Shown here in pieces: positions 1 through 50,151 of a stretch of DNA of 50,151 nt (its first letter is position 1; the number at the start of each line of letters is the position of its first letter). This DNA comes from Acidobacteriota bacterium. Lineage in GTDB: Bacteria; Acidobacteriota; Vicinamibacteria; Fen-336. The DNA lies in the NCBI GenBank assembly GCA_003223555.1, contig QHVM01000069.1, positions 1 to 50,151 on the forward strand. The letters are read 5' to 3'. The notes under the pieces are model-generated. The model had not been told where the DNA came from, searched no databases, and worked only from the letters and a program-made list of their open reading frames with translations. The position numbers were made by a program, and so were the translations under genes.

Positions 1-558
1 CAGTCCCGCCCGGCGCAGGTTCCTCCTCTCGATGCGTCCCAGCCCCACCGCCGCCCCCAGCGCCTCCGCGTAGCGCGCCACGCGCTCGGAGTGGCCGCGC
101 GTGTAGTTGTCCTTGGCGTCGAGGGCGTTGGCCAGGCTCACGAGGACGTTCTCGGCCTGCTCCAGCTCGTCCACGAGCGCCTTGGTCCGGAGCAGGTTGC
201 GGGTACGGGCGATGAGCTGCTCGGAGTCGACCGGCTTGGTCAGGAAGTCGTCGCAGCCGGCGGCGATGCCGTGGATGCGGTCCTCGCGCGCCACGAGGCC
301 CGTGACGAGGACGATCGGCACGAGGTGGGTGCGCTCGTCTTCCTTCAGCTTGCGGCAGGCCTCGAAGCCGGACAGGCGCGGCATGGAGACGTCCATGAGG
401 ATGAGGTCGGGGGGCGCGGCCAGCGCCTTCTCCACCGCCTCCTCGCCGTCCTTGGCGGTGTCGAGCACGTATCCCTCCGAGCCGAGCAGATCGACGAGGA
501 TCTCGCGGTTCTCGGGCAGGTCATCGACCACCAGGATGCGCGACGGCGTGCCGGACAT
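1..558 (-). CDS. Response regulator with HD-GYP output domain (partial, 3' end off window)
   Basis: Reading leftward from the ATG at 558, the first 120 or so residues form a receiver domain: acidic pocket in ILVVDD, phospho-acceptor Asp in LILMDVSMP, conserved Lys in LTKPVD. A helical linker follows, then ALDAKDNYTRGHSERVA, which is the typical beginning of an HD-GYP domain; the catalytic HD and GYP residues lie beyond the left edge. Known RpfG-type proteins with this layout hydrolyse cyclic di-GMP in the cytoplasm when the receiver is phosphorylated. That activity is inferred here because the catalytic part is not visible. A TACAAT box lies 11 nt before the ATG. The gene is divergent from folC, with 39 bp between the two starts. 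Confidence 0.85.
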   Translation of the reverse strand, partial: MSGTPSRILVVDDLPENREILVDLLGSEGYVLDTAKDGEEAVEKALAAPPDLILMDVSMPRLSGFEACRKLKEDERTHLVPIVLVTGLVAREDRIHGIAAGCDDFLTKPVDSEQLIARTRNLLRTKALVDELEQAENVLVSLANALDAKDNYTRGHSERVARYAEALGAAVGLGRIERRNLRRAGL

Positions 559-569
559 AGGGCGCGCCT

Positions 570-575
570 ATTGTA
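570..575 (-). promoter_or_regulatory. Probable -10 box of the REC/HD-GYP gene
   Basis: TACAAT on the minus strand (5 of 6 matches to TATAAT) ends 11 nt before the ATG at 558, so the 5' leader would be only about 4-5 nt. No good -35 is visible. The AT-rich patch at 568-579 is also the only plausible promoter region for the divergent folC gene. Confidence 0.4.
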
Positions 576-597
576 ATATCGCAGGCCCTTCACCGCG

Positions 598-1902
598 ATG
601 CCGACCCGGCCCGTCGCCGCCCGCCGCTCCCGCGCCAACGCCTACCTGGCCAGCCGCGTCCGTTTCGGCATCAAGTTCGGGCTGGAGACGATGCGGGCGC
701 TCTGCGCCGAGCTGGGCCATCCCGAGCGCTCCTTTGCCACCCTCCTGGTCGCCGGCACCAACGGCAAGGGTTCGGTGGCCGCCTACGTCGACGCCGCGCT
801 GCGCGCCTCGGGCCTCGCCGTCGGCCGGTACACGTCGCCCCATCTGGTCCGGGTGAACGAGCGGATCGCGGTCGGGGGCCGCGACGTCGGCCGCGCGGCC
901 TTCGAGTCCGCCGTCGGCCGCGTCCGGGCCGCCGCCGCCCGCCTGGTCCGGGCGCGGACCATCCCCGCTCATCCGACCTACTTCGAAGCGCTCACCGCGG
1001 CGGCCTTCGTCCACTTCCGGCGCGCTCGGGTGGACGTGGCCGTGCTCGAGGTCGGGATGGGTGGCCGGCTCGACGCCACCAACGTCGCCGAGCCGCTCGC
1101 CTCCGCCATCGTCAGCGTCGAGAAGGACCACGAGGCGTTCCTGGGAACGACCCTCGCCGCCATCGCGCGGGAGAAGGCGGGCGTGCTGCGTCGCGGACGC
1201 GCGACCGTCGTCGGGTCGCTGGCGTCCGAGGCCCAGGCCGTCGTCGAGACGGAGGCGGCGGCGGCCGGGGCGCGGCTCGTCCAGGCCCGCGGCGGCGTGC
1301 GGGTGGTCTCCGCCGGGGAGGGGCTCACCATCGAGACGCCGGGTTTCACCCATCACGGCGTGCACCCGCTGGCCGGAGCCCATCAGCGCGAGAACGCGAT
1401 CGTGGCCCTGCGGCTTCTCGAGGCGGCGCAGGCCGCCGGCCTGGCCGTCGACCTTCCGGCCGCCGCCGAGGGGCTCTCGCGCACGCGCTGGCCGGGCCGC
1501 CTGGAGCGCGTGGCCGGACGGCCGCCCCTGCTGCTCGACGGCGCCCACAACCCGTCGGCCGCCCGCGCCCTGGCCGCCCACCTCGCCGGAGAGCCGCCCT
1601 TCGTCCTCCTCTTCGGCGTGATGGCCGACAAGGACGTCGAAGCCATGGCCGCCGTCCTCTTTCCCCTGGCCCGGGAGGTGGTGCTGACGCGGGCGCCGAT
1701 CGATCGCGCGGCCCGGCCGGCGGACATCGCCCGCCGGGCGGGAGAGGTGGCCTCCGGCGCGCGGCAGGAGGAAGACCCCCGCCTCGCCCTCGCGCTCGCG
1801 CGGCGGCTGGCCCCGGCGGGGGCCGAGGTCGTGGTGGCCGGCAGCCTGTACCTGGTGGGCGAGGTGAAGAAGATCCTCAGGACGAAGAAGCGCCGGGCTT
1901 GA
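598..1902 (+). CDS. folC: Bifunctional dihydrofolate/folylpolyglutamate synthase
   Basis: 434 residues, the usual FolC length. The Mur-ligase-type ATP loop GTNGKGS is at residues 53-59, followed by the folate-binding region (RYTSPHLVRVNERI), a GMGGRLDATN metal/nucleotide segment and DGAHN at about 314-318, which marks the C-terminal ligase domain. The enzyme adds L-glutamate to dihydropteroate and tetrahydrofolate in the cytoplasm. The gene stands alone on the plus strand between a divergent regulator and a convergent thioredoxin-like operon. Its last 26 bp overlap the 3' end of the TlpA-like gene on the other strand. The ATG at 598 is the first start that keeps the conserved N-terminal FGIKFGLETM helix. 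Confidence 0.95.
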   Translation: MPTRPVAARRSRANAYLASRVRFGIKFGLETMRALCAELGHPERSFATLLVAGTNGKGSVAAYVDAALRASGLAVGRYTSPHLVRVNERIAVGGRDVGRAAFESAVGRVRAAAARLVRARTIPAHPTYFEALTAAAFVHFRRARVDVAVLEVGMGGRLDATNVAEPLASAIVSVEKDHEAFLGTTLAAIAREKAGVLRRGRATVVGSLASEAQAVVETEAAAAGARLVQARGGVRVVSAGEGLTIETPGFTHHGVHPLAGAHQRENAIVALRLLEAAQAAGLAVDLPAAAEGLSRTRWPGRLERVAGRPPLLLDGAHNPSAARALAAHLAGEPPFVLLFGVMADKDVEAMAAVLFPLAREVVLTRAPIDRAARPADIARRAGEVASGARQEEDPRLALALARRLAPAGAEVVVAGSLYLVGEVKKILRTKKRRA

Positions 1903-2416
1903 GCAGGCCGCGGAACCAGGCGACCGCCTCCGGGGTGTCCCAGCGCGTGGGACCCACGATCTTGCGCACGATCCGGCCCGCGCCGTCGAGCACGAACGTC
2001 TCCGGATAGCCGGTGGTGCGCCAGGCGGCCGCCGGACCGCGGCCGCCGGGGTCGCGCAGGATCGGGAAGGTGAGGCCGGAACGGGCCACGAAGGCCTCCA
2101 GCGCGGCGCCGTCCTCGTCGGCGGAGACGCCGAGGACGATCAGGCCCTCCCCCCCCAGCGCGCGGTGCAGGCGCTCGAGCGAGGGCATCTCCTCGACGCA
2201 GGGCGGGCACCAGGTCGCCCAGAAGTTCACGACCACCACGCGGCCGCGATACGATTCGCGGTCCACCTGGCCCCCTTTCAGGCCGGGCAGCCGCAGCGGA
2301 GGCGCCGCGGTTCCCTCCTCCAGGCCATAGCCCTTCTTCTGCTGGAGCGACACGAAGACGAAAGACGCGGCCAGGATGACGGCCACCAGCGCGGCGAGCT
2401 TGAGGGCCTCTTTCAC
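1877..2416 (-). CDS. TlpA/ResA-like membrane-anchored thiol-disulfide oxidoreductase
   Basis: 179 residues from the GTG at 2416, which overlaps the upstream stop codon as GTGA. One N-terminal membrane segment (about residues 7-24) anchors a periplasmic thioredoxin fold. The redox motif WCPPC has cysteines 70 and 73; the cis-proline region is GYPETFVLD. Known relatives reduce apocytochrome c or other exported thiols; the substrate here is not known because no cytochrome c maturation genes are nearby. A longer reading from 2491 would run into the neighbour and is unlikely. It is the distal gene of a two-gene operon and overlaps the end of folC by 26 bp on the opposite strand. Confidence 0.9.
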   Translation of the reverse strand: MKEALKLAALVAVILAASFVFVSLQQKKGYGLEEGTAAPPLRLPGLKGGQVDRESYRGRVVVVNFWATWCPPCVEEMPSLERLHRALGGEGLIVLGVSADEDGAALEAFVARSGLTFPILRDPGGRGPAAAWRTTGYPETFVLDGAGRIVRKIVGPTRWDTPEAVAWFRGLLKPGASSS

Positions 2417-2970
2417 CGCGCCGCGGCCGGCTTCCCGCCCACCGGCGGCAACAGCCGCTCGACCGGCTCGCGCAGCTCGTCGTTGCTCCACTCAACCGGG
2501 TCGAGGTAGACGACCTCGACGCGGCCGCCGGGAGCGATCACGTAGCTCGACGGCTTGGCGTCGCGGGGCAGGCCGTAGGCCGGGCCGACCGTCTTGCCAC
2601 CGGGGTCCCACAGGACGGGGAAGGTCACGGCATGGGAGCGGAGATAGCGCCGCAGCGTGGCGCGGTCCTCGTCGAGCGCCACGCCGAGGACGACCAGGCC
2701 GCGGGCGACGGCCCGGCGATGGAGCCGCTCCACGGACCAGAGATAGCGCTCGGTGATCGGCCAGCGCGTGTCGAAGAGCACCAGGACGACGGGTGAGCCG
2801 CGGTAGTCGCCGAGCCGCGCCTTTCCGTCCACGACTCCCGGCAGCTCCAGGTCGGGCGCGGCGTCGCCCGGCTTCACCAGCAGCCGGCGCGGCGAGCGGA
2901 GGTACCAGAAGCCGAGGACGACCGCGGCCGTCACCAGCCCCGCCACCACGACCGTCCCGACCGCCCGCAC
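2413..2970 (-). CDS. Thioredoxin-fold (redoxin-like) membrane protein lacking the CxxC motif
   Basis: 185 residues from GTG 2970. An N-terminal membrane helix (about residues 5-23) is followed by an AhpC/TSA-like thioredoxin fold that aligns along its length with the downstream TlpA-like protein (DLELPGVVDGK, VERLHRRAVARGLVVLGVALDED, VTFPVLWDPGG). Where the neighbour has WATWCPPC this protein has FDTRWPITER, and no cysteine is present. It cannot do CxxC redox chemistry and may be a binding or chaperone partner (inference). The TTG at 2994 is an alternative start, but it lies upstream of a TACAAT box at 2979-2984, which argues for GTG 2970. The GTGA overlap with the next gene implies coupled translation. 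Confidence 0.8.
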   Translation of the reverse strand: MRAVGTVVVAGLVTAAVVLGFWYLRSPRRLLVKPGDAAPDLELPGVVDGKARLGDYRGSPVVLVLFDTRWPITERYLWSVERLHRRAVARGLVVLGVALDEDRATLRRYLRSHAVTFPVLWDPGGKTVGPAYGLPRDAKPSSYVIAPGGRVEVVYLDPVEWSNDELREPVERLLPPVGGKPAAAR

Positions 2971-2978
2971 GGCTAGCG

Positions 2979-2984
2979 ATTGTA
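2979..2984 (-). promoter_or_regulatory. Probable -10 box of the thioredoxin-like operon
   Basis: TACAAT on the minus strand ends 8 nt before GTG 2970, giving a nearly leaderless transcript if used. The opposite strand carries TAAACT at 3000-3005, 6 nt before the GTG of the amidohydrolase at 3012, so this short interval probably holds two divergent promoters. Confidence 0.35.
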
Positions 2985-3011
2985 CGCTGCGCAACCGGTT
3001 AAACTCCTGCC

Positions 3012-4169
3012 GTGGCCCGGCTCTCCCCGGAGGTCTCGTCCCTGCGCGACGAGATCGTCGCCCTCCGCCGCGACCTCCACCGCCATCCCGAGCTGGCCTG
3101 GAGCGAGCGGCGCACGGCCGCCCGCATCGCGGCGTTCCTCGAGGGAAGCGGCCTGGCGCTGCGCACCGGACTCGGCGGGACCGGCCTGCTCGCCGAAGCC
3201 AGGGGAGAGGACGGCCCCACGCTGCTCCTTCGGGTCGACATGGACGCGCTGCCGATCGCGGAAGCGTCGGGCGCCTCCTACGCCTCGGCGGTCGAGGGAA
3301 CGATGCACGCCTGCGGCCACGACGGCCACGTCGCGATGGGCGCCGCGGCCGCGCGGGCGCTGGCCGGGCGGCGCGGGCCGGGCACCGTGCGTCTCCTGTT
3401 CCAGCCGGCCGAAGAGGGGGAGGGAGGCGCGCAGGCCATGGTCGCGGCCGGCGTGATGGACGGCGTGTCGGCCGTCGTGGGCGTCCATCTCTGGAACGAG
3501 CTGCCGGTGGGTACCCTCGGCGTCAAGGCCGGGCCGCTCATGGCCGCGGTGGACCGACTGCGCATCGTCGTGCGCGGCCGGGGCGGCCACGGGGGGGCGC
3601 CCCATCGCTCGGCGGACCCGGTGGTGGCCGCCGCCCACGTCATCACCGCCCTCCAGGCGATCGTCTCCCGCGAGGTGCCGCCGACGCAGGCCGCCGTGGT
3701 GACGGTGGGCTCGGTCCACGGCGGCGCGGCCTTCAACGTGATCCCCGACGAGGTGACGCTCACCGGCACCGTCCGCACCTTCGACGCTTCGCTGCGGCGC
3801 TCGATGCCGGAGCGCCTGTCCCGCATGGCGACGGGCATCGCCGAGGGCCTCGGCTGCCGGGCCGAGGTGGAGGTGCGGCCCGGCAACCCTGCGGTGGTGA
3901 ACGACGCCGCGGTGGCGGACCGGGCCCGCCGGGCGGCCGCACGGGTCGTGGGCGAGGACGGCCTCGTGGAGCCGGAGCCCACCATGGGCGGCGAGGACAT
4001 GGCGGTCTACTTCGAGCGCGCGCCGGGGTGCTTCGTCTTCGTGGGCTCGGCCAACCCCGCGCGGGGCCTCGACCAGCCGCACCACAGCCCCCGCTTCGAC
4101 TTCGACGAGGAGGCGCTGCTCGTGGGCACGCAGTTCCTGGTCGAGGTCGCGGGCGAGATGCTCGCCTAG
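3012..4169 (+). CDS. M20-family N-acyl-amino-acid amidohydrolase
   Basis: 385 residues from GTG 3012. This is an M20D-type metallohydrolase: LRRDLHRHPELAWSE at the N terminus, metal motif HACGHDGH at 99-106, catalytic Glu pair at 134-135 (PAEEGEGG), further ligand candidates His159 (GVHLWNE) and the HH pair at 357-358. A lid/dimerisation domain (about 180-300) contains the typical GGHGGAPH. Family members cleave N-acyl-amino acids such as hippurate, N-acetyl or indoleacetyl conjugates; the exact acyl group cannot be read from sequence. It ends convergently with an N-acylamino acid racemase-type gene (4-bp overlap), which suggests a shared substrate class. The protein has no signal peptide and is cytoplasmic. 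Confidence 0.9.
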   Translation: MARLSPEVSSLRDEIVALRRDLHRHPELAWSERRTAARIAAFLEGSGLALRTGLGGTGLLAEARGEDGPTLLLRVDMDALPIAEASGASYASAVEGTMHACGHDGHVAMGAAAARALAGRRGPGTVRLLFQPAEEGEGGAQAMVAAGVMDGVSAVVGVHLWNELPVGTLGVKAGPLMAAVDRLRIVVRGRGGHGGAPHRSADPVVAAAHVITALQAIVSREVPPTQAAVVTVGSVHGGAAFNVIPDEVTLTGTVRTFDASLRRSMPERLSRMATGIAEGLGCRAEVEVRPGNPAVVNDAAVADRARRAAARVVGEDGLVEPEPTMGGEDMAVYFERAPGCFVFVGSANPARGLDQPHHSPRFDFDEEALLVGTQFLVEVAGEMLA

Positions 4170-5275
4170 GCCCGCCACTCCTCGCGGAAGGTCGTCGCTC
4201 TTTCCACCCGCGGCCAGAGGATCTGGTGGCCGATGCCCGGGCCTTCGGGCACCTCGATCGTCCCGTCGCGGGAGACCACGACCGGCGGATCGACGAGGTC
4301 CTCCTCGAAGTAGCGCGCGCTGGCCGAGGTGTCTCCAGGGAGCGTGAAGCCGGGGAGGGTCTGCAGGTGCACGTTGGCCAGGCGCCCGATGCCGGTCTCG
4401 AGCATCCCGCCGCACCAGACCGGCACCGAAGCGCGGCGGCACACGTCGTGGACGGCCAGGCTCTGCGAGAAGCCGCCCACCCGTCCCACCTTGATGTTGA
4501 TGACGCGACAAGCGCCGAGCTGGAGCGCGCGGCGGGCGTCCTCGCCCGAGCGTATCGACTCGTCGAGGCAGACCGGCGTGCGGAGCTGGCGCTGCAGCTC
4601 CGCGTGGTCGACGAGGTCGTCCCAGGCCAGCGGCTGCTCGATCATCATCAGGCGCTGGGCGTCCATCTCGCGGAAGACCGCGGCGTCGGCGGGGGCATAG
4701 GCGCTGTTAGCGTCGACCATCAGCGGCAGCTCGGGCCACCGCGCTCGCACCGCCTGCACCAGCTCCCGGTCGTGGCCCGGCTTGATCTTGATCTTCACCC
4801 GCCGGTAACCGGAGGCCAGCTCCTCCGCCACGCGATCGACGAGGGCGGCCGGGCCGGGCTGGAGGCCGATCGAGACGCCGGCCGCCACCGTCCCTCCCCG
4901 GCCGCCCAGGACGCGGTGGAGCGGAGCGCCCTCCCGGCGCGCGTGCAGCTCCCAGGACGCCATCTCCAGGGCCGCCTTGGCCATCTCGTGCCCGCGGACC
5001 CGGGCGAAGGCCGGCCCCAGCTCTCGCGGGTGGGAGAGCTCGCGGCCGAGGACGATCGGGACCAGGAAGTCCCGCAGGACGTGGAGCACGGTCTGGTTGG
5101 TCTCGGGCAGGTAGTACGGATCGGCGTCGGCCACGCATTCGCCGTAGCCGGTCACGCCGCCTGCGGAGGCGGCCACGAGCAGGAACTCCTTGTGGATGGT
5201 CCGGCCGAAGGAGGTCTCGAAAGGCCGGCGCAGCGGCAGCCGGAGGTGCCGGACTTCGACCCGGTCGATCTTCAT
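4166..5275 (-). CDS. Enolase-superfamily N-acylamino acid racemase / o-succinylbenzoate synthase
   Basis: 369 residues, MenC/NSAR subfamily of the enolase superfamily. N-terminal capping domain at about 1-120, then the barrel: KIKIK at 161-165 (acid-base lysines), Mg ligands Asp188 (VDAN), Glu213 (IEQP) and Asp238 (LDES), and opposite catalytic Lys262 (NIKVGRVGG). Members make o-succinylbenzoate for menaquinone or racemise N-succinylamino acids, and often do both. No other men genes are present, and the neighbour is an M20 N-acyl hydrolase, so racemase use is favoured (inference). It starts directly after the stop of the Fur-family gene (TAG then ATG), so the two are almost certainly cotranscribed. 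Confidence 0.88.
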   Translation of the reverse strand: MKIDRVEVRHLRLPLRRPFETSFGRTIHKEFLLVAASAGGVTGYGECVADADPYYLPETNQTVLHVLRDFLVPIVLGRELSHPRELGPAFARVRGHEMAKAALEMASWELHARREGAPLHRVLGGRGGTVAAGVSIGLQPGPAALVDRVAEELASGYRRVKIKIKPGHDRELVQAVRARWPELPLMVDANSAYAPADAAVFREMDAQRLMMIEQPLAWDDLVDHAELQRQLRTPVCLDESIRSGEDARRALQLGACRVINIKVGRVGGFSQSLAVHDVCRRASVPVWCGGMLETGIGRLANVHLQTLPGFTLPGDTSASARYFEEDLVDPPVVVSRDGTIEVPEGPGIGHQILWPRVERATTFREEWRA

Positions 5276-5743
5276 CTAACGGCGGGCTTCGGGGCGCGAC
5301 GAACGAGCGGTGCAGGAGCGGCAGAAGCCGTAGATCTGGTGCCGGTGGCCCTCGATGGCGAAGCCGATGTCGGCCGCGATCTCGTCCTGCAGCCGCTCGA
5401 TCTCGGGCGAGGTGAACTCGAAGATCGCCCCGCAGGACTTGCAGATGAAGTGGTCGTGGTGCTCGCGCTTGTAGTCGCGCTCGAAGCGGCTCTCGCCGTC
5501 CAGGGCCAGCTCCTGGGCCAGGCCGGCCGCCTGCAGCAGCTTCAGCGTGCGGTAGATGGTGGTGCGGCCGATGTCGGGCCGGCGCCTCTGCACGAGCTGG
5601 AGGAGATCGTCGACCGACAGGTGGCGGTCGGAGCGCAGGAACGTGTCCAGGATCGCCTCGCGCTGGTCGCTCCGCTTCAGGTGGTTCTTGGCGAGGTAGG
5701 CGTCGAAGACGTCCTTCTCCTCGCGCCGCACGCTGTTCTTCAT
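5276..5743 (-). CDS. Fur-family metal-dependent transcriptional regulator
   Basis: 155 residues from ATG 5743; a TTG two codons earlier (5749) is possible but less likely. Winged helix at about 20-85 with recognition segment DIGRTTIYRTLKLL. The dimerisation domain carries the HHDHFICKSCG zinc/metal segment and a second CxxC (CRSC) near the C terminus, as in Fur, PerR and Zur. The sequence does not say which metal is sensed. A strong promoter precedes it (5754-5783). It is the first gene of a two-gene unit with the racemase-type enzyme, an unusual partner for a Fur protein. Confidence 0.92.
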   Translation of the reverse strand: MKNSVRREEKDVFDAYLAKNHLKRSDQREAILDTFLRSDRHLSVDDLLQLVQRRRPDIGRTTIYRTLKLLQAAGLAQELALDGESRFERDYKREHHDHFICKSCGAIFEFTSPEIERLQDEIAADIGFAIEGHRHQIYGFCRSCTARSSRPEARR

Positions 5744-5753
5744 GGGCAAGGCC

Positions 5754-5783
5754 AGACTAGCCCCCGCCCCGCGGGGCTGTCAA
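5754..5783 (-). promoter_or_regulatory. Sigma70-type promoter of the Fur-racemase operon
   Basis: On the minus strand: TTGACA (5783-5778), 18-nt spacer, TAGTCT (5759-5754), then 10 nt to ATG 5743. The -35 is a perfect consensus and overlaps the stop codon of the neighbouring nucleotidyltransferase gene, so a separate transcript starts there. Confidence 0.6.
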
Positions 5784-6850
5784 CGCTCCGCGGCTCGCTC
5801 CGGCCCGGGCGCGGCGTCGCCCGGCGCGCGCACAAACTGGAGGGTGCGGGACAGGCATTCGCGGATCTGGAAGGGCAGGCGGGGGCGATCGTCGAAGCGG
5901 CCCCGCCGCCCCACCGTCGCCTCCACCGGGTTCGGCCAGCGCATGCGCAAGGCGCGCAGAAGCCCCCAGGGACGGCGCAGCTCGGCGGCCATCGGCGTGC
6001 GCGTCCCGTGTGGCGCGAAGTCCGCCTGCCCCCATTGCCGCAGCACCGCGGGCACGAGCCAGCCCGGCAGCACGCGTTTCTCCAGGGGCGCCGGCAGGCC
6101 GCCGACCCGGGCGCCGAGAAGCTCGTGGGCCAGCCGGAGCGCGACGACCGCGGCCTCCGTGCGCGACGCGTCGCCGGCGACGAAGTAGCCCCAATCGAAC
6201 TCCAGCGGCCGGGCCTCGAGCAGCAACGCGAGGTCGCACAGCCAGACCGGCCGCCACGCCCCGTGGCGCATGAAATGCAGGGCCAGCAGGCGCAGGTGGT
6301 CCTCCGGCCCGAAGACGCGCACGGCACAGTCCCGCAGCGCCGCCACCTGCGACCGCGCGAACAGCTCCGCGGGCGGGCGGTCGTCGAGCTCCGCGAAGCC
6401 GCCGTGCAGGTCCACCGCGGCGCCGGGGGCCGGCGGTGCCTGGAGGGCGCGGCGGGCGGCGGCGGCGGCCTCGGGACCCACGTAGAGGTCGACGTCACCG
6501 TAGGGGCGCAGGCCGGGGCGCGGGTAGAGCCGGGCCACCGCCCAGCCCTTTCCCAGGACCGGCTCGATGCCCCGCTCCCGCAAGCGGGTGACGGCGGCCG
6601 GGATCTTCTGCTCGTGCAATGCCGCCTGCAGAGCGTGGAGGCGGAACGCCTGGTGGAGCGGCTCGAGGATCGAGTCGGACCCGGTGAGCCGCCGGGCGCG
6701 CCACCAGGCCAGGCCGCCGCTTCCGCCGCGCAGCAGCAGGGGCGCCGCTTCGCCGAGATCCGCGAGCTCGGCGGCGTCGGGGCTCGCGCGCCACGCGCCG
6801 CGCAGCACGCGGGCGACCTGCCGTCCTCTCGCTTCGGCGCCCCGACCCAC
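5780..6850 (-). CDS. Nucleotidyltransferase family protein of the HprK/PqqD cassette
   Basis: 356 residues from GTG 6850, preceded by GAGG and lying 11 nt after the stop of the PqqD-fusion gene. The region PVLGKGWAVARLYPRPG followed by RPYGDVDLYV matches the nucleotidyltransferase-fold family (NTP_transf_5 type), with the DxD metal pair in GDVDL. The rest is helical with several Trp and Arg residues and no membrane segment. Family members are poorly characterised and commonly sit beside HprK-like kinases and PqqD proteins. The transferred nucleotide and target are not known. It is the third and last gene of the cassette, with the Fur promoter embedded in its 3' end. Confidence 0.75.
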   Translation of the reverse strand: MGRGAEARGRQVARVLRGAWRASPDAAELADLGEAAPLLLRGGSGGLAWWRARRLTGSDSILEPLHQAFRLHALQAALHEQKIPAAVTRLRERGIEPVLGKGWAVARLYPRPGLRPYGDVDLYVGPEAAAAARRALQAPPAPGAAVDLHGGFAELDDRPPAELFARSQVAALRDCAVRVFGPEDHLRLLALHFMRHGAWRPVWLCDLALLLEARPLEFDWGYFVAGDASRTEAAVVALRLAHELLGARVGGLPAPLEKRVLPGWLVPAVLRQWGQADFAPHGTRTPMAAELRRPWGLLRALRMRWPNPVEATVGRRGRFDDRPRLPFQIRECLSRTLQFVRAPGDAAPGPERAAER

Positions 6851-6861
6851 GCCGCCTCGAG

Positions 6862-7413
6862 CTAGGGGGCGCAGCTGCAATTGTTCTGGTTTCCGACCTT
6901 CTTGCAGGTGGTGCCGGGAGGCGCGGGGTTGGGGCCGGTCGTGCAGCAGGGCGCCCCGGTGCAGAGGCGGTTCTGGAGGCCGCTGCACGTCGTCTGCGGG
7001 GTGCAGGTCGCGGCTTGCGCCGCGGCGGGCGCGGTGATCGACAGGACGGAGAGCGAGAAGCCGCCGAGGGCGGCCGCTCTCTTGAGCCATTCCCGCCGCG
7101 AGCCCAGGCGCGGCCCCGCGGGAAGCGCGGTCCCCGCTTCCAGCAGCCGGGCCCGCCCCAGCCGCCGGAGCGACAGCCAGACCGACTCCACCGGCACGGC
7201 CTGCCCCAGCTTCGCGGTGACGCGCGCGGCGATCTGCGCCGCGGAGCGCCGGCCGTTGCAGGCCTCCCACACCGCCGCCGCCACCGGGCCCAGGCAGTGC
7301 GCCTTGTGACGGTCGGTGTCGTAGACGAGCATCTCCTCGGGCAGCTCCTGCACGACGAGCCCCTCCTGCCTCTTCCGCGGCCGCCCCCCGTCTTGCTTCC
7401 CCTGCTTGCTCAT
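6862..7413 (-). CDS. PqqD domain fused to an internal Tat-like signal and cysteine-rich tail
   Basis: 183 residues from ATG 7413, which has a GAGGGG ribosome-binding sequence. Residues about 18-95 are a PqqD-type winged-helix domain (VYDTDRHKAHCLGPVAAAVWE, RLGRARLLEAG), the fold that binds leader peptides in RiPP pathways. Then comes SRREWLK (105-111), close to the twin-arginine consensus SRRxFLK, a hydrophobic stretch (113-128) and AQA (132-134), a possible signal peptidase site. The last 47 residues hold eight cysteines (137, 143, 151, 156, 157, 170, 179, 181), with a CC pair and a final CSC. The layout implies a cytoplasmic recognition domain and an exported or peptide-like tail. Function unknown; it could be a carrier-fused RiPP-like precursor or a tethered metal/disulfide peptide (inference). 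Confidence 0.8.
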   Translation of the reverse strand: MSKQGKQDGGRPRKRQEGLVVQELPEEMLVYDTDRHKAHCLGPVAAAVWEACNGRRSAAQIAARVTAKLGQAVPVESVWLSLRRLGRARLLEAGTALPAGPRLGSRREWLKRAAALGGFSLSVLSITAPAAAQAATCTPQTTCSGLQNRLCTGAPCCTTGPNPAPPGTTCKKVGNQNNCSCAP

Positions 7414-7433
7414 CGCTCGCCCCTCGCTCGACC

Positions 7434-8171
7434 TCAGCTCGCCGCCTCGAGCAGCCGGGCGGCGGTCTCCTGCGCCTCGCCGCGGCGGCCCTTGACCGCC
7501 GGCGCGCGGGAGACGACACGCTCCAGCGTGGCCATCGCCGTGACGGGATGGCTCCGGGCGACGACGGTGTGGGCGAGCAGCTCGAGCAGCGCCCGACCCG
7601 GGGTCAACGCCGCCGGCCGCCAGCGCGAGCCCTCGTCGTAGCGCGCCAGGGCCACCAGGCCCACGGGCAGCGGCTCTCGGCCGCGTTCCGCGCCCAGCTC
7701 CTCCGGCGCGATCCGGCGACCGACCTCGTCCCCGTTGCGCAGCTGGAGGGCGCGCGGGAACGGGTGCACCCGGCCCCGCCGGTCCAGCACCGCGTACTCG
7801 TCCGAGTAGTAGCTGGCCCCCGCCCTGAGGAGCGCGGCCACCAGCGTCGACTTGCCGGCATGGCTCGTTCCCGGGACGAGGATCGCCTTGCCGTTCCAGC
7901 CCACGACGCCCGCGTGGACGAAGAGCCGCCGGGGCGCCATCTCCGCCACCGCCTGCTGGAGGTGGTTCTCGAGGACCGCGAGCGCCTCGCCCAGCTCGGT
8001 GGTCCGGACGAGCCGCTGCGCTCCGGCATAGAGAAGGTGGAGCCGGCGAAGGCGGCCCGCGCCGCCGCCGACGACGAGGGACAGCAGGTGATCGACGAGG
8101 GGGCGGGGGCGAAGCTGCGACCCCGTGGGCAGGCGCGATGCGACCTCGCCGAGAACGGAGGCGTCGCTCAC
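7434..8171 (-). CDS. HprK-like serine kinase/ATPase
   Basis: At least 245 residues. P-loop GTSHAGKST follows VHAGVVGWNGKAILVP, and YYSDEYAVLD comes next, the arrangement of the HPr kinase/phosphorylase fold. Long forms of HPr kinase have a DRTGG-type N-terminal domain; this one is short, like the HprK-related proteins that accompany PqqD-like chaperones. No HPr or PTS gene is in the window. GTG 8171 is the first ordinary start, but coding similarity continues upstream: ISFTAYGARIGVRV is in frame at about 8210-8171 and belongs to the family. The frame is open back to a TGA at 8249-8247, and an ATG lies in the same frame at 8291. Either a CTG start (8246) is used or a nonsense codon has removed the original start. 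Confidence 0.78.
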   Translation of the reverse strand: MSDASVLGEVASRLPTGSQLRPRPLVDHLLSLVVGGGAGRLRRLHLLYAGAQRLVRTTELGEALAVLENHLQQAVAEMAPRRLFVHAGVVGWNGKAILVPGTSHAGKSTLVAALLRAGASYYSDEYAVLDRRGRVHPFPRALQLRNGDEVGRRIAPEELGAERGREPLPVGLVALARYDEGSRWRPAALTPGRALLELLAHTVVARSHPVTAMATLERVVSRAPAVKGRRGEAQETAARLLEAAS

Positions 8172-8246
8172 GCGGACGCCGATGCGCGCGCCGTAGGCCG
8201 TGAAGCTGATGCCTCCCGCCCACCCGAGGCGGTCGATCTTCTGCAG

Positions 8247-8551
8247 TCAGGTCGAGGGCCGGCGCAGGCGCGGCACGGCGGCGGGGTTCATGGCGCAAAG
8301 GATCGCATGGCCTCCGCATCGACCGCAATCGGCCTGTGCGCCGACGCACAGATGGCGCGGCCCTCTTCCGGCAAATGCACCCTGGACGAGGGGCGATCTT
8401 CCCGATCTGCTCGCCGGCGCTAAAGCCAAGTCCCCTTGTTTACAGTGATTTAACCGTACCAGGGCCGAGCACGCGTCTTGCATTGAAGGGTGGCCGCGAT
8501 CTTTGACACCCGGTGGCAAAGCGGCTACCGTGTCGCAGTCGGAGGATGGAC
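8247..8551. other. Intergenic region between the HprK-like gene and the secreted protein gene
   Basis: About 300 bases without a supported gene. It holds the possible lost N-terminus of the HprK-like gene (ATG 8291, TGA 8249), a locally AT-richer patch at about 8420-8460 and the promoter at 8503-8531. No RNA gene or repeat was recognised. Confidence 0.5.
8503..8531 (+). promoter_or_regulatory. Sigma70-type promoter of the secreted two-repeat protein
   Basis: TTGACA at 8503-8508, 17-nt spacer, TACCGT at 8526-8531. A GGAGG at 8541-8545 follows, 6 nt before ATG 8552. The -35 and spacer are ideal; the -10 keeps the TA...T pattern. Confidence 0.55.
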
Positions 8552-10048
8552 ATGTCGAATCGGCTGAAGGCCCTGGGCCTGGCAGCGGTCGTGGGCGTGG
8601 CGGTGATGGTCCCCCTCTACGGCGATCCGCGCGCCGGGGCGGTCGAGCACGGCGAGTGGGCCCGCATGCTCCTGCGGGCGGTCGAGATGGAACGGGCGGT
8701 GACCCCCTCTTCCTCCGACGCCCAGGTCTTCGCGACCCTGTCCTGGAAGAGCAGCCTCGCCTTCCGGGCCGACGCCTACCTCCGCGGCGACGGCGTCGAC
8801 GTGGTGGGCGCGGCCGGGGCGCGGCGCGTCGTCGCCACCTCCGCCGCCGGGGAGGTCGCCTATCCCCTGGCGGTCATGACGGGCGGAGACTATCGCCTGC
8901 GCGTGCGGATGGCGGGCAACCCGGCGGCTCCCGCCTCGGCGGAGATCACGCCGCTCGGCGGACGCGGACCGGCGGCCACCTTCACGCTCGTGCCGTCCTC
9001 GCTGACCGGCTGGGTCGACGCCGGCGCCGCCCACCTGGATCCCGGGGCCTATACCGCATCCCTCCTTCTCCCCGCCGGCACGTCGCTGGAGAACCTCGAG
9101 GTGGCGCCACCCTGTACGGAGGCCATCGAGCCGCCGGGAGGCTGGCGCTCGCGGGCGGTGACGCGGGCCGAGGAGGTCGCGGTCACCGCCGTCAAGGCAC
9201 TCGACAAGGAGTCGGAGCTGCCGGCCGCCGACAGCCCCATCGAGGTGCACGCCTCCTCGATGAAGGCCACCCGCGGTGCCGCGGCGAGCGTGGCCGCGCT
9301 CGGAGCCGCGCCGGCGACGGACGGCCTGTGGCTCAAGGCGGGACCCCGGGGGCTGCAGGCGATCGTCTTCGTGGACCTGCCGGCGGCCGGGCTCTACAGC
9401 CTCTCCGTGTTCGGCGACGCGGGCGCCGGCCAGAGCTGGAAGGCCGACGCCTGCCGCAAGGCGGTCTGGTGCGGCGCGGCCGCGCCGGCCCCCTCCGGGG
9501 CGCCGGCATGGCACGCGCTCATGACCGCGGCCTTCGGCTCCGGCCGCCATTTCTTCAACGTGACGCTGGCGCCGGGCGCCACCGTGGAGCGGCTGCGCGC
9601 GGAGCGGAAGAACGACAGCCCCGGCGATTACGTGGCGACGCTGCGGCGCATCGGCTTCGACGTCGGGGCCGGGGGACCCATCAGCCGCGTTCGCGCGGTC
9701 GACGCGATGCAGTTCATCCGCGAGCACCGGAGGGAGATGGCGGGTACCTGCGGTGACATCGTCCCGTCCCAGGTGGCCGACGGCGGCCTGGCCCAACCCG
9801 CCCCGCTGGCCGGACCCGGCGCCGCCCCAGGCTTCTCGGGCGCGGGCCCGGGCGGAGGGCCCGTCGTGCCCCTACCCGGACCGGCCCCGGTTCCGCCCGT
9901 GACCACCCCCACCACGACCCCGGCCGGACCGCCGGCGACCCTGCCCACCGTGCCGTCACCGGCCCCGGTGCCCACGCCGGTGCCGGTTCCGCCGACGATC
10001 CCGTCCCAGATTCCGGGCAGCCCGGTCCTGCCCTCGTCGACGCCGTAG
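8552..10048 (+). CDS. Secreted protein of unknown function with two related beta-rich repeats and a Pro-rich tail
   Basis: 498 residues. ATG 8552 was chosen over 8546 because GGAGG at 8541-8545 is correctly spaced. Residues 1-30 look like a signal peptide (LKALGLAAVVGVAVMV). Two segments, about 100-187 and 260-352, share a pattern: GdYrLrV or GLYSLSV, then a tryptophan and hLdpG or GSGRHFFNVTL, ending in LPAGTSLENLEV or LAPGATVERLRA. This suggests an internal duplication of a beta-sandwich. From about residue 413 the tail is Pro/Gly/Thr-rich (PVPTPVPVPP), probably a disordered wall- or surface-exposed stalk. I do not recognise a named family. It ends 9 bp from the convergent wzc-like gene, so a role in the envelope polysaccharide is possible but unproven. 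Confidence 0.75.
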   Translation: MSNRLKALGLAAVVGVAVMVPLYGDPRAGAVEHGEWARMLLRAVEMERAVTPSSSDAQVFATLSWKSSLAFRADAYLRGDGVDVVGAAGARRVVATSAAGEVAYPLAVMTGGDYRLRVRMAGNPAAPASAEITPLGGRGPAATFTLVPSSLTGWVDAGAAHLDPGAYTASLLLPAGTSLENLEVAPPCTEAIEPPGGWRSRAVTRAEEVAVTAVKALDKESELPAADSPIEVHASSMKATRGAAASVAALGAAPATDGLWLKAGPRGLQAIVFVDLPAAGLYSLSVFGDAGAGQSWKADACRKAVWCGAAAPAPSGAPAWHALMTAAFGSGRHFFNVTLAPGATVERLRAERKNDSPGDYVATLRRIGFDVGAGGPISRVRAVDAMQFIREHRREMAGTCGDIVPSQVADGGLAQPAPLAGPGAAPGFSGAGPGGGPVVPLPGPAPVPPVTTPTTTPAGPPATLPTVPSPAPVPTPVPVPPTIPSQIPGSPVLPSSTP

Positions 10049-10057
10049 TCGCTTCGC

Positions 10058-12151
10058 CTACTTCTTTACGGCGGCGACCGGTTTCGGGCGGGGCTTGGCC
10101 GCTCGTCCCTCGGCCTCCGGAGTGTGCGGGTAGTAATAGTAGTAATAGCCCTTGGCCTTCATGTCGACGGCGTTCAGCACCGCCCCGAGCACGTTCGGCG
10201 TCACCTTGCGCAGCGCGTTGACGCTCCGCCGGATGAGCTTCTTGTCGACGTTGTTGTGCTCCACGACATAGACGACCAGGTCGGCGTGGCGGGCGAGCAG
10301 GAGCGCGTCGGTCACCGAGGCCACCGGGGGAGCGTCGACGAGGATCCACTCGAAGTGCCGGCGGAGGTGGTTCAGGAAGTCCGCCATCTGCTTCCGGGCC
10401 AGGATGGCGGGCGGGTTGGGCGGCAGCGGCCCCGCGGTCAGCGCGAAGAGGTTGGGCACCCGGGTGGCCCGGATCAGGCTGTCGAGGTCGGCGTGGCGGA
10501 CGAAGAAGTCGGTCACCCCCGGCTCGCGGGTCAGGCCCAGGCGGGCGTGGAGCTGCGCCCGCCTCAGGTCGAAGTCCGCCGCCACCGCCTTCTCCCCCGA
10601 TGACGCCAGCAGCTTGGCGATGTTGACGAGGGTGGTGGTCTTGCCCTCCTGGGGTGCGGTGCCGGTGATGAGCACGACCTGGCCCGTCTCCTCGCGGCGG
10701 CCGAAGATGAGCGAGGTGCGCAGGTTCTGATAGGCCTCGGTCACGAGGTGCACGTTGGCCTCGTCGTACTTGGGCACCGCGGCCAGCAGGTCGAGGCGCA
10801 GGTAGCGCTCGACGTCCTCCGGCCCCTTGACCGTGTTGTCGAGGTAGTCGCGGGCGAAGACCAGGCCGACCCCGAGGGCCAGGCCGAGGGCGAGGGCGAT
10901 GGCGGCGATGCGGCGCTTGGCCGGCCGCACCGGCGAGCCGGGCGGGGAGGCGCGCTCCACGACGCTCACGTTGTTGTTGCGGATGGAGGCCGCGATGTCG
11001 GTCTCGTTGAGCTTCTGGAGCAGCACCTCGTAGAGGCTGGTCGCCGACTGCTCCTCCTTCTTCAGGATCTCCAGCTCCGAGGCCTTCCGGCTCTGGGTGG
11101 CCGCCTGCGACTTCTGCCCCTCGATCGCCGAGCGGAACTCGGTCTCCCGCTTCTCGAGCTGGGCGTACTCCGCCCGCAGGGCGTCGACGATCTGCCCGAA
11201 GCGGGCCTCCCGCGTCTTGCGCAGCTCGGCGACCTGGGCCTGGGCCTTCTGGACCTCGGGATGGCCTTCCTTGTACTTCTCCCGCAGCTGGGAGAGCTGG
11301 AGGTTCAGCGTGGCGAGCTGCTCGTTGAGGCTGCCGATCATGGTGTCGGTCGCCATCTGGGGCACGGTCTCCAGGCTCTCTCCGCGCCGGCGCTTGTCCT
11401 CCACCTGCTTGATCGCCGCCTCCAGGGCGATCCGGCGCGTCCGGGCGGCCAGGTAGTCGTCGTTGAGCTTGGTGATGGAGGTGGTGACCGCGGAGACGCT
11501 GCCCTCGGGCACGAACAGGTCCTGGCCCTGGTAGCCGGCGACGAGCTTGGTGCGAGCCTGCCGCATCGCTTCCTGGGTGGCGGCCAGCCGCTCCTGCAGC
11601 CAGTCGTAGGCCTGCCGCGCCGCCTGGACCCGCGCGGCCAGCGACTGCTCGATGTAGACGTCGGCCAGGGCATTGGCCCACTGCGCCGCTTGCCGCGGGT
11701 CCTCGTGGGTGACGAGGATCCGCACCAGCCGGCTCTCCGGGACGGGGTCGATGTCCACGTGGGCCATGAGCGTCCCCCCCGGATCGGCGTTGTCCGTGAA
11801 GGGCGAGCGGTCGGACAGCTTCAGCCGCTCCACCACCTTCTCGCCCACGCCGCGGGAGTGCAGGATCTTGAACTGCGTGTTGTAGAAGTCGGCGTTCTGG
11901 TAGTAGCTGCCCCCGCCCACCAGGGCGTCGGAGACGCTCATGAAGGTCGGGGTCGGGGGCTCGATCTGCAGCAGGACCGCCGCCTGGTACTGCGGCGTCT
12001 GCAGGAAGCCGGCCAGCAGGCCCAGGCCCAGCCCGGCCAGGGTCGCGGCGAGGATGAGCGCCCGACCGCGCCAGACGAGGTCGAGGTAATAGCGCAGGTC
12101 GAACGGGATGTCGGAGGGACCGGCGGCCGCGCTCGGGGGGAGGGGCTGCAT
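10058..12151 (-). CDS. wzc: Wzc-type polysaccharide copolymerase / tyrosine autokinase
   Basis: 697 residues with the full BY-kinase layout: Wzz domain with membrane helix at about 32-50, long periplasmic coiled-coil region (180-380), second helix at 414-433, then the cytoplasmic kinase. EAYQNLRTS (472-480) precedes Walker A GTAPQEGKTT (497-506), Walker A' AADFDLR (524-530) and Walker B WILVDAPP (602-609). The C terminus has six consecutive tyrosines (669-674), the autophosphorylation cluster. Such proteins set chain length and control export of capsular or exopolysaccharide by cycles of Tyr phosphorylation; no matching phosphatase gene is visible nearby. It is the last gene of the leftward export operon, 7 bp after the wza-like gene. 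Confidence 0.95.
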   Translation of the reverse strand: MQPLPPSAAAGPSDIPFDLRYYLDLVWRGRALILAATLAGLGLGLLAGFLQTPQYQAAVLLQIEPPTPTFMSVSDALVGGGSYYQNADFYNTQFKILHSRGVGEKVVERLKLSDRSPFTDNADPGGTLMAHVDIDPVPESRLVRILVTHEDPRQAAQWANALADVYIEQSLAARVQAARQAYDWLQERLAATQEAMRQARTKLVAGYQGQDLFVPEGSVSAVTTSITKLNDDYLAARTRRIALEAAIKQVEDKRRRGESLETVPQMATDTMIGSLNEQLATLNLQLSQLREKYKEGHPEVQKAQAQVAELRKTREARFGQIVDALRAEYAQLEKRETEFRSAIEGQKSQAATQSRKASELEILKKEEQSATSLYEVLLQKLNETDIAASIRNNNVSVVERASPPGSPVRPAKRRIAAIALALGLALGVGLVFARDYLDNTVKGPEDVERYLRLDLLAAVPKYDEANVHLVTEAYQNLRTSLIFGRREETGQVVLITGTAPQEGKTTTLVNIAKLLASSGEKAVAADFDLRRAQLHARLGLTREPGVTDFFVRHADLDSLIRATRVPNLFALTAGPLPPNPPAILARKQMADFLNHLRRHFEWILVDAPPVASVTDALLLARHADLVVYVVEHNNVDKKLIRRSVNALRKVTPNVLGAVLNAVDMKAKGYYYYYYPHTPEAEGRAAKPRPKPVAAVKK
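10131..10148 (+). repeat. Two tandem copies of a 9-base repeat encoding the Tyr cluster
   Basis: The nonamer TAGTAATAG occurs twice head to tail (10131-10139, 10140-10148). On the minus strand it codes the tyrosine run at the end of the Wzc-like kinase, so slippage could change the number of phospho-acceptor tyrosines. Confidence 0.6.
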
Positions 12152-12158
12152 GACGCTC

Positions 12159-13091
12159 CTAGAAGATCCGGCGCGGCACGGTGACCACGTCGTTCGGAAG
12201 GAGCGGCGGATCAGGCTTCTTCCCCTTGCGCACGTCCTTGAGATCCACCGCGATGATGGTGGTCCTCCCCGTCTGGGAATCGATCCGACGCACCTGGACG
12301 TCGTTCTTCCCGAAGCGGGTCAGCCCCCCCGCGGTGGAGATGGCCCCCGTCACGGTCAGGTCGCCGTCCAGGACGTAACGGCCCGGGCGGTTCACTTCGC
12401 CCTCAACCGTAACATAGAACTTGGGAAGGGCCGTGATGATGTCCCCGTTGCGGAGGACCAGCTCCAGGTTGATCTGATCGATCGCGCTCGGGCTCGCGCT
12501 GCCGAAGCGGAGCCGCATCGTGCGGCCGCCGCCCTCGAAGGTGCCCTCGGCGCGGGCGATCGCCACCTCGCCCGAGGCGCGAGGGGTGAAGCCGCCGGCG
12601 TCGACGAGCACGTCGATGAGCCGCGTGCGGCCCCGCAGGCCCTTGCGCCCGGGGCTGTTCACCTCCCCGAGCACGGTCACGAACTGGCTCTGGTATTCCT
12701 TCACCTTCAGGTCGACCTGGGGGTTGACGAGGAAGTCCCGCGCGAGGAGCGAGGTCAGTTTCTGCTTGGCCTCGGCGACGGTGAGGCCGGCCACCGGCAC
12801 CTCGCCCAGCAGCGGCAGCGAGATCGCGCCGTTCGTCTGGACGGTCGTGGTGCGCGAGAGGTCGTCGTTGCCGAACACGATGACCTCCAGCACGTCTCCG
12901 GCGCCCAGGCGGTACTCGGGAGCCGGCGTGGGCACCGGCGCGGCGGCCACCGGGGGCGCGGGCGGCGTGGGGCTCGGCGCCCGGGGCGGGCTGGGGCTCG
13001 GCGTGGGAGAAGGGCGGCGGGGGGCCTGGGCCGCGGCGGTCACGGCGGCCAGCACGGCGAGGAGCGCGGCGGCCGGGCCGGGTCGGATCAT
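12159..13091 (-). CDS. wza: Wza-like polysaccharide export protein (SLBB domains)
   Basis: 310 residues from ATG 13091. Signal peptide (about 1-21, ending AAAQA), then a Pro/Ser/Thr-rich spacer (about 24-58) not usual in Wza. The polysaccharide-export domain starts at YRLGAGDVLEVIVFGNDD, followed by two SLBB-like modules (VTVLGEVNSPGRKGLRGR and VTVEGEVNRPGRYVLDGD). Wza-type proteins form the outer-membrane translocon that receives polymer from the Wzc complex. No lipobox cysteine is present, and the protein lacks the long C-terminal amphipathic helix of E. coli Wza, so outer-membrane passage may rely on the neighbouring beta-barrel (inference). It overlaps the upstream gene by ATGA. Confidence 0.93.
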   Translation of the reverse strand: MIRPGPAAALLAVLAAVTAAAQAPRRPSPTPSPSPPRAPSPTPPAPPVAAAPVPTPAPEYRLGAGDVLEVIVFGNDDLSRTTTVQTNGAISLPLLGEVPVAGLTVAEAKQKLTSLLARDFLVNPQVDLKVKEYQSQFVTVLGEVNSPGRKGLRGRTRLIDVLVDAGGFTPRASGEVAIARAEGTFEGGGRTMRLRFGSASPSAIDQINLELVLRNGDIITALPKFYVTVEGEVNRPGRYVLDGDLTVTGAISTAGGLTRFGKNDVQVRRIDSQTGRTTIIAVDLKDVRKGKKPDPPLLPNDVVTVPRRIF

Positions 13092-14722
13092 CGGCGCAGC
13101 GCCTCGCTGAAGAAGCCGATGCCGGCCTGGACGTAGAACGCGTGCGTCCGCTGGTCGAAGACGTCCAGGTTCGAGTCGCGGCGGTCCTGGCGATAGTCGG
13201 CGCGCACGAACAGCCAGCGGGTGATGCTGCGCCCCAGGCCGGCCAGCCAGTCGACGATCTGGTCGCGGCGGGGGACGCCCAGCGCGCTGGCCGCGGTGGG
13301 GTAGCGGTTCACGTGGTATCCGCCGCCGACGTTCAGGGCGAACGAGAAGGGCAGCGGCGCGGTCAGCGTCGACTGCACGGAGGTGGTCAGGTAGAACGCG
13401 TTGTGCTCGAAGGCCGACAGCTCGGTGGACCGGTTGGCGGAGAGGGTCAGGTGAGCGGCCCGCCCGAAGTCCCGTCGGACCTCGGCCCCGAAGCCGAGCC
13501 CGCGGAAGCGCTGGCCGGCCGCCCCCGCCCGCGGGCTCTCGCGCCGCATGTAGCCGGCGCTGATCCGGCCCGTCGTCAGGGGCAGGATCTCCCCATCGAT
13601 GGCGGCCCAGATCGAGTGGATCCTGGACTCGGCTTCGGGGCGCTCGCCAGTCGCCGGCACCTGCTCGAAGGAGTAGCCGAGGCTGGCCCGCCGGGCCGGG
13701 CCGACCTCCACCCCCAGCGCTGCCGCGGCGCTCCGCCGCTCGTAGGCGAAGAAGCCCGACCCCTCCGCCACGCTCACGCGGTCGTCGGCGCCGTCCAGAT
13801 CGAGATCGAAGCGTCCGGTGGGGTTGAAGCGGGCGCCGCCCCCGAAGCGCTTGCGGGTGAAACGGCCGAGGCGGAAGAAATACTCGCCGCCGGGATCGAC
13901 CTCGGACGTCTCCAGCAGCCCGCGGGCGAAGTGTCCGTGGCCGCGCAGGGTGACGAAGGGGCCGGTGGGGAGTTGCAGGTTGCCGTTCGCTTCGTGGCTC
14001 ACGCCGTTGACGGGCTCGAAGGACGAGAATCGCCGGATCCGCGCCTGGTAGTCGAGCCGCAGGTAGCCGTCCTCGCGCACGGGCAACTCGATCCCCACCG
14101 ACGACCGTGCCTCGGCATAACGGTCCCGCACCGGCTGGGCCGTCTCGAGGAGCGAGACGTCCGCGTCCACGTAGCTGAGCGTCGCGGCGGGCCGCACGGT
14201 AAAGATGCCCACCGCGAGCCCGGGCGCCTTCTCCACTTGAGGGCGCTCCACGGGCGGCACCCCGCCGGGAAAAGTCGCCTGTCCTCCTCCCGCCTGCTCG
14301 CTGGCCTCGATGGAAGGCGGGAAGAGGCCATGGTACAGGTCGGTCGACGACGGCGGAGCCGCCGCCGGCAGCGGGCTGGGGTCGGGACGCGCGCCGAAGA
14401 TCAGCGCCAGGCGGTCCAGCTCGCGGCGTAGCTCGTACGACACGTCGGGGGCCACGCGCATCCGCAGCCGCACGCCTCCGGCGGTGCGCTCGAGGCGGAT
14501 GGACTGCAATGGAGCCGCCGCCGCGGGGGCGGCGAGCGTCTCCGGCGCCGAGGCGGCCAGGCTGACCACGACCTCCGGGCCCTCCCGGCGCACGGCCACC
14601 TCGCCGAGGGCTCCCGCGGCCACCGCCACCACGGAGGGCCGTCCCTCGAGGGTCTCGCTCCGCAGCTCCAGGAGCCGCGGCGGGGCGGCGGCCGCCCAGG
14701 CCAGCAGGAGGAGCGCGCTCAT
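13088..14722 (-). CDS. Outer-membrane beta-barrel protein with N-terminal AMIN-like domain
   Basis: 544 residues from ATG 14722. Short signal sequence (MSALLLLAWAAAA), then about 90 residues resembling an AMIN domain (LLELRSETLEGRPSVV to ELDRLALIFG), a Pro/Ala-rich linker, and from about residue 180 an alternating polar/aromatic pattern with many Tyr, Phe and Arg residues ending in YVQAGIGFFSEALRR, as in outer-membrane barrels of exopolysaccharide loci. Probable function: outer-membrane channel or anchor paired with the Wza-like protein; this rests on position and topology, not on a known catalytic motif. Linked to both neighbours by ATGA overlaps, so it is translated with the export machinery. 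Confidence 0.8.
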   Translation of the reverse strand: MSALLLLAWAAAAPPRLLELRSETLEGRPSVVAVAAGALGEVAVRREGPEVVVSLAASAPETLAAPAAAAPLQSIRLERTAGGVRLRMRVAPDVSYELRRELDRLALIFGARPDPSPLPAAAPPSSTDLYHGLFPPSIEASEQAGGGQATFPGGVPPVERPQVEKAPGLAVGIFTVRPAATLSYVDADVSLLETAQPVRDRYAEARSSVGIELPVREDGYLRLDYQARIRRFSSFEPVNGVSHEANGNLQLPTGPFVTLRGHGHFARGLLETSEVDPGGEYFFRLGRFTRKRFGGGARFNPTGRFDLDLDGADDRVSVAEGSGFFAYERRSAAAALGVEVGPARRASLGYSFEQVPATGERPEAESRIHSIWAAIDGEILPLTTGRISAGYMRRESPRAGAAGQRFRGLGFGAEVRRDFGRAAHLTLSANRSTELSAFEHNAFYLTTSVQSTLTAPLPFSFALNVGGGYHVNRYPTAASALGVPRRDQIVDWLAGLGRSITRWLFVRADYRQDRRDSNLDVFDQRTHAFYVQAGIGFFSEALRR

Positions 14723-15831
14723 CGCGTCGCACCCCGAGGCTGCTTGCGCCGCTCGAAGAAGAGCAGGATCAGGATCGCGGCGATGAAGGCGACGAACTGG
14801 ACGAGGATCAGGAGCGTCTGGCCCAGGGTGGCGTCGGTCAATGAAGCCGCGCCGAGGCCGAGGGCGAACGTCACCAGGTAGAGGAACAGCACCGCGGCCC
14901 GCTGCGAGAAGCCCAGCGAGAGCAGCCGGTGGGAGAGGTGCCGGCTGTCCCCGATGTAGACCGGCCGGCGCTCCTTCACCCGGATGGCGATGACGGTGGC
15001 GGTGTCGAGCAGGGGCAGGGCCAGCACCACCACCGGCATGAGGACCGGGAAGAGCGAGCTGGAAGCATGGGAGACGTAGCGCTCGAGCAGCGTCAGCGAG
15101 CCGAGGGTGAAGCCGATGAAGAGGCTGCCGCAGTCGCCCAGGAACACCGTCGCCGGGTGGAAGTTGAAGAGCAGGAAGCCGAGCAGGCTCCCCATGAAGG
15201 CGACGAGCATCAGGCTGATGAAGAACTCCCCGAGCGCCCAGGCGTTGATGAGGAAGACGCCCGAGGCCACGAAGGCCACCCCCGCGGCCAGGCCGTCCAT
15301 GTTGTCGAGGAGGTTGAAGGCGTTGGTCACTCCCACCAGCCAGACGAGCGTCACCAGGACGTTGAGGGCCTCGCTGGGCATGAACGACGTGCGGACGCCG
15401 GCCGCGACGAGCATGACCGCGGCCGCGAGCTGGCCGGCGGCCTTGACTGCGACCGGGAAGCGCTTGCCGAGCACATCGTCGGCGAGGCCGATGCCGAAGG
15501 TGAGGGCTCCGCCGGCCAGGATGCCGAAGAGACGCGCCTTGACGCGGTAGGCCTCCTGCAGCATGGCCATCGAGGAGCCGAAGGTCGACTGCACCCAGGG
15601 CAGGCGTTGCAGGGCCGGCGCCAGCAGCGAGCCGGCCAGCACCACGGTGGTGAACGAGACGAAGACGGCCAGGCCGCCCATCCGCGGCATGGCCTGGACG
15701 TGGACCTTGCGGTGGCCGGGCTCGTCGATGACCCCGAACCGGCGGGCCGCGACACGGCTCGGCGGCACGAGGACCGCGCACAGGGCCGCCGTCGCCGTCA
15801 TGACGAGCGCCGCCAGCAGCACATGGTCCAT
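14719..15831 (-). CDS. MraY/WecA-family undecaprenyl-phosphate sugar-1-phosphate transferase
   Basis: 370 residues, about 10-11 membrane helices. Family motifs: RKVHVQAMPRMGG near the N terminus, GLADDVLGKRFP (the DD pair), NAFNLLDNMDGLAAG (catalytic Asp region), FLGDCGSLFIGF, and the cytoplasmic loop with DSRHLSHRLL (His-rich loop of the WecA type). It transfers a hexosamine-1-phosphate from a UDP-sugar to undecaprenyl phosphate and so primes the repeat unit on the inner membrane. The genes around it are exopolysaccharide genes and no murein cluster is present, so WecA-like rather than MraY function is expected. ATGA overlap with the downstream barrel gene. Confidence 0.93.
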   Translation of the reverse strand: MDHVLLAALVMTATAALCAVLVPPSRVAARRFGVIDEPGHRKVHVQAMPRMGGLAVFVSFTTVVLAGSLLAPALQRLPWVQSTFGSSMAMLQEAYRVKARLFGILAGGALTFGIGLADDVLGKRFPVAVKAAGQLAAAVMLVAAGVRTSFMPSEALNVLVTLVWLVGVTNAFNLLDNMDGLAAGVAFVASGVFLINAWALGEFFISLMLVAFMGSLLGFLLFNFHPATVFLGDCGSLFIGFTLGSLTLLERYVSHASSSLFPVLMPVVVLALPLLDTATVIAIRVKERRPVYIGDSRHLSHRLLSLGFSQRAAVLFLYLVTFALGLGAASLTDATLGQTLLILVQFVAFIAAILILLFFERRKQPRGATR

Positions 15832-15837
15832 CCGCCT

Positions 15838-17040
15838 TCAGGCCGCCGCCGCGCGGTGCGACAGCAGCTCGCGATAGAGCGCGTCGACGTCGTCGAGGAG
15901 CCGCCGGGCGGAATGGTGGACGAGGACGTAGGCCTGGCCCTCGCGGGCCCGCGCCGCGGCCGGCCCCGGAGAGCGCAGCGTCTCGAGGATGGCCGCCGCC
16001 AGCGCGGAGGGATCGCCGGCCGGCACCAGCAGCCCCCGCCGGCCATCACCGAGCAGGTCGGGAGTCCCACCCACCCTCGTCGCCACCACCGGGCGGGCCG
16101 CGGCCAGCGCCTCGATGAGGGCGACCGGCGTCCCCTCGTTCCGGGAGCAGTTCACGACCACGTCGAGGTCGCCGTAGACCTCCGCCATGTCCCGCCGCCA
16201 GCCGTGGAAGTGCACGCGAGCGGCCAGGCCCAGCCGCCGGCACTCGTCCTCCAGGAGCGCCCGCTCCGCGCCGTCGCCCACGACGGCGAAGCGAGCCGCC
16301 GGCAGCGCCTCCACCACCTCGGCGGCCGCGCGCAGGAACGACTCCACGTCCTTGATGGGAGCCAGCCGCCCGACGATGCCGACGAGCGGCGCCCCGCGCG
16401 CGACGCCGGCCTCCTCGCGCAGCGAGCCGCGAGCCAGGGCGGCGGTCAGGGGCTCGAGATCGAGGCCGAGCGGGATCACGCGGATCTTCGCATCGCCGGC
16501 GACGCCCAGCGCCACCAGGTCGCTCTTGACGGCGTCCGACACCGCGATCACGACGTCCGACAGCGAGGCGAGCCGGCGCTCCAGGGCGCGGTAGAAGGCG
16601 GTCGTCAGCGCGCCGAAGTAGCCGCGCAGAACGTGGCCGTGGAACGTATGGACGACCACCGGCACCCCGGCCGCCCGGGCGGCCAGCCGGCCGAGCACTC
16701 CCGCTTTAGCCGTGTGGGTGTGCACGATGTCGGGCCGGTAGCGGCGCATGAGGCGGAAGAGCCCGACGAGGGCCCGCAGGTCGTCCCACGGCTGGACCGC
16801 GCGCCCGAGCCCCGGCATCGCCATCCAGGCCACACCCTTCCGCCGGGCCAGGTCGAAGAGGTTCCCTTCCCGCGGGGACTCCTGGCCGATCACGAGCCGT
16901 GTCTCGTACCCCCGATCCTTCAGGCCGGCGGTCAAGAGGATCACGTGAACCGAAGGACCTCCGACGTTCAACCGGGAGAAGAGACGCAACACCTTCACCC
17001 CGCGCCGCGCCGGAGAAGCCGCGAGGTCATCGGTCCTCAT
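15838..17040 (-). CDS. GT4 glycosyltransferase, first gene of the export operon
   Basis: 400 residues, GT-B fold. N-terminal acceptor side: LRLFSRLNVGGPSVHVILL, VHTHTAKAGVLGRLAARAAG; C-terminal nucleotide-sugar side: VGIVGRLAPIKD and the EX7E motif in NEGTPVALIEAL. The sequence around HTHTAKAG is typical of glycosyltransferases that sit beside WecA-like transferases in exopolysaccharide operons, so it probably adds an early sugar to the lipid-linked primer (inference). The ATG at 17040 is preceded by a promoter at 17081-17109, and the downstream MraY-family gene starts 6 bp after its stop. Confidence 0.92.
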   Translation of the reverse strand: MRTDDLAASPARRGVKVLRLFSRLNVGGPSVHVILLTAGLKDRGYETRLVIGQESPREGNLFDLARRKGVAWMAMPGLGRAVQPWDDLRALVGLFRLMRRYRPDIVHTHTAKAGVLGRLAARAAGVPVVVHTFHGHVLRGYFGALTTAFYRALERRLASLSDVVIAVSDAVKSDLVALGVAGDAKIRVIPLGLDLEPLTAALARGSLREEAGVARGAPLVGIVGRLAPIKDVESFLRAAAEVVEALPAARFAVVGDGAERALLEDECRRLGLAARVHFHGWRRDMAEVYGDLDVVVNCSRNEGTPVALIEALAAARPVVATRVGGTPDLLGDGRRGLLVPAGDPSALAAAILETLRSPGPAAARAREGQAYVLVHHSARRLLDDVDALYRELLSHRAAAA

Positions 17041-17080
17041 CGCCTGTCTTTGACCTTTGAAGCTGGCTCAGGCGGCGTAA

Positions 17081-17109
17081 GCTATAGCATGGCTTAGGGT
17101 TCTGGTCAA
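17081..17109 (-). promoter_or_regulatory. Promoter of the leftward polysaccharide export operon
   Basis: Minus strand: TTGACC (17109-17104), 17-nt spacer, TATAGC (17086-17081), with TG at the extended -10 position (TGCTATAGC). About 40 nt separate it from ATG 17040. The rest of the gap 17041-17158 is AT-richer than the surroundings, with no gene. Confidence 0.55.
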
Positions 17110-17158
17110 GGGCCGAGGCGCAGAAACGGCGTCGGCACTCAAGTAATACTTTAAGTGT

Positions 17159-18889
17159 TCACCTCGGGCTCGATGACCCGCTGGTGGGCACGACCCGTGA
17201 GCGCAGCTCGGATGCGGCGCGAGCCAGCGCGGGATGCGTCGGATCGAGCTGCAGGGCGTGGTCCATGGCCGCGGTTGCGCCGGGGACGTCTCCGCGGAGC
17301 AGGCGGGTCCACGCCCGATCGGCCCACGCCTCGCCCCAGGCCGGCCGCAGCGTCACCGCCCGGCCCAGGTCGCGGTCCGCCCATTCGAGCCGGGGGCCGG
17401 CGAAGCCTCGCCGGCCGACGGCCAGCTCGCGCCAGGCCAGGCCACGCGCGCGATAGCCGTCGGCCAGGTAGGGATGACGGACGAGGACGCGGTCGAGGGC
17501 GGCCACGAGCATCTGCGGGTCCGGATCGCGCAGCGCGCGGCCGAGGGCCACCGCCCCGGCCGACCGCCATGCGGCGGCCACGCAAAGCGCCAGCAGGAAG
17601 AGCGTGGCCGCGAAGCCCAGCGCGCGCCCGCCGACCGGACGGGGCGCCTCGCGGGGCGAGGCCGCCAGGCCCAGCAGCGACACGCACACCAGGGCGTTGG
17701 CCGGGAGCCGGAGGTTGAAGTCGAAGAGCGAGTGCACGGCCAGCGCCACCACCGCGCCCGCCGCTCCGACCGCGATGCCCTTGCGGAAGGGATCCCGGCC
17801 GTGGCGCAGGCGCCCGGCCAGGCGGCGGCCGGCCAGGGTGACGATCCACGCGACGATCGCGAGGCCGGCCAGGCCCGATTCAGCGAGCAGCTCCAGCGCA
17901 TCGTCCTCGGCGTGGGTCGTGCGCACGTCGCCGTGGCCGCGTTTGAAGGCCGGGAACGCGTCGGCGTAGGCGCCGAGGCCGGCGCCGAGACCGGGATGCG
18001 CGGCGAAGAGGCGTAGCGTGTCCCGGGCGACGTCGAGGCGGTAGTCGCCCGAGGCGCCGCCGCGGCCCTCGAGGATCGTGGCCAGGTGGGCGCGGGTGTC
18101 GGCGGGGACTACGGCGAGGCCGAAGCCCACCAGGACGAGCCCGCCCACCGCCAGGGGGACCAGCCGGACGCGGGCACCTTCGCGGCGCGACGTGGCGAAG
18201 GCCCAGAGGGCGCCCGCGACGAGCAGCCCCGCCACGAGCGCGATGAGGCCTCCGCGGCTGCGGCTGGCCAGATGGACGGCGGCCAGCCCGAGGCTGAGGC
18301 CGGCCAGCCCCACCACGCCCGGGGTGACGCCCCCGCGCAGCCGCGCGAGGCCCAGGGCCATGGCCGCCGACAGCACGACGGCCATCTCGACGAGGCCCGC
18401 GAAGTGGTTGTGGTTTACGTAGGAGCCGAACGGCGTGGTGACGATCGGCGAGGCCTGGCCGTAGATCCGCTCCGGGGCCAGCGACCACTGCGCGGCCCCG
18501 AAGACCGCCTCGGCGGCGCACACCGCGAGGACCGCCGCCGCCAGTCGCGTCGCCGCCGCGCGTTCCCGCCCGCGCTCGCTCCAGAAGACGAGGGCGCTCA
18601 TCATCGCCGCGGCAACCAGCACCGTCTCCGCCGTCCACTCCGGCGCCGCGCTGAGGCCGAGCGCGATCTGCACCAGCCCGAGCCCGGGCAGGGCGGCGGC
18701 GGCCAGGGCGATGAGGGGAAGCCCCTCGCCATCGACGGCCCGACCGAATGCGAAGAGCATCCCGCCGAGCAGGAGCAGGGCGACGAGGGCATAACGGGCG
18801 GGGTCGCCGGCGCTGCCGTAGGGCCAGGGCGCGGCGAGCAGCGCGGCCAGGAAGAGCGCTTCGCCGAGCGCCTCCAGCCGGCCCCTCAT
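17159..18889 (-). CDS. O-antigen ligase/polymerase-family membrane protein with C-terminal TPR-like region
   Basis: 576 residues from ATG 18889. About ten membrane helices in the first 440 residues; the large periplasmic loop contains YVNHNHFAGL, SRSRGG and HAEDDALELLAESGL, typical of the WaaL/Wzy superfamily. The last 120 residues (ALDRVLVRHPYLADGYRARG to HALQLDPTHPALARAA) look like two or three TPR motifs, an extension found in some O-antigen ligase-like proteins. The predicted role is to polymerise repeats or ligate glycan onto an acceptor on the periplasmic side. ATGA overlap with the asnB gene upstream; the last gene of the long leftward run. Confidence 0.88.
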   Translation of the reverse strand: MRGRLEALGEALFLAALLAAPWPYGSAGDPARYALVALLLLGGMLFAFGRAVDGEGLPLIALAAAALPGLGLVQIALGLSAAPEWTAETVLVAAAMMSALVFWSERGRERAAATRLAAAVLAVCAAEAVFGAAQWSLAPERIYGQASPIVTTPFGSYVNHNHFAGLVEMAVVLSAAMALGLARLRGGVTPGVVGLAGLSLGLAAVHLASRSRGGLIALVAGLLVAGALWAFATSRREGARVRLVPLAVGGLVLVGFGLAVVPADTRAHLATILEGRGGASGDYRLDVARDTLRLFAAHPGLGAGLGAYADAFPAFKRGHGDVRTTHAEDDALELLAESGLAGLAIVAWIVTLAGRRLAGRLRHGRDPFRKGIAVGAAGAVVALAVHSLFDFNLRLPANALVCVSLLGLAASPREAPRPVGGRALGFAATLFLLALCVAAAWRSAGAVALGRALRDPDPQMLVAALDRVLVRHPYLADGYRARGLAWRELAVGRRGFAGPRLEWADRDLGRAVTLRPAWGEAWADRAWTRLLRGDVPGATAAMDHALQLDPTHPALARAASELRSRVVPTSGSSSPR

Positions 18890-20769
18890 CCGAGGCGATG
18901 CCGGCGCAGCCACAGCTCCAGCGTCAGCAGTGTCCAGAGCTGGTGGCCGCGATCGCCGTGGCCGGAGAGGTGCTCGGCGTAGAGCCGCCGCACGGCCTCC
19001 GGTTGCAGCCAGCGGGCCAGGCGCGGACGGTCGAGCAGCAGGGCCTCGACGCGGCCCCTCAGCTCGCCGCGGAACCAGTCTCCGAGCGGCACGCCGAAGC
19101 CGTGCTTGGGACGATCCAGGATCTCGGGGGGCAGCAGGTCGGCCACCGCCTTCTTGAGCACGACCTTGCCCCGTCCCCCGCGGCGCTTGAGGCCGTCCGG
19201 CAGGGCCGCCACGTACTCGACGAGGGCGCGGTCGAGCATCGGGCTGCGCGCCTCCAGCCCGTGGGCCATCGTCATGCGGTCCATCTTGGGCAGGAGGTCG
19301 TCGAGCAGGTACGTGCGCGCGTTGAGGTAGAGCAGCCGTGACAGCAGCGACGCCTCCTTGCAGCGCTCCAGGGCCTGGCGGTAGGACGACAGCACGCGGT
19401 CGCGGTCGGCGACCAGCTCCCCGTCGAGCGCGCGCAGGGCCGGGAGGTCGAAGAACGTGCTCCAGGCGAAGATGCGCTCGTCGAAGGGAAGCGCCGCCTT
19501 TTCGGCGAAGCGCCGGAGCCGCCGCCGCGGGCCGTGATGGCTCGGCCCTTCCGGGAACAGCCGCGAGGCCGCCCGAAGCGCCCGGGCCAGGGGGCCGGGG
19601 ATGCGGTCGGCGATGAGCGCGGCGTGGAAGCGGTCGTAGCCGGCGAAGGTCTCGTCGCCACCGTCGCCGTTCAGGGCCACCGTCACCTGGGCCCGCGCCT
19701 CGCGGGCCACGAGGTACGTGGGCAGGGCCGAAGAATCGCCGAAGGGCTCGTCGTGGTGGTCGAGCAGCGTCTCCAGCAGCGCGCCGGCCTGGGGCCGCAC
19801 CACGGTGGCATGGTGGTCGGTGCCGAGGTGGCGGGCGACGCGCTCGGCGTGCGGCCGCTCGTCGAAGAAGGCGTCGCCCTCGAAGCCGACGGTGAAGGTG
19901 CGGACGCGGCCCGGCACGAGGCGCGCCATGAAGGCCGCCACCGCCGCCGAGTCGACGCCGCCCGAGAGCAGGAGGCCGAGCGGCACGTCGGCCACCAGCC
20001 TCTTGCGCACGGCTTGCATCAGCAGCTCGCGCACCCGCCCGGCCGCTTCGGGCAGGTCCACGGAGAGCGCCTCGCCCGCGGGCGGGAAGCGCAGGTCCCA
20101 GTACGCCCGGGGGGCGGCGACGCCGCCGGCGTCGGCCACCAGCAGGCAGGCGGGGGGCAGCTTGCGTATCCCCCGGAAGAGCGTGCGCGGCGTCGGCACG
20201 TAGCCGAAGGCCAGGTACTCCCCGAGGTTCTCCTCGGCCATCTCCACCGGCGCGCCGGCCGCGAGCAGGGCCTTGATCTCCGAGCCGAAGACGAGCCGGC
20301 GCTCGTCGTGCCAGTAGTAGAGGGGCTTCTTGCCGAAATGGTCCCGGGCCAGCACCAGCCGCCGCGCCCGCGCGTCCCACAGGGCGAGGGCGAACATGCC
20401 GTCGAGGGCGGCCACCGCCTCGTCCCCCCGATCCTCGTAGAGGTGCGCGATCACCTCGGTGTCGCCGTGGGAGCGGAAGGCGTGCCGGCCCTCCAGGCCG
20501 CCGCGCAGCTCCTGGAAGTTGTAGATCTCGCCGTTGAGGAGCACGTGGACCGAGCCGTCCTCGTTGGCCAGCGGCTGGTCGGCGGCGGCGGAGAGGTCGA
20601 TGATCGACAGCCGGCGGTGGACGAGGCCGACCGACGGCGCCGCGGAGGCATCGACGTGATAGCCGTCCGCGTCCGGCCCGCGGTGGCGCAGCGCGTCCCC
20701 CATGGCCCTCAGGCCGGCCTCCTCGGGCGGCCGGCCGTCGAAGCTCAGGATGCCGGCGATGCCGCACAT
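18886..20769 (-). CDS. asnB: Asparagine synthase (glutamine-hydrolysing), glycan-locus type
   Basis: 627 residues. Starts MCGIAG, with Cys2 as the glutaminase nucleophile; RRLSIIDL and NGEIYN belong to the Ntn-type glutaminase domain (1-200). The synthetase domain has the PP-loop SGGVDS in LLLSGGVDSAAVAAF and GDGGDETFAGYDRFH. Known AsnB proteins make asparagine from aspartate with glutamine nitrogen; homologues within polysaccharide loci are thought to amidate uronic acids or other sugar carboxylates. The position between a YdcF-like gene and an O-antigen ligase favours the second role (inference). A second, divergent AsnB is at 47427-49301. ATG 20769 lies 7 bp after the preceding gene. Confidence 0.93.
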   Translation of the reverse strand: MCGIAGILSFDGRPPEEAGLRAMGDALRHRGPDADGYHVDASAAPSVGLVHRRLSIIDLSAAADQPLANEDGSVHVLLNGEIYNFQELRGGLEGRHAFRSHGDTEVIAHLYEDRGDEAVAALDGMFALALWDARARRLVLARDHFGKKPLYYWHDERRLVFGSEIKALLAAGAPVEMAEENLGEYLAFGYVPTPRTLFRGIRKLPPACLLVADAGGVAAPRAYWDLRFPPAGEALSVDLPEAAGRVRELLMQAVRKRLVADVPLGLLLSGGVDSAAVAAFMARLVPGRVRTFTVGFEGDAFFDERPHAERVARHLGTDHHATVVRPQAGALLETLLDHHDEPFGDSSALPTYLVAREARAQVTVALNGDGGDETFAGYDRFHAALIADRIPGPLARALRAASRLFPEGPSHHGPRRRLRRFAEKAALPFDERIFAWSTFFDLPALRALDGELVADRDRVLSSYRQALERCKEASLLSRLLYLNARTYLLDDLLPKMDRMTMAHGLEARSPMLDRALVEYVAALPDGLKRRGGRGKVVLKKAVADLLPPEILDRPKHGFGVPLGDWFRGELRGRVEALLLDRPRLARWLQPEAVRRLYAEHLSGHGDRGHQLWTLLTLELWLRRHRLG

Positions 20770-20776
20770 GGCTGCC

Positions 20777-21331
20777 TCAAGCCCAGCCGCGGGCGACGTA
20801 GTAGGCCAGCTTCGCCCACTCCTGCAGGCGGACCCGGCGGAGCCGCGCGGCGTCGCCCGCGTCCGGCACCGGGACCGTCACCCAGTCCACCTCCGGCAGC
20901 ACGCGCCGGGCCGCCCGCTCCGCGCGCCCCATGTGCGAGTCCGATGTGACGAGCGCGATGCGCCGGAAGCCGCGGGCGCGCACCAGGCTCGCGACGCGCA
21001 GCATGTTCTCACGGGTCGACCGGGAGGCGCCTTCGACCAGGATCCGGTCCGCGGGCACCCCGAGGCGGATGCACTCGGCCCGGAGGGCCTCGCCGCTGTC
21101 ACCGCCGACGCCGGCCCCGGTGACGATCAGCACCGGGAAGGAGCCCTGGCGGTACAGCGCCGCCGCCCGGCCGGAGCGCAGATAGTCGACGTCGCCCGAC
21201 AGCACCAGGGCCGCGTCGGCCACGACCACCGCGGGAGGAGGGGAATGGGCGGGAGAGAGCGAGGCGCCCAGCGCGAGCGAGCCGAGGAACGGGAGGGCGA
21301 GCAGGGCGGCCGCACCGAGGACCCGCCGCAT
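20777..21331 (-). CDS. YdcF/DUF218-family membrane-anchored protein
   Basis: 184 residues. N-terminal hydrophobic anchor (about 3-25), then DUF218 features: DAALVLSGDVDYLRSGRAA, VLIVTGAGVGG, STRENMLRVASLVRARG and LVTSDSHMGRAERA. The family (YdcF, SanA, ElyC) acts at the envelope and has been linked to lipid-carrier or polysaccharide metabolism, but the reaction is not established. Its start shares one base with the stop of the upstream methyltransferase (TGATG). Confidence 0.82.
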   Translation of the reverse strand: MRRVLGAAALLALPFLGSLALGASLSPAHSPPPAVVVADAALVLSGDVDYLRSGRAAALYRQGSFPVLIVTGAGVGGDSGEALRAECIRLGVPADRILVEGASRSTRENMLRVASLVRARGFRRIALVTSDSHMGRAERAARRVLPEVDWVTVPVPDAGDAARLRRVRLQEWAKLAYYVARGWA

Positions 21332-22317
21332 CAGCCGAGCGGACGGCGTCCCGCCGCCCTCCAGCCGTAGCCGCCCAGGATGGTGACGTCTTCGAGCCCC
21401 GCACGCCGCAGCAGGGCCTCGACTTCGCTCCGCCGGTAGCGCTTCTCGAGGGGGGCCGAGAAGCGGTCGAACTGGTCGTTCCACAGGACGCGGAACGGAT
21501 AGTCGATGTACTGCCCGAGGGGAAGGCCACGGAGCCGGCCGGACAGGCGCGGGATGCGGACGAGCAGCTTGGCCGGGCCGACGTAACCCACCCACAGGAG
21601 GGCGGCGAGCAGCCAGACGAGGGGGCGCAGCAGGACCATGGGCAGCCGCGTGGTCAAGCGGCGGAGTGCCGACACGAGGGAGATGAGCGCGCCCCTCCAT
21701 GCGGACTGCTCGGCCGGGTCGTGATACAGGAAGACGAGCGCCCAGCCGCCGGGCCGGACCGCGCGCACGAGCTGGGCCAGGCCGGCCTCGGTGTCCTCCA
21801 GGTGGTGAAGGACGCCGAGGCAGCAGGCGAGATCGAACGTTCCCGCCTGCACCGGCATGTGAAGGAGGTCGGCCTGCGCGAAGAGCGCTTCACCCTCCGG
21901 GTTGTTTCGCGCGGCGACGTCGATGGCGGGGCTGGCGTCGAGGGCCAGGACCTCGGCGCCCGACTCCAGGAAATAGCGGGTGTGGCGGCCCATCCCGCAC
22001 CCGGCGTCCAGCACGAGGCACCCTTTCATCGGCCGCGCCGGCAGCGGCTCGAGATACCAGCGGAAGTTCCGGCGGTAGGCCGCGAGGGGAGTCGAGAAGC
22101 TCTGCCATTCGAAGCCGAAGGAGCGATACGTGCGGCCGCGGAGGCCGCCGGCCTCTCCGGTCTGGCGGACGCTCATGAGGTCCGGCGGAAGCAGGCGAGG
22201 GATCCCTGCGTCCAGGGGGAAGGCATGGGCGGTGCATTGCAGCTTGGATTCCTCCCGGCGCAGTTCGCCCCCGCAGATCGGGCACCGCAGGCGCGCCCAC
22301 AACCGGCGCGCCCTCAT
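21331..22317 (-). CDS. Class I SAM-dependent methyltransferase with N-terminal zinc-ribbon-like segment
   Basis: 328 residues from ATG 22317. A short CPICGGEL motif plus a later Cys (LQCTAHAFPLD) at the N terminus resembles the Trm112-like/zinc-ribbon lead of sugar and biotin-type methyltransferases. The Rossmann motif I is VLDAGCGMGRHTRYF, with LALDAS as motif II and LGVLHHLED as the post-II region. Hydrophobic residues at about 225-260 may contact the membrane. Probable role: methylation of a glycan or its lipid-linked precursor, judged only from context. ATGA overlap with the glycosyltransferase gene before it. Confidence 0.85.
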   Translation of the reverse strand: MRARRLWARLRCPICGGELRREESKLQCTAHAFPLDAGIPRLLPPDLMSVRQTGEAGGLRGRTYRSFGFEWQSFSTPLAAYRRNFRWYLEPLPARPMKGCLVLDAGCGMGRHTRYFLESGAEVLALDASPAIDVAARNNPEGEALFAQADLLHMPVQAGTFDLACCLGVLHHLEDTEAGLAQLVRAVRPGGWALVFLYHDPAEQSAWRGALISLVSALRRLTTRLPMVLLRPLVWLLAALLWVGYVGPAKLLVRIPRLSGRLRGLPLGQYIDYPFRVLWNDQFDRFSAPLEKRYRRSEVEALLRRAGLEDVTILGGYGWRAAGRRPLG

Positions 22318-23411
22318 CGCCCCGCCGCCTCGCGCAGGACGCGCGCCATGCGGGGGGCCTGGACGCGCGCGCTGTAGCGTTCCTCCACCGTGCGCCGCGC
22401 CTCGCCCCCCATGCGCGCCCGCAGGTCCCGGTCGCGGAGCAGGAGCGCGATCCGCTCCACCCACTCCTCCTCGCTCCGCGCGTGGAACCCGCTCGCGCCG
22501 TCGCGCACGATCTCGGCGTTCACCCCCACCGGCGAGACGACCGGCGGGATGGCCAGGCCCATGTACTGCAAGGCCTTCATGCCGCACTTGCCCCGCGTCC
22601 ATTCGTCGTCGGGAAGCGGCATGAGCCCGACGTCCAGGACGCGCAGGTCTTCCACCTCGGTCTCGGGCCGCCAGGGCCGGCAGCTCACGCGCACTCCCGG
22701 GATGTCGACCTCGCCTCCGATCACTCGCAGCTCGTAGTCGACGCGCTGGCCCAGCCGGACGAGCGCCCCGGCCAGCGCTCGCAGATAGGGCACGGTCGTC
22801 GCGCTCCCCGTCCATCCCACGACCGGGCGTGGGTTGGGGGGGCGCTCGCGCGGGACGTAGGCCTCGGTGTCGATGGTGCTGGGGACGACGGTGACCGCGG
22901 AGGCGTGAAGCCGGGCGAACGCGGCCAGGGTCTCGTTTCCCACCGTCACGTGGCGGGCGAGACGACACAGCTCGGCCGCCTTGCCGGGTCGCTTGAGGAA
23001 CCGGACCGCGCGGTTGGCCTCCGCGTGGGCGGGAAGGTAGATGGCGTCGTCGAAGTCGAAGACGATCGGAAGCCGGCCGGCCATCCGTCTCTCCATCCAG
23101 GCCGGGCCGAGCAGCGCCGCTTCCCGGAACACGTAGGCCACGTCGTGGCCGGCGAGGCGGCCGAGCTCGGCCAGACGTCGGAGATGTCCTCCGGCCGTCT
23201 CCCGAAGCTTGGTCGCGGCTCGGCCACGCCGGTAGAGCACGTCCATGCCGAGGGACGACAGGAACGGCGAGAAGGTCAGCTCGATTCGTGCCGCCCGCAG
23301 GAGCGGCGCCCACTGCTCGATGCGATAGCGCTGGCCCGGGACGCGGCCGGTCGGGTACGGCACGAGGGCGAGGACCCGAAGGGGGCCGGCGCCGGCCGCG
23401 ACCGGCGTCAG
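22314..23411 (-). CDS. GT4-like glycosyltransferase, probably starting at CTG
   Basis: 365 residues. The family N-terminus RVLALVPYPTGRVPGQRYR lies only about 12 codons into the frame, and no ATG, GTG or TTG occurs between it and the stop of the previous gene. CTG 23411 overlaps that stop as CTGA, mirroring the ATGA and GTGA junctions elsewhere, so CTG is the most likely start. DFDDAIYLP, VVPSTIDTEAYVP and VVGWTGSATT mark the two GT-B halves. The donor-site motif is the GKCGMKALQYMGLAIPPV variant rather than EX7E. Substrate unknown. Confidence 0.82.
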   Translation of the reverse strand: MTPVAAGAGPLRVLALVPYPTGRVPGQRYRIEQWAPLLRAARIELTFSPFLSSLGMDVLYRRGRAATKLRETAGGHLRRLAELGRLAGHDVAYVFREAALLGPAWMERRMAGRLPIVFDFDDAIYLPAHAEANRAVRFLKRPGKAAELCRLARHVTVGNETLAAFARLHASAVTVVPSTIDTEAYVPRERPPNPRPVVGWTGSATTVPYLRALAGALVRLGQRVDYELRVIGGEVDIPGVRVSCRPWRPETEVEDLRVLDVGLMPLPDDEWTRGKCGMKALQYMGLAIPPVVSPVGVNAEIVRDGASGFHARSEEEWVERIALLLRDRDLRARMGGEARRTVEERYSARVQAPRMARVLREAAGR

Positions 23412-24519
23412 GCGGCGGGCTGCATGGTCTGCGGCGCGGCCAGCGCAGCCCCTTTCGTGCGCCGCTGCTCGAGTCCCACCGCGGCGAAGATCAGATAGAA
23501 GCTCAGGACCTGCGCCCGATGCCGGTAGGCCGTGCCGGCGTTGGCCTCCCCGAGGGCGTAGCCCAGCGTCAGGCCGAGCGTGATCAGCAGCACCATGAGC
23601 GAGCTGGAGAGGCGGTAGCGCACGAGGGCGAGGATCCCGCGCACGACGAAGGGCAGCAGGACGTAGAAGGCCAGCATCTCCGGAAGGGTGAAGGCCTGCC
23701 GGAGGTTCCGGACGGCCCATGGAAACGGCGCCAGCAGGAAATAGGAGAGTCCCTTGGGGAGGAACACCAGCGCCTTGACCGGCGTCGAGATGTCGGCCGA
23801 CGGCTCGAACTTGCTCCCGCCGACCGCGGTTCCCTTCCGGATCTCGTCCAGGGTCTCGAGGTCCATCGCCCGCAGCCGCCGGCTGTGGCTGACCGCGCGG
23901 TCGGCGTAGATGATGAGGCCGGCCAGGAGCATGCCGACGACCGCGTTGCGGGCGAGGTGGGCGCGGCGGTGGCGGACGAGGAACGAGACCGCCACCGGAC
24001 AGGTGACGGCGAAGAAGATGTAGTCGCGGAACTGGATCACGGCCAGGATCGCCGCGGCCAGGATGAGGAGCGGCCCCAGCGCGAAGCGCTCCTGCAGCAC
24101 GAGGGCCTGGCGGCAGATCAGCACGATCAGCAAGACCACCCAGCAGTCGCGGATGTTCAGGACCGACCACAGGACGAGGGAGGGGAAGTACGCGGTGAAC
24201 GTGGCCGCCCGCAGGCCGATCGTCTCGTTCCCGCTGACCCGGAACGCGACGTCGTGGACGAGGAGCACGGTCAGGGCGCCGACGACCGAGTTGGCGAGCT
24301 TCGCTTCGGTCCCGGCTCGAGGAGCTTCCAGGGATAGACGAGCGTGTCTCCGGACCAGTAGCGCGCGAGCCAGGAGGAGAAGACGTGGTAGGTGTCCTGG
24401 TCGGGCGCGAACAGCGCGTCGGTGGAAAGCGCGTGGAGCACGACGGCCAGGCCCACCCGGAGCAGGAGGGCGCGCCGGAAGAGCGCGCCGAGGGCGGAGG
24501 GCGCCGGCCAGTCGCTCAC
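23408..24519 (-). pseudogene. GT-C-like polytopic membrane protein, interrupted by a frame change
   Basis: Two halves in different frames. The first, from GTG 24519 (GTGA overlap with the upstream gene), reads 82 codons to a TGA at 24271 and holds a membrane helix and FAPDQDTYHVFSSWLARYW, the acidic first-loop region of GT-C glycosyltransferases or Wzy-like proteins, ending in YPWKLLEPGPK. The second, in the other frame, resumes at KLANSVVGALTVLLVHDVAFRV (joined near 24300-24320) and continues through about eight helices to 23408. Related proteins normally have around 20 extra residues between these segments, so a small deletion or indel is likely; a sequencing or assembly error is equally possible. 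If intact, it would move a sugar from a lipid carrier or polymerise repeats. Confidence 0.65.
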
Positions 24520-25718
24520 GCGACGCCCAGCCTCCGGTAGAGCGCCCGGTACCGCGCGACGCCGACCGTCTCCAGGTCGAACAGCTCGGCCGCCACCCGA
24601 ACGCAGCGGTCGCGCAACGCGGCGTCGCTGCCGGCCGCCTCGAGGAACCCGACCCCCCGCTCCATCTCCCGGTCGTCGAAGGACCGCAGGGCGGCTCCGA
24701 TCCCGCGCGGCTCCACGAAGGAGTCCAGGTCCCCGATCCCCTCGTTGACGATCACCGGCAGCCCACAGGCCAGGTACTCGGCGATCTTGGTGGGCGACGA
24801 GCCTCGCTTGGAAGGGACCGGCTTGATGAACGCGATGCCTGCCCGGGCCGCCCGCAGATAGAGGGGCACGCGCTCGTAGCTCTCGGCGCACACGGTGAGG
24901 GACGACGGCGGGACCGCGGCCCGCTCCGCCGACTGCCGGATGCGCGGGTGCTCCCGGGGGTCGGGGCAGAGCATCAGCAGGTGCAGGGAGGGGATCCGGC
25001 GGCGCGCGCGCGCGAAGAACCGCGTCATTTCGTCCAGAAGGTACCACGTGCCGACGGAGCCCGAGTACACGAGCAGCGGCGCCCCGGCCACGTGCCGGAT
25101 GGCCTCGGGGACGCCCGCTCCCGAGGGCACGAACAGCGTCCGGTCGACGCAGCAGGGGATGACCTCCACCTCGCGTCCCGGCCGGGCGGGCACCCTTCGG
25201 GCCAGCCGCTCGCTGAGCACGACCAGGCCGTCGCACCGGCGGAGCAGCCTCCGCTCGAGCGCCGCGGTGGCCCGGTAGAGCGCCCCGCCGCGCCGCCAGC
25301 GACCGGCATCCGCGTACTCCTCGGCCAGCTCTCCCCGCAGGTCGAAGAGAAGGCGGCCGCCGCGCACGAACCGGGCCATGAGCGCCATGGCGCCGGCCAT
25401 GTGGCTGCGGGCATGGAAGAGGCCGGCGGGAAGACGGCGCGCGAGCCGCGCGGCGGTCCACGCGCCCTGGAGGAGGTTCACGACCTTGCCGGCCAGGCTG
25501 GCCCGGTAGCGGAGCGGGTGCCACGCGATGCCGGCGGCCTCCAGGCTGCGCCGCATCTCGTCGGCGCGGTCGCGCTGCGCGAGATCGCGGGGCTTCTCGA
25601 AGGTCACGAGCGAGATCCGGATGCCGTGCCGGACGAGGCCGCGCAGATACGGCAGCACCTGGCTCCGGCCCAGGGGCTCGAGCGCGCCGTTGTGGGAGAC
25701 ATAGACGACCCCGTTCAC
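24516..25718 (-). CDS. GT4-like glycosyltransferase
   Basis: 400 residues from GTG 25718 (GTGA overlap; a second GTG one codon earlier at 25721). N-terminal VVYVSHNGALEPLGRSQVLPYL is characteristic of one GT4 subgroup, followed by FDLRGELAEEYADAGRW (acceptor side), VIPCCVDRTLF, and the donor site SKRGSSPTKIAEYLACGLPVI, where K..EY replaces the common EX7E. Soluble or peripheral, acting at the inner membrane. The sugar transferred cannot be read. Sits between two GT-C-type membrane proteins in the long leftward run. Confidence 0.88.
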   Translation of the reverse strand: MNGVVYVSHNGALEPLGRSQVLPYLRGLVRHGIRISLVTFEKPRDLAQRDRADEMRRSLEAAGIAWHPLRYRASLAGKVVNLLQGAWTAARLARRLPAGLFHARSHMAGAMALMARFVRGGRLLFDLRGELAEEYADAGRWRRGGALYRATAALERRLLRRCDGLVVLSERLARRVPARPGREVEVIPCCVDRTLFVPSGAGVPEAIRHVAGAPLLVYSGSVGTWYLLDEMTRFFARARRRIPSLHLLMLCPDPREHPRIRQSAERAAVPPSSLTVCAESYERVPLYLRAARAGIAFIKPVPSKRGSSPTKIAEYLACGLPVIVNEGIGDLDSFVEPRGIGAALRSFDDREMERGVGFLEAAGSDAALRDRCVRVAAELFDLETVGVARYRALYRRLGVA

Positions 25719-26950
25719 CACAGGCCCAGCGCCTGGGCGAGGGCCCGCAGGGCGCGCTTGGCCAGCCCTCCCGCCAGCCAGACCGACGCGCAGACGGCGG
25801 CCCACGCCCAGAGAAGCGGGTGTCGCGGCCAGCGGGTGATCGTGACCGCGGCCATGAGGTCCAGCAGGAACTCGTAGGGCATGCGGAGGCGGGGGCTGCC
25901 GTACACGGCGGCGCTGAAGATCGTCAGCCCGGCCAGCAGGACGATGGGCAGCGCGAGGCGCGCCCGCTCGCGCCACGCCGCGACGAGCGCGAGCGGCAGA
26001 GCGAAGAGGAAGACCGGGGAGGGACGCCCCGGCGGGTCCAGGACCTCCCAGTCGATCGGCGTCCAGAAGAAGAGCGCCTTGAGCAGCGACAGCCTCATCG
26101 TGTGCAGCGGGCGGTCGGCCGCCGCCCGGAGCGCGGCCCGCGTCAACCGCCGGTCCGCCTCCGCCTCGCCGAGCCGCTCCGCCTCCTTCACCGTCTCGTC
26201 GTGGACGAGCGTGCCGAAGACCTTGCCCTGCGGCGGACGATAGGACGAGTAGAGCGTGATGCCGCCCTGGGTGGTCAGGACGGGCGAGCCCATCACGATC
26301 GCATTTCGGGCCAGCCACGGAGCGGCGGTGAGGGCCGCGCCGGCGAGGAACACCACGGCCGCCCGGGCTCGGCCCGAGTGCCGCCCCCACAGCCAGGCCG
26401 CCACCAGCAGGACCGCCGGCACGCCCGCGGCGCGGGTGAGCAGGGACAATCCTGCGCAGATCCCCCCGCCGAGCCACCGCCATGGGCCGCCGGCCGACGA
26501 CACCGCGAGCAGCGTGAGGAGAAAGAACGACTCGAAGGCCGTCTCGGAGAGCAGGCGTGCGCAGGCCGCCGCGTGCACCGGATCGACCGCCATGAGCGCG
26601 CCAGCCACCCAGGAGGCGGGACCCGGCCCGAGCAGGCGCCGGCCCAGCCACACCACGAGCAGGCAGTTGAAGACCCCGAGCAGGACCTGGAATGCGATCG
26701 CCGTTCGTGGCTGGGCGCCCAGCCCGGCCAGCAGCAGGGGATACAGCGGAGGCCGGAAGGCCGTCGGCTGCCCGGCGAGCGAGACCAGTCCTCGTCCCTG
26801 CCGCAGCCCTTCGGCGAGGCGGAGGTAGTCCGCCGCGTCGCTCGTCGGCGCGGGCGCCGCCAGCGCCGGGGGCAGGCGCACGGCCAGCGCCGCCAGCCCG
26901 AGCGCGATCGCCGCCATCGTCTCGGACCGCGCGGCCGCCGGGAGCCTCAT
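25715..26950 (-). CDS. GT-C (PMT/GT39-like) membrane glycosyltransferase
   Basis: 411 residues, about ten helices. First periplasmic loop has the acidic pair in PTSDAADYLRLAEGL (Asp38, Asp41) and RPPLYPLLLAGLG, the layout of GT39/ArnT-type enzymes that use polyprenyl-phosphate sugars. ARLLSETAFESFF and the later SPRLRMPYEFLLD loop also fit. It would add a side-branch sugar on the periplasmic face (inference). ATGA overlap with the upstream GT4 gene and GTGA with the downstream one. Confidence 0.85.
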   Translation of the reverse strand: MRLPAAARSETMAAIALGLAALAVRLPPALAAPAPTSDAADYLRLAEGLRQGRGLVSLAGQPTAFRPPLYPLLLAGLGAQPRTAIAFQVLLGVFNCLLVVWLGRRLLGPGPASWVAGALMAVDPVHAAACARLLSETAFESFFLLTLLAVSSAGGPWRWLGGGICAGLSLLTRAAGVPAVLLVAAWLWGRHSGRARAAVVFLAGAALTAAPWLARNAIVMGSPVLTTQGGITLYSSYRPPQGKVFGTLVHDETVKEAERLGEAEADRRLTRAALRAAADRPLHTMRLSLLKALFFWTPIDWEVLDPPGRPSPVFLFALPLALVAAWRERARLALPIVLLAGLTIFSAAVYGSPRLRMPYEFLLDLMAAVTITRWPRHPLLWAWAAVCASVWLAGGLAKRALRALAQALGLW

Positions 26951-28059
26951 GCCGACGCGACGCCCCCGGCGATCTCCTCGTAGACGGCTTCGATGGCGCG
27001 CACCGTGCGGCGGATATCGAAGTCGAGGGCCCGGCGGCGGGCCGACGCGCCCAGCCGGACCCGCAATGCGGGGTCATCGGTCAGCCGGCCGACGGCGTTG
27101 GCGAGCTCGCCTGCATCGCCCGGCGCGACCAGGAGGCCGTCGAGCCCGTCGCGCACGATCTCCACGATGCCGCCCGTGCGGGAGGCCACGACCGGAGCGC
27201 CGCAGGCCATCGCCTCCAGGAGCGCGATCCCGGCCGCTTCGTAGAGCGAGGGAAACACGAACACGTCGGCGGCGCGCAGCAGCTCCCGGACGTCGTCGCG
27301 CCGGCCGAGGAAGCGGACGCGGTCGTCCAGGCCGAGGCGACTCGCCTGCCCGGCCAGCTCCGCCCCGAGCGGGCCTTCGCCGACGAGGGCCAGGCCGACC
27401 TGGGCTCCCCGAGCGCACAGGAGAGCGAGCGCCTCGAGAAGGATGCGGTGGCCCTTCTGCGGGTGCAAGCGGCCGACGTGGAGCAGCCGCAGGCCCGGGC
27501 CGGGCCAGGCCGACGTGGAATGCGACGTGCCCGGAGAATAGCGCTCGAGGTCGACTCCGCTCGGCACGACGCGGATGGTCCTCCAGCCCATGTGGCGCGC
27601 AAAGTCGTCCGCCACCGCCTGCGAGACCGCCAGCAGCGCGGCGTTGCGGCCGCCGGTCACGCGGTCGAGCGCCTTCTTGCCCGCGAAGACGAGACCCGGC
27701 CGGCTCTCGAAGGTGTAGTCCGGGTTGTGGAGCGTGCTCACGCACCTCGCGTGCCTCACCATCCCGCTGGCCAGCCGGCCAAGCACGTTGGCGTAGTAGA
27801 GGTGGGTGTGCACGACGCGGGGCTGGAAGCGCCGCAGCCGGCCGGTCAGGGCGGCCAGGCAGGCGAGGGGGCGGCGGGCGGGCGGGACCTCCAGCGGGTC
27901 CACCTCGATCCGCGCCCGCTCGAAGCGGGGAAGCAGCTCCAGGGGACGATCCAGGGGGAATACGCGGGAGAGGAAGCGTCCGGGGTCGAGGCGCGCGGTC
28001 ACCTCGGCCAGCAGCGTCTCCGCGCCCCCGGCGCCGAGCGTCTCGATGACGTGCGCCAC
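26947..28059 (-). CDS. GT4 glycosyltransferase
   Basis: 370 residues from GTG 28059, the only start in frame after the preceding stop. N-terminal VAHVIETLGAGGAE is the standard GT4 opening; VVHTHLYYANVLGR, VVPSGVDLERY and LLHVGRLHPQKGH follow; the EX7E donor motif is in LYEAAGIALLEAM. Retaining transfer of a sugar from an NDP donor is expected. Unlike most genes in this run, it is separated from its upstream neighbour by 16 bp. Confidence 0.92.
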   Translation of the reverse strand: MAHVIETLGAGGAETLLAEVTARLDPGRFLSRVFPLDRPLELLPRFERARIEVDPLEVPPARRPLACLAALTGRLRRFQPRVVHTHLYYANVLGRLASGMVRHARCVSTLHNPDYTFESRPGLVFAGKKALDRVTGGRNAALLAVSQAVADDFARHMGWRTIRVVPSGVDLERYSPGTSHSTSAWPGPGLRLLHVGRLHPQKGHRILLEALALLCARGAQVGLALVGEGPLGAELAGQASRLGLDDRVRFLGRRDDVRELLRAADVFVFPSLYEAAGIALLEAMACGAPVVASRTGGIVEIVRDGLDGLLVAPGDAGELANAVGRLTDDPALRVRLGASARRRALDFDIRRTVRAIEAVYEEIAGGVASA

Positions 28060-28075
28060 GCGGATGAGCCGCGGC

Positions 28076-28975
28076 TCAGCCAGGATGCGCCCCGCCGAGC
28101 CAGGCGAACGCTTCCAGCGTGTCGCCGGCCCTCGCCAGGCGCAGCAGCCGGTTGGCGGCCGACTTGGCGAGGAGCAGCAGCCGCCGCCTCTCGACCCTCT
28201 CCCGCAGCGCCGTCGTCTCGGCGATGTTGCTGTGGCCGGCCGGCGGCTCCGACCGATGGCCGAGCTTGTGGACGAGGTCGACGACGTCGAGGTTCTTCGT
28301 CCGGATCCGCTCCCCTGTGAAGCCGGCCTTCGACAGGCCGTGGCGGAGAGACGCCGGGGCGTAGTAGCAGAGGTGCTCGGCGGCCATCACCCGCCACCGG
28401 GGCCCCAGGAGGCGCCGGCTGAGACCGTCGAAGTTGGGGGTCGTGAGGTAGATCGCCCCGCCCGGGCGGAGCAGCCGGGCCGCGGCCCGGAGATGGGACT
28501 GAGGCCGGCGCACGTGCTCCAGCACCTCGAAGAGCGTGACCGCGTCGAAGCCTTCCAGCGGCAGCTCCGGCAGCTCGCCGCGGTGGACGGCCACTCCGCG
28601 CGCCTCCAGGAACGGGATCGCGGAGGGTGAGACCTCGGTCCCCTCGGCTCTCCAGCCGCGGGCCCGGGCCACCTCGAGGAACTGCCCCGCGCCGCACCCG
28701 ACGTCCAGGATCCGTCCCGGGCCACGTCCGCCCTCCAGCCGGCCCAGGATCTCCTGGTAGCGGGCAGCCGTCAGGGGGTGCAGCGCGGCGTTGGCGCCGT
28801 GGTAATAGCCGCCGTAGATCTCGCTCAGTCTCTCGTCGGAGGGAGCCGGCCACAGGAAGGCGAGCCGGCACGCGCGGCAGCGAAAGACGCCGTGAGGCGC
28901 CGAGGCGAGGGAGAAGAGCCGCCGGGCACCCTCCGCCTCGCAGGCCGGGCAGCGCGCGGGCTGCCTTCCGCTCAT
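28076..28975 (-). CDS. Class I SAM methyltransferase with N-terminal zinc ribbon
   Basis: 299 residues from ATG 28975. Two CxxC pairs near the N terminus (CPACEAEG and CRACRLAF) form a zinc ribbon, then IYGGYYH, Rossmann motif ILDVGCGAGQFL, and TLFEVLEHVRRP before LLRPGGAIYLTTPN. This ribbon plus methyltransferase layout is common in sugar C- or O-methyltransferases and in generic glycan-locus methyltransferases. It resembles the one at 31297-32202, pointing to an old duplication. Target unknown. ATGA overlap with the upstream glycosyltransferase. Confidence 0.88.
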   Translation of the reverse strand: MSGRQPARCPACEAEGARRLFSLASAPHGVFRCRACRLAFLWPAPSDERLSEIYGGYYHGANAALHPLTAARYQEILGRLEGGRGPGRILDVGCGAGQFLEVARARGWRAEGTEVSPSAIPFLEARGVAVHRGELPELPLEGFDAVTLFEVLEHVRRPQSHLRAAARLLRPGGAIYLTTPNFDGLSRRLLGPRWRVMAAEHLCYYAPASLRHGLSKAGFTGERIRTKNLDVVDLVHKLGHRSEPPAGHSNIAETTALRERVERRRLLLLAKSAANRLLRLARAGDTLEAFAWLGGAHPG

Positions 28976-30132
28976 CCGCCGGCCAGCTCGCGATAGAAGG
29001 CGAGCGTCTCGCTCGCCGCCCGGGCCCACGTGAAGCCGCGGGAGCGCTCCGCGCCCCGGCGCGCGAGGTCCTGACGCAGCGCGGCGTCCGCCTCCAGCTC
29101 GACCATCGCCTCGGCGATCGACTCTTCGCTCGCCGGGTCGACATAGCGGACGGCCTCGCCTCCCACCTCGGGCAGGGACGACGCGCAAGAGGCGATGACC
29201 GGCACGCCGGCCGACATCGCCTCGAGCACCGGGAGGCCGAAGCCCTCGTAGAGGGAAGGGAAGACGAACGCGGTCGCGCCGCGCATGAGGTGGGCCGCGT
29301 CTGCCCTCGCGACGTGCCCGGCCATCGTCACGTGGTCTCGCAGGGCGTTCGAGTCGATCTCGCTCCGGATCGCGGGGCCGTCCCACGCCGAGGCTCCGTG
29401 CAGCAGCGAGCCGCCCACGCGCCCTTCGCTCCCCGCCAGCACCAGCGCGGCCTCGAGGCCCCGCCGGCGCGCCCGCCCGTAGGCGCGGACGAGCCGGGGC
29501 AGGTTCTTGCGCGGGGCCTGCGTGCCGAGATAGAGCAGGTAGCGCTCGGGGATGCCGAGCCGGACGCGCAGCGCGGCCTCGGCGCCGACGTCGCGGCGCG
29601 CGGCGAAGATCGGATCTCCCGCCGGGTGGATCACCTTGACCTTCGGTCCCCGCTCGCCCCACCGGCGCTGCAGGTCGCCCGCCGTCGATGCGCTGATGGC
29701 GACCGCGCCCCGGGCCCGCTGCGCCACCTGGTCGAGCTGCTTGTGATGGACGGCGAGGATCTCCCGCGGGTACAGCTCGGGGTAACGCTCGAAGGCGAGG
29801 TCGAACACGGTGGCGACGAGCGCCCCCCGGCGCAAGGGTGGGCAGGTCCAGTCTCCGCCGTGGAAGACGTCCACCGGTCCCGTGAAGCGCTCGACGCTCC
29901 AAAGACCATGGTCCCAGAGGGGTCGCAGGATTCGCCACGGCCAGCGGGGGTTGACGACGGGCAGGCCCTCCGGCACCGGCAGGCGAGGCGTCCCGGCAAA
30001 GGCGTTCACGAAACCGACGAGCCGGTCCTCGGATGAGGCGTGCTCGGCCAGCGCCCCTACGAGGTGCCGGGTGTAGGTCTCGGCCCCGGTCCCCGGGCGC
30101 ATCAGCCCCGACACGTCGACGCCGATCCTCAC
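28972..30132 (-). CDS. GT4 glycosyltransferase
   Basis: 386 residues from GTG 30132 (GTGA overlap with the gene before it). RIGVDVSGLMRPGTGAETY opens the family; VFDLAFERYPELYP and VAISASTAGDLQRRWG match the mannosyltransferase-like subgroup that reads H..SxxS; LLYLGTQAPRKNLPRLV begins the donor domain; EX7E lies in LYEGFGLPVLEAM. Likely adds mannose, rhamnose or a similar sugar, but sequence alone does not decide. Member of the long leftward glycan operon. Confidence 0.93.
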   Translation of the reverse strand: MRIGVDVSGLMRPGTGAETYTRHLVGALAEHASSEDRLVGFVNAFAGTPRLPVPEGLPVVNPRWPWRILRPLWDHGLWSVERFTGPVDVFHGGDWTCPPLRRGALVATVFDLAFERYPELYPREILAVHHKQLDQVAQRARGAVAISASTAGDLQRRWGERGPKVKVIHPAGDPIFAARRDVGAEAALRVRLGIPERYLLYLGTQAPRKNLPRLVRAYGRARRRGLEAALVLAGSEGRVGGSLLHGASAWDGPAIRSEIDSNALRDHVTMAGHVARADAAHLMRGATAFVFPSLYEGFGLPVLEAMSAGVPVIASCASSLPEVGGEAVRYVDPASEESIAEAMVELEADAALRQDLARRGAERSRGFTWARAASETLAFYRELAGG

Positions 30133-31247
30133 CGTCCATCCGTTTCCGCCCGCAGCACCTCGCCGTAGAGGTCCACGATGCGTGTCGCCACCGCCTCCCA
30201 CGAGTAGGTCGTCTCGATCGCTCGGCGTCCCGCGTCGCCGAGCCGCCGCGCCAGGGCCGGATCGCCGACGAGGCGGCGAAGGGCGGCGGCGAGCGCTTCC
30301 GGGTCGCCGGGCGCCACCAGCAGTCCGGTCTCGCCGTCGGCCACCATCTCGGGGATCCCACCCACGCGGGTGGTCACCACGGGAACGGCGCACGACATGG
30401 CTTCGAGCAGCGAGAGGGGAAAGTTCTCGTAGCGGGAAGGCAGGACGAGCAGGCGCGCCTGCGCCAGCAGCGCGGGCACGCGGCCGCGGGGCACGTGCCC
30501 TTCGAAGACCACGCGGGAGAGCCCGAGCCGGCTCGCCAGGTCGCGGTACTCGGCCTCCTTCCAGCCGGCGCCGGCCAGGCGCAGCTCCGCCTCGCCGTCC
30601 ATCCGTCGCCACGCCTCCAGCAGGACGTCGATCCCCTTCTGATCGTCGAACCGTCCGACGAAGAGCACGATGGGCGGACCATCGTCTCGCCGGGGCGCGG
30701 GCGAGAAGACGCGGGGGTCGACGCCGTTGGGGATGACAATGCCGCGCCTGACCGGGTAGCCTCGCGCATCGGCCAGCCGCTGGATGTGCGCGCTCGTGAA
30801 GACGACCGACGCGGCGCGGCGCAGGGAGCGGCGCTCGAGGGCGAACCGCGTGTGGCGGCGGAGGTAGAGCAGCCGGCGGGCGGGCCGGTTCCACGGCGGG
30901 GGGGCCCACGCGGGCAGGTCGGGCTGATGCAGCGTCGCCACCCGGGGTGGCGACGCCGGCAGCCATGCGCCTTCGAAGCCGGTCGAATGGACCAGGTCCG
31001 CCGGCTCCTCCGCCAGCAGCCGGGCGGCGCCCCGGGCCACCCGGAATGCGGTGAGGGCGGGGCGATCGTGGAAGGGCACCCAGTGCACGGAGTACGGTGG
31101 GGACTCCCCGGACGCTCGCCCGGCGTAGACCGCCCGGACTCGATGGCCCGCCGCCTGCAAGGTGCGCGCGAGGTCGTCGGTCGCCGTCTGCCCGCCCCCG
31201 GCTTCCGCGTCCCACGGCGAGCGGAAGTTGGTGAGCACGATCCTCAA
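30129..31247 (-). CDS. GT4 glycosyltransferase, first gene of the long glycan operon
   Basis: About 372 residues. The family N-terminus is RIVLTNFRSPWDAEAGGGQT, which begins one codon after TTG 31247. An ATG at 31298 is also in frame, but it would overlap the start of the divergent methyltransferase gene and lie upstream of an extended -10 box (31289-31297), so TTG is preferred. ADLVHSTGFEGAWLP, VIPNGVDPRVF and VLFVGRFDDQKGI follow; EX7E is in RYENFPLSLLEAM. Leads a run of about twelve genes ending at 17159. Confidence 0.88.
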   Translation of the reverse strand: MRIVLTNFRSPWDAEAGGGQTATDDLARTLQAAGHRVRAVYAGRASGESPPYSVHWVPFHDRPALTAFRVARGAARLLAEEPADLVHSTGFEGAWLPASPPRVATLHQPDLPAWAPPPWNRPARRLLYLRRHTRFALERRSLRRAASVVFTSAHIQRLADARGYPVRRGIVIPNGVDPRVFSPAPRRDDGPPIVLFVGRFDDQKGIDVLLEAWRRMDGEAELRLAGAGWKEAEYRDLASRLGLSRVVFEGHVPRGRVPALLAQARLLVLPSRYENFPLSLLEAMSCAVPVVTTRVGGIPEMVADGETGLLVAPGDPEALAAALRRLVGDPALARRLGDAGRRAIETTYSWEAVATRIVDLYGEVLRAETDGR

Positions 31248-31288
31248 GGCGACCCGGCCATCCCGCGAGCCATCGCCAGTCGCAGTAG

Positions 31289-31297
31289 ACTCTAGCA
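31289..31297 (-). promoter_or_regulatory. Extended -10 promoter of the long glycan operon
   Basis: Minus strand TGCTAGAGT: TG, one base, then TAGAGT (4 of 6 to TATAAT). No -35 is recognisable, which extended -10 promoters tolerate. The leader to TTG 31247 would be about 35 nt. The same CCATGCTA core is present in two other intergenic regions of this window. Confidence 0.35.
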
Positions 31298-32202
31298 TGG
31301 GGGCCGTGGCCGCGCCCCGCGCGGGCGCGTTGCCGGCGGGCGCGCGTTGCCCCGCCTGCGGAGGAGGCGGCGCCAGGCCGGCCGCCTCCGCCTTTCGCGA
31401 TCCGCTCCTCTCCTGTCCGGCCTGCGGCCATCGATGGGTGCCGGAGCCGGAGGGCCGCGTCCCCTCGCCCGGCTTCTACGACGACCTCCACGAGAAGGGG
31501 CTCATCAACCCGCTGCCGGAGGGCGAGCGCCGCGCGATGCTGGACGAGCGGCTCCGGCTGATCGAGGAGTGGACGGGCCGGGGGAGCATCCTCGATGTCG
31601 GCTGCGGCGACGGGGCGTTCCTCGCCCGGGCCGAGGCCCGCGGCTGGGACGTCTTCGGCCTCGAGACATCGGCCGAGGCGGCAGCGCGGGCCCGGGCCGA
31701 CGTCCGGGGGGCGATCGCCTGCGCGCCCCTCGAGCAAGCGGAGGCCGCGCTGCCGCGCGAGCTCGACGCGATCACGTTCTGGGACTGCCTCGAGCACCTC
31801 GTCGATCCCGCGGGGGCGCTGGCGCTCGTCCGCGGCCGGCTGCGGAAAGGAGGCGTGCTCGGGGTCACGATGCCGAACGCGGCCGGGGCCGAAGCGCGGC
31901 TGTGGGGACCGCGCTGGCGCTACCTCGACCTCGCTCGTTACGGTCACCTGCACCATTTCACTCCGCGCTCGCTGCGCGCCCTCGTCGAGCGCATCGTGCA
32001 GCCGAGCCGCGTCGAGGTGCGGTTCTACGGGTCGGTCGACCTCCGGGACGTGCCGGTCCTCGCCCCCGTCGCCGCCCGGCCGGCGGGGACGTGGATCCTC
32101 GACCACGCGAGCGGTGTCCTCGGCCGGCTCGGCGCTCCAATGCGTCTAGGCTCGACGCTGCTGCTGCGGGCGCAGGTGGACGCCGCGACCGGACGCGGCT
32201 AG
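31297..32202 (+). CDS. Class I SAM methyltransferase with N-terminal zinc ribbon
   Basis: 301 residues. CPACGGGG and CPACGHRW (zinc ribbon), Rossmann ILDVGCGDGAFLARAEARGWDVFGLE, ITFWDCLEHLVDP, then GGVLGVTMPN and LHHFTPRSL. Same architecture as the product of 28076-28975. Divergent from the glycan operon and convergent with the flippase gene, overlapping it by 4 bp at the 3' ends. Probable glycan-tailoring methyltransferase; target unknown. A later GTG (31306) is a possible start and would not change the domain content. Confidence 0.87.
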   Translation: MGAVAAPRAGALPAGARCPACGGGGARPAASAFRDPLLSCPACGHRWVPEPEGRVPSPGFYDDLHEKGLINPLPEGERRAMLDERLRLIEEWTGRGSILDVGCGDGAFLARAEARGWDVFGLETSAEAAARARADVRGAIACAPLEQAEAALPRELDAITFWDCLEHLVDPAGALALVRGRLRKGGVLGVTMPNAAGAEARLWGPRWRYLDLARYGHLHHFTPRSLRALVERIVQPSRVEVRFYGSVDLRDVPVLAPVAARPAGTWILDHASGVLGRLGAPMRLGSTLLLRAQVDAATGRG

Positions 32203-33698
32203 CCGGAAGTCGAGCCGGCCTCCGGCGCCACCGGCGGGAGCAGCATCCGACGGAAGATGCTCCAGTCTTCGCGCGAGAGCGAGCGACCCACGAACGCGGC
32301 GCCGAGCGCGACGCCCGCCGCCAGCCGCAGCCAGGCCGACGCCGCGCCGTCGAGCGCCTGGCAGGCGGCGGCCAGCAGCCCGAGGGCGAGGGGCGCGCCC
32401 AGGGCCTCGAGCGCGCCCCCGAGCGCCGCGCCGAGAGCGCGCCCCGCCATGACCCATTGGGCGGCGGCGTCGAGGACGACCCGCAGCATCCACGCGATCG
32501 CCGCCCCTTGCACTCCCGCCGCCCGTACGAGCAGGTAGACGGCGACGAGATGGAGCGGCAGCTCGAGCCCGTAGAGGACCGTGAACGCGACCGGCCGGGC
32601 GGTGGCGCGCAGGACCGACTCCGTGATGTAGGAGATCGTGCGCGGGAGCAGGGCCACGAGCAGGACCCGGGTGAGGAGCGTCGAGCGCCGGGCGAAGTCC
32701 GGTCCGAGCCACAGCGTCAACAGCTCCGGCACGACCGCGACGACCGGCGCGACGACGAGGGTCATGGCGGCCACCGAGATCCGCCGCGCCCGGCGGGCGA
32801 GCCCCACCGCCCCCGCCACGTCGCCGGCCGCCTTCAACGAGGAGAGGCGCGAGGCGAGCACGCTGGCCAGCGCGACCGCGAAGACGCTCAGCCGCAGGGT
32901 GGCGTTGAAAGGCACCGAATAGTACGTGAAGTCCTCGACCGACCGCGCCATCCCGATGGCGAGCTTCTCCACGTCGGCGAGCAGGGCCGCGAAGACACCG
33001 GCCACCGCGAAAGGGACGCCGATCGCGGCGAGCAGGCGGATCTCGCCGGCCAGGGCCGCCGCCGGCCGCCGCTCGGCGCCGTGCAGGATCACCACCGCCA
33101 TCGACGAGGCCGCCAGCAGGTCGGCCCCCGCCTGCGACCAGAGCGCGGCCAGCACTCCGCCGCCGAGCGCCACCGCCGCCACCGGCGCGGCCAGGCGCAC
33201 GATACCGTGCCCGAGCCGCAAGCCGACCACCATCGAGAAGCGCTCCTGCCCGTACAGGATCCCGTGCACGGCCTGGAGGGCCGGCTGCAACCCGGCGATG
33301 AGAACGCCGGCCGGCACGGTGGCGACCGCCGCCTGCAACACGTCCGCCGAGCCGCGGAAGGCCCGCGTCCACGCCAGCGTCGCCAGCACCGCGAACGCGG
33401 CCGCCACGAGCAGGGAGGAGCCCAGAGCCAGCAGCAGGACGCCGCGCAGCGTGGCGCCCGGCTCGCCGCGGGCGCGCGTCTCGGCCAGCCGCCGGGTGGC
33501 CGCCCAACCGATGCCGAGGTGCAGGCCGACGAGCTGGCCGGCGATCACGCTGATGAGGCCGAAGATGCCGTACCGCTCGGCGCCCAGGTGGCGGACGAGA
33601 TACGGGATCGCCGCCACGGTGACCACGGCCAGCACGGCGTCGGCAACCAGGGAAGCGAGCGTCGTCCGGGCGAGGGAGAGGCGGGGCGCCGGCCGCAT
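32199..33698 (-). CDS. Wzx-like polysaccharide flippase (MATE/MOP superfamily)
   Basis: 499 residues from ATG 33698; an ATG at 33728 exists but lies upstream of the -10 box at 33719-33727. About 12-14 hydrophobic helices: SLVADAVLAVVTVAAIPYLVRHLGAERYG at the start is typical of Wzx/PST-type exporters (two parts: residues 12-26 and 27-40). DVEKLAIGMARSVEDFTYYSVPF and TLWLGPDFARRS in the central and later helices fit the family. It would flip undecaprenyl-linked repeats to the periplasm. Divergent from the GT-C gene with a 28-bp gap. Confidence 0.87.
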   Translation of the reverse strand: MRPAPRLSLARTTLASLVADAVLAVVTVAAIPYLVRHLGAERYGIFGLISVIAGQLVGLHLGIGWAATRRLAETRARGEPGATLRGVLLLALGSSLLVAAAFAVLATLAWTRAFRGSADVLQAAVATVPAGVLIAGLQPALQAVHGILYGQERFSMVVGLRLGHGIVRLAAPVAAVALGGGVLAALWSQAGADLLAASSMAVVILHGAERRPAAALAGEIRLLAAIGVPFAVAGVFAALLADVEKLAIGMARSVEDFTYYSVPFNATLRLSVFAVALASVLASRLSSLKAAGDVAGAVGLARRARRISVAAMTLVVAPVVAVVPELLTLWLGPDFARRSTLLTRVLLVALLPRTISYITESVLRATARPVAFTVLYGLELPLHLVAVYLLVRAAGVQGAAIAWMLRVVLDAAAQWVMAGRALGAALGGALEALGAPLALGLLAAACQALDGAASAWLRLAAGVALGAAFVGRSLSREDWSIFRRMLLPPVAPEAGSTSG

Positions 33699-33718
33699 GC
33701 GGAGCTGCAGTGGGCGCG

Positions 33719-33727
33719 ATGATAGCA
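33719..33727 (-). promoter_or_regulatory. Extended -10 promoter of the flippase gene
   Basis: Minus strand TGCTATCAT: TG, one base, then TATCAT (5 of 6 to consensus). A start about 7 nt downstream leaves a leader of roughly 15 nt before ATG 33698. No -35 match was found. Confidence 0.4.
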
Positions 33728-35553
33728 TGGCGCGGCGGCCGACCCTGGAGCTTCGCTCTTTGCCCACGAGCCGTCGCGACCCTCGGCGCCACGCGTGGCG
33801 AGACCGTGGCGTCCTGGCTCTCATCCTCCTTGCCGCGGGCGCGCTTCGCTTTTCGCTGGCGGGCTACGGCGGGCCTCACATCTATCATCCCGACGAGATC
33901 GAGCTGCTGAACGACGCCGCGCGGACCTTCGACAGCCTGCGCCGCGGCAACTTCAGCCTGGCGCTCAACGCATCGGCATGGCTGTTTCTCGCCGTGGTGG
34001 CGGCCCGCGCCGTCGTCGGCCGGGCGGCGGCGGTCTATCCGTCCTGGGCCTCCGCCGAGCTCGCCTTCCTGCGACAGGACTTCAGCTTCTATCTGTGGGT
34101 GCGGCGGCTGGTGGCCGCGGCCAGCCTGGCCGGCGTCTTCCTGACCGAGCGGCTCGCCCGCCGCGTCTTCGGCTCCTCGACGATCGCGCTGCTGGCGGCC
34201 GCGCTGTACGGTTTCTCGCTCCTGGACCTCAGCTCGGCGCACTGGGTCAAGCAGGACGCGATCGTCAACCTGTGCCTCCTGGTTGCCCAGCTCGCGCTCA
34301 TCGAGCTGAGCCCGCAGTCGCCGCGGCGGAAGTGGCGCCTGGCCGGAGCCGTATGCGGCCTGGCCCTGGCCGCGCGCTGGAACACGGCGCCGGTGCTGGC
34401 CGGTCTGTGGTTTGCGGTACGCGGCCGGGAGGACCGCGACGGGCGGGCCTGGCCGCCGGTGATCCAGTTGTTGCTCTTCGCCGCGATGACGTACCTCGTG
34501 CTCACGCTGCGTCCCTTGACGTGGTTGGCCTCATGGGCGGGGCAGCCGGTGCTCTACCCGACGCAACCCTACGAGGAGACGCTCCTGCGCAGGTACCACG
34601 AAGCGATGACCGGCCCGGTCGGCCTGCTGCGGCGCATGGGCTCGAACGCCGCCTTCTATGCGGCCGCCGCCGGGACGACGATGGGCGCTCCCTTCTGTGC
34701 CCTGAGCGCGGTCGGCGTCGTCCTGGCGCTCGGGCAGGACGGCCGGGCCCGGCGGCAATTGGCGCTGTTTCCGGTCGTGTACCTCCCGTTCCTCTTGCCG
34801 GTCAGGGTGAGGGAGGCACGGTACCTGCTGCCCTTGCTGCCCTACGCCTGCATCTTGACCGCCTGGGTGCTGGTCGGCATCGCTCGACGCCTGAAGGGCC
34901 TTCACCCGGTCGCCGGACCCGCCGCCGCATCGCTGGTCGGGGCCTGGCTGGCGGCGGGCGTCGCGATCCCGAGCCTCTCCTATGCCCGCTTCCTGCTGGG
35001 CCATGCCGACACGCGCACGATCGCCGCGGCCTGGATGCACGCCGAGATCCCGGACGGAAGCACGATCGCCGCCGAGAAGTATCAAGAACTGCCCAACCTC
35101 CTCCCCCCCATCTTCGAGAGCGAGAGCCAGTGCCGGCTGAAGATCGCCGCGAGCCGCGAGCGCGGGCTGGGTTCGGGCCGGATCCGGGAGGCGTGGCTCG
35201 AGAGCTACCCCGAGCATACGTACCGGATCATCAGCCTGGCCGCCCGGCCGCTGTTCGGCGCGCCCTGGGGCCGCGAGGTCGAGAACCCCTACGATTGGAG
35301 CCTCCTGCGTAGCCAAGGCGTCCGCTACGTGCTGCTGGCCGACCACGCCGCGGGCGAGCGTGATCGGAGCTTCGAGGCCAGGCTCCGCCATGATGGCAAG
35401 CTCCTGGCGAGGTTCGAGTCGGCGGCATCCCCGGCCGTGCGACCGCTTCTGGCCGCCACCGGCGGCGTCATCGACCCGACCATGGAGCTGTGGAGCGTGC
35501 CGGCCTCGTCAACAGGTGGAGACGGGGCTGGATATACTGGTCGAACGCCATGA
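33727..35553 (+). CDS. GT-C (GT39-like) membrane glycosyltransferase
   Basis: 608 residues from ATG 33727. HPDEIELLNDA (54-64) in the first loop is the acidic motif of GT39/GT83-type enzymes; FSFYLWVRRLVAA, HWVKQDAIVNL and GLALAARWNTAPVL mark later helices and loops. After about ten helices a soluble periplasmic domain (about 420-608) follows, with AAWMHAEIPDGSTIAAE and IISLAARPLFG. Such enzymes transfer sugars from polyprenyl carriers. It ends by ATGA overlap with the protease gene. Confidence 0.85.
   Translation: MARRPTLELRSLPTSRRDPRRHAWRDRGVLALILLAAGALRFSLAGYGGPHIYHPDEIELLNDAARTFDSLRRGNFSLALNASAWLFLAVVAARAVVGRAAAVYPSWASAELAFLRQDFSFYLWVRRLVAAASLAGVFLTERLARRVFGSSTIALLAAALYGFSLLDLSSAHWVKQDAIVNLCLLVAQLALIELSPQSPRRKWRLAGAVCGLALAARWNTAPVLAGLWFAVRGREDRDGRAWPPVIQLLLFAAMTYLVLTLRPLTWLASWAGQPVLYPTQPYEETLLRRYHEAMTGPVGLLRRMGSNAAFYAAAAGTTMGAPFCALSAVGVVLALGQDGRARRQLALFPVVYLPFLLPVRVREARYLLPLLPYACILTAWVLVGIARRLKGLHPVAGPAAASLVGAWLAAGVAIPSLSYARFLLGHADTRTIAAAWMHAEIPDGSTIAAEKYQELPNLLPPIFESESQCRLKIAASRERGLGSGRIREAWLESYPEHTYRIISLAARPLFGAPWGREVENPYDWSLLRSQGVRYVLLADHAAGERDRSFEARLRHDGKLLARFESAASPAVRPLLAATGGVIDPTMELWSVPASSTGGDGAGYTGRTP
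35509..35538 (+). promoter_or_regulatory. Possible promoter of the protease-REC genes inside the upstream gene
   Basis: TCAACA at 35509-35514, 18-nt spacer, TATACT at 35533-35538, then 11 nt to ATG 35550. The GT-C reading frame runs through it. It would allow the protease group to be expressed separately. Confidence 0.35.
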
Positions 35554-36563
35554 ACCTCGACTCCGCGCGCGAGCTGAAGTCGGACCTCGTGCGCACGGTG
35601 CTGGCCGGACTGCCCGAGGCCCTCTACCGCGCTCGCGCCCTGGCCGAGGCGGCGCGGCGCGTGGAGGAGGTCGACCCCCAGCCCCGGATGCTCGCCCTCG
35701 GCATCGCCCGCGCGCGCAAGGGCGACTTCCGCCTGGCCGTCCGCCTCCAGCGCCGCGCGCTCGAGGACGGGCCGGTCGTCGACGCCATCCGCCGGCGCGC
35801 CCGCGGCGAGGTGGACGTCCGCTACATCGGCCGCGTCAGCCGCCACGCCCCTCGCCGCTCGGCGCCGCGCTGGTTCCAGGCCCGCCAGCGCCCGCTCCTC
35901 ATCGGCTGCTCGATCGGCCATTACCGCATCACGGCCGGGACGCTGGGAGCCTTCGTCCTCCTCCAGCGCGAGGGCCAGGTCCGCGTCCTCTCCAACAACC
36001 ACGTCCTGGCCGACGAGAACCGGGGGCGAAAGGGCGACGCGATCCTGCAACCCGGCGTGTACGACGGGGGAACCCGGCCCCGCGACCGGGTCGGCGGCCT
36101 GGACCTCTTCGTCCGCCTGAAGAGCCGCGCCGCCAACCGGGTCGACGCCGCCCTGGCCGCCCTCGACAAGGACGTGGACTACGACCCGCACACGCTCAAG
36201 GGGCTGGGGGCGCTCGCCGCCGCCCCCGACCTGCCGATCGAGGACGTCGACCTGGTGGACAAGCTCGGCCGCACCACCGGGCGCACGACCGGGCGGGTCA
36301 GCGCCATCGAGGTCGACAACCTGATCGTGGCCTACGAAGAGGGCAACCTGCGCTTCGACGGCCAGGTGGAGATCGAAGGCACGGCCGGTCCTTTCTCCCA
36401 GGGAGGGGACAGCGGCTCGCTCATCGTGACGTCCCACGCGCGGCAGGGCGTGGCGCTCCTGTTCGCGGGCAGCGACCAGGGCGGCCGCGACGGCCAGGGG
36501 TTGACCTTCGCCAACCCGCTGCGCGACGTCCTGGCCGCCGTCAAGGCCGACCTGCTGACCTAG
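35550..36563 (+). CDS. Trypsin-like (S1-fold) serine protease with N-terminal pro-like domain
   Basis: 337 residues from ATG 35550 (ATGA overlap). Catalytic triad is readable: His151 in LSNNHVLAD, Asp199 in RVDAALAAL, Ser288 in GGDSGSLI. Residues about 48-97 form a small alpha/beta-like unit (GIARARKGDFRLAV to RYIGRV) that resembles the domain preceding the catalytic core in related bacterial proteases. No signal peptide or membrane segment is seen, so it is likely cytoplasmic, unusual for this fold. The next gene encodes a free-standing copy of that N-terminal unit. Substrate unknown. Confidence 0.85.
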   Translation: MNLDSARELKSDLVRTVLAGLPEALYRARALAEAARRVEEVDPQPRMLALGIARARKGDFRLAVRLQRRALEDGPVVDAIRRRARGEVDVRYIGRVSRHAPRRSAPRWFQARQRPLLIGCSIGHYRITAGTLGAFVLLQREGQVRVLSNNHVLADENRGRKGDAILQPGVYDGGTRPRDRVGGLDLFVRLKSRAANRVDAALAALDKDVDYDPHTLKGLGALAAAPDLPIEDVDLVDKLGRTTGRTTGRVSAIEVDNLIVAYEEGNLRFDGQVEIEGTAGPFSQGGDSGSLIVTSHARQGVALLFAGSDQGGRDGQGLTFANPLRDVLAAVKADLLT

Positions 36564-36567
36564 ATCC

Positions 36568-36828
36568 ATGGCCGCCGGAGCCACCCTCGACCAGGCCCGC
36601 GCCGCCCGCCGGGCGGCCCTCGACCGCCTGTCCGCCGACCGCGGGGGGACCCTGAGGGTGAACGGCATCGGACTTGCACGCACGAAAGACGGAGGGTGGG
36701 CCCTCAAGGTCAACCTGGAGGCGGCGGCTCCCGCGGGGACCGCCCTTCCCGAAGAGATCAGCGGGGTGCCGGTCCGTTACGAGGTGGTGGGCCGGGTCCG
36801 GGCGCGGACCGCGCGGAGACCGATTTGA
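36568..36828 (+). CDS. Small protein resembling the protease's N-terminal domain
   Basis: 86 residues, four bases after the protease stop. Residues 31-77 (VNGIGLARTKDGGWALKVN to SGVPVRYEVVGRV) can be lined up by eye with residues 48-97 of the adjacent protease (LALGIARARKGDFRLAVRL to GEVDVRYIGRV). The N-terminal 25 residues are helical and Ala/Arg-rich. It could act in trans on the protease as an inhibitor, chaperone or docking factor (inference). Its TGA overlaps the TTG start of the next gene. Confidence 0.75.
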   Translation: MAAGATLDQARAARRAALDRLSADRGGTLRVNGIGLARTKDGGWALKVNLEAAAPAGTALPEEISGVPVRYEVVGRVRARTARRPI

Positions 36829-37208
36829 AGAAGGTTCTCCTCGTCGACGACGACGAGTCCAACCGCGACATGCTCTCGCGGCGGCTGGAGCACCGTGGCT
36901 ACCAGGTCGTGACCGCGGTCGACGGGCGCGAGGCGCTCGAGAAGGCACGGGCCGAGGTCCCCGTCCTCATCCTCATGGACGTGACCCTGCCCGTGCTCGA
37001 CGGCCTCGCGGCCACCCGCGAGCTGAAGTCCACGCCGGCGCTCCGCGACATCCCCGTCATCGCCCTCACCGCCCATGCCAGCCTCGAGGACCGCGACCGC
37101 GCGCGGGCGGCCGGCTGCGACGACTACGACACCAAACCCATCGAGTTCGTGCGGCTGGAGGAGAAGATGGAGAAATTGCTCAGCCAGACCGCCGCGCGGA
37201 GCGTATGA
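36825..37208 (+). CDS. Stand-alone receiver-domain response regulator (CheY-like)
   Basis: 127 residues from TTG 36825, with GGAG at 36815-36818 and a TTGA overlap with the preceding stop. LLVDDDESNRD acidic pocket, phospho-acceptor Asp in LILMDVTLP, Thr in IALTAHAS and Lys in DTKPIEF are all present. There is no output domain, so it must act through partners such as the neighbouring protease pair or the convergent REC-cyclase. Its last 29 bp overlap the 3' end of the cyclase gene. Confidence 0.92.
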   Translation: MKKVLLVDDDESNRDMLSRRLEHRGYQVVTAVDGREALEKARAEVPVLILMDVTLPVLDGLAATRELKSTPALRDIPVIALTAHASLEDRDRARAAGCDDYDTKPIEFVRLEEKMEKLLSQTAARSV

Positions 37209-38907
37209 GGGCCACCACCTCCGGGGGAGCCGAAGAGAAGCGGACCTGGAAGCCGCCGTCCGATTCTCCCTCCACCACCTTGGCGTAGAGGTCGACCGGC
37301 AGCTCCTCCCCCCCCTCGTCGCGGACCCGGATGCGCAGGTTGGCCCGCGCCGGCGCGTTGCGCCGGGCGCGCACCCATGCGCCGGTGGCCGAGGCCCGCA
37401 CGAAGCGGCCCTCGGCGGACGACTGGCGGACGTGGGTGCCGTCCACCACGGTGAAGGAGACCGGGATCTCCCGGGAGAGCGCTTCCATGCTCTCCTCCGC
37501 CGGCGGGACCACGGCGCCGTGGCGGCCGCGCACGCCCTTCAGCTCGTAGGCGGTCACCGGGTCCTTGAAGCCCTTGGCCTGGAAGGAGCGCGACTCGCCG
37601 AGCACGAGGGCCTCCCCGGCGCTGGCCGCCGCCGAGTCGGAGACGAGGATCTGGCCGGGCAGGGTGAACGACTCGATGCGGGCGGTGAGGTTGACGTTGG
37701 TGCCCACCACCCCGTACTTGGCGCGGGTCTGGGAGCCGATGTTGCCGACGATGACCTCGCCGCTGTGGACGGCGACGCCCATCTGCACCTCGGGCAGCCC
37801 CTCGCGGCGGTTGGTCTCGTTCACCTCCGCCATGGCGAGCTGCATGGCCACCGCGCAGGCCGCCGCCCGCTCGGCGTCGTCCTCCCGGTCGAGCGGAGCG
37901 CCGAAGAGGGCCAGGATGGCGTCGCCGATGAACTCGTCGATCGTGCCCTGGAAGCGGGTGATCACGTCGGCCATCGCGCCCAGGTAGTTGTTCAGCAGGC
38001 GCACCACCTGCTCCGGCGCGAGCCGCTCGGCCAGGGCGGTGAAGCCGCGCAGGTCCGACATCAGCAGCGTCACCACCCGCTTCTCGCCCCCCAGCCGCTG
38101 CCCTTCGGGCGTCTCGAGCAGGCTCGACACGACCTCGTCGCTCAGGTAGCGGCCGAAGGTCCGGCGGATGAACTGGTTCCTCCGCTTCAGCTCCTCGTTG
38201 AGGCGCCGGATCTCGGCCATCGCGCGCTTGAGCGAGAGCTGGGCCTCGGTGCGGGCCATGAGCACCGCGAAGTCGAGGGGCTTGGCGACGTAATCGTTGG
38301 CCCCCATGCTGAGGGCCTGCACGACGTCGTGGGGCTGGTCCTTGGCGGTGGCCATGATGATGGGCAGCGCCGCCGCCGGATGGCGCTCGCGGAGGGCCTT
38401 CAGCACGTCGAGGCCGCTCACCTGCGGCATCATGATGTCGAGGAGCACGAGGTCGACCGGACGCGACTCCACGATCTCGATCGCCTCCGGGCCCGAGCCG
38501 GCGGTCAGGACCGAGTAGCCCTTGCTGCGGAGCACGCGGGCCAGCACGTCGCGGTTGCCCTCGTCGTCGTCGACGACCAGCAGAGTGGCGGGAGCGGAGC
38601 CGGCGGGCGGCTGGCCGGCCGCGCGCCGTTCGCGGGCGGGGGCGCTCGGGGGGGCCGGCGGATCGGGCAGCGACGCTTGGCCGCCCGCCGCGGCGCCGCC
38701 CTCGCCGGTCGACTCCGGCACCCGATCCACCAGCGCCTGCAGGCGGCGGGCCGCGTTGGCAATTCGCTTCAGGTCTGAGACGAAACGATGTTGGCCGGCC
38801 CGGGCGAGGTCTTCCTGCACCAGCTCGCTGTAGCCGAGGACCTGGTTGACGCAGGTGCGCAGCTCGTGGCGCAGGGACTTCTTGTCACGCTCCGGGCCTT
38901 CGGCCAT
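37180..38907 (-). CDS. Hybrid signalling protein: H-box, receiver, class III nucleotide cyclase, PilZ-like
   Basis: 575 residues from ATG 38907. Order: H-box RHELRTCVNQVLGYSEL (His14) as in histidine-kinase dimerisation domains but with no ATPase domain; Pro/Ala linker; receiver at about 107-225 with Asp157 (LLDIMMP) and Lys209 (VAKPLDF); coiled coil; class III cyclase at about 275-458 with metal-binding Asp285 (MSDLRGFT) and Asp329 (IGDAILALFG) and the Asn406/Arg410 pair (VNLTAR). The last 95 residues (IPVSFTVVDG, ATGAWVRARR) resemble a PilZ domain. Predicted to make cAMP or cGMP under phosphorelay control, possibly also sensing cyclic di-GMP. TTG 38946 is an alternative start. Confidence 0.88.
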   Translation of the reverse strand: MAEGPERDKKSLRHELRTCVNQVLGYSELVQEDLARAGQHRFVSDLKRIANAARRLQALVDRVPESTGEGGAAAGGQASLPDPPAPPSAPARERRAAGQPPAGSAPATLLVVDDDEGNRDVLARVLRSKGYSVLTAGSGPEAIEIVESRPVDLVLLDIMMPQVSGLDVLKALRERHPAAALPIIMATAKDQPHDVVQALSMGANDYVAKPLDFAVLMARTEAQLSLKRAMAEIRRLNEELKRRNQFIRRTFGRYLSDEVVSSLLETPEGQRLGGEKRVVTLLMSDLRGFTALAERLAPEQVVRLLNNYLGAMADVITRFQGTIDEFIGDAILALFGAPLDREDDAERAAACAVAMQLAMAEVNETNRREGLPEVQMGVAVHSGEVIVGNIGSQTRAKYGVVGTNVNLTARIESFTLPGQILVSDSAAASAGEALVLGESRSFQAKGFKDPVTAYELKGVRGRHGAVVPPAEESMEALSREIPVSFTVVDGTHVRQSSAEGRFVRASATGAWVRARRNAPARANLRIRVRDEGGEELPVDLYAKVVEGESDGGFQVRFSSAPPEVVALIRSARRSG

Positions 38908-38976
38908 GGCTCCCTGGTCGCTCGCGGGCGTGGATGAGGCGGGCAAAATCCAGCGTAGGTCACCCCCCGGGGCGTG

Positions 38977-39372
38977 TCAAGGACGGTCGCCCTCCGCCAG
39001 CTCGCGGCGCACGACGGCGCCCGACGCGTCGACCCAGTCCCACTCGCCCGGCCGGCCGCTCTTGTCACGAGAGAAGCCGACCTTCTGGAGCCGGCCGGCC
39101 AGGTCGAAGTACTCCCAGCGGTCCACAACACCGTCGCCGTCGGTGTCGATCTCCGACTGCCGCGGCTTCCCGTTCGGCGAGAAGAGCGTCACCACTTCGG
39201 CGCGCCCGTCGCCGTCGGCGTCGTAGACGAGCCGCTGGAGCCGGCCGTCGGAGCCGTAGAGGGCCTGGTACGGGCCCTTTTCGATGAGCCGGAAGGCCGG
39301 CGGAGGCGGTGAAGCGCCGCAACCGGCGAGGAAAACGCCCAGGAGCATGATGAGAAAGGACTTCAGCCGCAT
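38977..39372 (-). CDS. Small lipoprotein with calcium-loop-like Asp repeats
   Basis: 131 residues. Signal peptide MRLKSFLIMLLGVF followed by lipobox LAGC (Cys18). Two DxDxDG elements, YDADGDGRAEVV and IDTDGDGVVDRW, resemble EF-hand or thrombospondin type-3-like calcium loops and are followed by WEYFDLAGRLQKV, a pattern of YD-like short repeats. Function unknown; an outer-membrane or periplasmic calcium-binding lipoprotein is a fair guess. A TACAAT box at 39384-39389 lies 11 nt before the ATG. Divergent from 39457. Confidence 0.82.
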   Translation of the reverse strand: MRLKSFLIMLLGVFLAGCGASPPPPAFRLIEKGPYQALYGSDGRLQRLVYDADGDGRAEVVTLFSPNGKPRQSEIDTDGDGVVDRWEYFDLAGRLQKVGFSRDKSGRPGEWDWVDASGAVVRRELAEGDRP

Positions 39373-39383
39373 GCGGTTAACTC

Positions 39384-39389
39384 ATTGTA
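39384..39389 (-). promoter_or_regulatory. Probable -10 box of the lipoprotein gene
   Basis: TACAAT on the minus strand, ending 11 nt before ATG 39372, identical in sequence and spacing to the box in front of the gene at 558. No convincing -35. Confidence 0.4.
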
Positions 39390-39394
39390 ACCCC

Positions 39395-39422
39395 TTGACA
39401 CTCAGCGCAAAAGGCGCATACT
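39395..39422 (+). promoter_or_regulatory. Promoter of the secreted/membrane protein gene at 39457
   Basis: TTGACA at 39395-39400, 16-nt spacer, CATACT at 39417-39422. The leader of about 27 nt contains a GGGAG before ATG 39457. Confidence 0.5.
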
Positions 39423-39456
39423 GTTTCCGCTTGGAGTTCCCTCCGGGAGTGCGCTG

Positions 39457-40134
39457 ATGAGCGTCCGCCGCCTGGCCGCCGTGGTGCTCGTGCTCCTGCT
39501 CGCCGCGCCGATGGCGACCCTTGCCGGAGCGGCGCCCCAGGCTCCCCCGGTGCCCGCGTTGCTGGTGGACGTCGATCCCGCCTCGGGCTGCGTGCTCGCC
39601 TACGAATACCCGCAGCTCCAGGGATCGATCGTGCCGCTCACGGGAGTGACGCGCTCCCGGCTGTTCTTCCACTCCGCGCTGGGACCGGACTTCTATTACG
39701 TCGAGGCCGTCCTCGAGGGCGGTCGTTACGTGGCCCGGCTCCCGCGGCCGCGGCCGGAAGCCGGCCCGATCGTCTACTACCTCGAGGCGACCCGCAGCGA
39801 CTTTTCGCAGGGGCGCTCGGGCGAAGGCAACGCGATCGTCGTGCGCAAGATCGAGGACTGTCCCGCCTCCCGCAAAGCGGCTCCGGTCGCGCCCGGCGGG
39901 CCGGTCAGCGTCTTCGACGTGGCCGGCAACCCGTCCTTCCCGGCCGGGTTCGACGGCATCGCGGGCGCGGCCGCGGCGGGCGCGGGCGGGGCGGCCGGAG
40001 TCGGCGTCGCGGCGGGCGCGGGCGGCGGCTTCCTGACCAGCAACGTCGGCATCATGACCCTGGCCGCCGTCGCCGTGGGCATCACCACGGTCGTGATCCT
40101 CACCAACAACGGCCCCCAGAGTCCCAGTCGCTAG
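39457..40134 (+). CDS. Exported protein of unknown function with C-terminal membrane segment
   Basis: 225 residues. Signal peptide at 1-26 (LAAVVLVLLLAAPMATLAGA). The middle part (LLVDVDPASGCVLAYEY, SRLFFHSALGPDFYYVEAVL, YYLEATRSDFSQG, EDC) holds two cysteines that could pair. The part after residue 165 is almost all Gly and Ala, leading to a hydrophobic helix (GIMTLAAVAVGITTVVILT) and a short polar tail. No known family was recognised. It precedes a second O-antigen ligase in the same direction. Confidence 0.75.
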   Translation: MSVRRLAAVVLVLLLAAPMATLAGAAPQAPPVPALLVDVDPASGCVLAYEYPQLQGSIVPLTGVTRSRLFFHSALGPDFYYVEAVLEGGRYVARLPRPRPEAGPIVYYLEATRSDFSQGRSGEGNAIVVRKIEDCPASRKAAPVAPGGPVSVFDVAGNPSFPAGFDGIAGAAAAGAGGAAGVGVAAGAGGGFLTSNVGIMTLAAVAVGITTVVILTNNGPQSPSR

Positions 40135-40146
40135 CGCCCTTCCGGT

Positions 40147-40162
40147 GGGGGATCGATCCCCC
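40147..40162. repeat. Perfect 16-base palindrome between two genes
   Basis: GGGGGATCGATCCCCC reads the same on both strands. It lies 13 bp after the stop at 40134 and before the ATG at 40196, and could pair as a short hairpin or serve as a protein-binding site. No U-run follows, so a classical terminator is not supported. Confidence 0.4.
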
Positions 40163-40195
40163 GCCTACGCGGGCACTGTCTCCGAGCCGAAGGTC

Positions 40196-41674
40196 ATGGC
40201 CCGCGCGCGCCGGCTGCGCGACGCGACCCGGCTGCTGGAAGGGCTGCTCTGGGCGATCGTGGCCGGCTCGGTGGCCGCGATTGGATCGGTCCACCCGTGG
40301 GCGTACGTGCCCTTGTGGATCGCGTGCCTCACCGCCGCCCTGGTCTTCGTCTTTCGCGCGCTGACGTCGTCGGCGCTGCGCCGCTCGCTCGGGCGACACC
40401 TCGTCGCCTTCCACCTCTCCGGGCGCTGGCTCGTCCTCGATCCGGCCCCGGAGTACGAGAACCAGGGATGGAGCTTCGACCTGCGCCGCCCGGCCTTCAC
40501 TTCGGCGCCGCTGCTCTGGCCCGGCATCGCCTTCCTCGCCTGGGTGCTCCTGCAGCTCGCACCGTTTCCCCCTTCCTTCCGACCGGCGACGGTCTCGTTC
40601 CCCGACACGCGGCGCGGACTCGCTTTCGTCGCATCGCTGCTCGCGCTGCACCTGGCGGCGGCGGCCGTCTTCGACGAGCGCGCGGCGCGCGTGCGCTTCC
40701 GCCGATTCGTCGCCGGCCTGGGCCTCGCCCTCGCTCTCGTCGCCCTCTTCCAGGCGGCCAGCGGCGCCCAGCGCATCTACGGCCTGTTCGCGCCGCTGGA
40801 GCGCGGGACGCTGTTCGGGCCCTTCGTCAACCGCAACCACTTCGCGGGCTACATGCTCATGGTGGCCTTCACCAGCTTCGGGCTGCTGGCGCGGGCGTGG
40901 CGGCGCTACCGGCGCCACGTCGGCGAGCGGCCCAACCTGCGGCGGAGGCTCGTCGCGCTCTCGACCGCGGAAGGGGTGGGCCTGCTCTACGCGGTGACTC
41001 CCTCGGTTGCGGCGGTGGCCGCCCTGGTCGCTACGACCTCGCGCGGCGCGCTGGTGGCCTTCGTGGCGGGCCTCGTCCTGGCCGGGCTCGGCGTGTGGCG
41101 GCGCTCGGCCGGCGTTCCCGCGTGGGCATTGGCGGCGGCCTTCGTGGTGATGGCTCTCTCGTGGTTCGGCCTGGAGCGCGTCGACATCCGTTTCAACGAG
41201 GCGGCCGGCGACGCCCCCGGCCGCACGGCGGTCTGGAAGGACTCGCTGGCGCGGATGAACGGGCGCTGGCTGAGGGGGACGGGCTTCAACACCTTCGGCC
41301 TCAGCATGAGCCACACGCGACCGTGGATCCTGCCGGTCGGCGCTACGCCATGGCCCGCCGAGGTGGACTCCGCCGTGCGCGCCGGCGAGTGGCCCGGCAC
41401 CCGCGCCCTGACCCAGCTCCCGAGCCTGAGCTGGTACCGCGAGGCCCACAACGACTACCTCCAGACGCTGGTCGAGACCGGCGTCCCCGGCCTGCTCGTC
41501 GCGCTGTGGGCGGCCGCGGCGGCCCTGGCCGCGGTGCGGCGGGATCCCTGGCTGCTGGCCGCGGTGGCCGCCGTGCTCATGCACTCCTTCGTGGACTTCG
41601 ACCTGCAGATCCCGGCGATCCCGGTGCTTCTCGTGTGCCTGGTGGCGATGCGGCCGGAGGGGGGGTTGAGGTAG
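40196..41674 (+). CDS. O-antigen ligase-family membrane protein (second copy type)
   Basis: 492 residues from ATG 40196. About 11 helices. The large loop contains FVNRNHFAGYMLM and later WYREAHNDYLQTLVETGVPGLL, the WaaL/Wzy-superfamily signature. NRNHFAG matches NHNHFAG of the ligase at 17159-18889, but this copy lacks a TPR tail and has a long insert after the second helix (about residues 55-115). It would ligate or polymerise glycan on the periplasmic side. Possibly cotranscribed with the preceding exported protein, 61 bp upstream. Confidence 0.88.
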   Translation: MARARRLRDATRLLEGLLWAIVAGSVAAIGSVHPWAYVPLWIACLTAALVFVFRALTSSALRRSLGRHLVAFHLSGRWLVLDPAPEYENQGWSFDLRRPAFTSAPLLWPGIAFLAWVLLQLAPFPPSFRPATVSFPDTRRGLAFVASLLALHLAAAAVFDERAARVRFRRFVAGLGLALALVALFQAASGAQRIYGLFAPLERGTLFGPFVNRNHFAGYMLMVAFTSFGLLARAWRRYRRHVGERPNLRRRLVALSTAEGVGLLYAVTPSVAAVAALVATTSRGALVAFVAGLVLAGLGVWRRSAGVPAWALAAAFVVMALSWFGLERVDIRFNEAAGDAPGRTAVWKDSLARMNGRWLRGTGFNTFGLSMSHTRPWILPVGATPWPAEVDSAVRAGEWPGTRALTQLPSLSWYREAHNDYLQTLVETGVPGLLVALWAAAAALAAVRRDPWLLAAVAAVLMHSFVDFDLQIPAIPVLLVCLVAMRPEGGLR

Positions 41675-41699
41675 CTCTTCGTCCATCCGGGCTGACAGT

Positions 41700-41719
41700 A
41701 ACTTAAATGAAATTAAGTT
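41700..41719. terminator. AT-rich hairpin between convergent genes
   Basis: AACTTAA, six-base loop, TTAAGTT. It lies between the ligase stop (41674) and the methyltransferase stop (41726) and could work as a weak bidirectional terminator. The stem has few GC pairs, so this is tentative. Confidence 0.3.
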
Positions 41720-41725
41720 AAGGCG

Positions 41726-42304
41726 TCACTTGATGGCCTCGAGCTCGATATAGATTCCGCTTGCGCGTACCACGTAACACGCAAGCCGCTCGTAGGGGTC
41801 GATCCAGCGATTCGCCGCACGCTGTAGAATCGGCACGTGCCTCCACGGTGACTGCAACATCAATAGGCGATGCCGAATGCGATAGCGGGCTTGGGAGTAG
41901 AAGCCGTAAGCAGAGAATAACTCGGTGCCCTCGATGAGATAGTCGAAAGAACGCGCAGAAAGATGTGTCCGATGGGTCGGATCGACGTACGAGGCGACGT
42001 CTGAAAAGTGCGGTGTTAGAACTGCTACGAACCCGTTTGGTCTTAGAAGCCGATGCACTTCGGCTAGAACTGCAATTGGTTCGCTGACGTGCTCAATGAC
42101 GGAGAAGGCATATACGGCATCAAAGCTCGCGTCGGGAAAGGGATATGGACGTGAATTCAGGTCATGCGTAACGTCAGGATGCACCTCTGGTGAGATGTCG
42201 AGGGTTACTCCAAAGGCCTCGTCGCGCCCCGGGCCGATATGCAATACGCGATGGTCGCGTGCAAAGCTCCGGAGGTAATCCAGCCGTTCCCCCCAGAAAT
42301 GCAT
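41726..42304 (-). CDS. Class I SAM methyltransferase (type 11-like)
   Basis: 192 residues from ATG 42304 (a TTG at 42310 also fits). VLHIGPGRDEAFGVTLDIS replaces the common DxGxGxG loop, PDVTHDLNSRPYPFPDASFD and AFSVIEHVSEP follow, and LLRPNGFVAVLTPHFSD is motif III. Similar proteins are found in LPS and glycan islands. Base composition and codon use are clearly less GC-rich than the genes before it, suggesting transfer. It has no gene directly upstream on its strand. Confidence 0.82.
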   Translation of the reverse strand: MHFWGERLDYLRSFARDHRVLHIGPGRDEAFGVTLDISPEVHPDVTHDLNSRPYPFPDASFDAVYAFSVIEHVSEPIAVLAEVHRLLRPNGFVAVLTPHFSDVASYVDPTHRTHLSARSFDYLIEGTELFSAYGFYSQARYRIRHRLLMLQSPWRHVPILQRAANRWIDPYERLACYVVRASGIYIELEAIK

Positions 42305-42368
42305 GTCCAAGCCTATCCAAGCGTCTTCCTCGTCGTCAATCTTCTGTAGATGAGGGTAGATCAGTCAC

Positions 42369-42971
42369 GTGTTGAACTTGCACTATTGGAGTCGACATCC
42401 GCTTCGGCTGGTCGAGCGGCTGGGTTACCTCCTGTTCGAGATCGTGCATCCGGAGGCACCTTGGATCAGCCCCGGTGCGGTACGGTTCCTTGATGCCCAT
42501 CTGACTCGGCAGATGCGCTGTTTGGAGTTCGGCAGTGGTCGGAGTACGTTATGGATTGCCGCTCGCGTCGAACATCTGACGTCCATCGAGCACGATCCGG
42601 ATTGGTTTGCCCGGGTCGAGCGGGATCTTCGCCGCAGGCCGACGCCGAATTGCGCAGTCAGGCTGATACGTCTCGATCATGCCGAAGCCGACGCGGAGAG
42701 GGATGGGTACGACCCTCTTCCGCGTTACGTTGCCATCCTCGACGAGTTTGCCGCCGAGGCGCTCGATCTCATCGTTATAGACGGTCACTACAGGACGACC
42801 TGTATCAGGCACTGCGGAAAGAAATTGCGCCGAGGCGGGCTCTTGGTCGTCGACGACATAGGTTATTGGCCGAACCGGCGACCGCCGATCCCCAGCGGTT
42901 ACCGCTTGGTCCACGAGAGCGTCAGCGGCTCTAGCGGTCTGAAGGCGACTGGCATCTGGCGTAAGGAGTGA
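42369..42971 (+). CDS. O-methyltransferase-like protein (Rossmann fold)
   Basis: 200 residues from GTG 42369; a TTG directly follows. LEFGSGRSTLWIAARVEHLTS carries a glycine loop, SIEHDPDWFARVERDL a second SAM-binding region, LDLIVIDGHYRTTC and GGLLVVDDIGYWP the post-motif core, as in class I and MTase family 24-like enzymes. Substrate unknown. It shares the lower GC of its divergent neighbour, from which it is separated by 64 bp. Confidence 0.75.
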   Translation: MLNLHYWSRHPLRLVERLGYLLFEIVHPEAPWISPGAVRFLDAHLTRQMRCLEFGSGRSTLWIAARVEHLTSIEHDPDWFARVERDLRRRPTPNCAVRLIRLDHAEADAERDGYDPLPRYVAILDEFAAEALDLIVIDGHYRTTCIRHCGKKLRRGGLLVVDDIGYWPNRRPPIPSGYRLVHESVSGSSGLKATGIWRKE

Positions 42972-43011
42972 CGGGTAGCGACTACAAACGGCTTTCGATC
43001 TCCTGACGGCG

Positions 43012-44169
43012 ATGCGCTTCCTCTTCGCGTCACAGTATGTGAGGTCCAGAAGCTCGGGTGCCGCTGGAATCCTGATTTCGATCGGCGACGGCCTGACTCG
43101 CGCCGCACACCAGGTCGACCAGCTCTGGCAAGTCGAGCGCTCGCCTGTGCTCCCGCATGCCTCGCTGACCCGGCTCTTCGAGCTGCCCAGGTGGCAATTC
43201 GCTCAGGTCTCAGAACATCTGGAGAAGGAGCACTACGATGTCGTGATCATCAGCCAGTCTTGCGCGTTCCTCGCCTGCGAGCGGTTAACTTCTCGACATC
43301 CACGGACCCTCTTCCTGAACCATACTCAGGGGTGGGAAGCCCGCTACGACGCCGCGCGGCTCAAGTTTCGCTGGGATAGTTCGGCCGGCCGAGCCAGGCT
43401 GCTAGCGCAAAGGGTCACCGCCGCTTTGACCCGTCGCCTCTGCCGGCGTACGGCGCAGGCCTGCCACGGACTCATCGCGCTGTCCTCGCGATGTGCACGA
43501 TACATCCAAAGCCACTACTCGATCCCGTCGTGGAAGGTCGCCACGATCCCCCCCGGCCTCGAGCGGTGGGGACTCGACGTCGAGAGGCCGCCGGTAGATT
43601 CGGCCACCGGTCTGCGAATGTTCTTCGTGGGAAACTACATCTCGGTCAAGGGAACGGCCCTTCTCGAATCCCTACTACCGGAGCTGGGCCGCGCGCATCG
43701 CGGGGCGACGCTTTCCTTCGTCGTCGACGATGCAGCCACTGACAGGGTCCGCCGGATCTACGGATCCGCGTTCGGCGACCGGCTGAGCGTGATGGGCTGG
43801 ATTCCGCGCGAGGAACTTCCGGCGATCTACGCGCGCCATGACGTGCTGCTCCATCCGTCATTCTTCGAGGGCTTCGGCAGGACATCACTCGAAGCGATGG
43901 CCTGTGGCGTATGCTTCGTCGGCAGCAACGAAGGCGGCATGATCGACGTGATCAGCGATCCTGGCGAGGCGCTGCTAGGCGACGCGGCTGATGGCGCCGC
44001 GTTCCGGGGTCACCTCGAGCGCTGCCTTCGCGAGCCAGCGTACGCGCGCGCCGTCGGGGCGAAGGGCCGCGAACGGGCGCGTCAGTTCACCATCGAGCGC
44101 ACGTGCTCAGAACTCGTGAGTTTTTGTGAGCAGCTCCGCGTGCGCTGGGAGCTGGATCAAGCAGGATGA
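43012..44169 (+). CDS. GT4 glycosyltransferase
   Basis: 385 residues. MRFLFASQYVRSRSSGAAGI opens the N-terminal half; FLNHTQGWEARYDAARLKF and ALSSRCARYIQSHYSIP follow; donor domain from RMFFVGNYISVKGTALL, with EX7E in FFEGFGRTSLEAMACG. The length is normal. It overlaps the next gene by ATGA, so a glycosyltransferase plus FkbM methyltransferase pair is translated together. Intermediate GC, lower than in the first 40 kb. Confidence 0.9.
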   Translation: MRFLFASQYVRSRSSGAAGILISIGDGLTRAAHQVDQLWQVERSPVLPHASLTRLFELPRWQFAQVSEHLEKEHYDVVIISQSCAFLACERLTSRHPRTLFLNHTQGWEARYDAARLKFRWDSSAGRARLLAQRVTAALTRRLCRRTAQACHGLIALSSRCARYIQSHYSIPSWKVATIPPGLERWGLDVERPPVDSATGLRMFFVGNYISVKGTALLESLLPELGRAHRGATLSFVVDDAATDRVRRIYGSAFGDRLSVMGWIPREELPAIYARHDVLLHPSFFEGFGRTSLEAMACGVCFVGSNEGGMIDVISDPGEALLGDAADGAAFRGHLERCLREPAYARAVGAKGRERARQFTIERTCSELVSFCEQLRVRWELDQAG

Positions 44170-45107
44170 CGGCCGGGAGCGTGTGGTTCGCCGACCCAGA
44201 CCTCGTCGGCCAATTACCTTTCCTTTTCCGGCTATATGCATTGTACAGCCGGCTCATGTTCTTCCCCGCCCACGCGCGTGTGTTCGGAGGCTCGTTCCTC
44301 CTGAGGCTCCTCGGCCGGCTGATCGCGTTCGCAGGACTTCCGGACGAAATACCGCTCCGGGTGGGCGAGTGCATCATCTATCTGGACCTCTGCGACGCGC
44401 GCATGCCCATGGTCATCCACGAAGTCAGGGACTTCGACGTGGACCTGGGCATCCTAAGGAACGTACTGCAGCCGGGCGACACCTTCCTCGACGTGGGGGC
44501 GAACCACGGCACCTATTCGATCGTCGCGTCGAAGCTGGTCGGGCCCGACGGCGCGGTCGTCGCTGTCGAAGCGATTCCGAAGCTCGCACGGCTCATCGAG
44601 AAGTCGCTGGCCGCCAACAGGGTGCGCAACTTCGAGGTCCACACCGTTGCGGCCGGCGACGCGTCGGGTGCCGGTACGCTCTTCGTTCCGATGAAGGGCT
44701 CGGAGTCGTCGAGCATCTACCCGAGTTATTGGGCCGGCCAGAAGCGCCTGAGGATCCCGGTGACACTGGCTCGCCTTGACGATGTGCTCGCCTGGGAGCG
44801 CTATCCGGGACGCATCGTCATGAAGCTCGACGTCGAAGGCAGCGAGCTTGCCTGTCTTCGCGGCGCAAGGCGTCTCATCGAGGCGAAGCGCCCCGTCATC
44901 CTGCTCGAGATCAATCCCACCAGTGCTGCTGCGGCCGGGCAGGAGCCGGATGCGGTTCTTCGCCATCTCGCGGGTCTCGGCTACGACCGGGTCGGAGAGG
45001 TCACTCAGTTCCCGAATACGATCCCGATCGAACGAGTGGACTGCAGTACCCAGCGGAATGTGCTCGTTCATCCCTGCGCAATTCAGGCTGCCAAGACGCG
45101 CTCATAG
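44166..45107 (+). CDS. FkbM-family SAM-dependent methyltransferase
   Basis: 313 residues from ATG 44166. SAM loop FLDVGANHGTYSIVASKLVG, acidic EAIPKLARLIEKSL and the LKLDVEGSELACLRGAR element with DxEG are all FkbM marks. The first 60 residues are more hydrophobic (FLFRLYALYSRLMFF) and may contact the membrane. FkbM proteins methylate hydroxyls of sugars or polyketides. Its 3' end overlaps the convergent glycosyltransferase gene by 25 bp. Confidence 0.92.
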   Translation: MTAGSVWFADPDLVGQLPFLFRLYALYSRLMFFPAHARVFGGSFLLRLLGRLIAFAGLPDEIPLRVGECIIYLDLCDARMPMVIHEVRDFDVDLGILRNVLQPGDTFLDVGANHGTYSIVASKLVGPDGAVVAVEAIPKLARLIEKSLAANRVRNFEVHTVAAGDASGAGTLFVPMKGSESSSIYPSYWAGQKRLRIPVTLARLDDVLAWERYPGRIVMKLDVEGSELACLRGARRLIEAKRPVILLEINPTSAAAAGQEPDAVLRHLAGLGYDRVGEVTQFPNTIPIERVDCSTQRNVLVHPCAIQAAKTRS

Positions 45108-46270
45108 AGCGCTGCTACCCGCGCCGCATGGAAGCGGATGTCGAAAAGCGCCTCTGCCCTCTGCCGACCGGCCGCGCCCATCGACCTTCTCAGCGTCTCA
45201 TCCCTGACCAATCGCATGATGGCATTCGTCAGCGCGCTCACATCCCCTGGCGGGACCAGGAGCCCGGCACCGCCATCGGTCCCGAGGACCTCGGGTACCC
45301 CACCGGCGTTGGTCGCTACCACGGGCCGACCCATCGCCATGGCTTCGAGGACGACACGCCCGAATGGCTCGGGCCGGATTGAAGCATGAATGACCACATC
45401 GAGGGCCGCCATCACCTTCGGCACATCATGGCGATAGCCGGTGAACGTAACCACCTCGCCCAGGCCATGATCCCGCGCCTGTCGGATGAGGGTCTCGCGA
45501 AAAGCCCCGTGTCCGTCGGTTCGATAGACCTCGTCTCCGACCAGCAGGAAGAGCAAGCCGGGGCAGCGATCATGAAGGACCGCGGCGGACCTCAAGAACT
45601 CCTGCTGTCCCTTCCAGGAGGCGAACAGTCCCACCATGCCGACCAGGCACGCTTCAGGCGGGATGCCTAACTCCTTCCTCAGGCCGCCCCCATCGACCTC
45701 CGGCGAAAACTCCTTCAAGTCCACACCGTTCGGGATCACCTCCATCCTCGATGCGAGGCCAAGGGCCTCGACAGAAGCCGCCACCGCGCTCGAGTTGGCG
45801 ATGATGTGGACGGCTGCAGCCCGGCCCAGCGCGGCGATCGAGCGCTCCCAGACTCGGTTCTCAACGAAATCCCTGATGTGCCAGATGACCGGGACCTGCT
45901 GACGCCAGCCGGCCATCGCCCCGATCACATGGGCCTTGGTGCCATTCGTGTGGATGATGTCAAGTCGGAGCTCACGCACTCCTGAGGAGACGGCCTTGTA
46001 GAGCGACAGAGCCCCCGGAACAGCCTCAAGCGCGTCAGGAAAGCTGGAGCGCGCGCCGCGCAGGCTGAGCCGCTCCACCTCACGCGGGAGATGCAGCGAA
46101 AGGAAGGGTACTCCCAGGGACTCGACCACGGAAGCCAAAGGCCCGCCGTCCGGACCACAGACCATCGGCTCGAAGCGCTCCCTATCGAGAGCCGCCACAA
46201 GGCCGAGCAAGCTGCGTTCGGCGCCACCGATGATGCCGGAGGGGATCAGATAGAGGACGCGGGCGGCCAT
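45083..46270 (-). CDS. GT4 glycosyltransferase
   Basis: 395 residues. VLYLIPSGIIGGAERSLLGL at the start, IIHTNGTKAHVIGAMAG, VPVIWHIRDFVENR, VIPNGVDLKEFSPE and MVGLFASWKGQQEFL in order; EX7E in RPEPFGRVVLEAM. The GGAERSL opening is common in glycosyltransferases of O-antigen islands. Distal gene of a four-gene leftward unit; start and upstream stop share one base (TGATG). Confidence 0.92.
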   Translation of the reverse strand: MAARVLYLIPSGIIGGAERSLLGLVAALDRERFEPMVCGPDGGPLASVVESLGVPFLSLHLPREVERLSLRGARSSFPDALEAVPGALSLYKAVSSGVRELRLDIIHTNGTKAHVIGAMAGWRQQVPVIWHIRDFVENRVWERSIAALGRAAAVHIIANSSAVAASVEALGLASRMEVIPNGVDLKEFSPEVDGGGLRKELGIPPEACLVGMVGLFASWKGQQEFLRSAAVLHDRCPGLLFLLVGDEVYRTDGHGAFRETLIRQARDHGLGEVVTFTGYRHDVPKVMAALDVVIHASIRPEPFGRVVLEAMAMGRPVVATNAGGVPEVLGTDGGAGLLVPPGDVSALTNAIMRLVRDETLRRSMGAAGRQRAEALFDIRFHAARVAALYERVLAA

Positions 46271-47430
46271 CAGGCCTCGTGTGCCTGTCGAACCACTGTG
46301 CCGAGAAGGTCGCGGTAACGGACACCCAGTTTCTCCCAACCCATCTCCTCGCGAACCCAGTCCCGTCCCTGCGCACCCAGGCGCGACGCGAGAGTGTGAT
46401 CCTCCAGAAGTCGCACGAGCCGATCGGCCACGGCTAGCACGTCGCCCGAATCGACGAGCAGTCCGGTGCGATGATCGAGTATCGCGTCGACCACACCCCC
46501 CGTTCGCCCTCCCAGAGTCGGGCGACCCGCTGCGTTGGCTTCGAGGAACACGATTCCAAAACCCTCGACTCCATGATCGATGCGCGAGTCGCGACTGATC
46601 ATGGCGAAGACGTCGGCCGCCGCGTAGAGAAGCGGAAGCTCTTCTTGAGGAATCTTTCCGAGGAATCGGACGCGGTCCCCGAGATTTAGGGATCTCGCAA
46701 GATCTTCCAGATACCGCCGCAAAGGCCCATGCCCAGCGACGAGATAGACGACGTCGGTTACCCGGGCGGCGACGATAGGAAGAGCGCGAAGGACGGTATC
46801 GTGGCCCTTGTATCTCTCTCTGAGCCGCGATACGGTCAGGATCGCGCGCGCGTTGCCGATTCCCAAACGGCGCCGGTAGGCAGCGACGGCGTCGGCGGCC
46901 GGGCTGGTCGAGATCCGCAAGCCCGGAGGTATCACCACCACCCTTGCCGGGTCCACCCCGTACTTGCCGATCTCGGATGCCGTGAAGCTGCTGATCGCAA
47001 CGATGCGAGTGCTTTGGGCGAAGAGCATTGTCGCGAGTCCTCTCACCCTCCGTGGCCGTATCTCCATGGCATAGACCATGGTCACGATCGGACGACGGAA
47101 GAGTTGCCGCAGCAGGATGGCGACTGGACCCAGAATGATGTGGCCGCAGATGATCACGTCGGGACGGCCCTGGAACCCCGCCACGACCGCGGCCGCGAGC
47201 AGGCCGATGAGATATCCTGCGAGGCCGAATGGCATCGGCGCGACCCGCCGCACCCGACACGGATAGCGGCTGTCCCATTCACGTGCGGCTGGATGGGAAG
47301 GGGCGATCACCTCGACCGATGCATCGGGAAGGCTGATCGCGAGGTCGGAGAGTAGAGTCTGGATGCCTCCGTCTGCCGGCGGAAAGTCGATGGCAAGTAG
47401 CAGCGCCTTGAGCGGCCGCTCACCGCTCAT
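46270..47430 (-). CDS. GT4 glycosyltransferase
   Basis: 386 residues from ATG 47430 (ATGA overlap with asnB). LLLAIDFPPADGGIQTLLSDL is a GT4 opening of the subgroup that includes mannosyltransferases of the PimB type; VYAMEIRPRRVRG, VAISSFTASEIGKYGVD, VIPPGLRI and LTVSRLRERYKGHDTVL follow, with EX7E in GVEGFGIVFLEAN. Subgroup assignment is by look only. Confidence 0.9.
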   Translation of the reverse strand: MSGERPLKALLLAIDFPPADGGIQTLLSDLAISLPDASVEVIAPSHPAAREWDSRYPCRVRRVAPMPFGLAGYLIGLLAAAVVAGFQGRPDVIICGHIILGPVAILLRQLFRRPIVTMVYAMEIRPRRVRGLATMLFAQSTRIVAISSFTASEIGKYGVDPARVVVIPPGLRISTSPAADAVAAYRRRLGIGNARAILTVSRLRERYKGHDTVLRALPIVAARVTDVVYLVAGHGPLRRYLEDLARSLNLGDRVRFLGKIPQEELPLLYAAADVFAMISRDSRIDHGVEGFGIVFLEANAAGRPTLGGRTGGVVDAILDHRTGLLVDSGDVLAVADRLVRLLEDHTLASRLGAQGRDWVREEMGWEKLGVRYRDLLGTVVRQAHEA

Positions 47431-49301
47431 GGCTGCTGGACCCGGTCGATGAACATCTGATGCCAGAGCTCCAGGGTCAGGAGATTCCACAGCGCCTGTG
47501 AATAGTCCGTCGTCCCGCTCTGGTGGCGGTCCAGTATCAATGCGACCTGCGCGGGCCGGAAATACCCGCGCTCGCGGGCCCGGGCCGAAAGCAAGATATC
47601 TCTGGCGAAGTCGTGCAAGGACTCGCGCAACCAGCGTGCGATGGGCACTCGAAACGCCTGCTTTCGTCTCCGCGCGGTCTTTTTCGGCACGAGCGCGCTC
47701 GCGGCCTGTCGCAGAAGACGCTTGGTTTGCAGTCCCCGGACCTTGAAGGTGTGGGGCAGCAGCGCCACGAGCTCCATCAGCTTGTGGTCCAGGAGGGGAA
47801 CGCGGGCTTCGACCGAGGCTCCCATGCTCATCCGGTCCATCTTGAGGAGGACGTCGTCGACCAGCCAGGTCCGCACGTCCAGATACATCAGGGCATGAAC
47901 GATCGGGTCTCGTCCTACGGCGTCCAGAACGCCCTCCACGAGGTCCAAGGCGAGGTCGCCATTGCCCCACCAGCACGCCTGGGGAGAGACGAGCCCTCGC
48001 TGCTGTTCGCGTGTGAAGTTCGCCACCAGCTGAAGGTGACGTTCGCCGTCAGAGATGTCGCAGAGCAGCGCTTCCAGACGTCGCGGCAACCACCCCTCCC
48101 GATCCGTGTCGAACATCAGGCGAGACACGGCGCCGTCGCGGCGCAGGGCGGGAAGGAAGCGATGCAAGGTCCGCGCGATGCGGAGCCAGGCATATCGGGG
48201 GTAACCCCCACAGAGCTCGTCGCCTCCTTCGCCGGTCAGCAAGACCTTGACGTCCCGGGCGGCCGACCTGCAGATCAAGTAAGTAGGAAGCGCTGCGGCA
48301 TCCGCCACGGGCTCGTCCATCAACCAGATGACCTTCGGCAGTTCGTCCACGGGCGAGGCTTGGACCTCCAGCTCATGATGATCGGTACCCAGCGCTGCCG
48401 CCACGCGGCGGGCGTGCGGCCGCTCGTCCAATCCCAGGTCGGGGAAGCCCACCGTGAAGCTGCGGCACCCGGCGCCGACCTCCAGCGACATGAGGGCGGT
48501 GACGACGCTGGAATCGACACCCCCCGAGAGAAGCACGCCCAGTGGCACGTCGCTGAGGAGATGTAGCGAGACTGCTTCCCGGAGCGCCGTCTCGAACTCA
48601 CCATGGACCTCTTCCTCTTTCAGGGACCGGTCCGGTTCCGCGAAGACGAGCTCCCAGTAGCGAACGACCCGGATGTCCGGCCCCGTGACCACCAGGTAGT
48701 GGCCGGGCGGCACCTTCAAGATGCCTCGGAACAGCGTCTCCGGGCCGGGCACATACTGGAGGGTCAGATACGTGCCGAGCATCGTCTCATTCACGCAGCG
48801 CGGGACTTCCGGGCAAACCAGGAGCGCCTTCGCCTCGGAGGCAAAGAAGACGCGTCCACCTACGGTTGTGTAGTAGAGCGGCTTGATGCCGAGCCGGTCG
48901 CGCCCAAGGATCAGCCTCTTGCGTCTGTCATCCCAGAGAGCGAAGGCGAACATGCCCCGGAGCGCGTGGATCCCCGCTTCGCCGTACTCCTCGTAAAGAT
49001 GGACGATGACCTCGACGTCGCTCCCGGCCCTGAAGCGGTGCCCTTTCGCCTGCAGGAAGCGCCGCAACTCTCGGAAGTTATAGATCTCGCCGTTGCAAAT
49101 GAGCTGGATCGTTCCGTCTTCACTGGCGATCGGCTGCTGTCCCGTTTTCACGTCGATGATGCTGAGGCGCCGCATTCCGAGGGAGATCCCGTCCCCGAAG
49201 TAGTAGCCCTCGCCGTCGGGGCCTCGATGGGACATGGCGATGGCCATGGCGTGGACGGCCGCTTCGTTCCGTTCGCCGGTGACACCGCAGATCGCGCACA
49301 T
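47427..49301 (-). CDS. asnB: Asparagine synthase (glutamine-hydrolysing), second copy
   Basis: 624 residues from ATG 49301, chosen because Met1-Cys2 (MCAICG) gives the nucleophile cysteine its required N-terminal place. Glutaminase signatures RRLSIIDV and CNGEIYN; synthetase PP-loop LLSGGVDSSVV and TGEGGDELCGGYPRY. It is only distantly similar to the AsnB at 18886-20769 and has lower GC, so it is not a recent duplicate. In a glycosyltransferase run, sugar-carboxylate amidation is a likely role, although plain asparagine synthesis is possible. TGATG junction with the upstream gene. Confidence 0.93.
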   Translation of the reverse strand: MCAICGVTGERNEAAVHAMAIAMSHRGPDGEGYYFGDGISLGMRRLSIIDVKTGQQPIASEDGTIQLICNGEIYNFRELRRFLQAKGHRFRAGSDVEVIVHLYEEYGEAGIHALRGMFAFALWDDRRKRLILGRDRLGIKPLYYTTVGGRVFFASEAKALLVCPEVPRCVNETMLGTYLTLQYVPGPETLFRGILKVPPGHYLVVTGPDIRVVRYWELVFAEPDRSLKEEEVHGEFETALREAVSLHLLSDVPLGVLLSGGVDSSVVTALMSLEVGAGCRSFTVGFPDLGLDERPHARRVAAALGTDHHELEVQASPVDELPKVIWLMDEPVADAAALPTYLICRSAARDVKVLLTGEGGDELCGGYPRYAWLRIARTLHRFLPALRRDGAVSRLMFDTDREGWLPRRLEALLCDISDGERHLQLVANFTREQQRGLVSPQACWWGNGDLALDLVEGVLDAVGRDPIVHALMYLDVRTWLVDDVLLKMDRMSMGASVEARVPLLDHKLMELVALLPHTFKVRGLQTKRLLRQAASALVPKKTARRRKQAFRVPIARWLRESLHDFARDILLSARARERGYFRPAQVALILDRHQSGTTDYSQALWNLLTLELWHQMFIDRVQQP

Positions 49302-50151
49302 CAGGAAGCCGGCGCCCGCGCTGCCTCCCGACACACAGCTCGCATCGTGGCCGCCACGGCGGCGTTTGTATACGTCTCCAGGACGGCGCGGCGGCCTGTC
49401 TGCGCCAGCCTCTGCCGGCGTAACGGGTCAGCCAGCAGGCCTCGCATGGCGGCAGCCAACGCCTCGACGTCGCCCTCAGGGCTGATCAAGCCTCCTCCGA
49501 GCCTCCGAATGAGGCCGGGGATCTCTCCGGAGTCCGAGCCGATGACTGGTACTCCGCAGGCCAGCGCCTCGATGATGACGCGACCGAACTGTTCCTTCCA
49601 GCGCGGTGTCGTCAGGGAGGGAACGACTACCACATCGGCCACGGAGAGGTAGTCCGCCACATCCAGGTGGGGGACTTGGGGCAGAAAGACGAAGCGGCCA
49701 GCAGTGTCCTTTACCACCCCGCGGAGAGTGTCTTCCTCCGGCCCTGATCCCACGACCCAGAACGTGATCGGACTCGCCTCGGTCGCGGCCATCCGAGTGG
49801 CCGCGCTGAGAAACACGCCGACGCCTTTCTGTGGCACGAGCCGGCCGAAATAGGCGAAGACAGTTCCTGTCAGGCCCAGACGCGACCGCAAGAGCCGCGT
49901 GTCGCGGGGCGAGAAGCGGACCGGATCCACGCCGTGGGGCAGGAGTGTGATCGGCCCCCCATATCCCTTCCACCGGAGCACTTCCGCCGCCTCGTCGCTG
50001 ATGGCGCATGCATGGTGGGTTGCGCGAAGGACCGCCGACTCGATCAAGCGACTCGGCAGCGGCAGCCGCTTCTTAATGTTCTGCTTGCTATAGAACACGA
50101 TCCGTGACCGACAAAGCTCCGCCTGCCGGACGACCTGCAGGGCCGAAAGGC
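49301..50151 (-). CDS. GT4 glycosyltransferase (partial, 5' end off window)
   Basis: At least 282 residues visible; the frame stays open to the right edge, where VVRQAELCRSRIVFYSKQN is part of the N-terminal half, so the start is missing. LLPHGVDPVRFSP and VFAYFGRLVPQKGVGVFL open the donor half, with EX7E in WKEQFGRVIIEAL. A GTG at 50098 is in frame but too late to be the true start. First visible gene of the leftward unit with asnB and two further glycosyltransferases. Confidence 0.88.
   Translation of the reverse strand, partial: LSALQVVRQAELCRSRIVFYSKQNIKKRLPLPSRLIESAVLRATHHACAISDEAAEVLRWKGYGGPITLLPHGVDPVRFSPRDTRLLRSRLGLTGTVFAYFGRLVPQKGVGVFLSAATRMAATEASPITFWVVGSGPEEDTLRGVVKDTAGRFVFLPQVPHLDVADYLSVADVVVVPSLTTPRWKEQFGRVIIEALACGVPVIGSDSGEIPGLIRRLGGGLISPEGDVEALAAAMRGLLADPLRRQRLAQTGRRAVLETYTNAAVAATMRAVCREAARAPAS

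Follow-up and report, generated by a model that had tools for sequence, protein, structure and literature searches.

A conserved kinase, PqqD and nucleotidyltransferase cassette suggests that a family of modified peptides exported by Tat has been overlooked

Described systems and the cassette in the window

In lasso peptide tailoring, the kinase BsfK phosphorylates Ser3 in the core of its precursor, also acts on Thr and works much faster in the presence of BsfB1, a PqqD-type protein, and the Bradymonas cluster encoding this pair also encodes a nucleotidyltransferase, BsfN (PMC10368454). PadeK of paeninodin is a peptide kinase as well, and PsmN of pseudomycoidin puts a hexose on the phosphate (PMC8498205). 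A comparable combination of HprK-like kinase, PqqD-type RiPP recognition element (RRE), nucleotidyltransferase and proposed precursor peptide is found in the window, as we call the whole 50,151-nucleotide stretch of Acidobacteriota DNA analysed here. Unlike the lasso systems, however, the window cassette encodes neither a lasso protease nor a cyclase, its RRE is present in cis rather than as a separate protein, and the putative precursor combines a Tat signal with a Cys-rich core. No B2 leader protease (PF13471) was detected in the cassette, the genome yielding only a match of 22.8 bits on another contig (cut-off 26), and no Asn-synthase-like cyclase adjoins the cassette in the window or is kept beside it elsewhere (1 of 20 loci). 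A lasso peptide cluster was rejected on these two grounds. The initial annotation had called the pairing of HprK-like kinases with PqqD proteins uncharacterised, which is not wholly the case, since experiments have been published on BsfK (with BsfB1) and PadeK as kinases of lasso precursors (PMC10368454, PMC8498205).

In the RiPP systems of two published studies the RRE either stands alone or forms part of an enzyme, and is not joined to the substrate (PMC7470986, PMC12710340). The window system resembles RRE-dependent RiPPs (RRE-Finder) in its RRE fold, conserved leader and hypervariable core, but differs from those of PMC7470986 and PMC12710340 in that the RRE is fused to the presumed substrate. 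The DUF2063/DUF2282 RiPP-like systems similarly have exported signal-peptide precursors and an RRE-like partner, although their signals depend on Sec and the RRE-like partner is a protein of its own (PMC12710340).

The HPr-rel-A system consists of NCBIfam TIGR04352 (HprK-related kinase A), TIGR04353 (PqqD family peptide chaperone) and a nucleotidyltransferase. The window kinase scored 67.9 bits against TIGR04352, under the cut-off of 200, and belongs to a sister clade of these kinases, while the window PqqD domain had no match to TIGR04353 at E 0.1 and its relatives scored 17-20 bits (cut-off 35). All six bona fide HPr-rel-A loci examined, a small sample, had the order [small Tat-signal protein]-[PqqD]-[kinase]-[nucleotidyltransferase], or the same without a clear nucleotidyltransferase call. 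A Sphingomonas locus (L145) shows this split form. The window cassette contains the same set of proteins, PqqD, HprK-like kinase, nucleotidyltransferase and small Tat-signal protein, but here the PqqD and Tat-signal proteins form one chain, whose gene is placed after the kinase gene. Given the split parts in the HPr-rel-A loci, the best reading of the middle protein is a fusion of the HPr-rel-A substrate with the PqqD chaperone that serves it. Homology between fused and separate Tat signals was not significant with a signal-only profile (best E about 0.4), and the link is therefore proposed for the architecture only. Scanning for the signal by motif was not specific enough and gave matches in controls. 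In the open-licence literature, where absence is weak evidence, no paper was found on PqqD together with an HprK-related kinase, on Tat-exported RiPP precursors or on HPr-rel-A.

Layout and distribution of the three-gene unit

The kinase, PqqD-RR-tail and nucleotidyltransferase genes form one tight unit on the minus strand, with intergenic gaps of 20 nt (kinase/PqqD-tail) and 11 nt (PqqD-tail/nucleotidyltransferase), which confirms the single leftward unit described earlier, with small coordinate corrections (Table 1). The kinase start formerly placed at 8291 was rejected because an in-frame TGA at 8247-8249 breaks that frame. CTG is the first codon downstream of this stop, and the 'LQKIDRLGW' read from it aligns with 'MEKLDRLGW' in homologues, so the kinase probably starts at CTG 8246. 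Its predicted model (pLDDT 91.7) matches PEPCK and HPr kinase structures, and H111, G131, K132 and D149 are unchanged across 23 homologues; P-loop, catalytic residues and HprK/PEPCK fold are thus all recognisable from residue conservation and the model. In the nucleotidyltransferase, the D-x-D catalytic Asp pattern and a third Asp are invariant among 19 homologues. A PDB sequence search with the kinase and nucleotidyltransferase profiles gave no match.

Table 1. Positions of the cassette, of parts of its middle protein and of context genes in the window
Feature	Position	Strand	Remark
NTP_transf_5 nucleotidyltransferase	5780..6850	-	GTG start at 6850; PF14907 E 4.4e-26
PqqD-RR-tail protein, 183 aa, proposed precursor	6862..7413	-	ATG 7413 to TAG 6862
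Proposed mature peptide, residues 135-183 (ATCTPQ...CAP), eight Cys	6865..7011	-	T136 directly before first Cys
A-Q-A (A132-Q-A134), where signal peptidase I probably cuts behind residue 134	7012..7020	-	P-x(2-4)-A-x-A pattern
Signal h-region, conserved AP at end	7030..7080	-	homologue alignment
Twin-arginine motif SRREWLK, residues 105-111 (S105-R106-R107-E-W-L-K111)	7081..7101	-	invariant alignment columns
PqqD/RRE domain, about residues 17-93	7135..7365	-	PF05402, predicted model
HprK/PEPCK-fold kinase, 270 aa	7434..8246	-	probable CTG start
Wzc-type exopolysaccharide gene	10058-12151	-	Pfam; context, outside cassette
Poly_export/Wza-type gene	about 12159-13133	-	Pfam; context, outside cassette
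Glycos_transf_4/WecA-type gene	14719-15831	-	Pfam; context, outside cassette
Asn-synthase-type genes	18886-20769 and 47427-49334		>10 kb from cassette, among polysaccharide genes

The unit is conserved in soil bacteria of three phyla, the order kinase, PqqD-RR-tail, NTP_transf_5 recurring in most Acidobacteriota neighbourhoods examined, in three Gemmatimonadetes (Gemmatimonadota) records and in one Myxococcales record. Dozens of genomes share the complete architecture in this gene order, so the cassette is not a chance arrangement, and the window copy, at first taken to be exceptional, proved to be a member of a large family. A strong PqqD-RR-tail match was present in 39 of 396 Acidobacteriota genomes, and all 39 were among the 44 with a strong kinase match (hypergeometric p 7.5e-49, with the relatedness of the genomes not removed). 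The genome contigs were scanned with a profile of an 8-row alignment, an 18-row one being too diverse; the scan is therefore biased to closer relatives and the spread is a lower bound. Three kinase loci (G078, G207 and G356) had no recognised PqqD-tail gene nearby. Several genomes carried three to six PqqD-tail genes per single kinase, and tandem copies with differing tails occur, which is the behaviour expected of substrates.

Domain, signal and tail of the middle protein

Every part attributed to the middle protein by the initial annotation was located in the one chain, namely the PqqD domain, SRREWLK, the hydrophobic stretch, AQA and the eight-Cys tail, and homologues keep both halves of this architecture. 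The PF05402 match (E 2.4e-5, residues 27-69) lies above the cut-off, and the model, with pLDDT >90 over most of the domain, has three strands followed by three helices (E-E-E-H-H-H), the order of an RRE fold. Among solved structures the best match, at a TMt of about 0.7, was TbiB1, a lasso B1 protein, with leader peptide (5v1u/5v1v), and PqqD structures were likewise among the best matches.

Comparison of homologues showed that the RR pair is kept in 66/66 scored, in a Z-R-R-x-phi-phi context with Ser/Thr commonest before RR, hydrophobic residues at +2/+3 and K/R at +4. A moderately hydrophobic stretch follows, and the P-x(2-4)-A-x-A pattern is maintained across the family, consistent with cleavage by signal peptidase. 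The putative Tat signal is not N-terminal and begins at residue 105 behind a folded domain; such a position behind a 100-residue domain is topologically possible, but unusual. The genome encodes TatC (G000:C57:7870-8502, E 7e-69).

The tail runs 47 residues from its first Cys, C137, to the C-terminus, with Cys spacing 5-7-4-0-12-8-1. In every homologue tail the Cys count is even, including 25/25 representatives <50% mutually identical, which indicates that the cysteines probably form disulfides. Some relatives' tails show the C-C-CC-C-C arrangement (e.g. 6-5-0-3-4) of knottins (inhibitor cystine-knot peptides), with sub-threshold matches to Pfam families of this kind, whereas the window tail has no such Pfam match, and the likeness is one of spacing only. 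The expectation that cysteines would be conserved while the rest varies held for their even number and for the diverging intervening sequence. Some divergent homologues (L048, L100, L101 and L108) have Thr-, Ser- or Pro-rich tails that lack Cys. Because of these tails, the cysteines are not the enzymes' common target. Directly before the first Cys, Ser or Thr was found in 44 of 61 tails (72%, against a Ser+Thr content of 20%), so this proposed acceptor is not invariant.

In close pairs, identity was 90% for PqqD, 92% for the signal and 57% for the tail outside Cys, and tail conservation was below that of PqqD in 249 of 250 pairs. Two copies at locus L005 have PqqD domains 90% identical and tails, outside Cys, 33% identical. 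This pattern of a conserved leader and a hypervariable core is that of RiPP precursors, with the tail varying as their core does.

Proposed route and alternatives

We consider it probable that the cassette makes a small disulfide-rich exported peptide from a self-contained precursor, which is modified by the kinase and nucleotidyltransferase, exported by Tat and cleaved, as a fused form of HPr-rel-A. The precursor would begin with the PqqD recognition domain, followed by the Tat signal, a cleavage site for signal peptidase and, last, the variable core. While the chain is still in the cytoplasm, its PqqD domain would dock it to the HprK-like kinase. This enzyme would phosphorylate a tail Ser/Thr, most likely the one directly before the first Cys (T136 in the window), and the NTP_transf_5 enzyme would then put a nucleotidyl or sugar group on the phosphate. 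By analogy with BsfK/BsfB1, PadeK and PsmN, phosphorylation near the mature N-terminus and addition to the phosphate probably precede Tat export and cleavage. The RR signal would direct the chain to Tat while the PqqD domain remains inside, signal peptidase would cut after A-x-A, and a peptide of 25-60 residues would be set free in the periplasm or at the surface and form its Cys pairs there. The earlier proposal of a Tat-exported substrate with its own recognition domain thus gains partial support from the retention of both halves, the constant RR and the even Cys counts with diverging intervals, with the split HPr-rel-A loci as independent support.

More tentatively, the family may be a class that has so far gone unrecognised, of disulfide-rich peptides that are phosphorylated and either nucleotidylated or glycosylated, come from self-recognising, Tat-exported precursors and are used at the cell surface, together with exopolysaccharide or attached to it, and the Tat-signal proteins beside HPr-rel-A genes may be the missing substrates. 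If so, a likely substrate could be named for HPr-rel-A, where the annotation of PqqD goes no further than 'peptide chaperone'; the recognition element would sit on the substrate and not on the enzyme, an arrangement that peptide engineering could use as it stands; and a modified peptide would be exported by Tat, for which we found no RiPP precedent in open-licence literature.

The hydrophobic stretch could instead be an uncleaved anchor, making the protein a membrane adaptor whose PqqD domain brings kinase and nucleotidyltransferase to a target elsewhere, e.g. an exopolysaccharide intermediate, with the Cys-rich tail as an outside domain only. Exopolysaccharide genes do adjoin the cassettes (the block in the window spans 10058..15831 on the minus strand), 16/20 loci have a WecA-type transferase no more than about 8.5 kb away, vs 0/20 control regions of the same genomes, and NTP_transf_5 enzymes have no known acceptors. 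We nevertheless regard an adaptor as unlikely, as the tail diverges far faster than the rest of the protein, there are several tail genes per kinase, the A-x-A behind the hydrophobic stretch is kept, and the Tat proteins of the split HPr-rel-A loci look ordinary and lack PqqD.

Dedicated chaperones proofread and time the export of other Tat substrates. The peptide might accordingly be exported chemically unmodified, with PqqD, kinase and nucleotidyltransferase timing or proofreading export by adding a phosphate or nucleotidyl group to the PqqD part or to the signal; PqqD lies directly upstream of the signal, these two are the conserved parts, and the tails share no common sequence, some even lacking Cys. 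This appears less likely still, given the enrichment of Ser/Thr before the first Cys and the modification of the core peptide by known HprK-like kinases with PqqD-type partners (PMC10368454, PMC8498205). That the cysteines are themselves modified by conventional RiPP chemistry, such as thioether or other cross-links, would fit a Cys-rich core behind a conserved leader, but is very improbable, as the strictly even counts indicate disulfides, the cassette holds no cross-linking enzyme, and homologues without Cys retain the same kinase.

Gene content and distribution of the cassette

The three adjacent leftward genes of the initial annotation were borne out with corrected coordinates, encoding an HprK-like kinase, a protein that joins a PqqD domain to a twin-arginine (RR) signal and a tail, and a nucleotidyltransferase, with intergenic gaps of 20 and 11 nt. 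A kinase start at 8291 had been proposed, but an in-frame TGA at 8247-8249 closes the frame; since, in addition, the homologues begin with 'MEKLDRLGW' where the aligned window kinase reads 'LQKIDRLGW', the CTG at 8246 is the likely start. The adjoining Fur-family gene may be co-transcribed with the cassette.

Positions of the cassette genes and other features in the window
Feature	Position	Strand	Remark
Kinase	7434-8246	-	Probable CTG start at 8246
PqqD-RR-tail protein	6862-7413	-	PqqD match in Pfam, E 2.4e-5
Nucleotidyltransferase	5780-6850	-	NTP_transf_5 match in Pfam, E 4.4e-26
Fur-family regulator	5276-5743	-	Directly downstream, ~36 nt past nucleotidyltransferase stop
511-aa protein	8513-10048	Divergent	Adjoins cassette; Pro-rich end; no match in Pfam search
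Exopolysaccharide genes	10.0-15.8 kb
Asparagine-synthase-type gene	18886-20769		Pfam-confirmed; among glycosyltransferases
Asparagine-synthase-type gene	47427-49334		Among glycosyltransferases
Lower-GC region	42000-50151		GC 0.61-0.66 vs 0.70-0.76 elsewhere in window; methyltransferase-like and Asn-synthase-type genes

This copy had been regarded as striking, but the cassette belongs to a family and recurs in dozens of genomes. Searching 396 Acidobacteriota genomes revealed the full-length middle protein, tail included, in dozens of them, confirming that homologues keep both parts. Strong matches were found in 44/396 genomes for the kinase (E <= 1e-40) and 39/396 for the PqqD-tail protein (E <= 1e-30), and all 39 fall within the 44 (p 7.5e-49, relatedness uncorrected). 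In neighbourhoods from 20 places, nearly all PqqD-tail genes lie beside the kinase and/or the nucleotidyltransferase, usually in the order kinase, PqqD-tail, nucleotidyltransferase. Scanning named genome records gave 26 loci with the same neighbours, overlapping in part with the 396-genome set, from Acidobacteria of several groups (Blastocatellia, Pyrinomonadaceae, Chloracidobacterium), three Gemmatimonadetes and one Myxococcales. Occurrence in Myxococcota looks sporadic: of 189 genomes, only that of the seed had the kinase. Three full-length kinases of the same clade (L097, L098 and L099) have no recognised PqqD-tail gene nearby, and their substrates were not found.

Variable tail and probable internal export signal

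Comparison of pairs with 85-99% identical PqqD domains revealed mean identities of 0.90 for PqqD, 0.92 for the signal and 0.57 for the tail without cysteines. Across the full set of 250 pairs, the tail is less conserved than PqqD in 249. Two tandem copies in one genome (L005) have 90% identity in PqqD but 33% in the tail outside Cys. By this pattern, the tail resembles a core peptide. Five genomes (G197, G009, G075, G259 and G400) carry three to six PqqD-tail copies each, some far from any kinase; so many substrates per enzyme set point to a precursor family rather than an adaptor.

Cysteine number is even in each of 61 tails (six in 36, eight in 19, ten in four, and twelve and four in one each) and in 25/25 tails mutually <50% identical, which favours disulfides over thioether chemistry. 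A check had been suggested of whether the cysteines are conserved while the sequence between them varies; that sequence does vary and the counts stay even, ranging from 4 to 12, and four members beyond the 61 have 8, 2, 2 and 0. Some relatives show the C-C-CC-C-C spacing of knottins, which is absent from the window tail. Since PqqD, RR and kinase are also kept in homologues whose tails are rich in Thr/Gly, Pro/Lys or Ser, the enzymes do not need cysteine. In two same-class relatives with the same kinase adjoining (L048:8109-8804 and L101:2593-3423), Thr/Gly repeats replace the cysteines, and these Thr-rich tails are possible heavily modified substrates.

RR is present in 66/66 sequences scored, with KR or KK in none, most commonly as S-R-R-x-[VA]-[LI]-[KR]. 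Downstream of the motif come a stretch of moderate hydrophobicity, a conserved Pro and A-x-A. The window signal begins at residue 105, behind a domain predicted with high confidence. As the N-terminus of Tat signals remains cytoplasmic, this position is topologically allowed, though unusual, and the genome encodes TatC.

Fused and split forms

The window kinase is nearest to HprK_rel_A in NCBIfam, far below the cut-off (67.9 vs 200 bits). Structures of PEPCK and HPr kinase match its model (pLDDT 91.7). Among 23 homologues the P-loop and catalytic residues of the kinase show no variation, and neither do the nucleotidyltransferase's catalytic aspartates among 19. The PqqD domain model matches leader-bound TbiB1, a lasso peptide RiPP-recognition element (5v1u, TMt 0.70). 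In one relative (L104:5256-6155) this domain is split in frame by ~100 residues of degenerate DGSRQ-like repeats.

HPr-rel-A loci were taken from plasmid records in which an HprK-related kinase A is annotated and from four Acidobacteriota genomes with kinases above the TIGR04352 cut-off. A Sphingomonas plasmid has the order 'hypothetical protein', 'HPr-rel-A system PqqD family peptide chaperone', kinase, nucleotidyltransferase, the first protein starting with the Tat signal TSRRMLMLGAVGASTVIAVRPALA; Vibrio alfacsensis is arranged likewise, with a protein carrying SRRRFIRSAAISSPILLSIKSPSAWA and a short ORF occupying the PqqD position. At all four Acidobacteriota loci (L155, L159, L166, L171) a small Tat-signal ORF immediately precedes a separate PqqD-like ORF and the kinase, the PqqD of L159 not being resolved by profile. 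The split form accounts for 6/6 loci, a small sample independent of the window family. Because these loci carry the same parts separately, the window protein is best seen as a gene fusion of PqqD and a Tat-signal substrate, and the cassette is most aptly described as a fused sister form of HPr-rel-A, below that system's cut-offs. Support for this view comes from gene order and architecture, since a signal-alone profile did not prove homology between fused and separate Tat signals. On a Shinella plasmid (L147:5055-8068), a further arrangement of the same parts, a kinase-PqqD fusion is preceded by two Tat-signal proteins, a Gly/Ser/Arg-rich peptide and an S8 peptidase.

Proposed modification and genomic context

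By analogy, the cassette would work like a RiPP tailoring system, but it falls outside the lasso class. The HprK-like lasso kinase BsfK phosphorylates Ser3 of the core and accepts Thr; alone it works poorly, PqqD-type BsfB1 accelerates it strongly, and their cluster also encodes a nucleotidyltransferase of unknown role (PMC10368454). The residue that PadeK phosphorylates is a C-terminal Ser, and to the phosphate a hexose is added by PsmN (PMC8498205); a C-terminal Ser is not a general feature of window-family tails. Ser/Thr immediately precedes the first Cys in 44/61 tails (vs 20% Ser+Thr overall) and in 60% of 25 representatives (p 1e-5), corresponding to mature position 2-4 if cleavage occurs after A-x-A. 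Given this proximity to BsfK's site, the kinase is predicted to phosphorylate that residue (T136 in the window). The nucleotidyltransferase would then extend it, followed by Tat export, cleavage after A-x-A and finally disulfide formation. The initial reading, a Tat-exported substrate with its own recognition domain, is partly supported, and is strengthened by the variable tail, the invariant RR and the split form, while modification and export are what we infer.

In ~17 kb around the cassette in 20 genomes, compared with a control region on the same contig, any of Wzc/Wza/WecA/Wzy occurred in 19/20 vs 1/20. A WecA-type transferase occurred in 16/20 vs 0/20, many of the 16 loci coming from one family (f31), which lowers the effective number; the association also holds for the window and for loci of two other families (f21 and f85). 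The cassette may plausibly act in or on the exopolysaccharide layer. The asparagine-synthase-type genes showed no link to the cassette in the other genomes compared. Within the polysaccharide cluster, the lower-GC region may represent acquired DNA.
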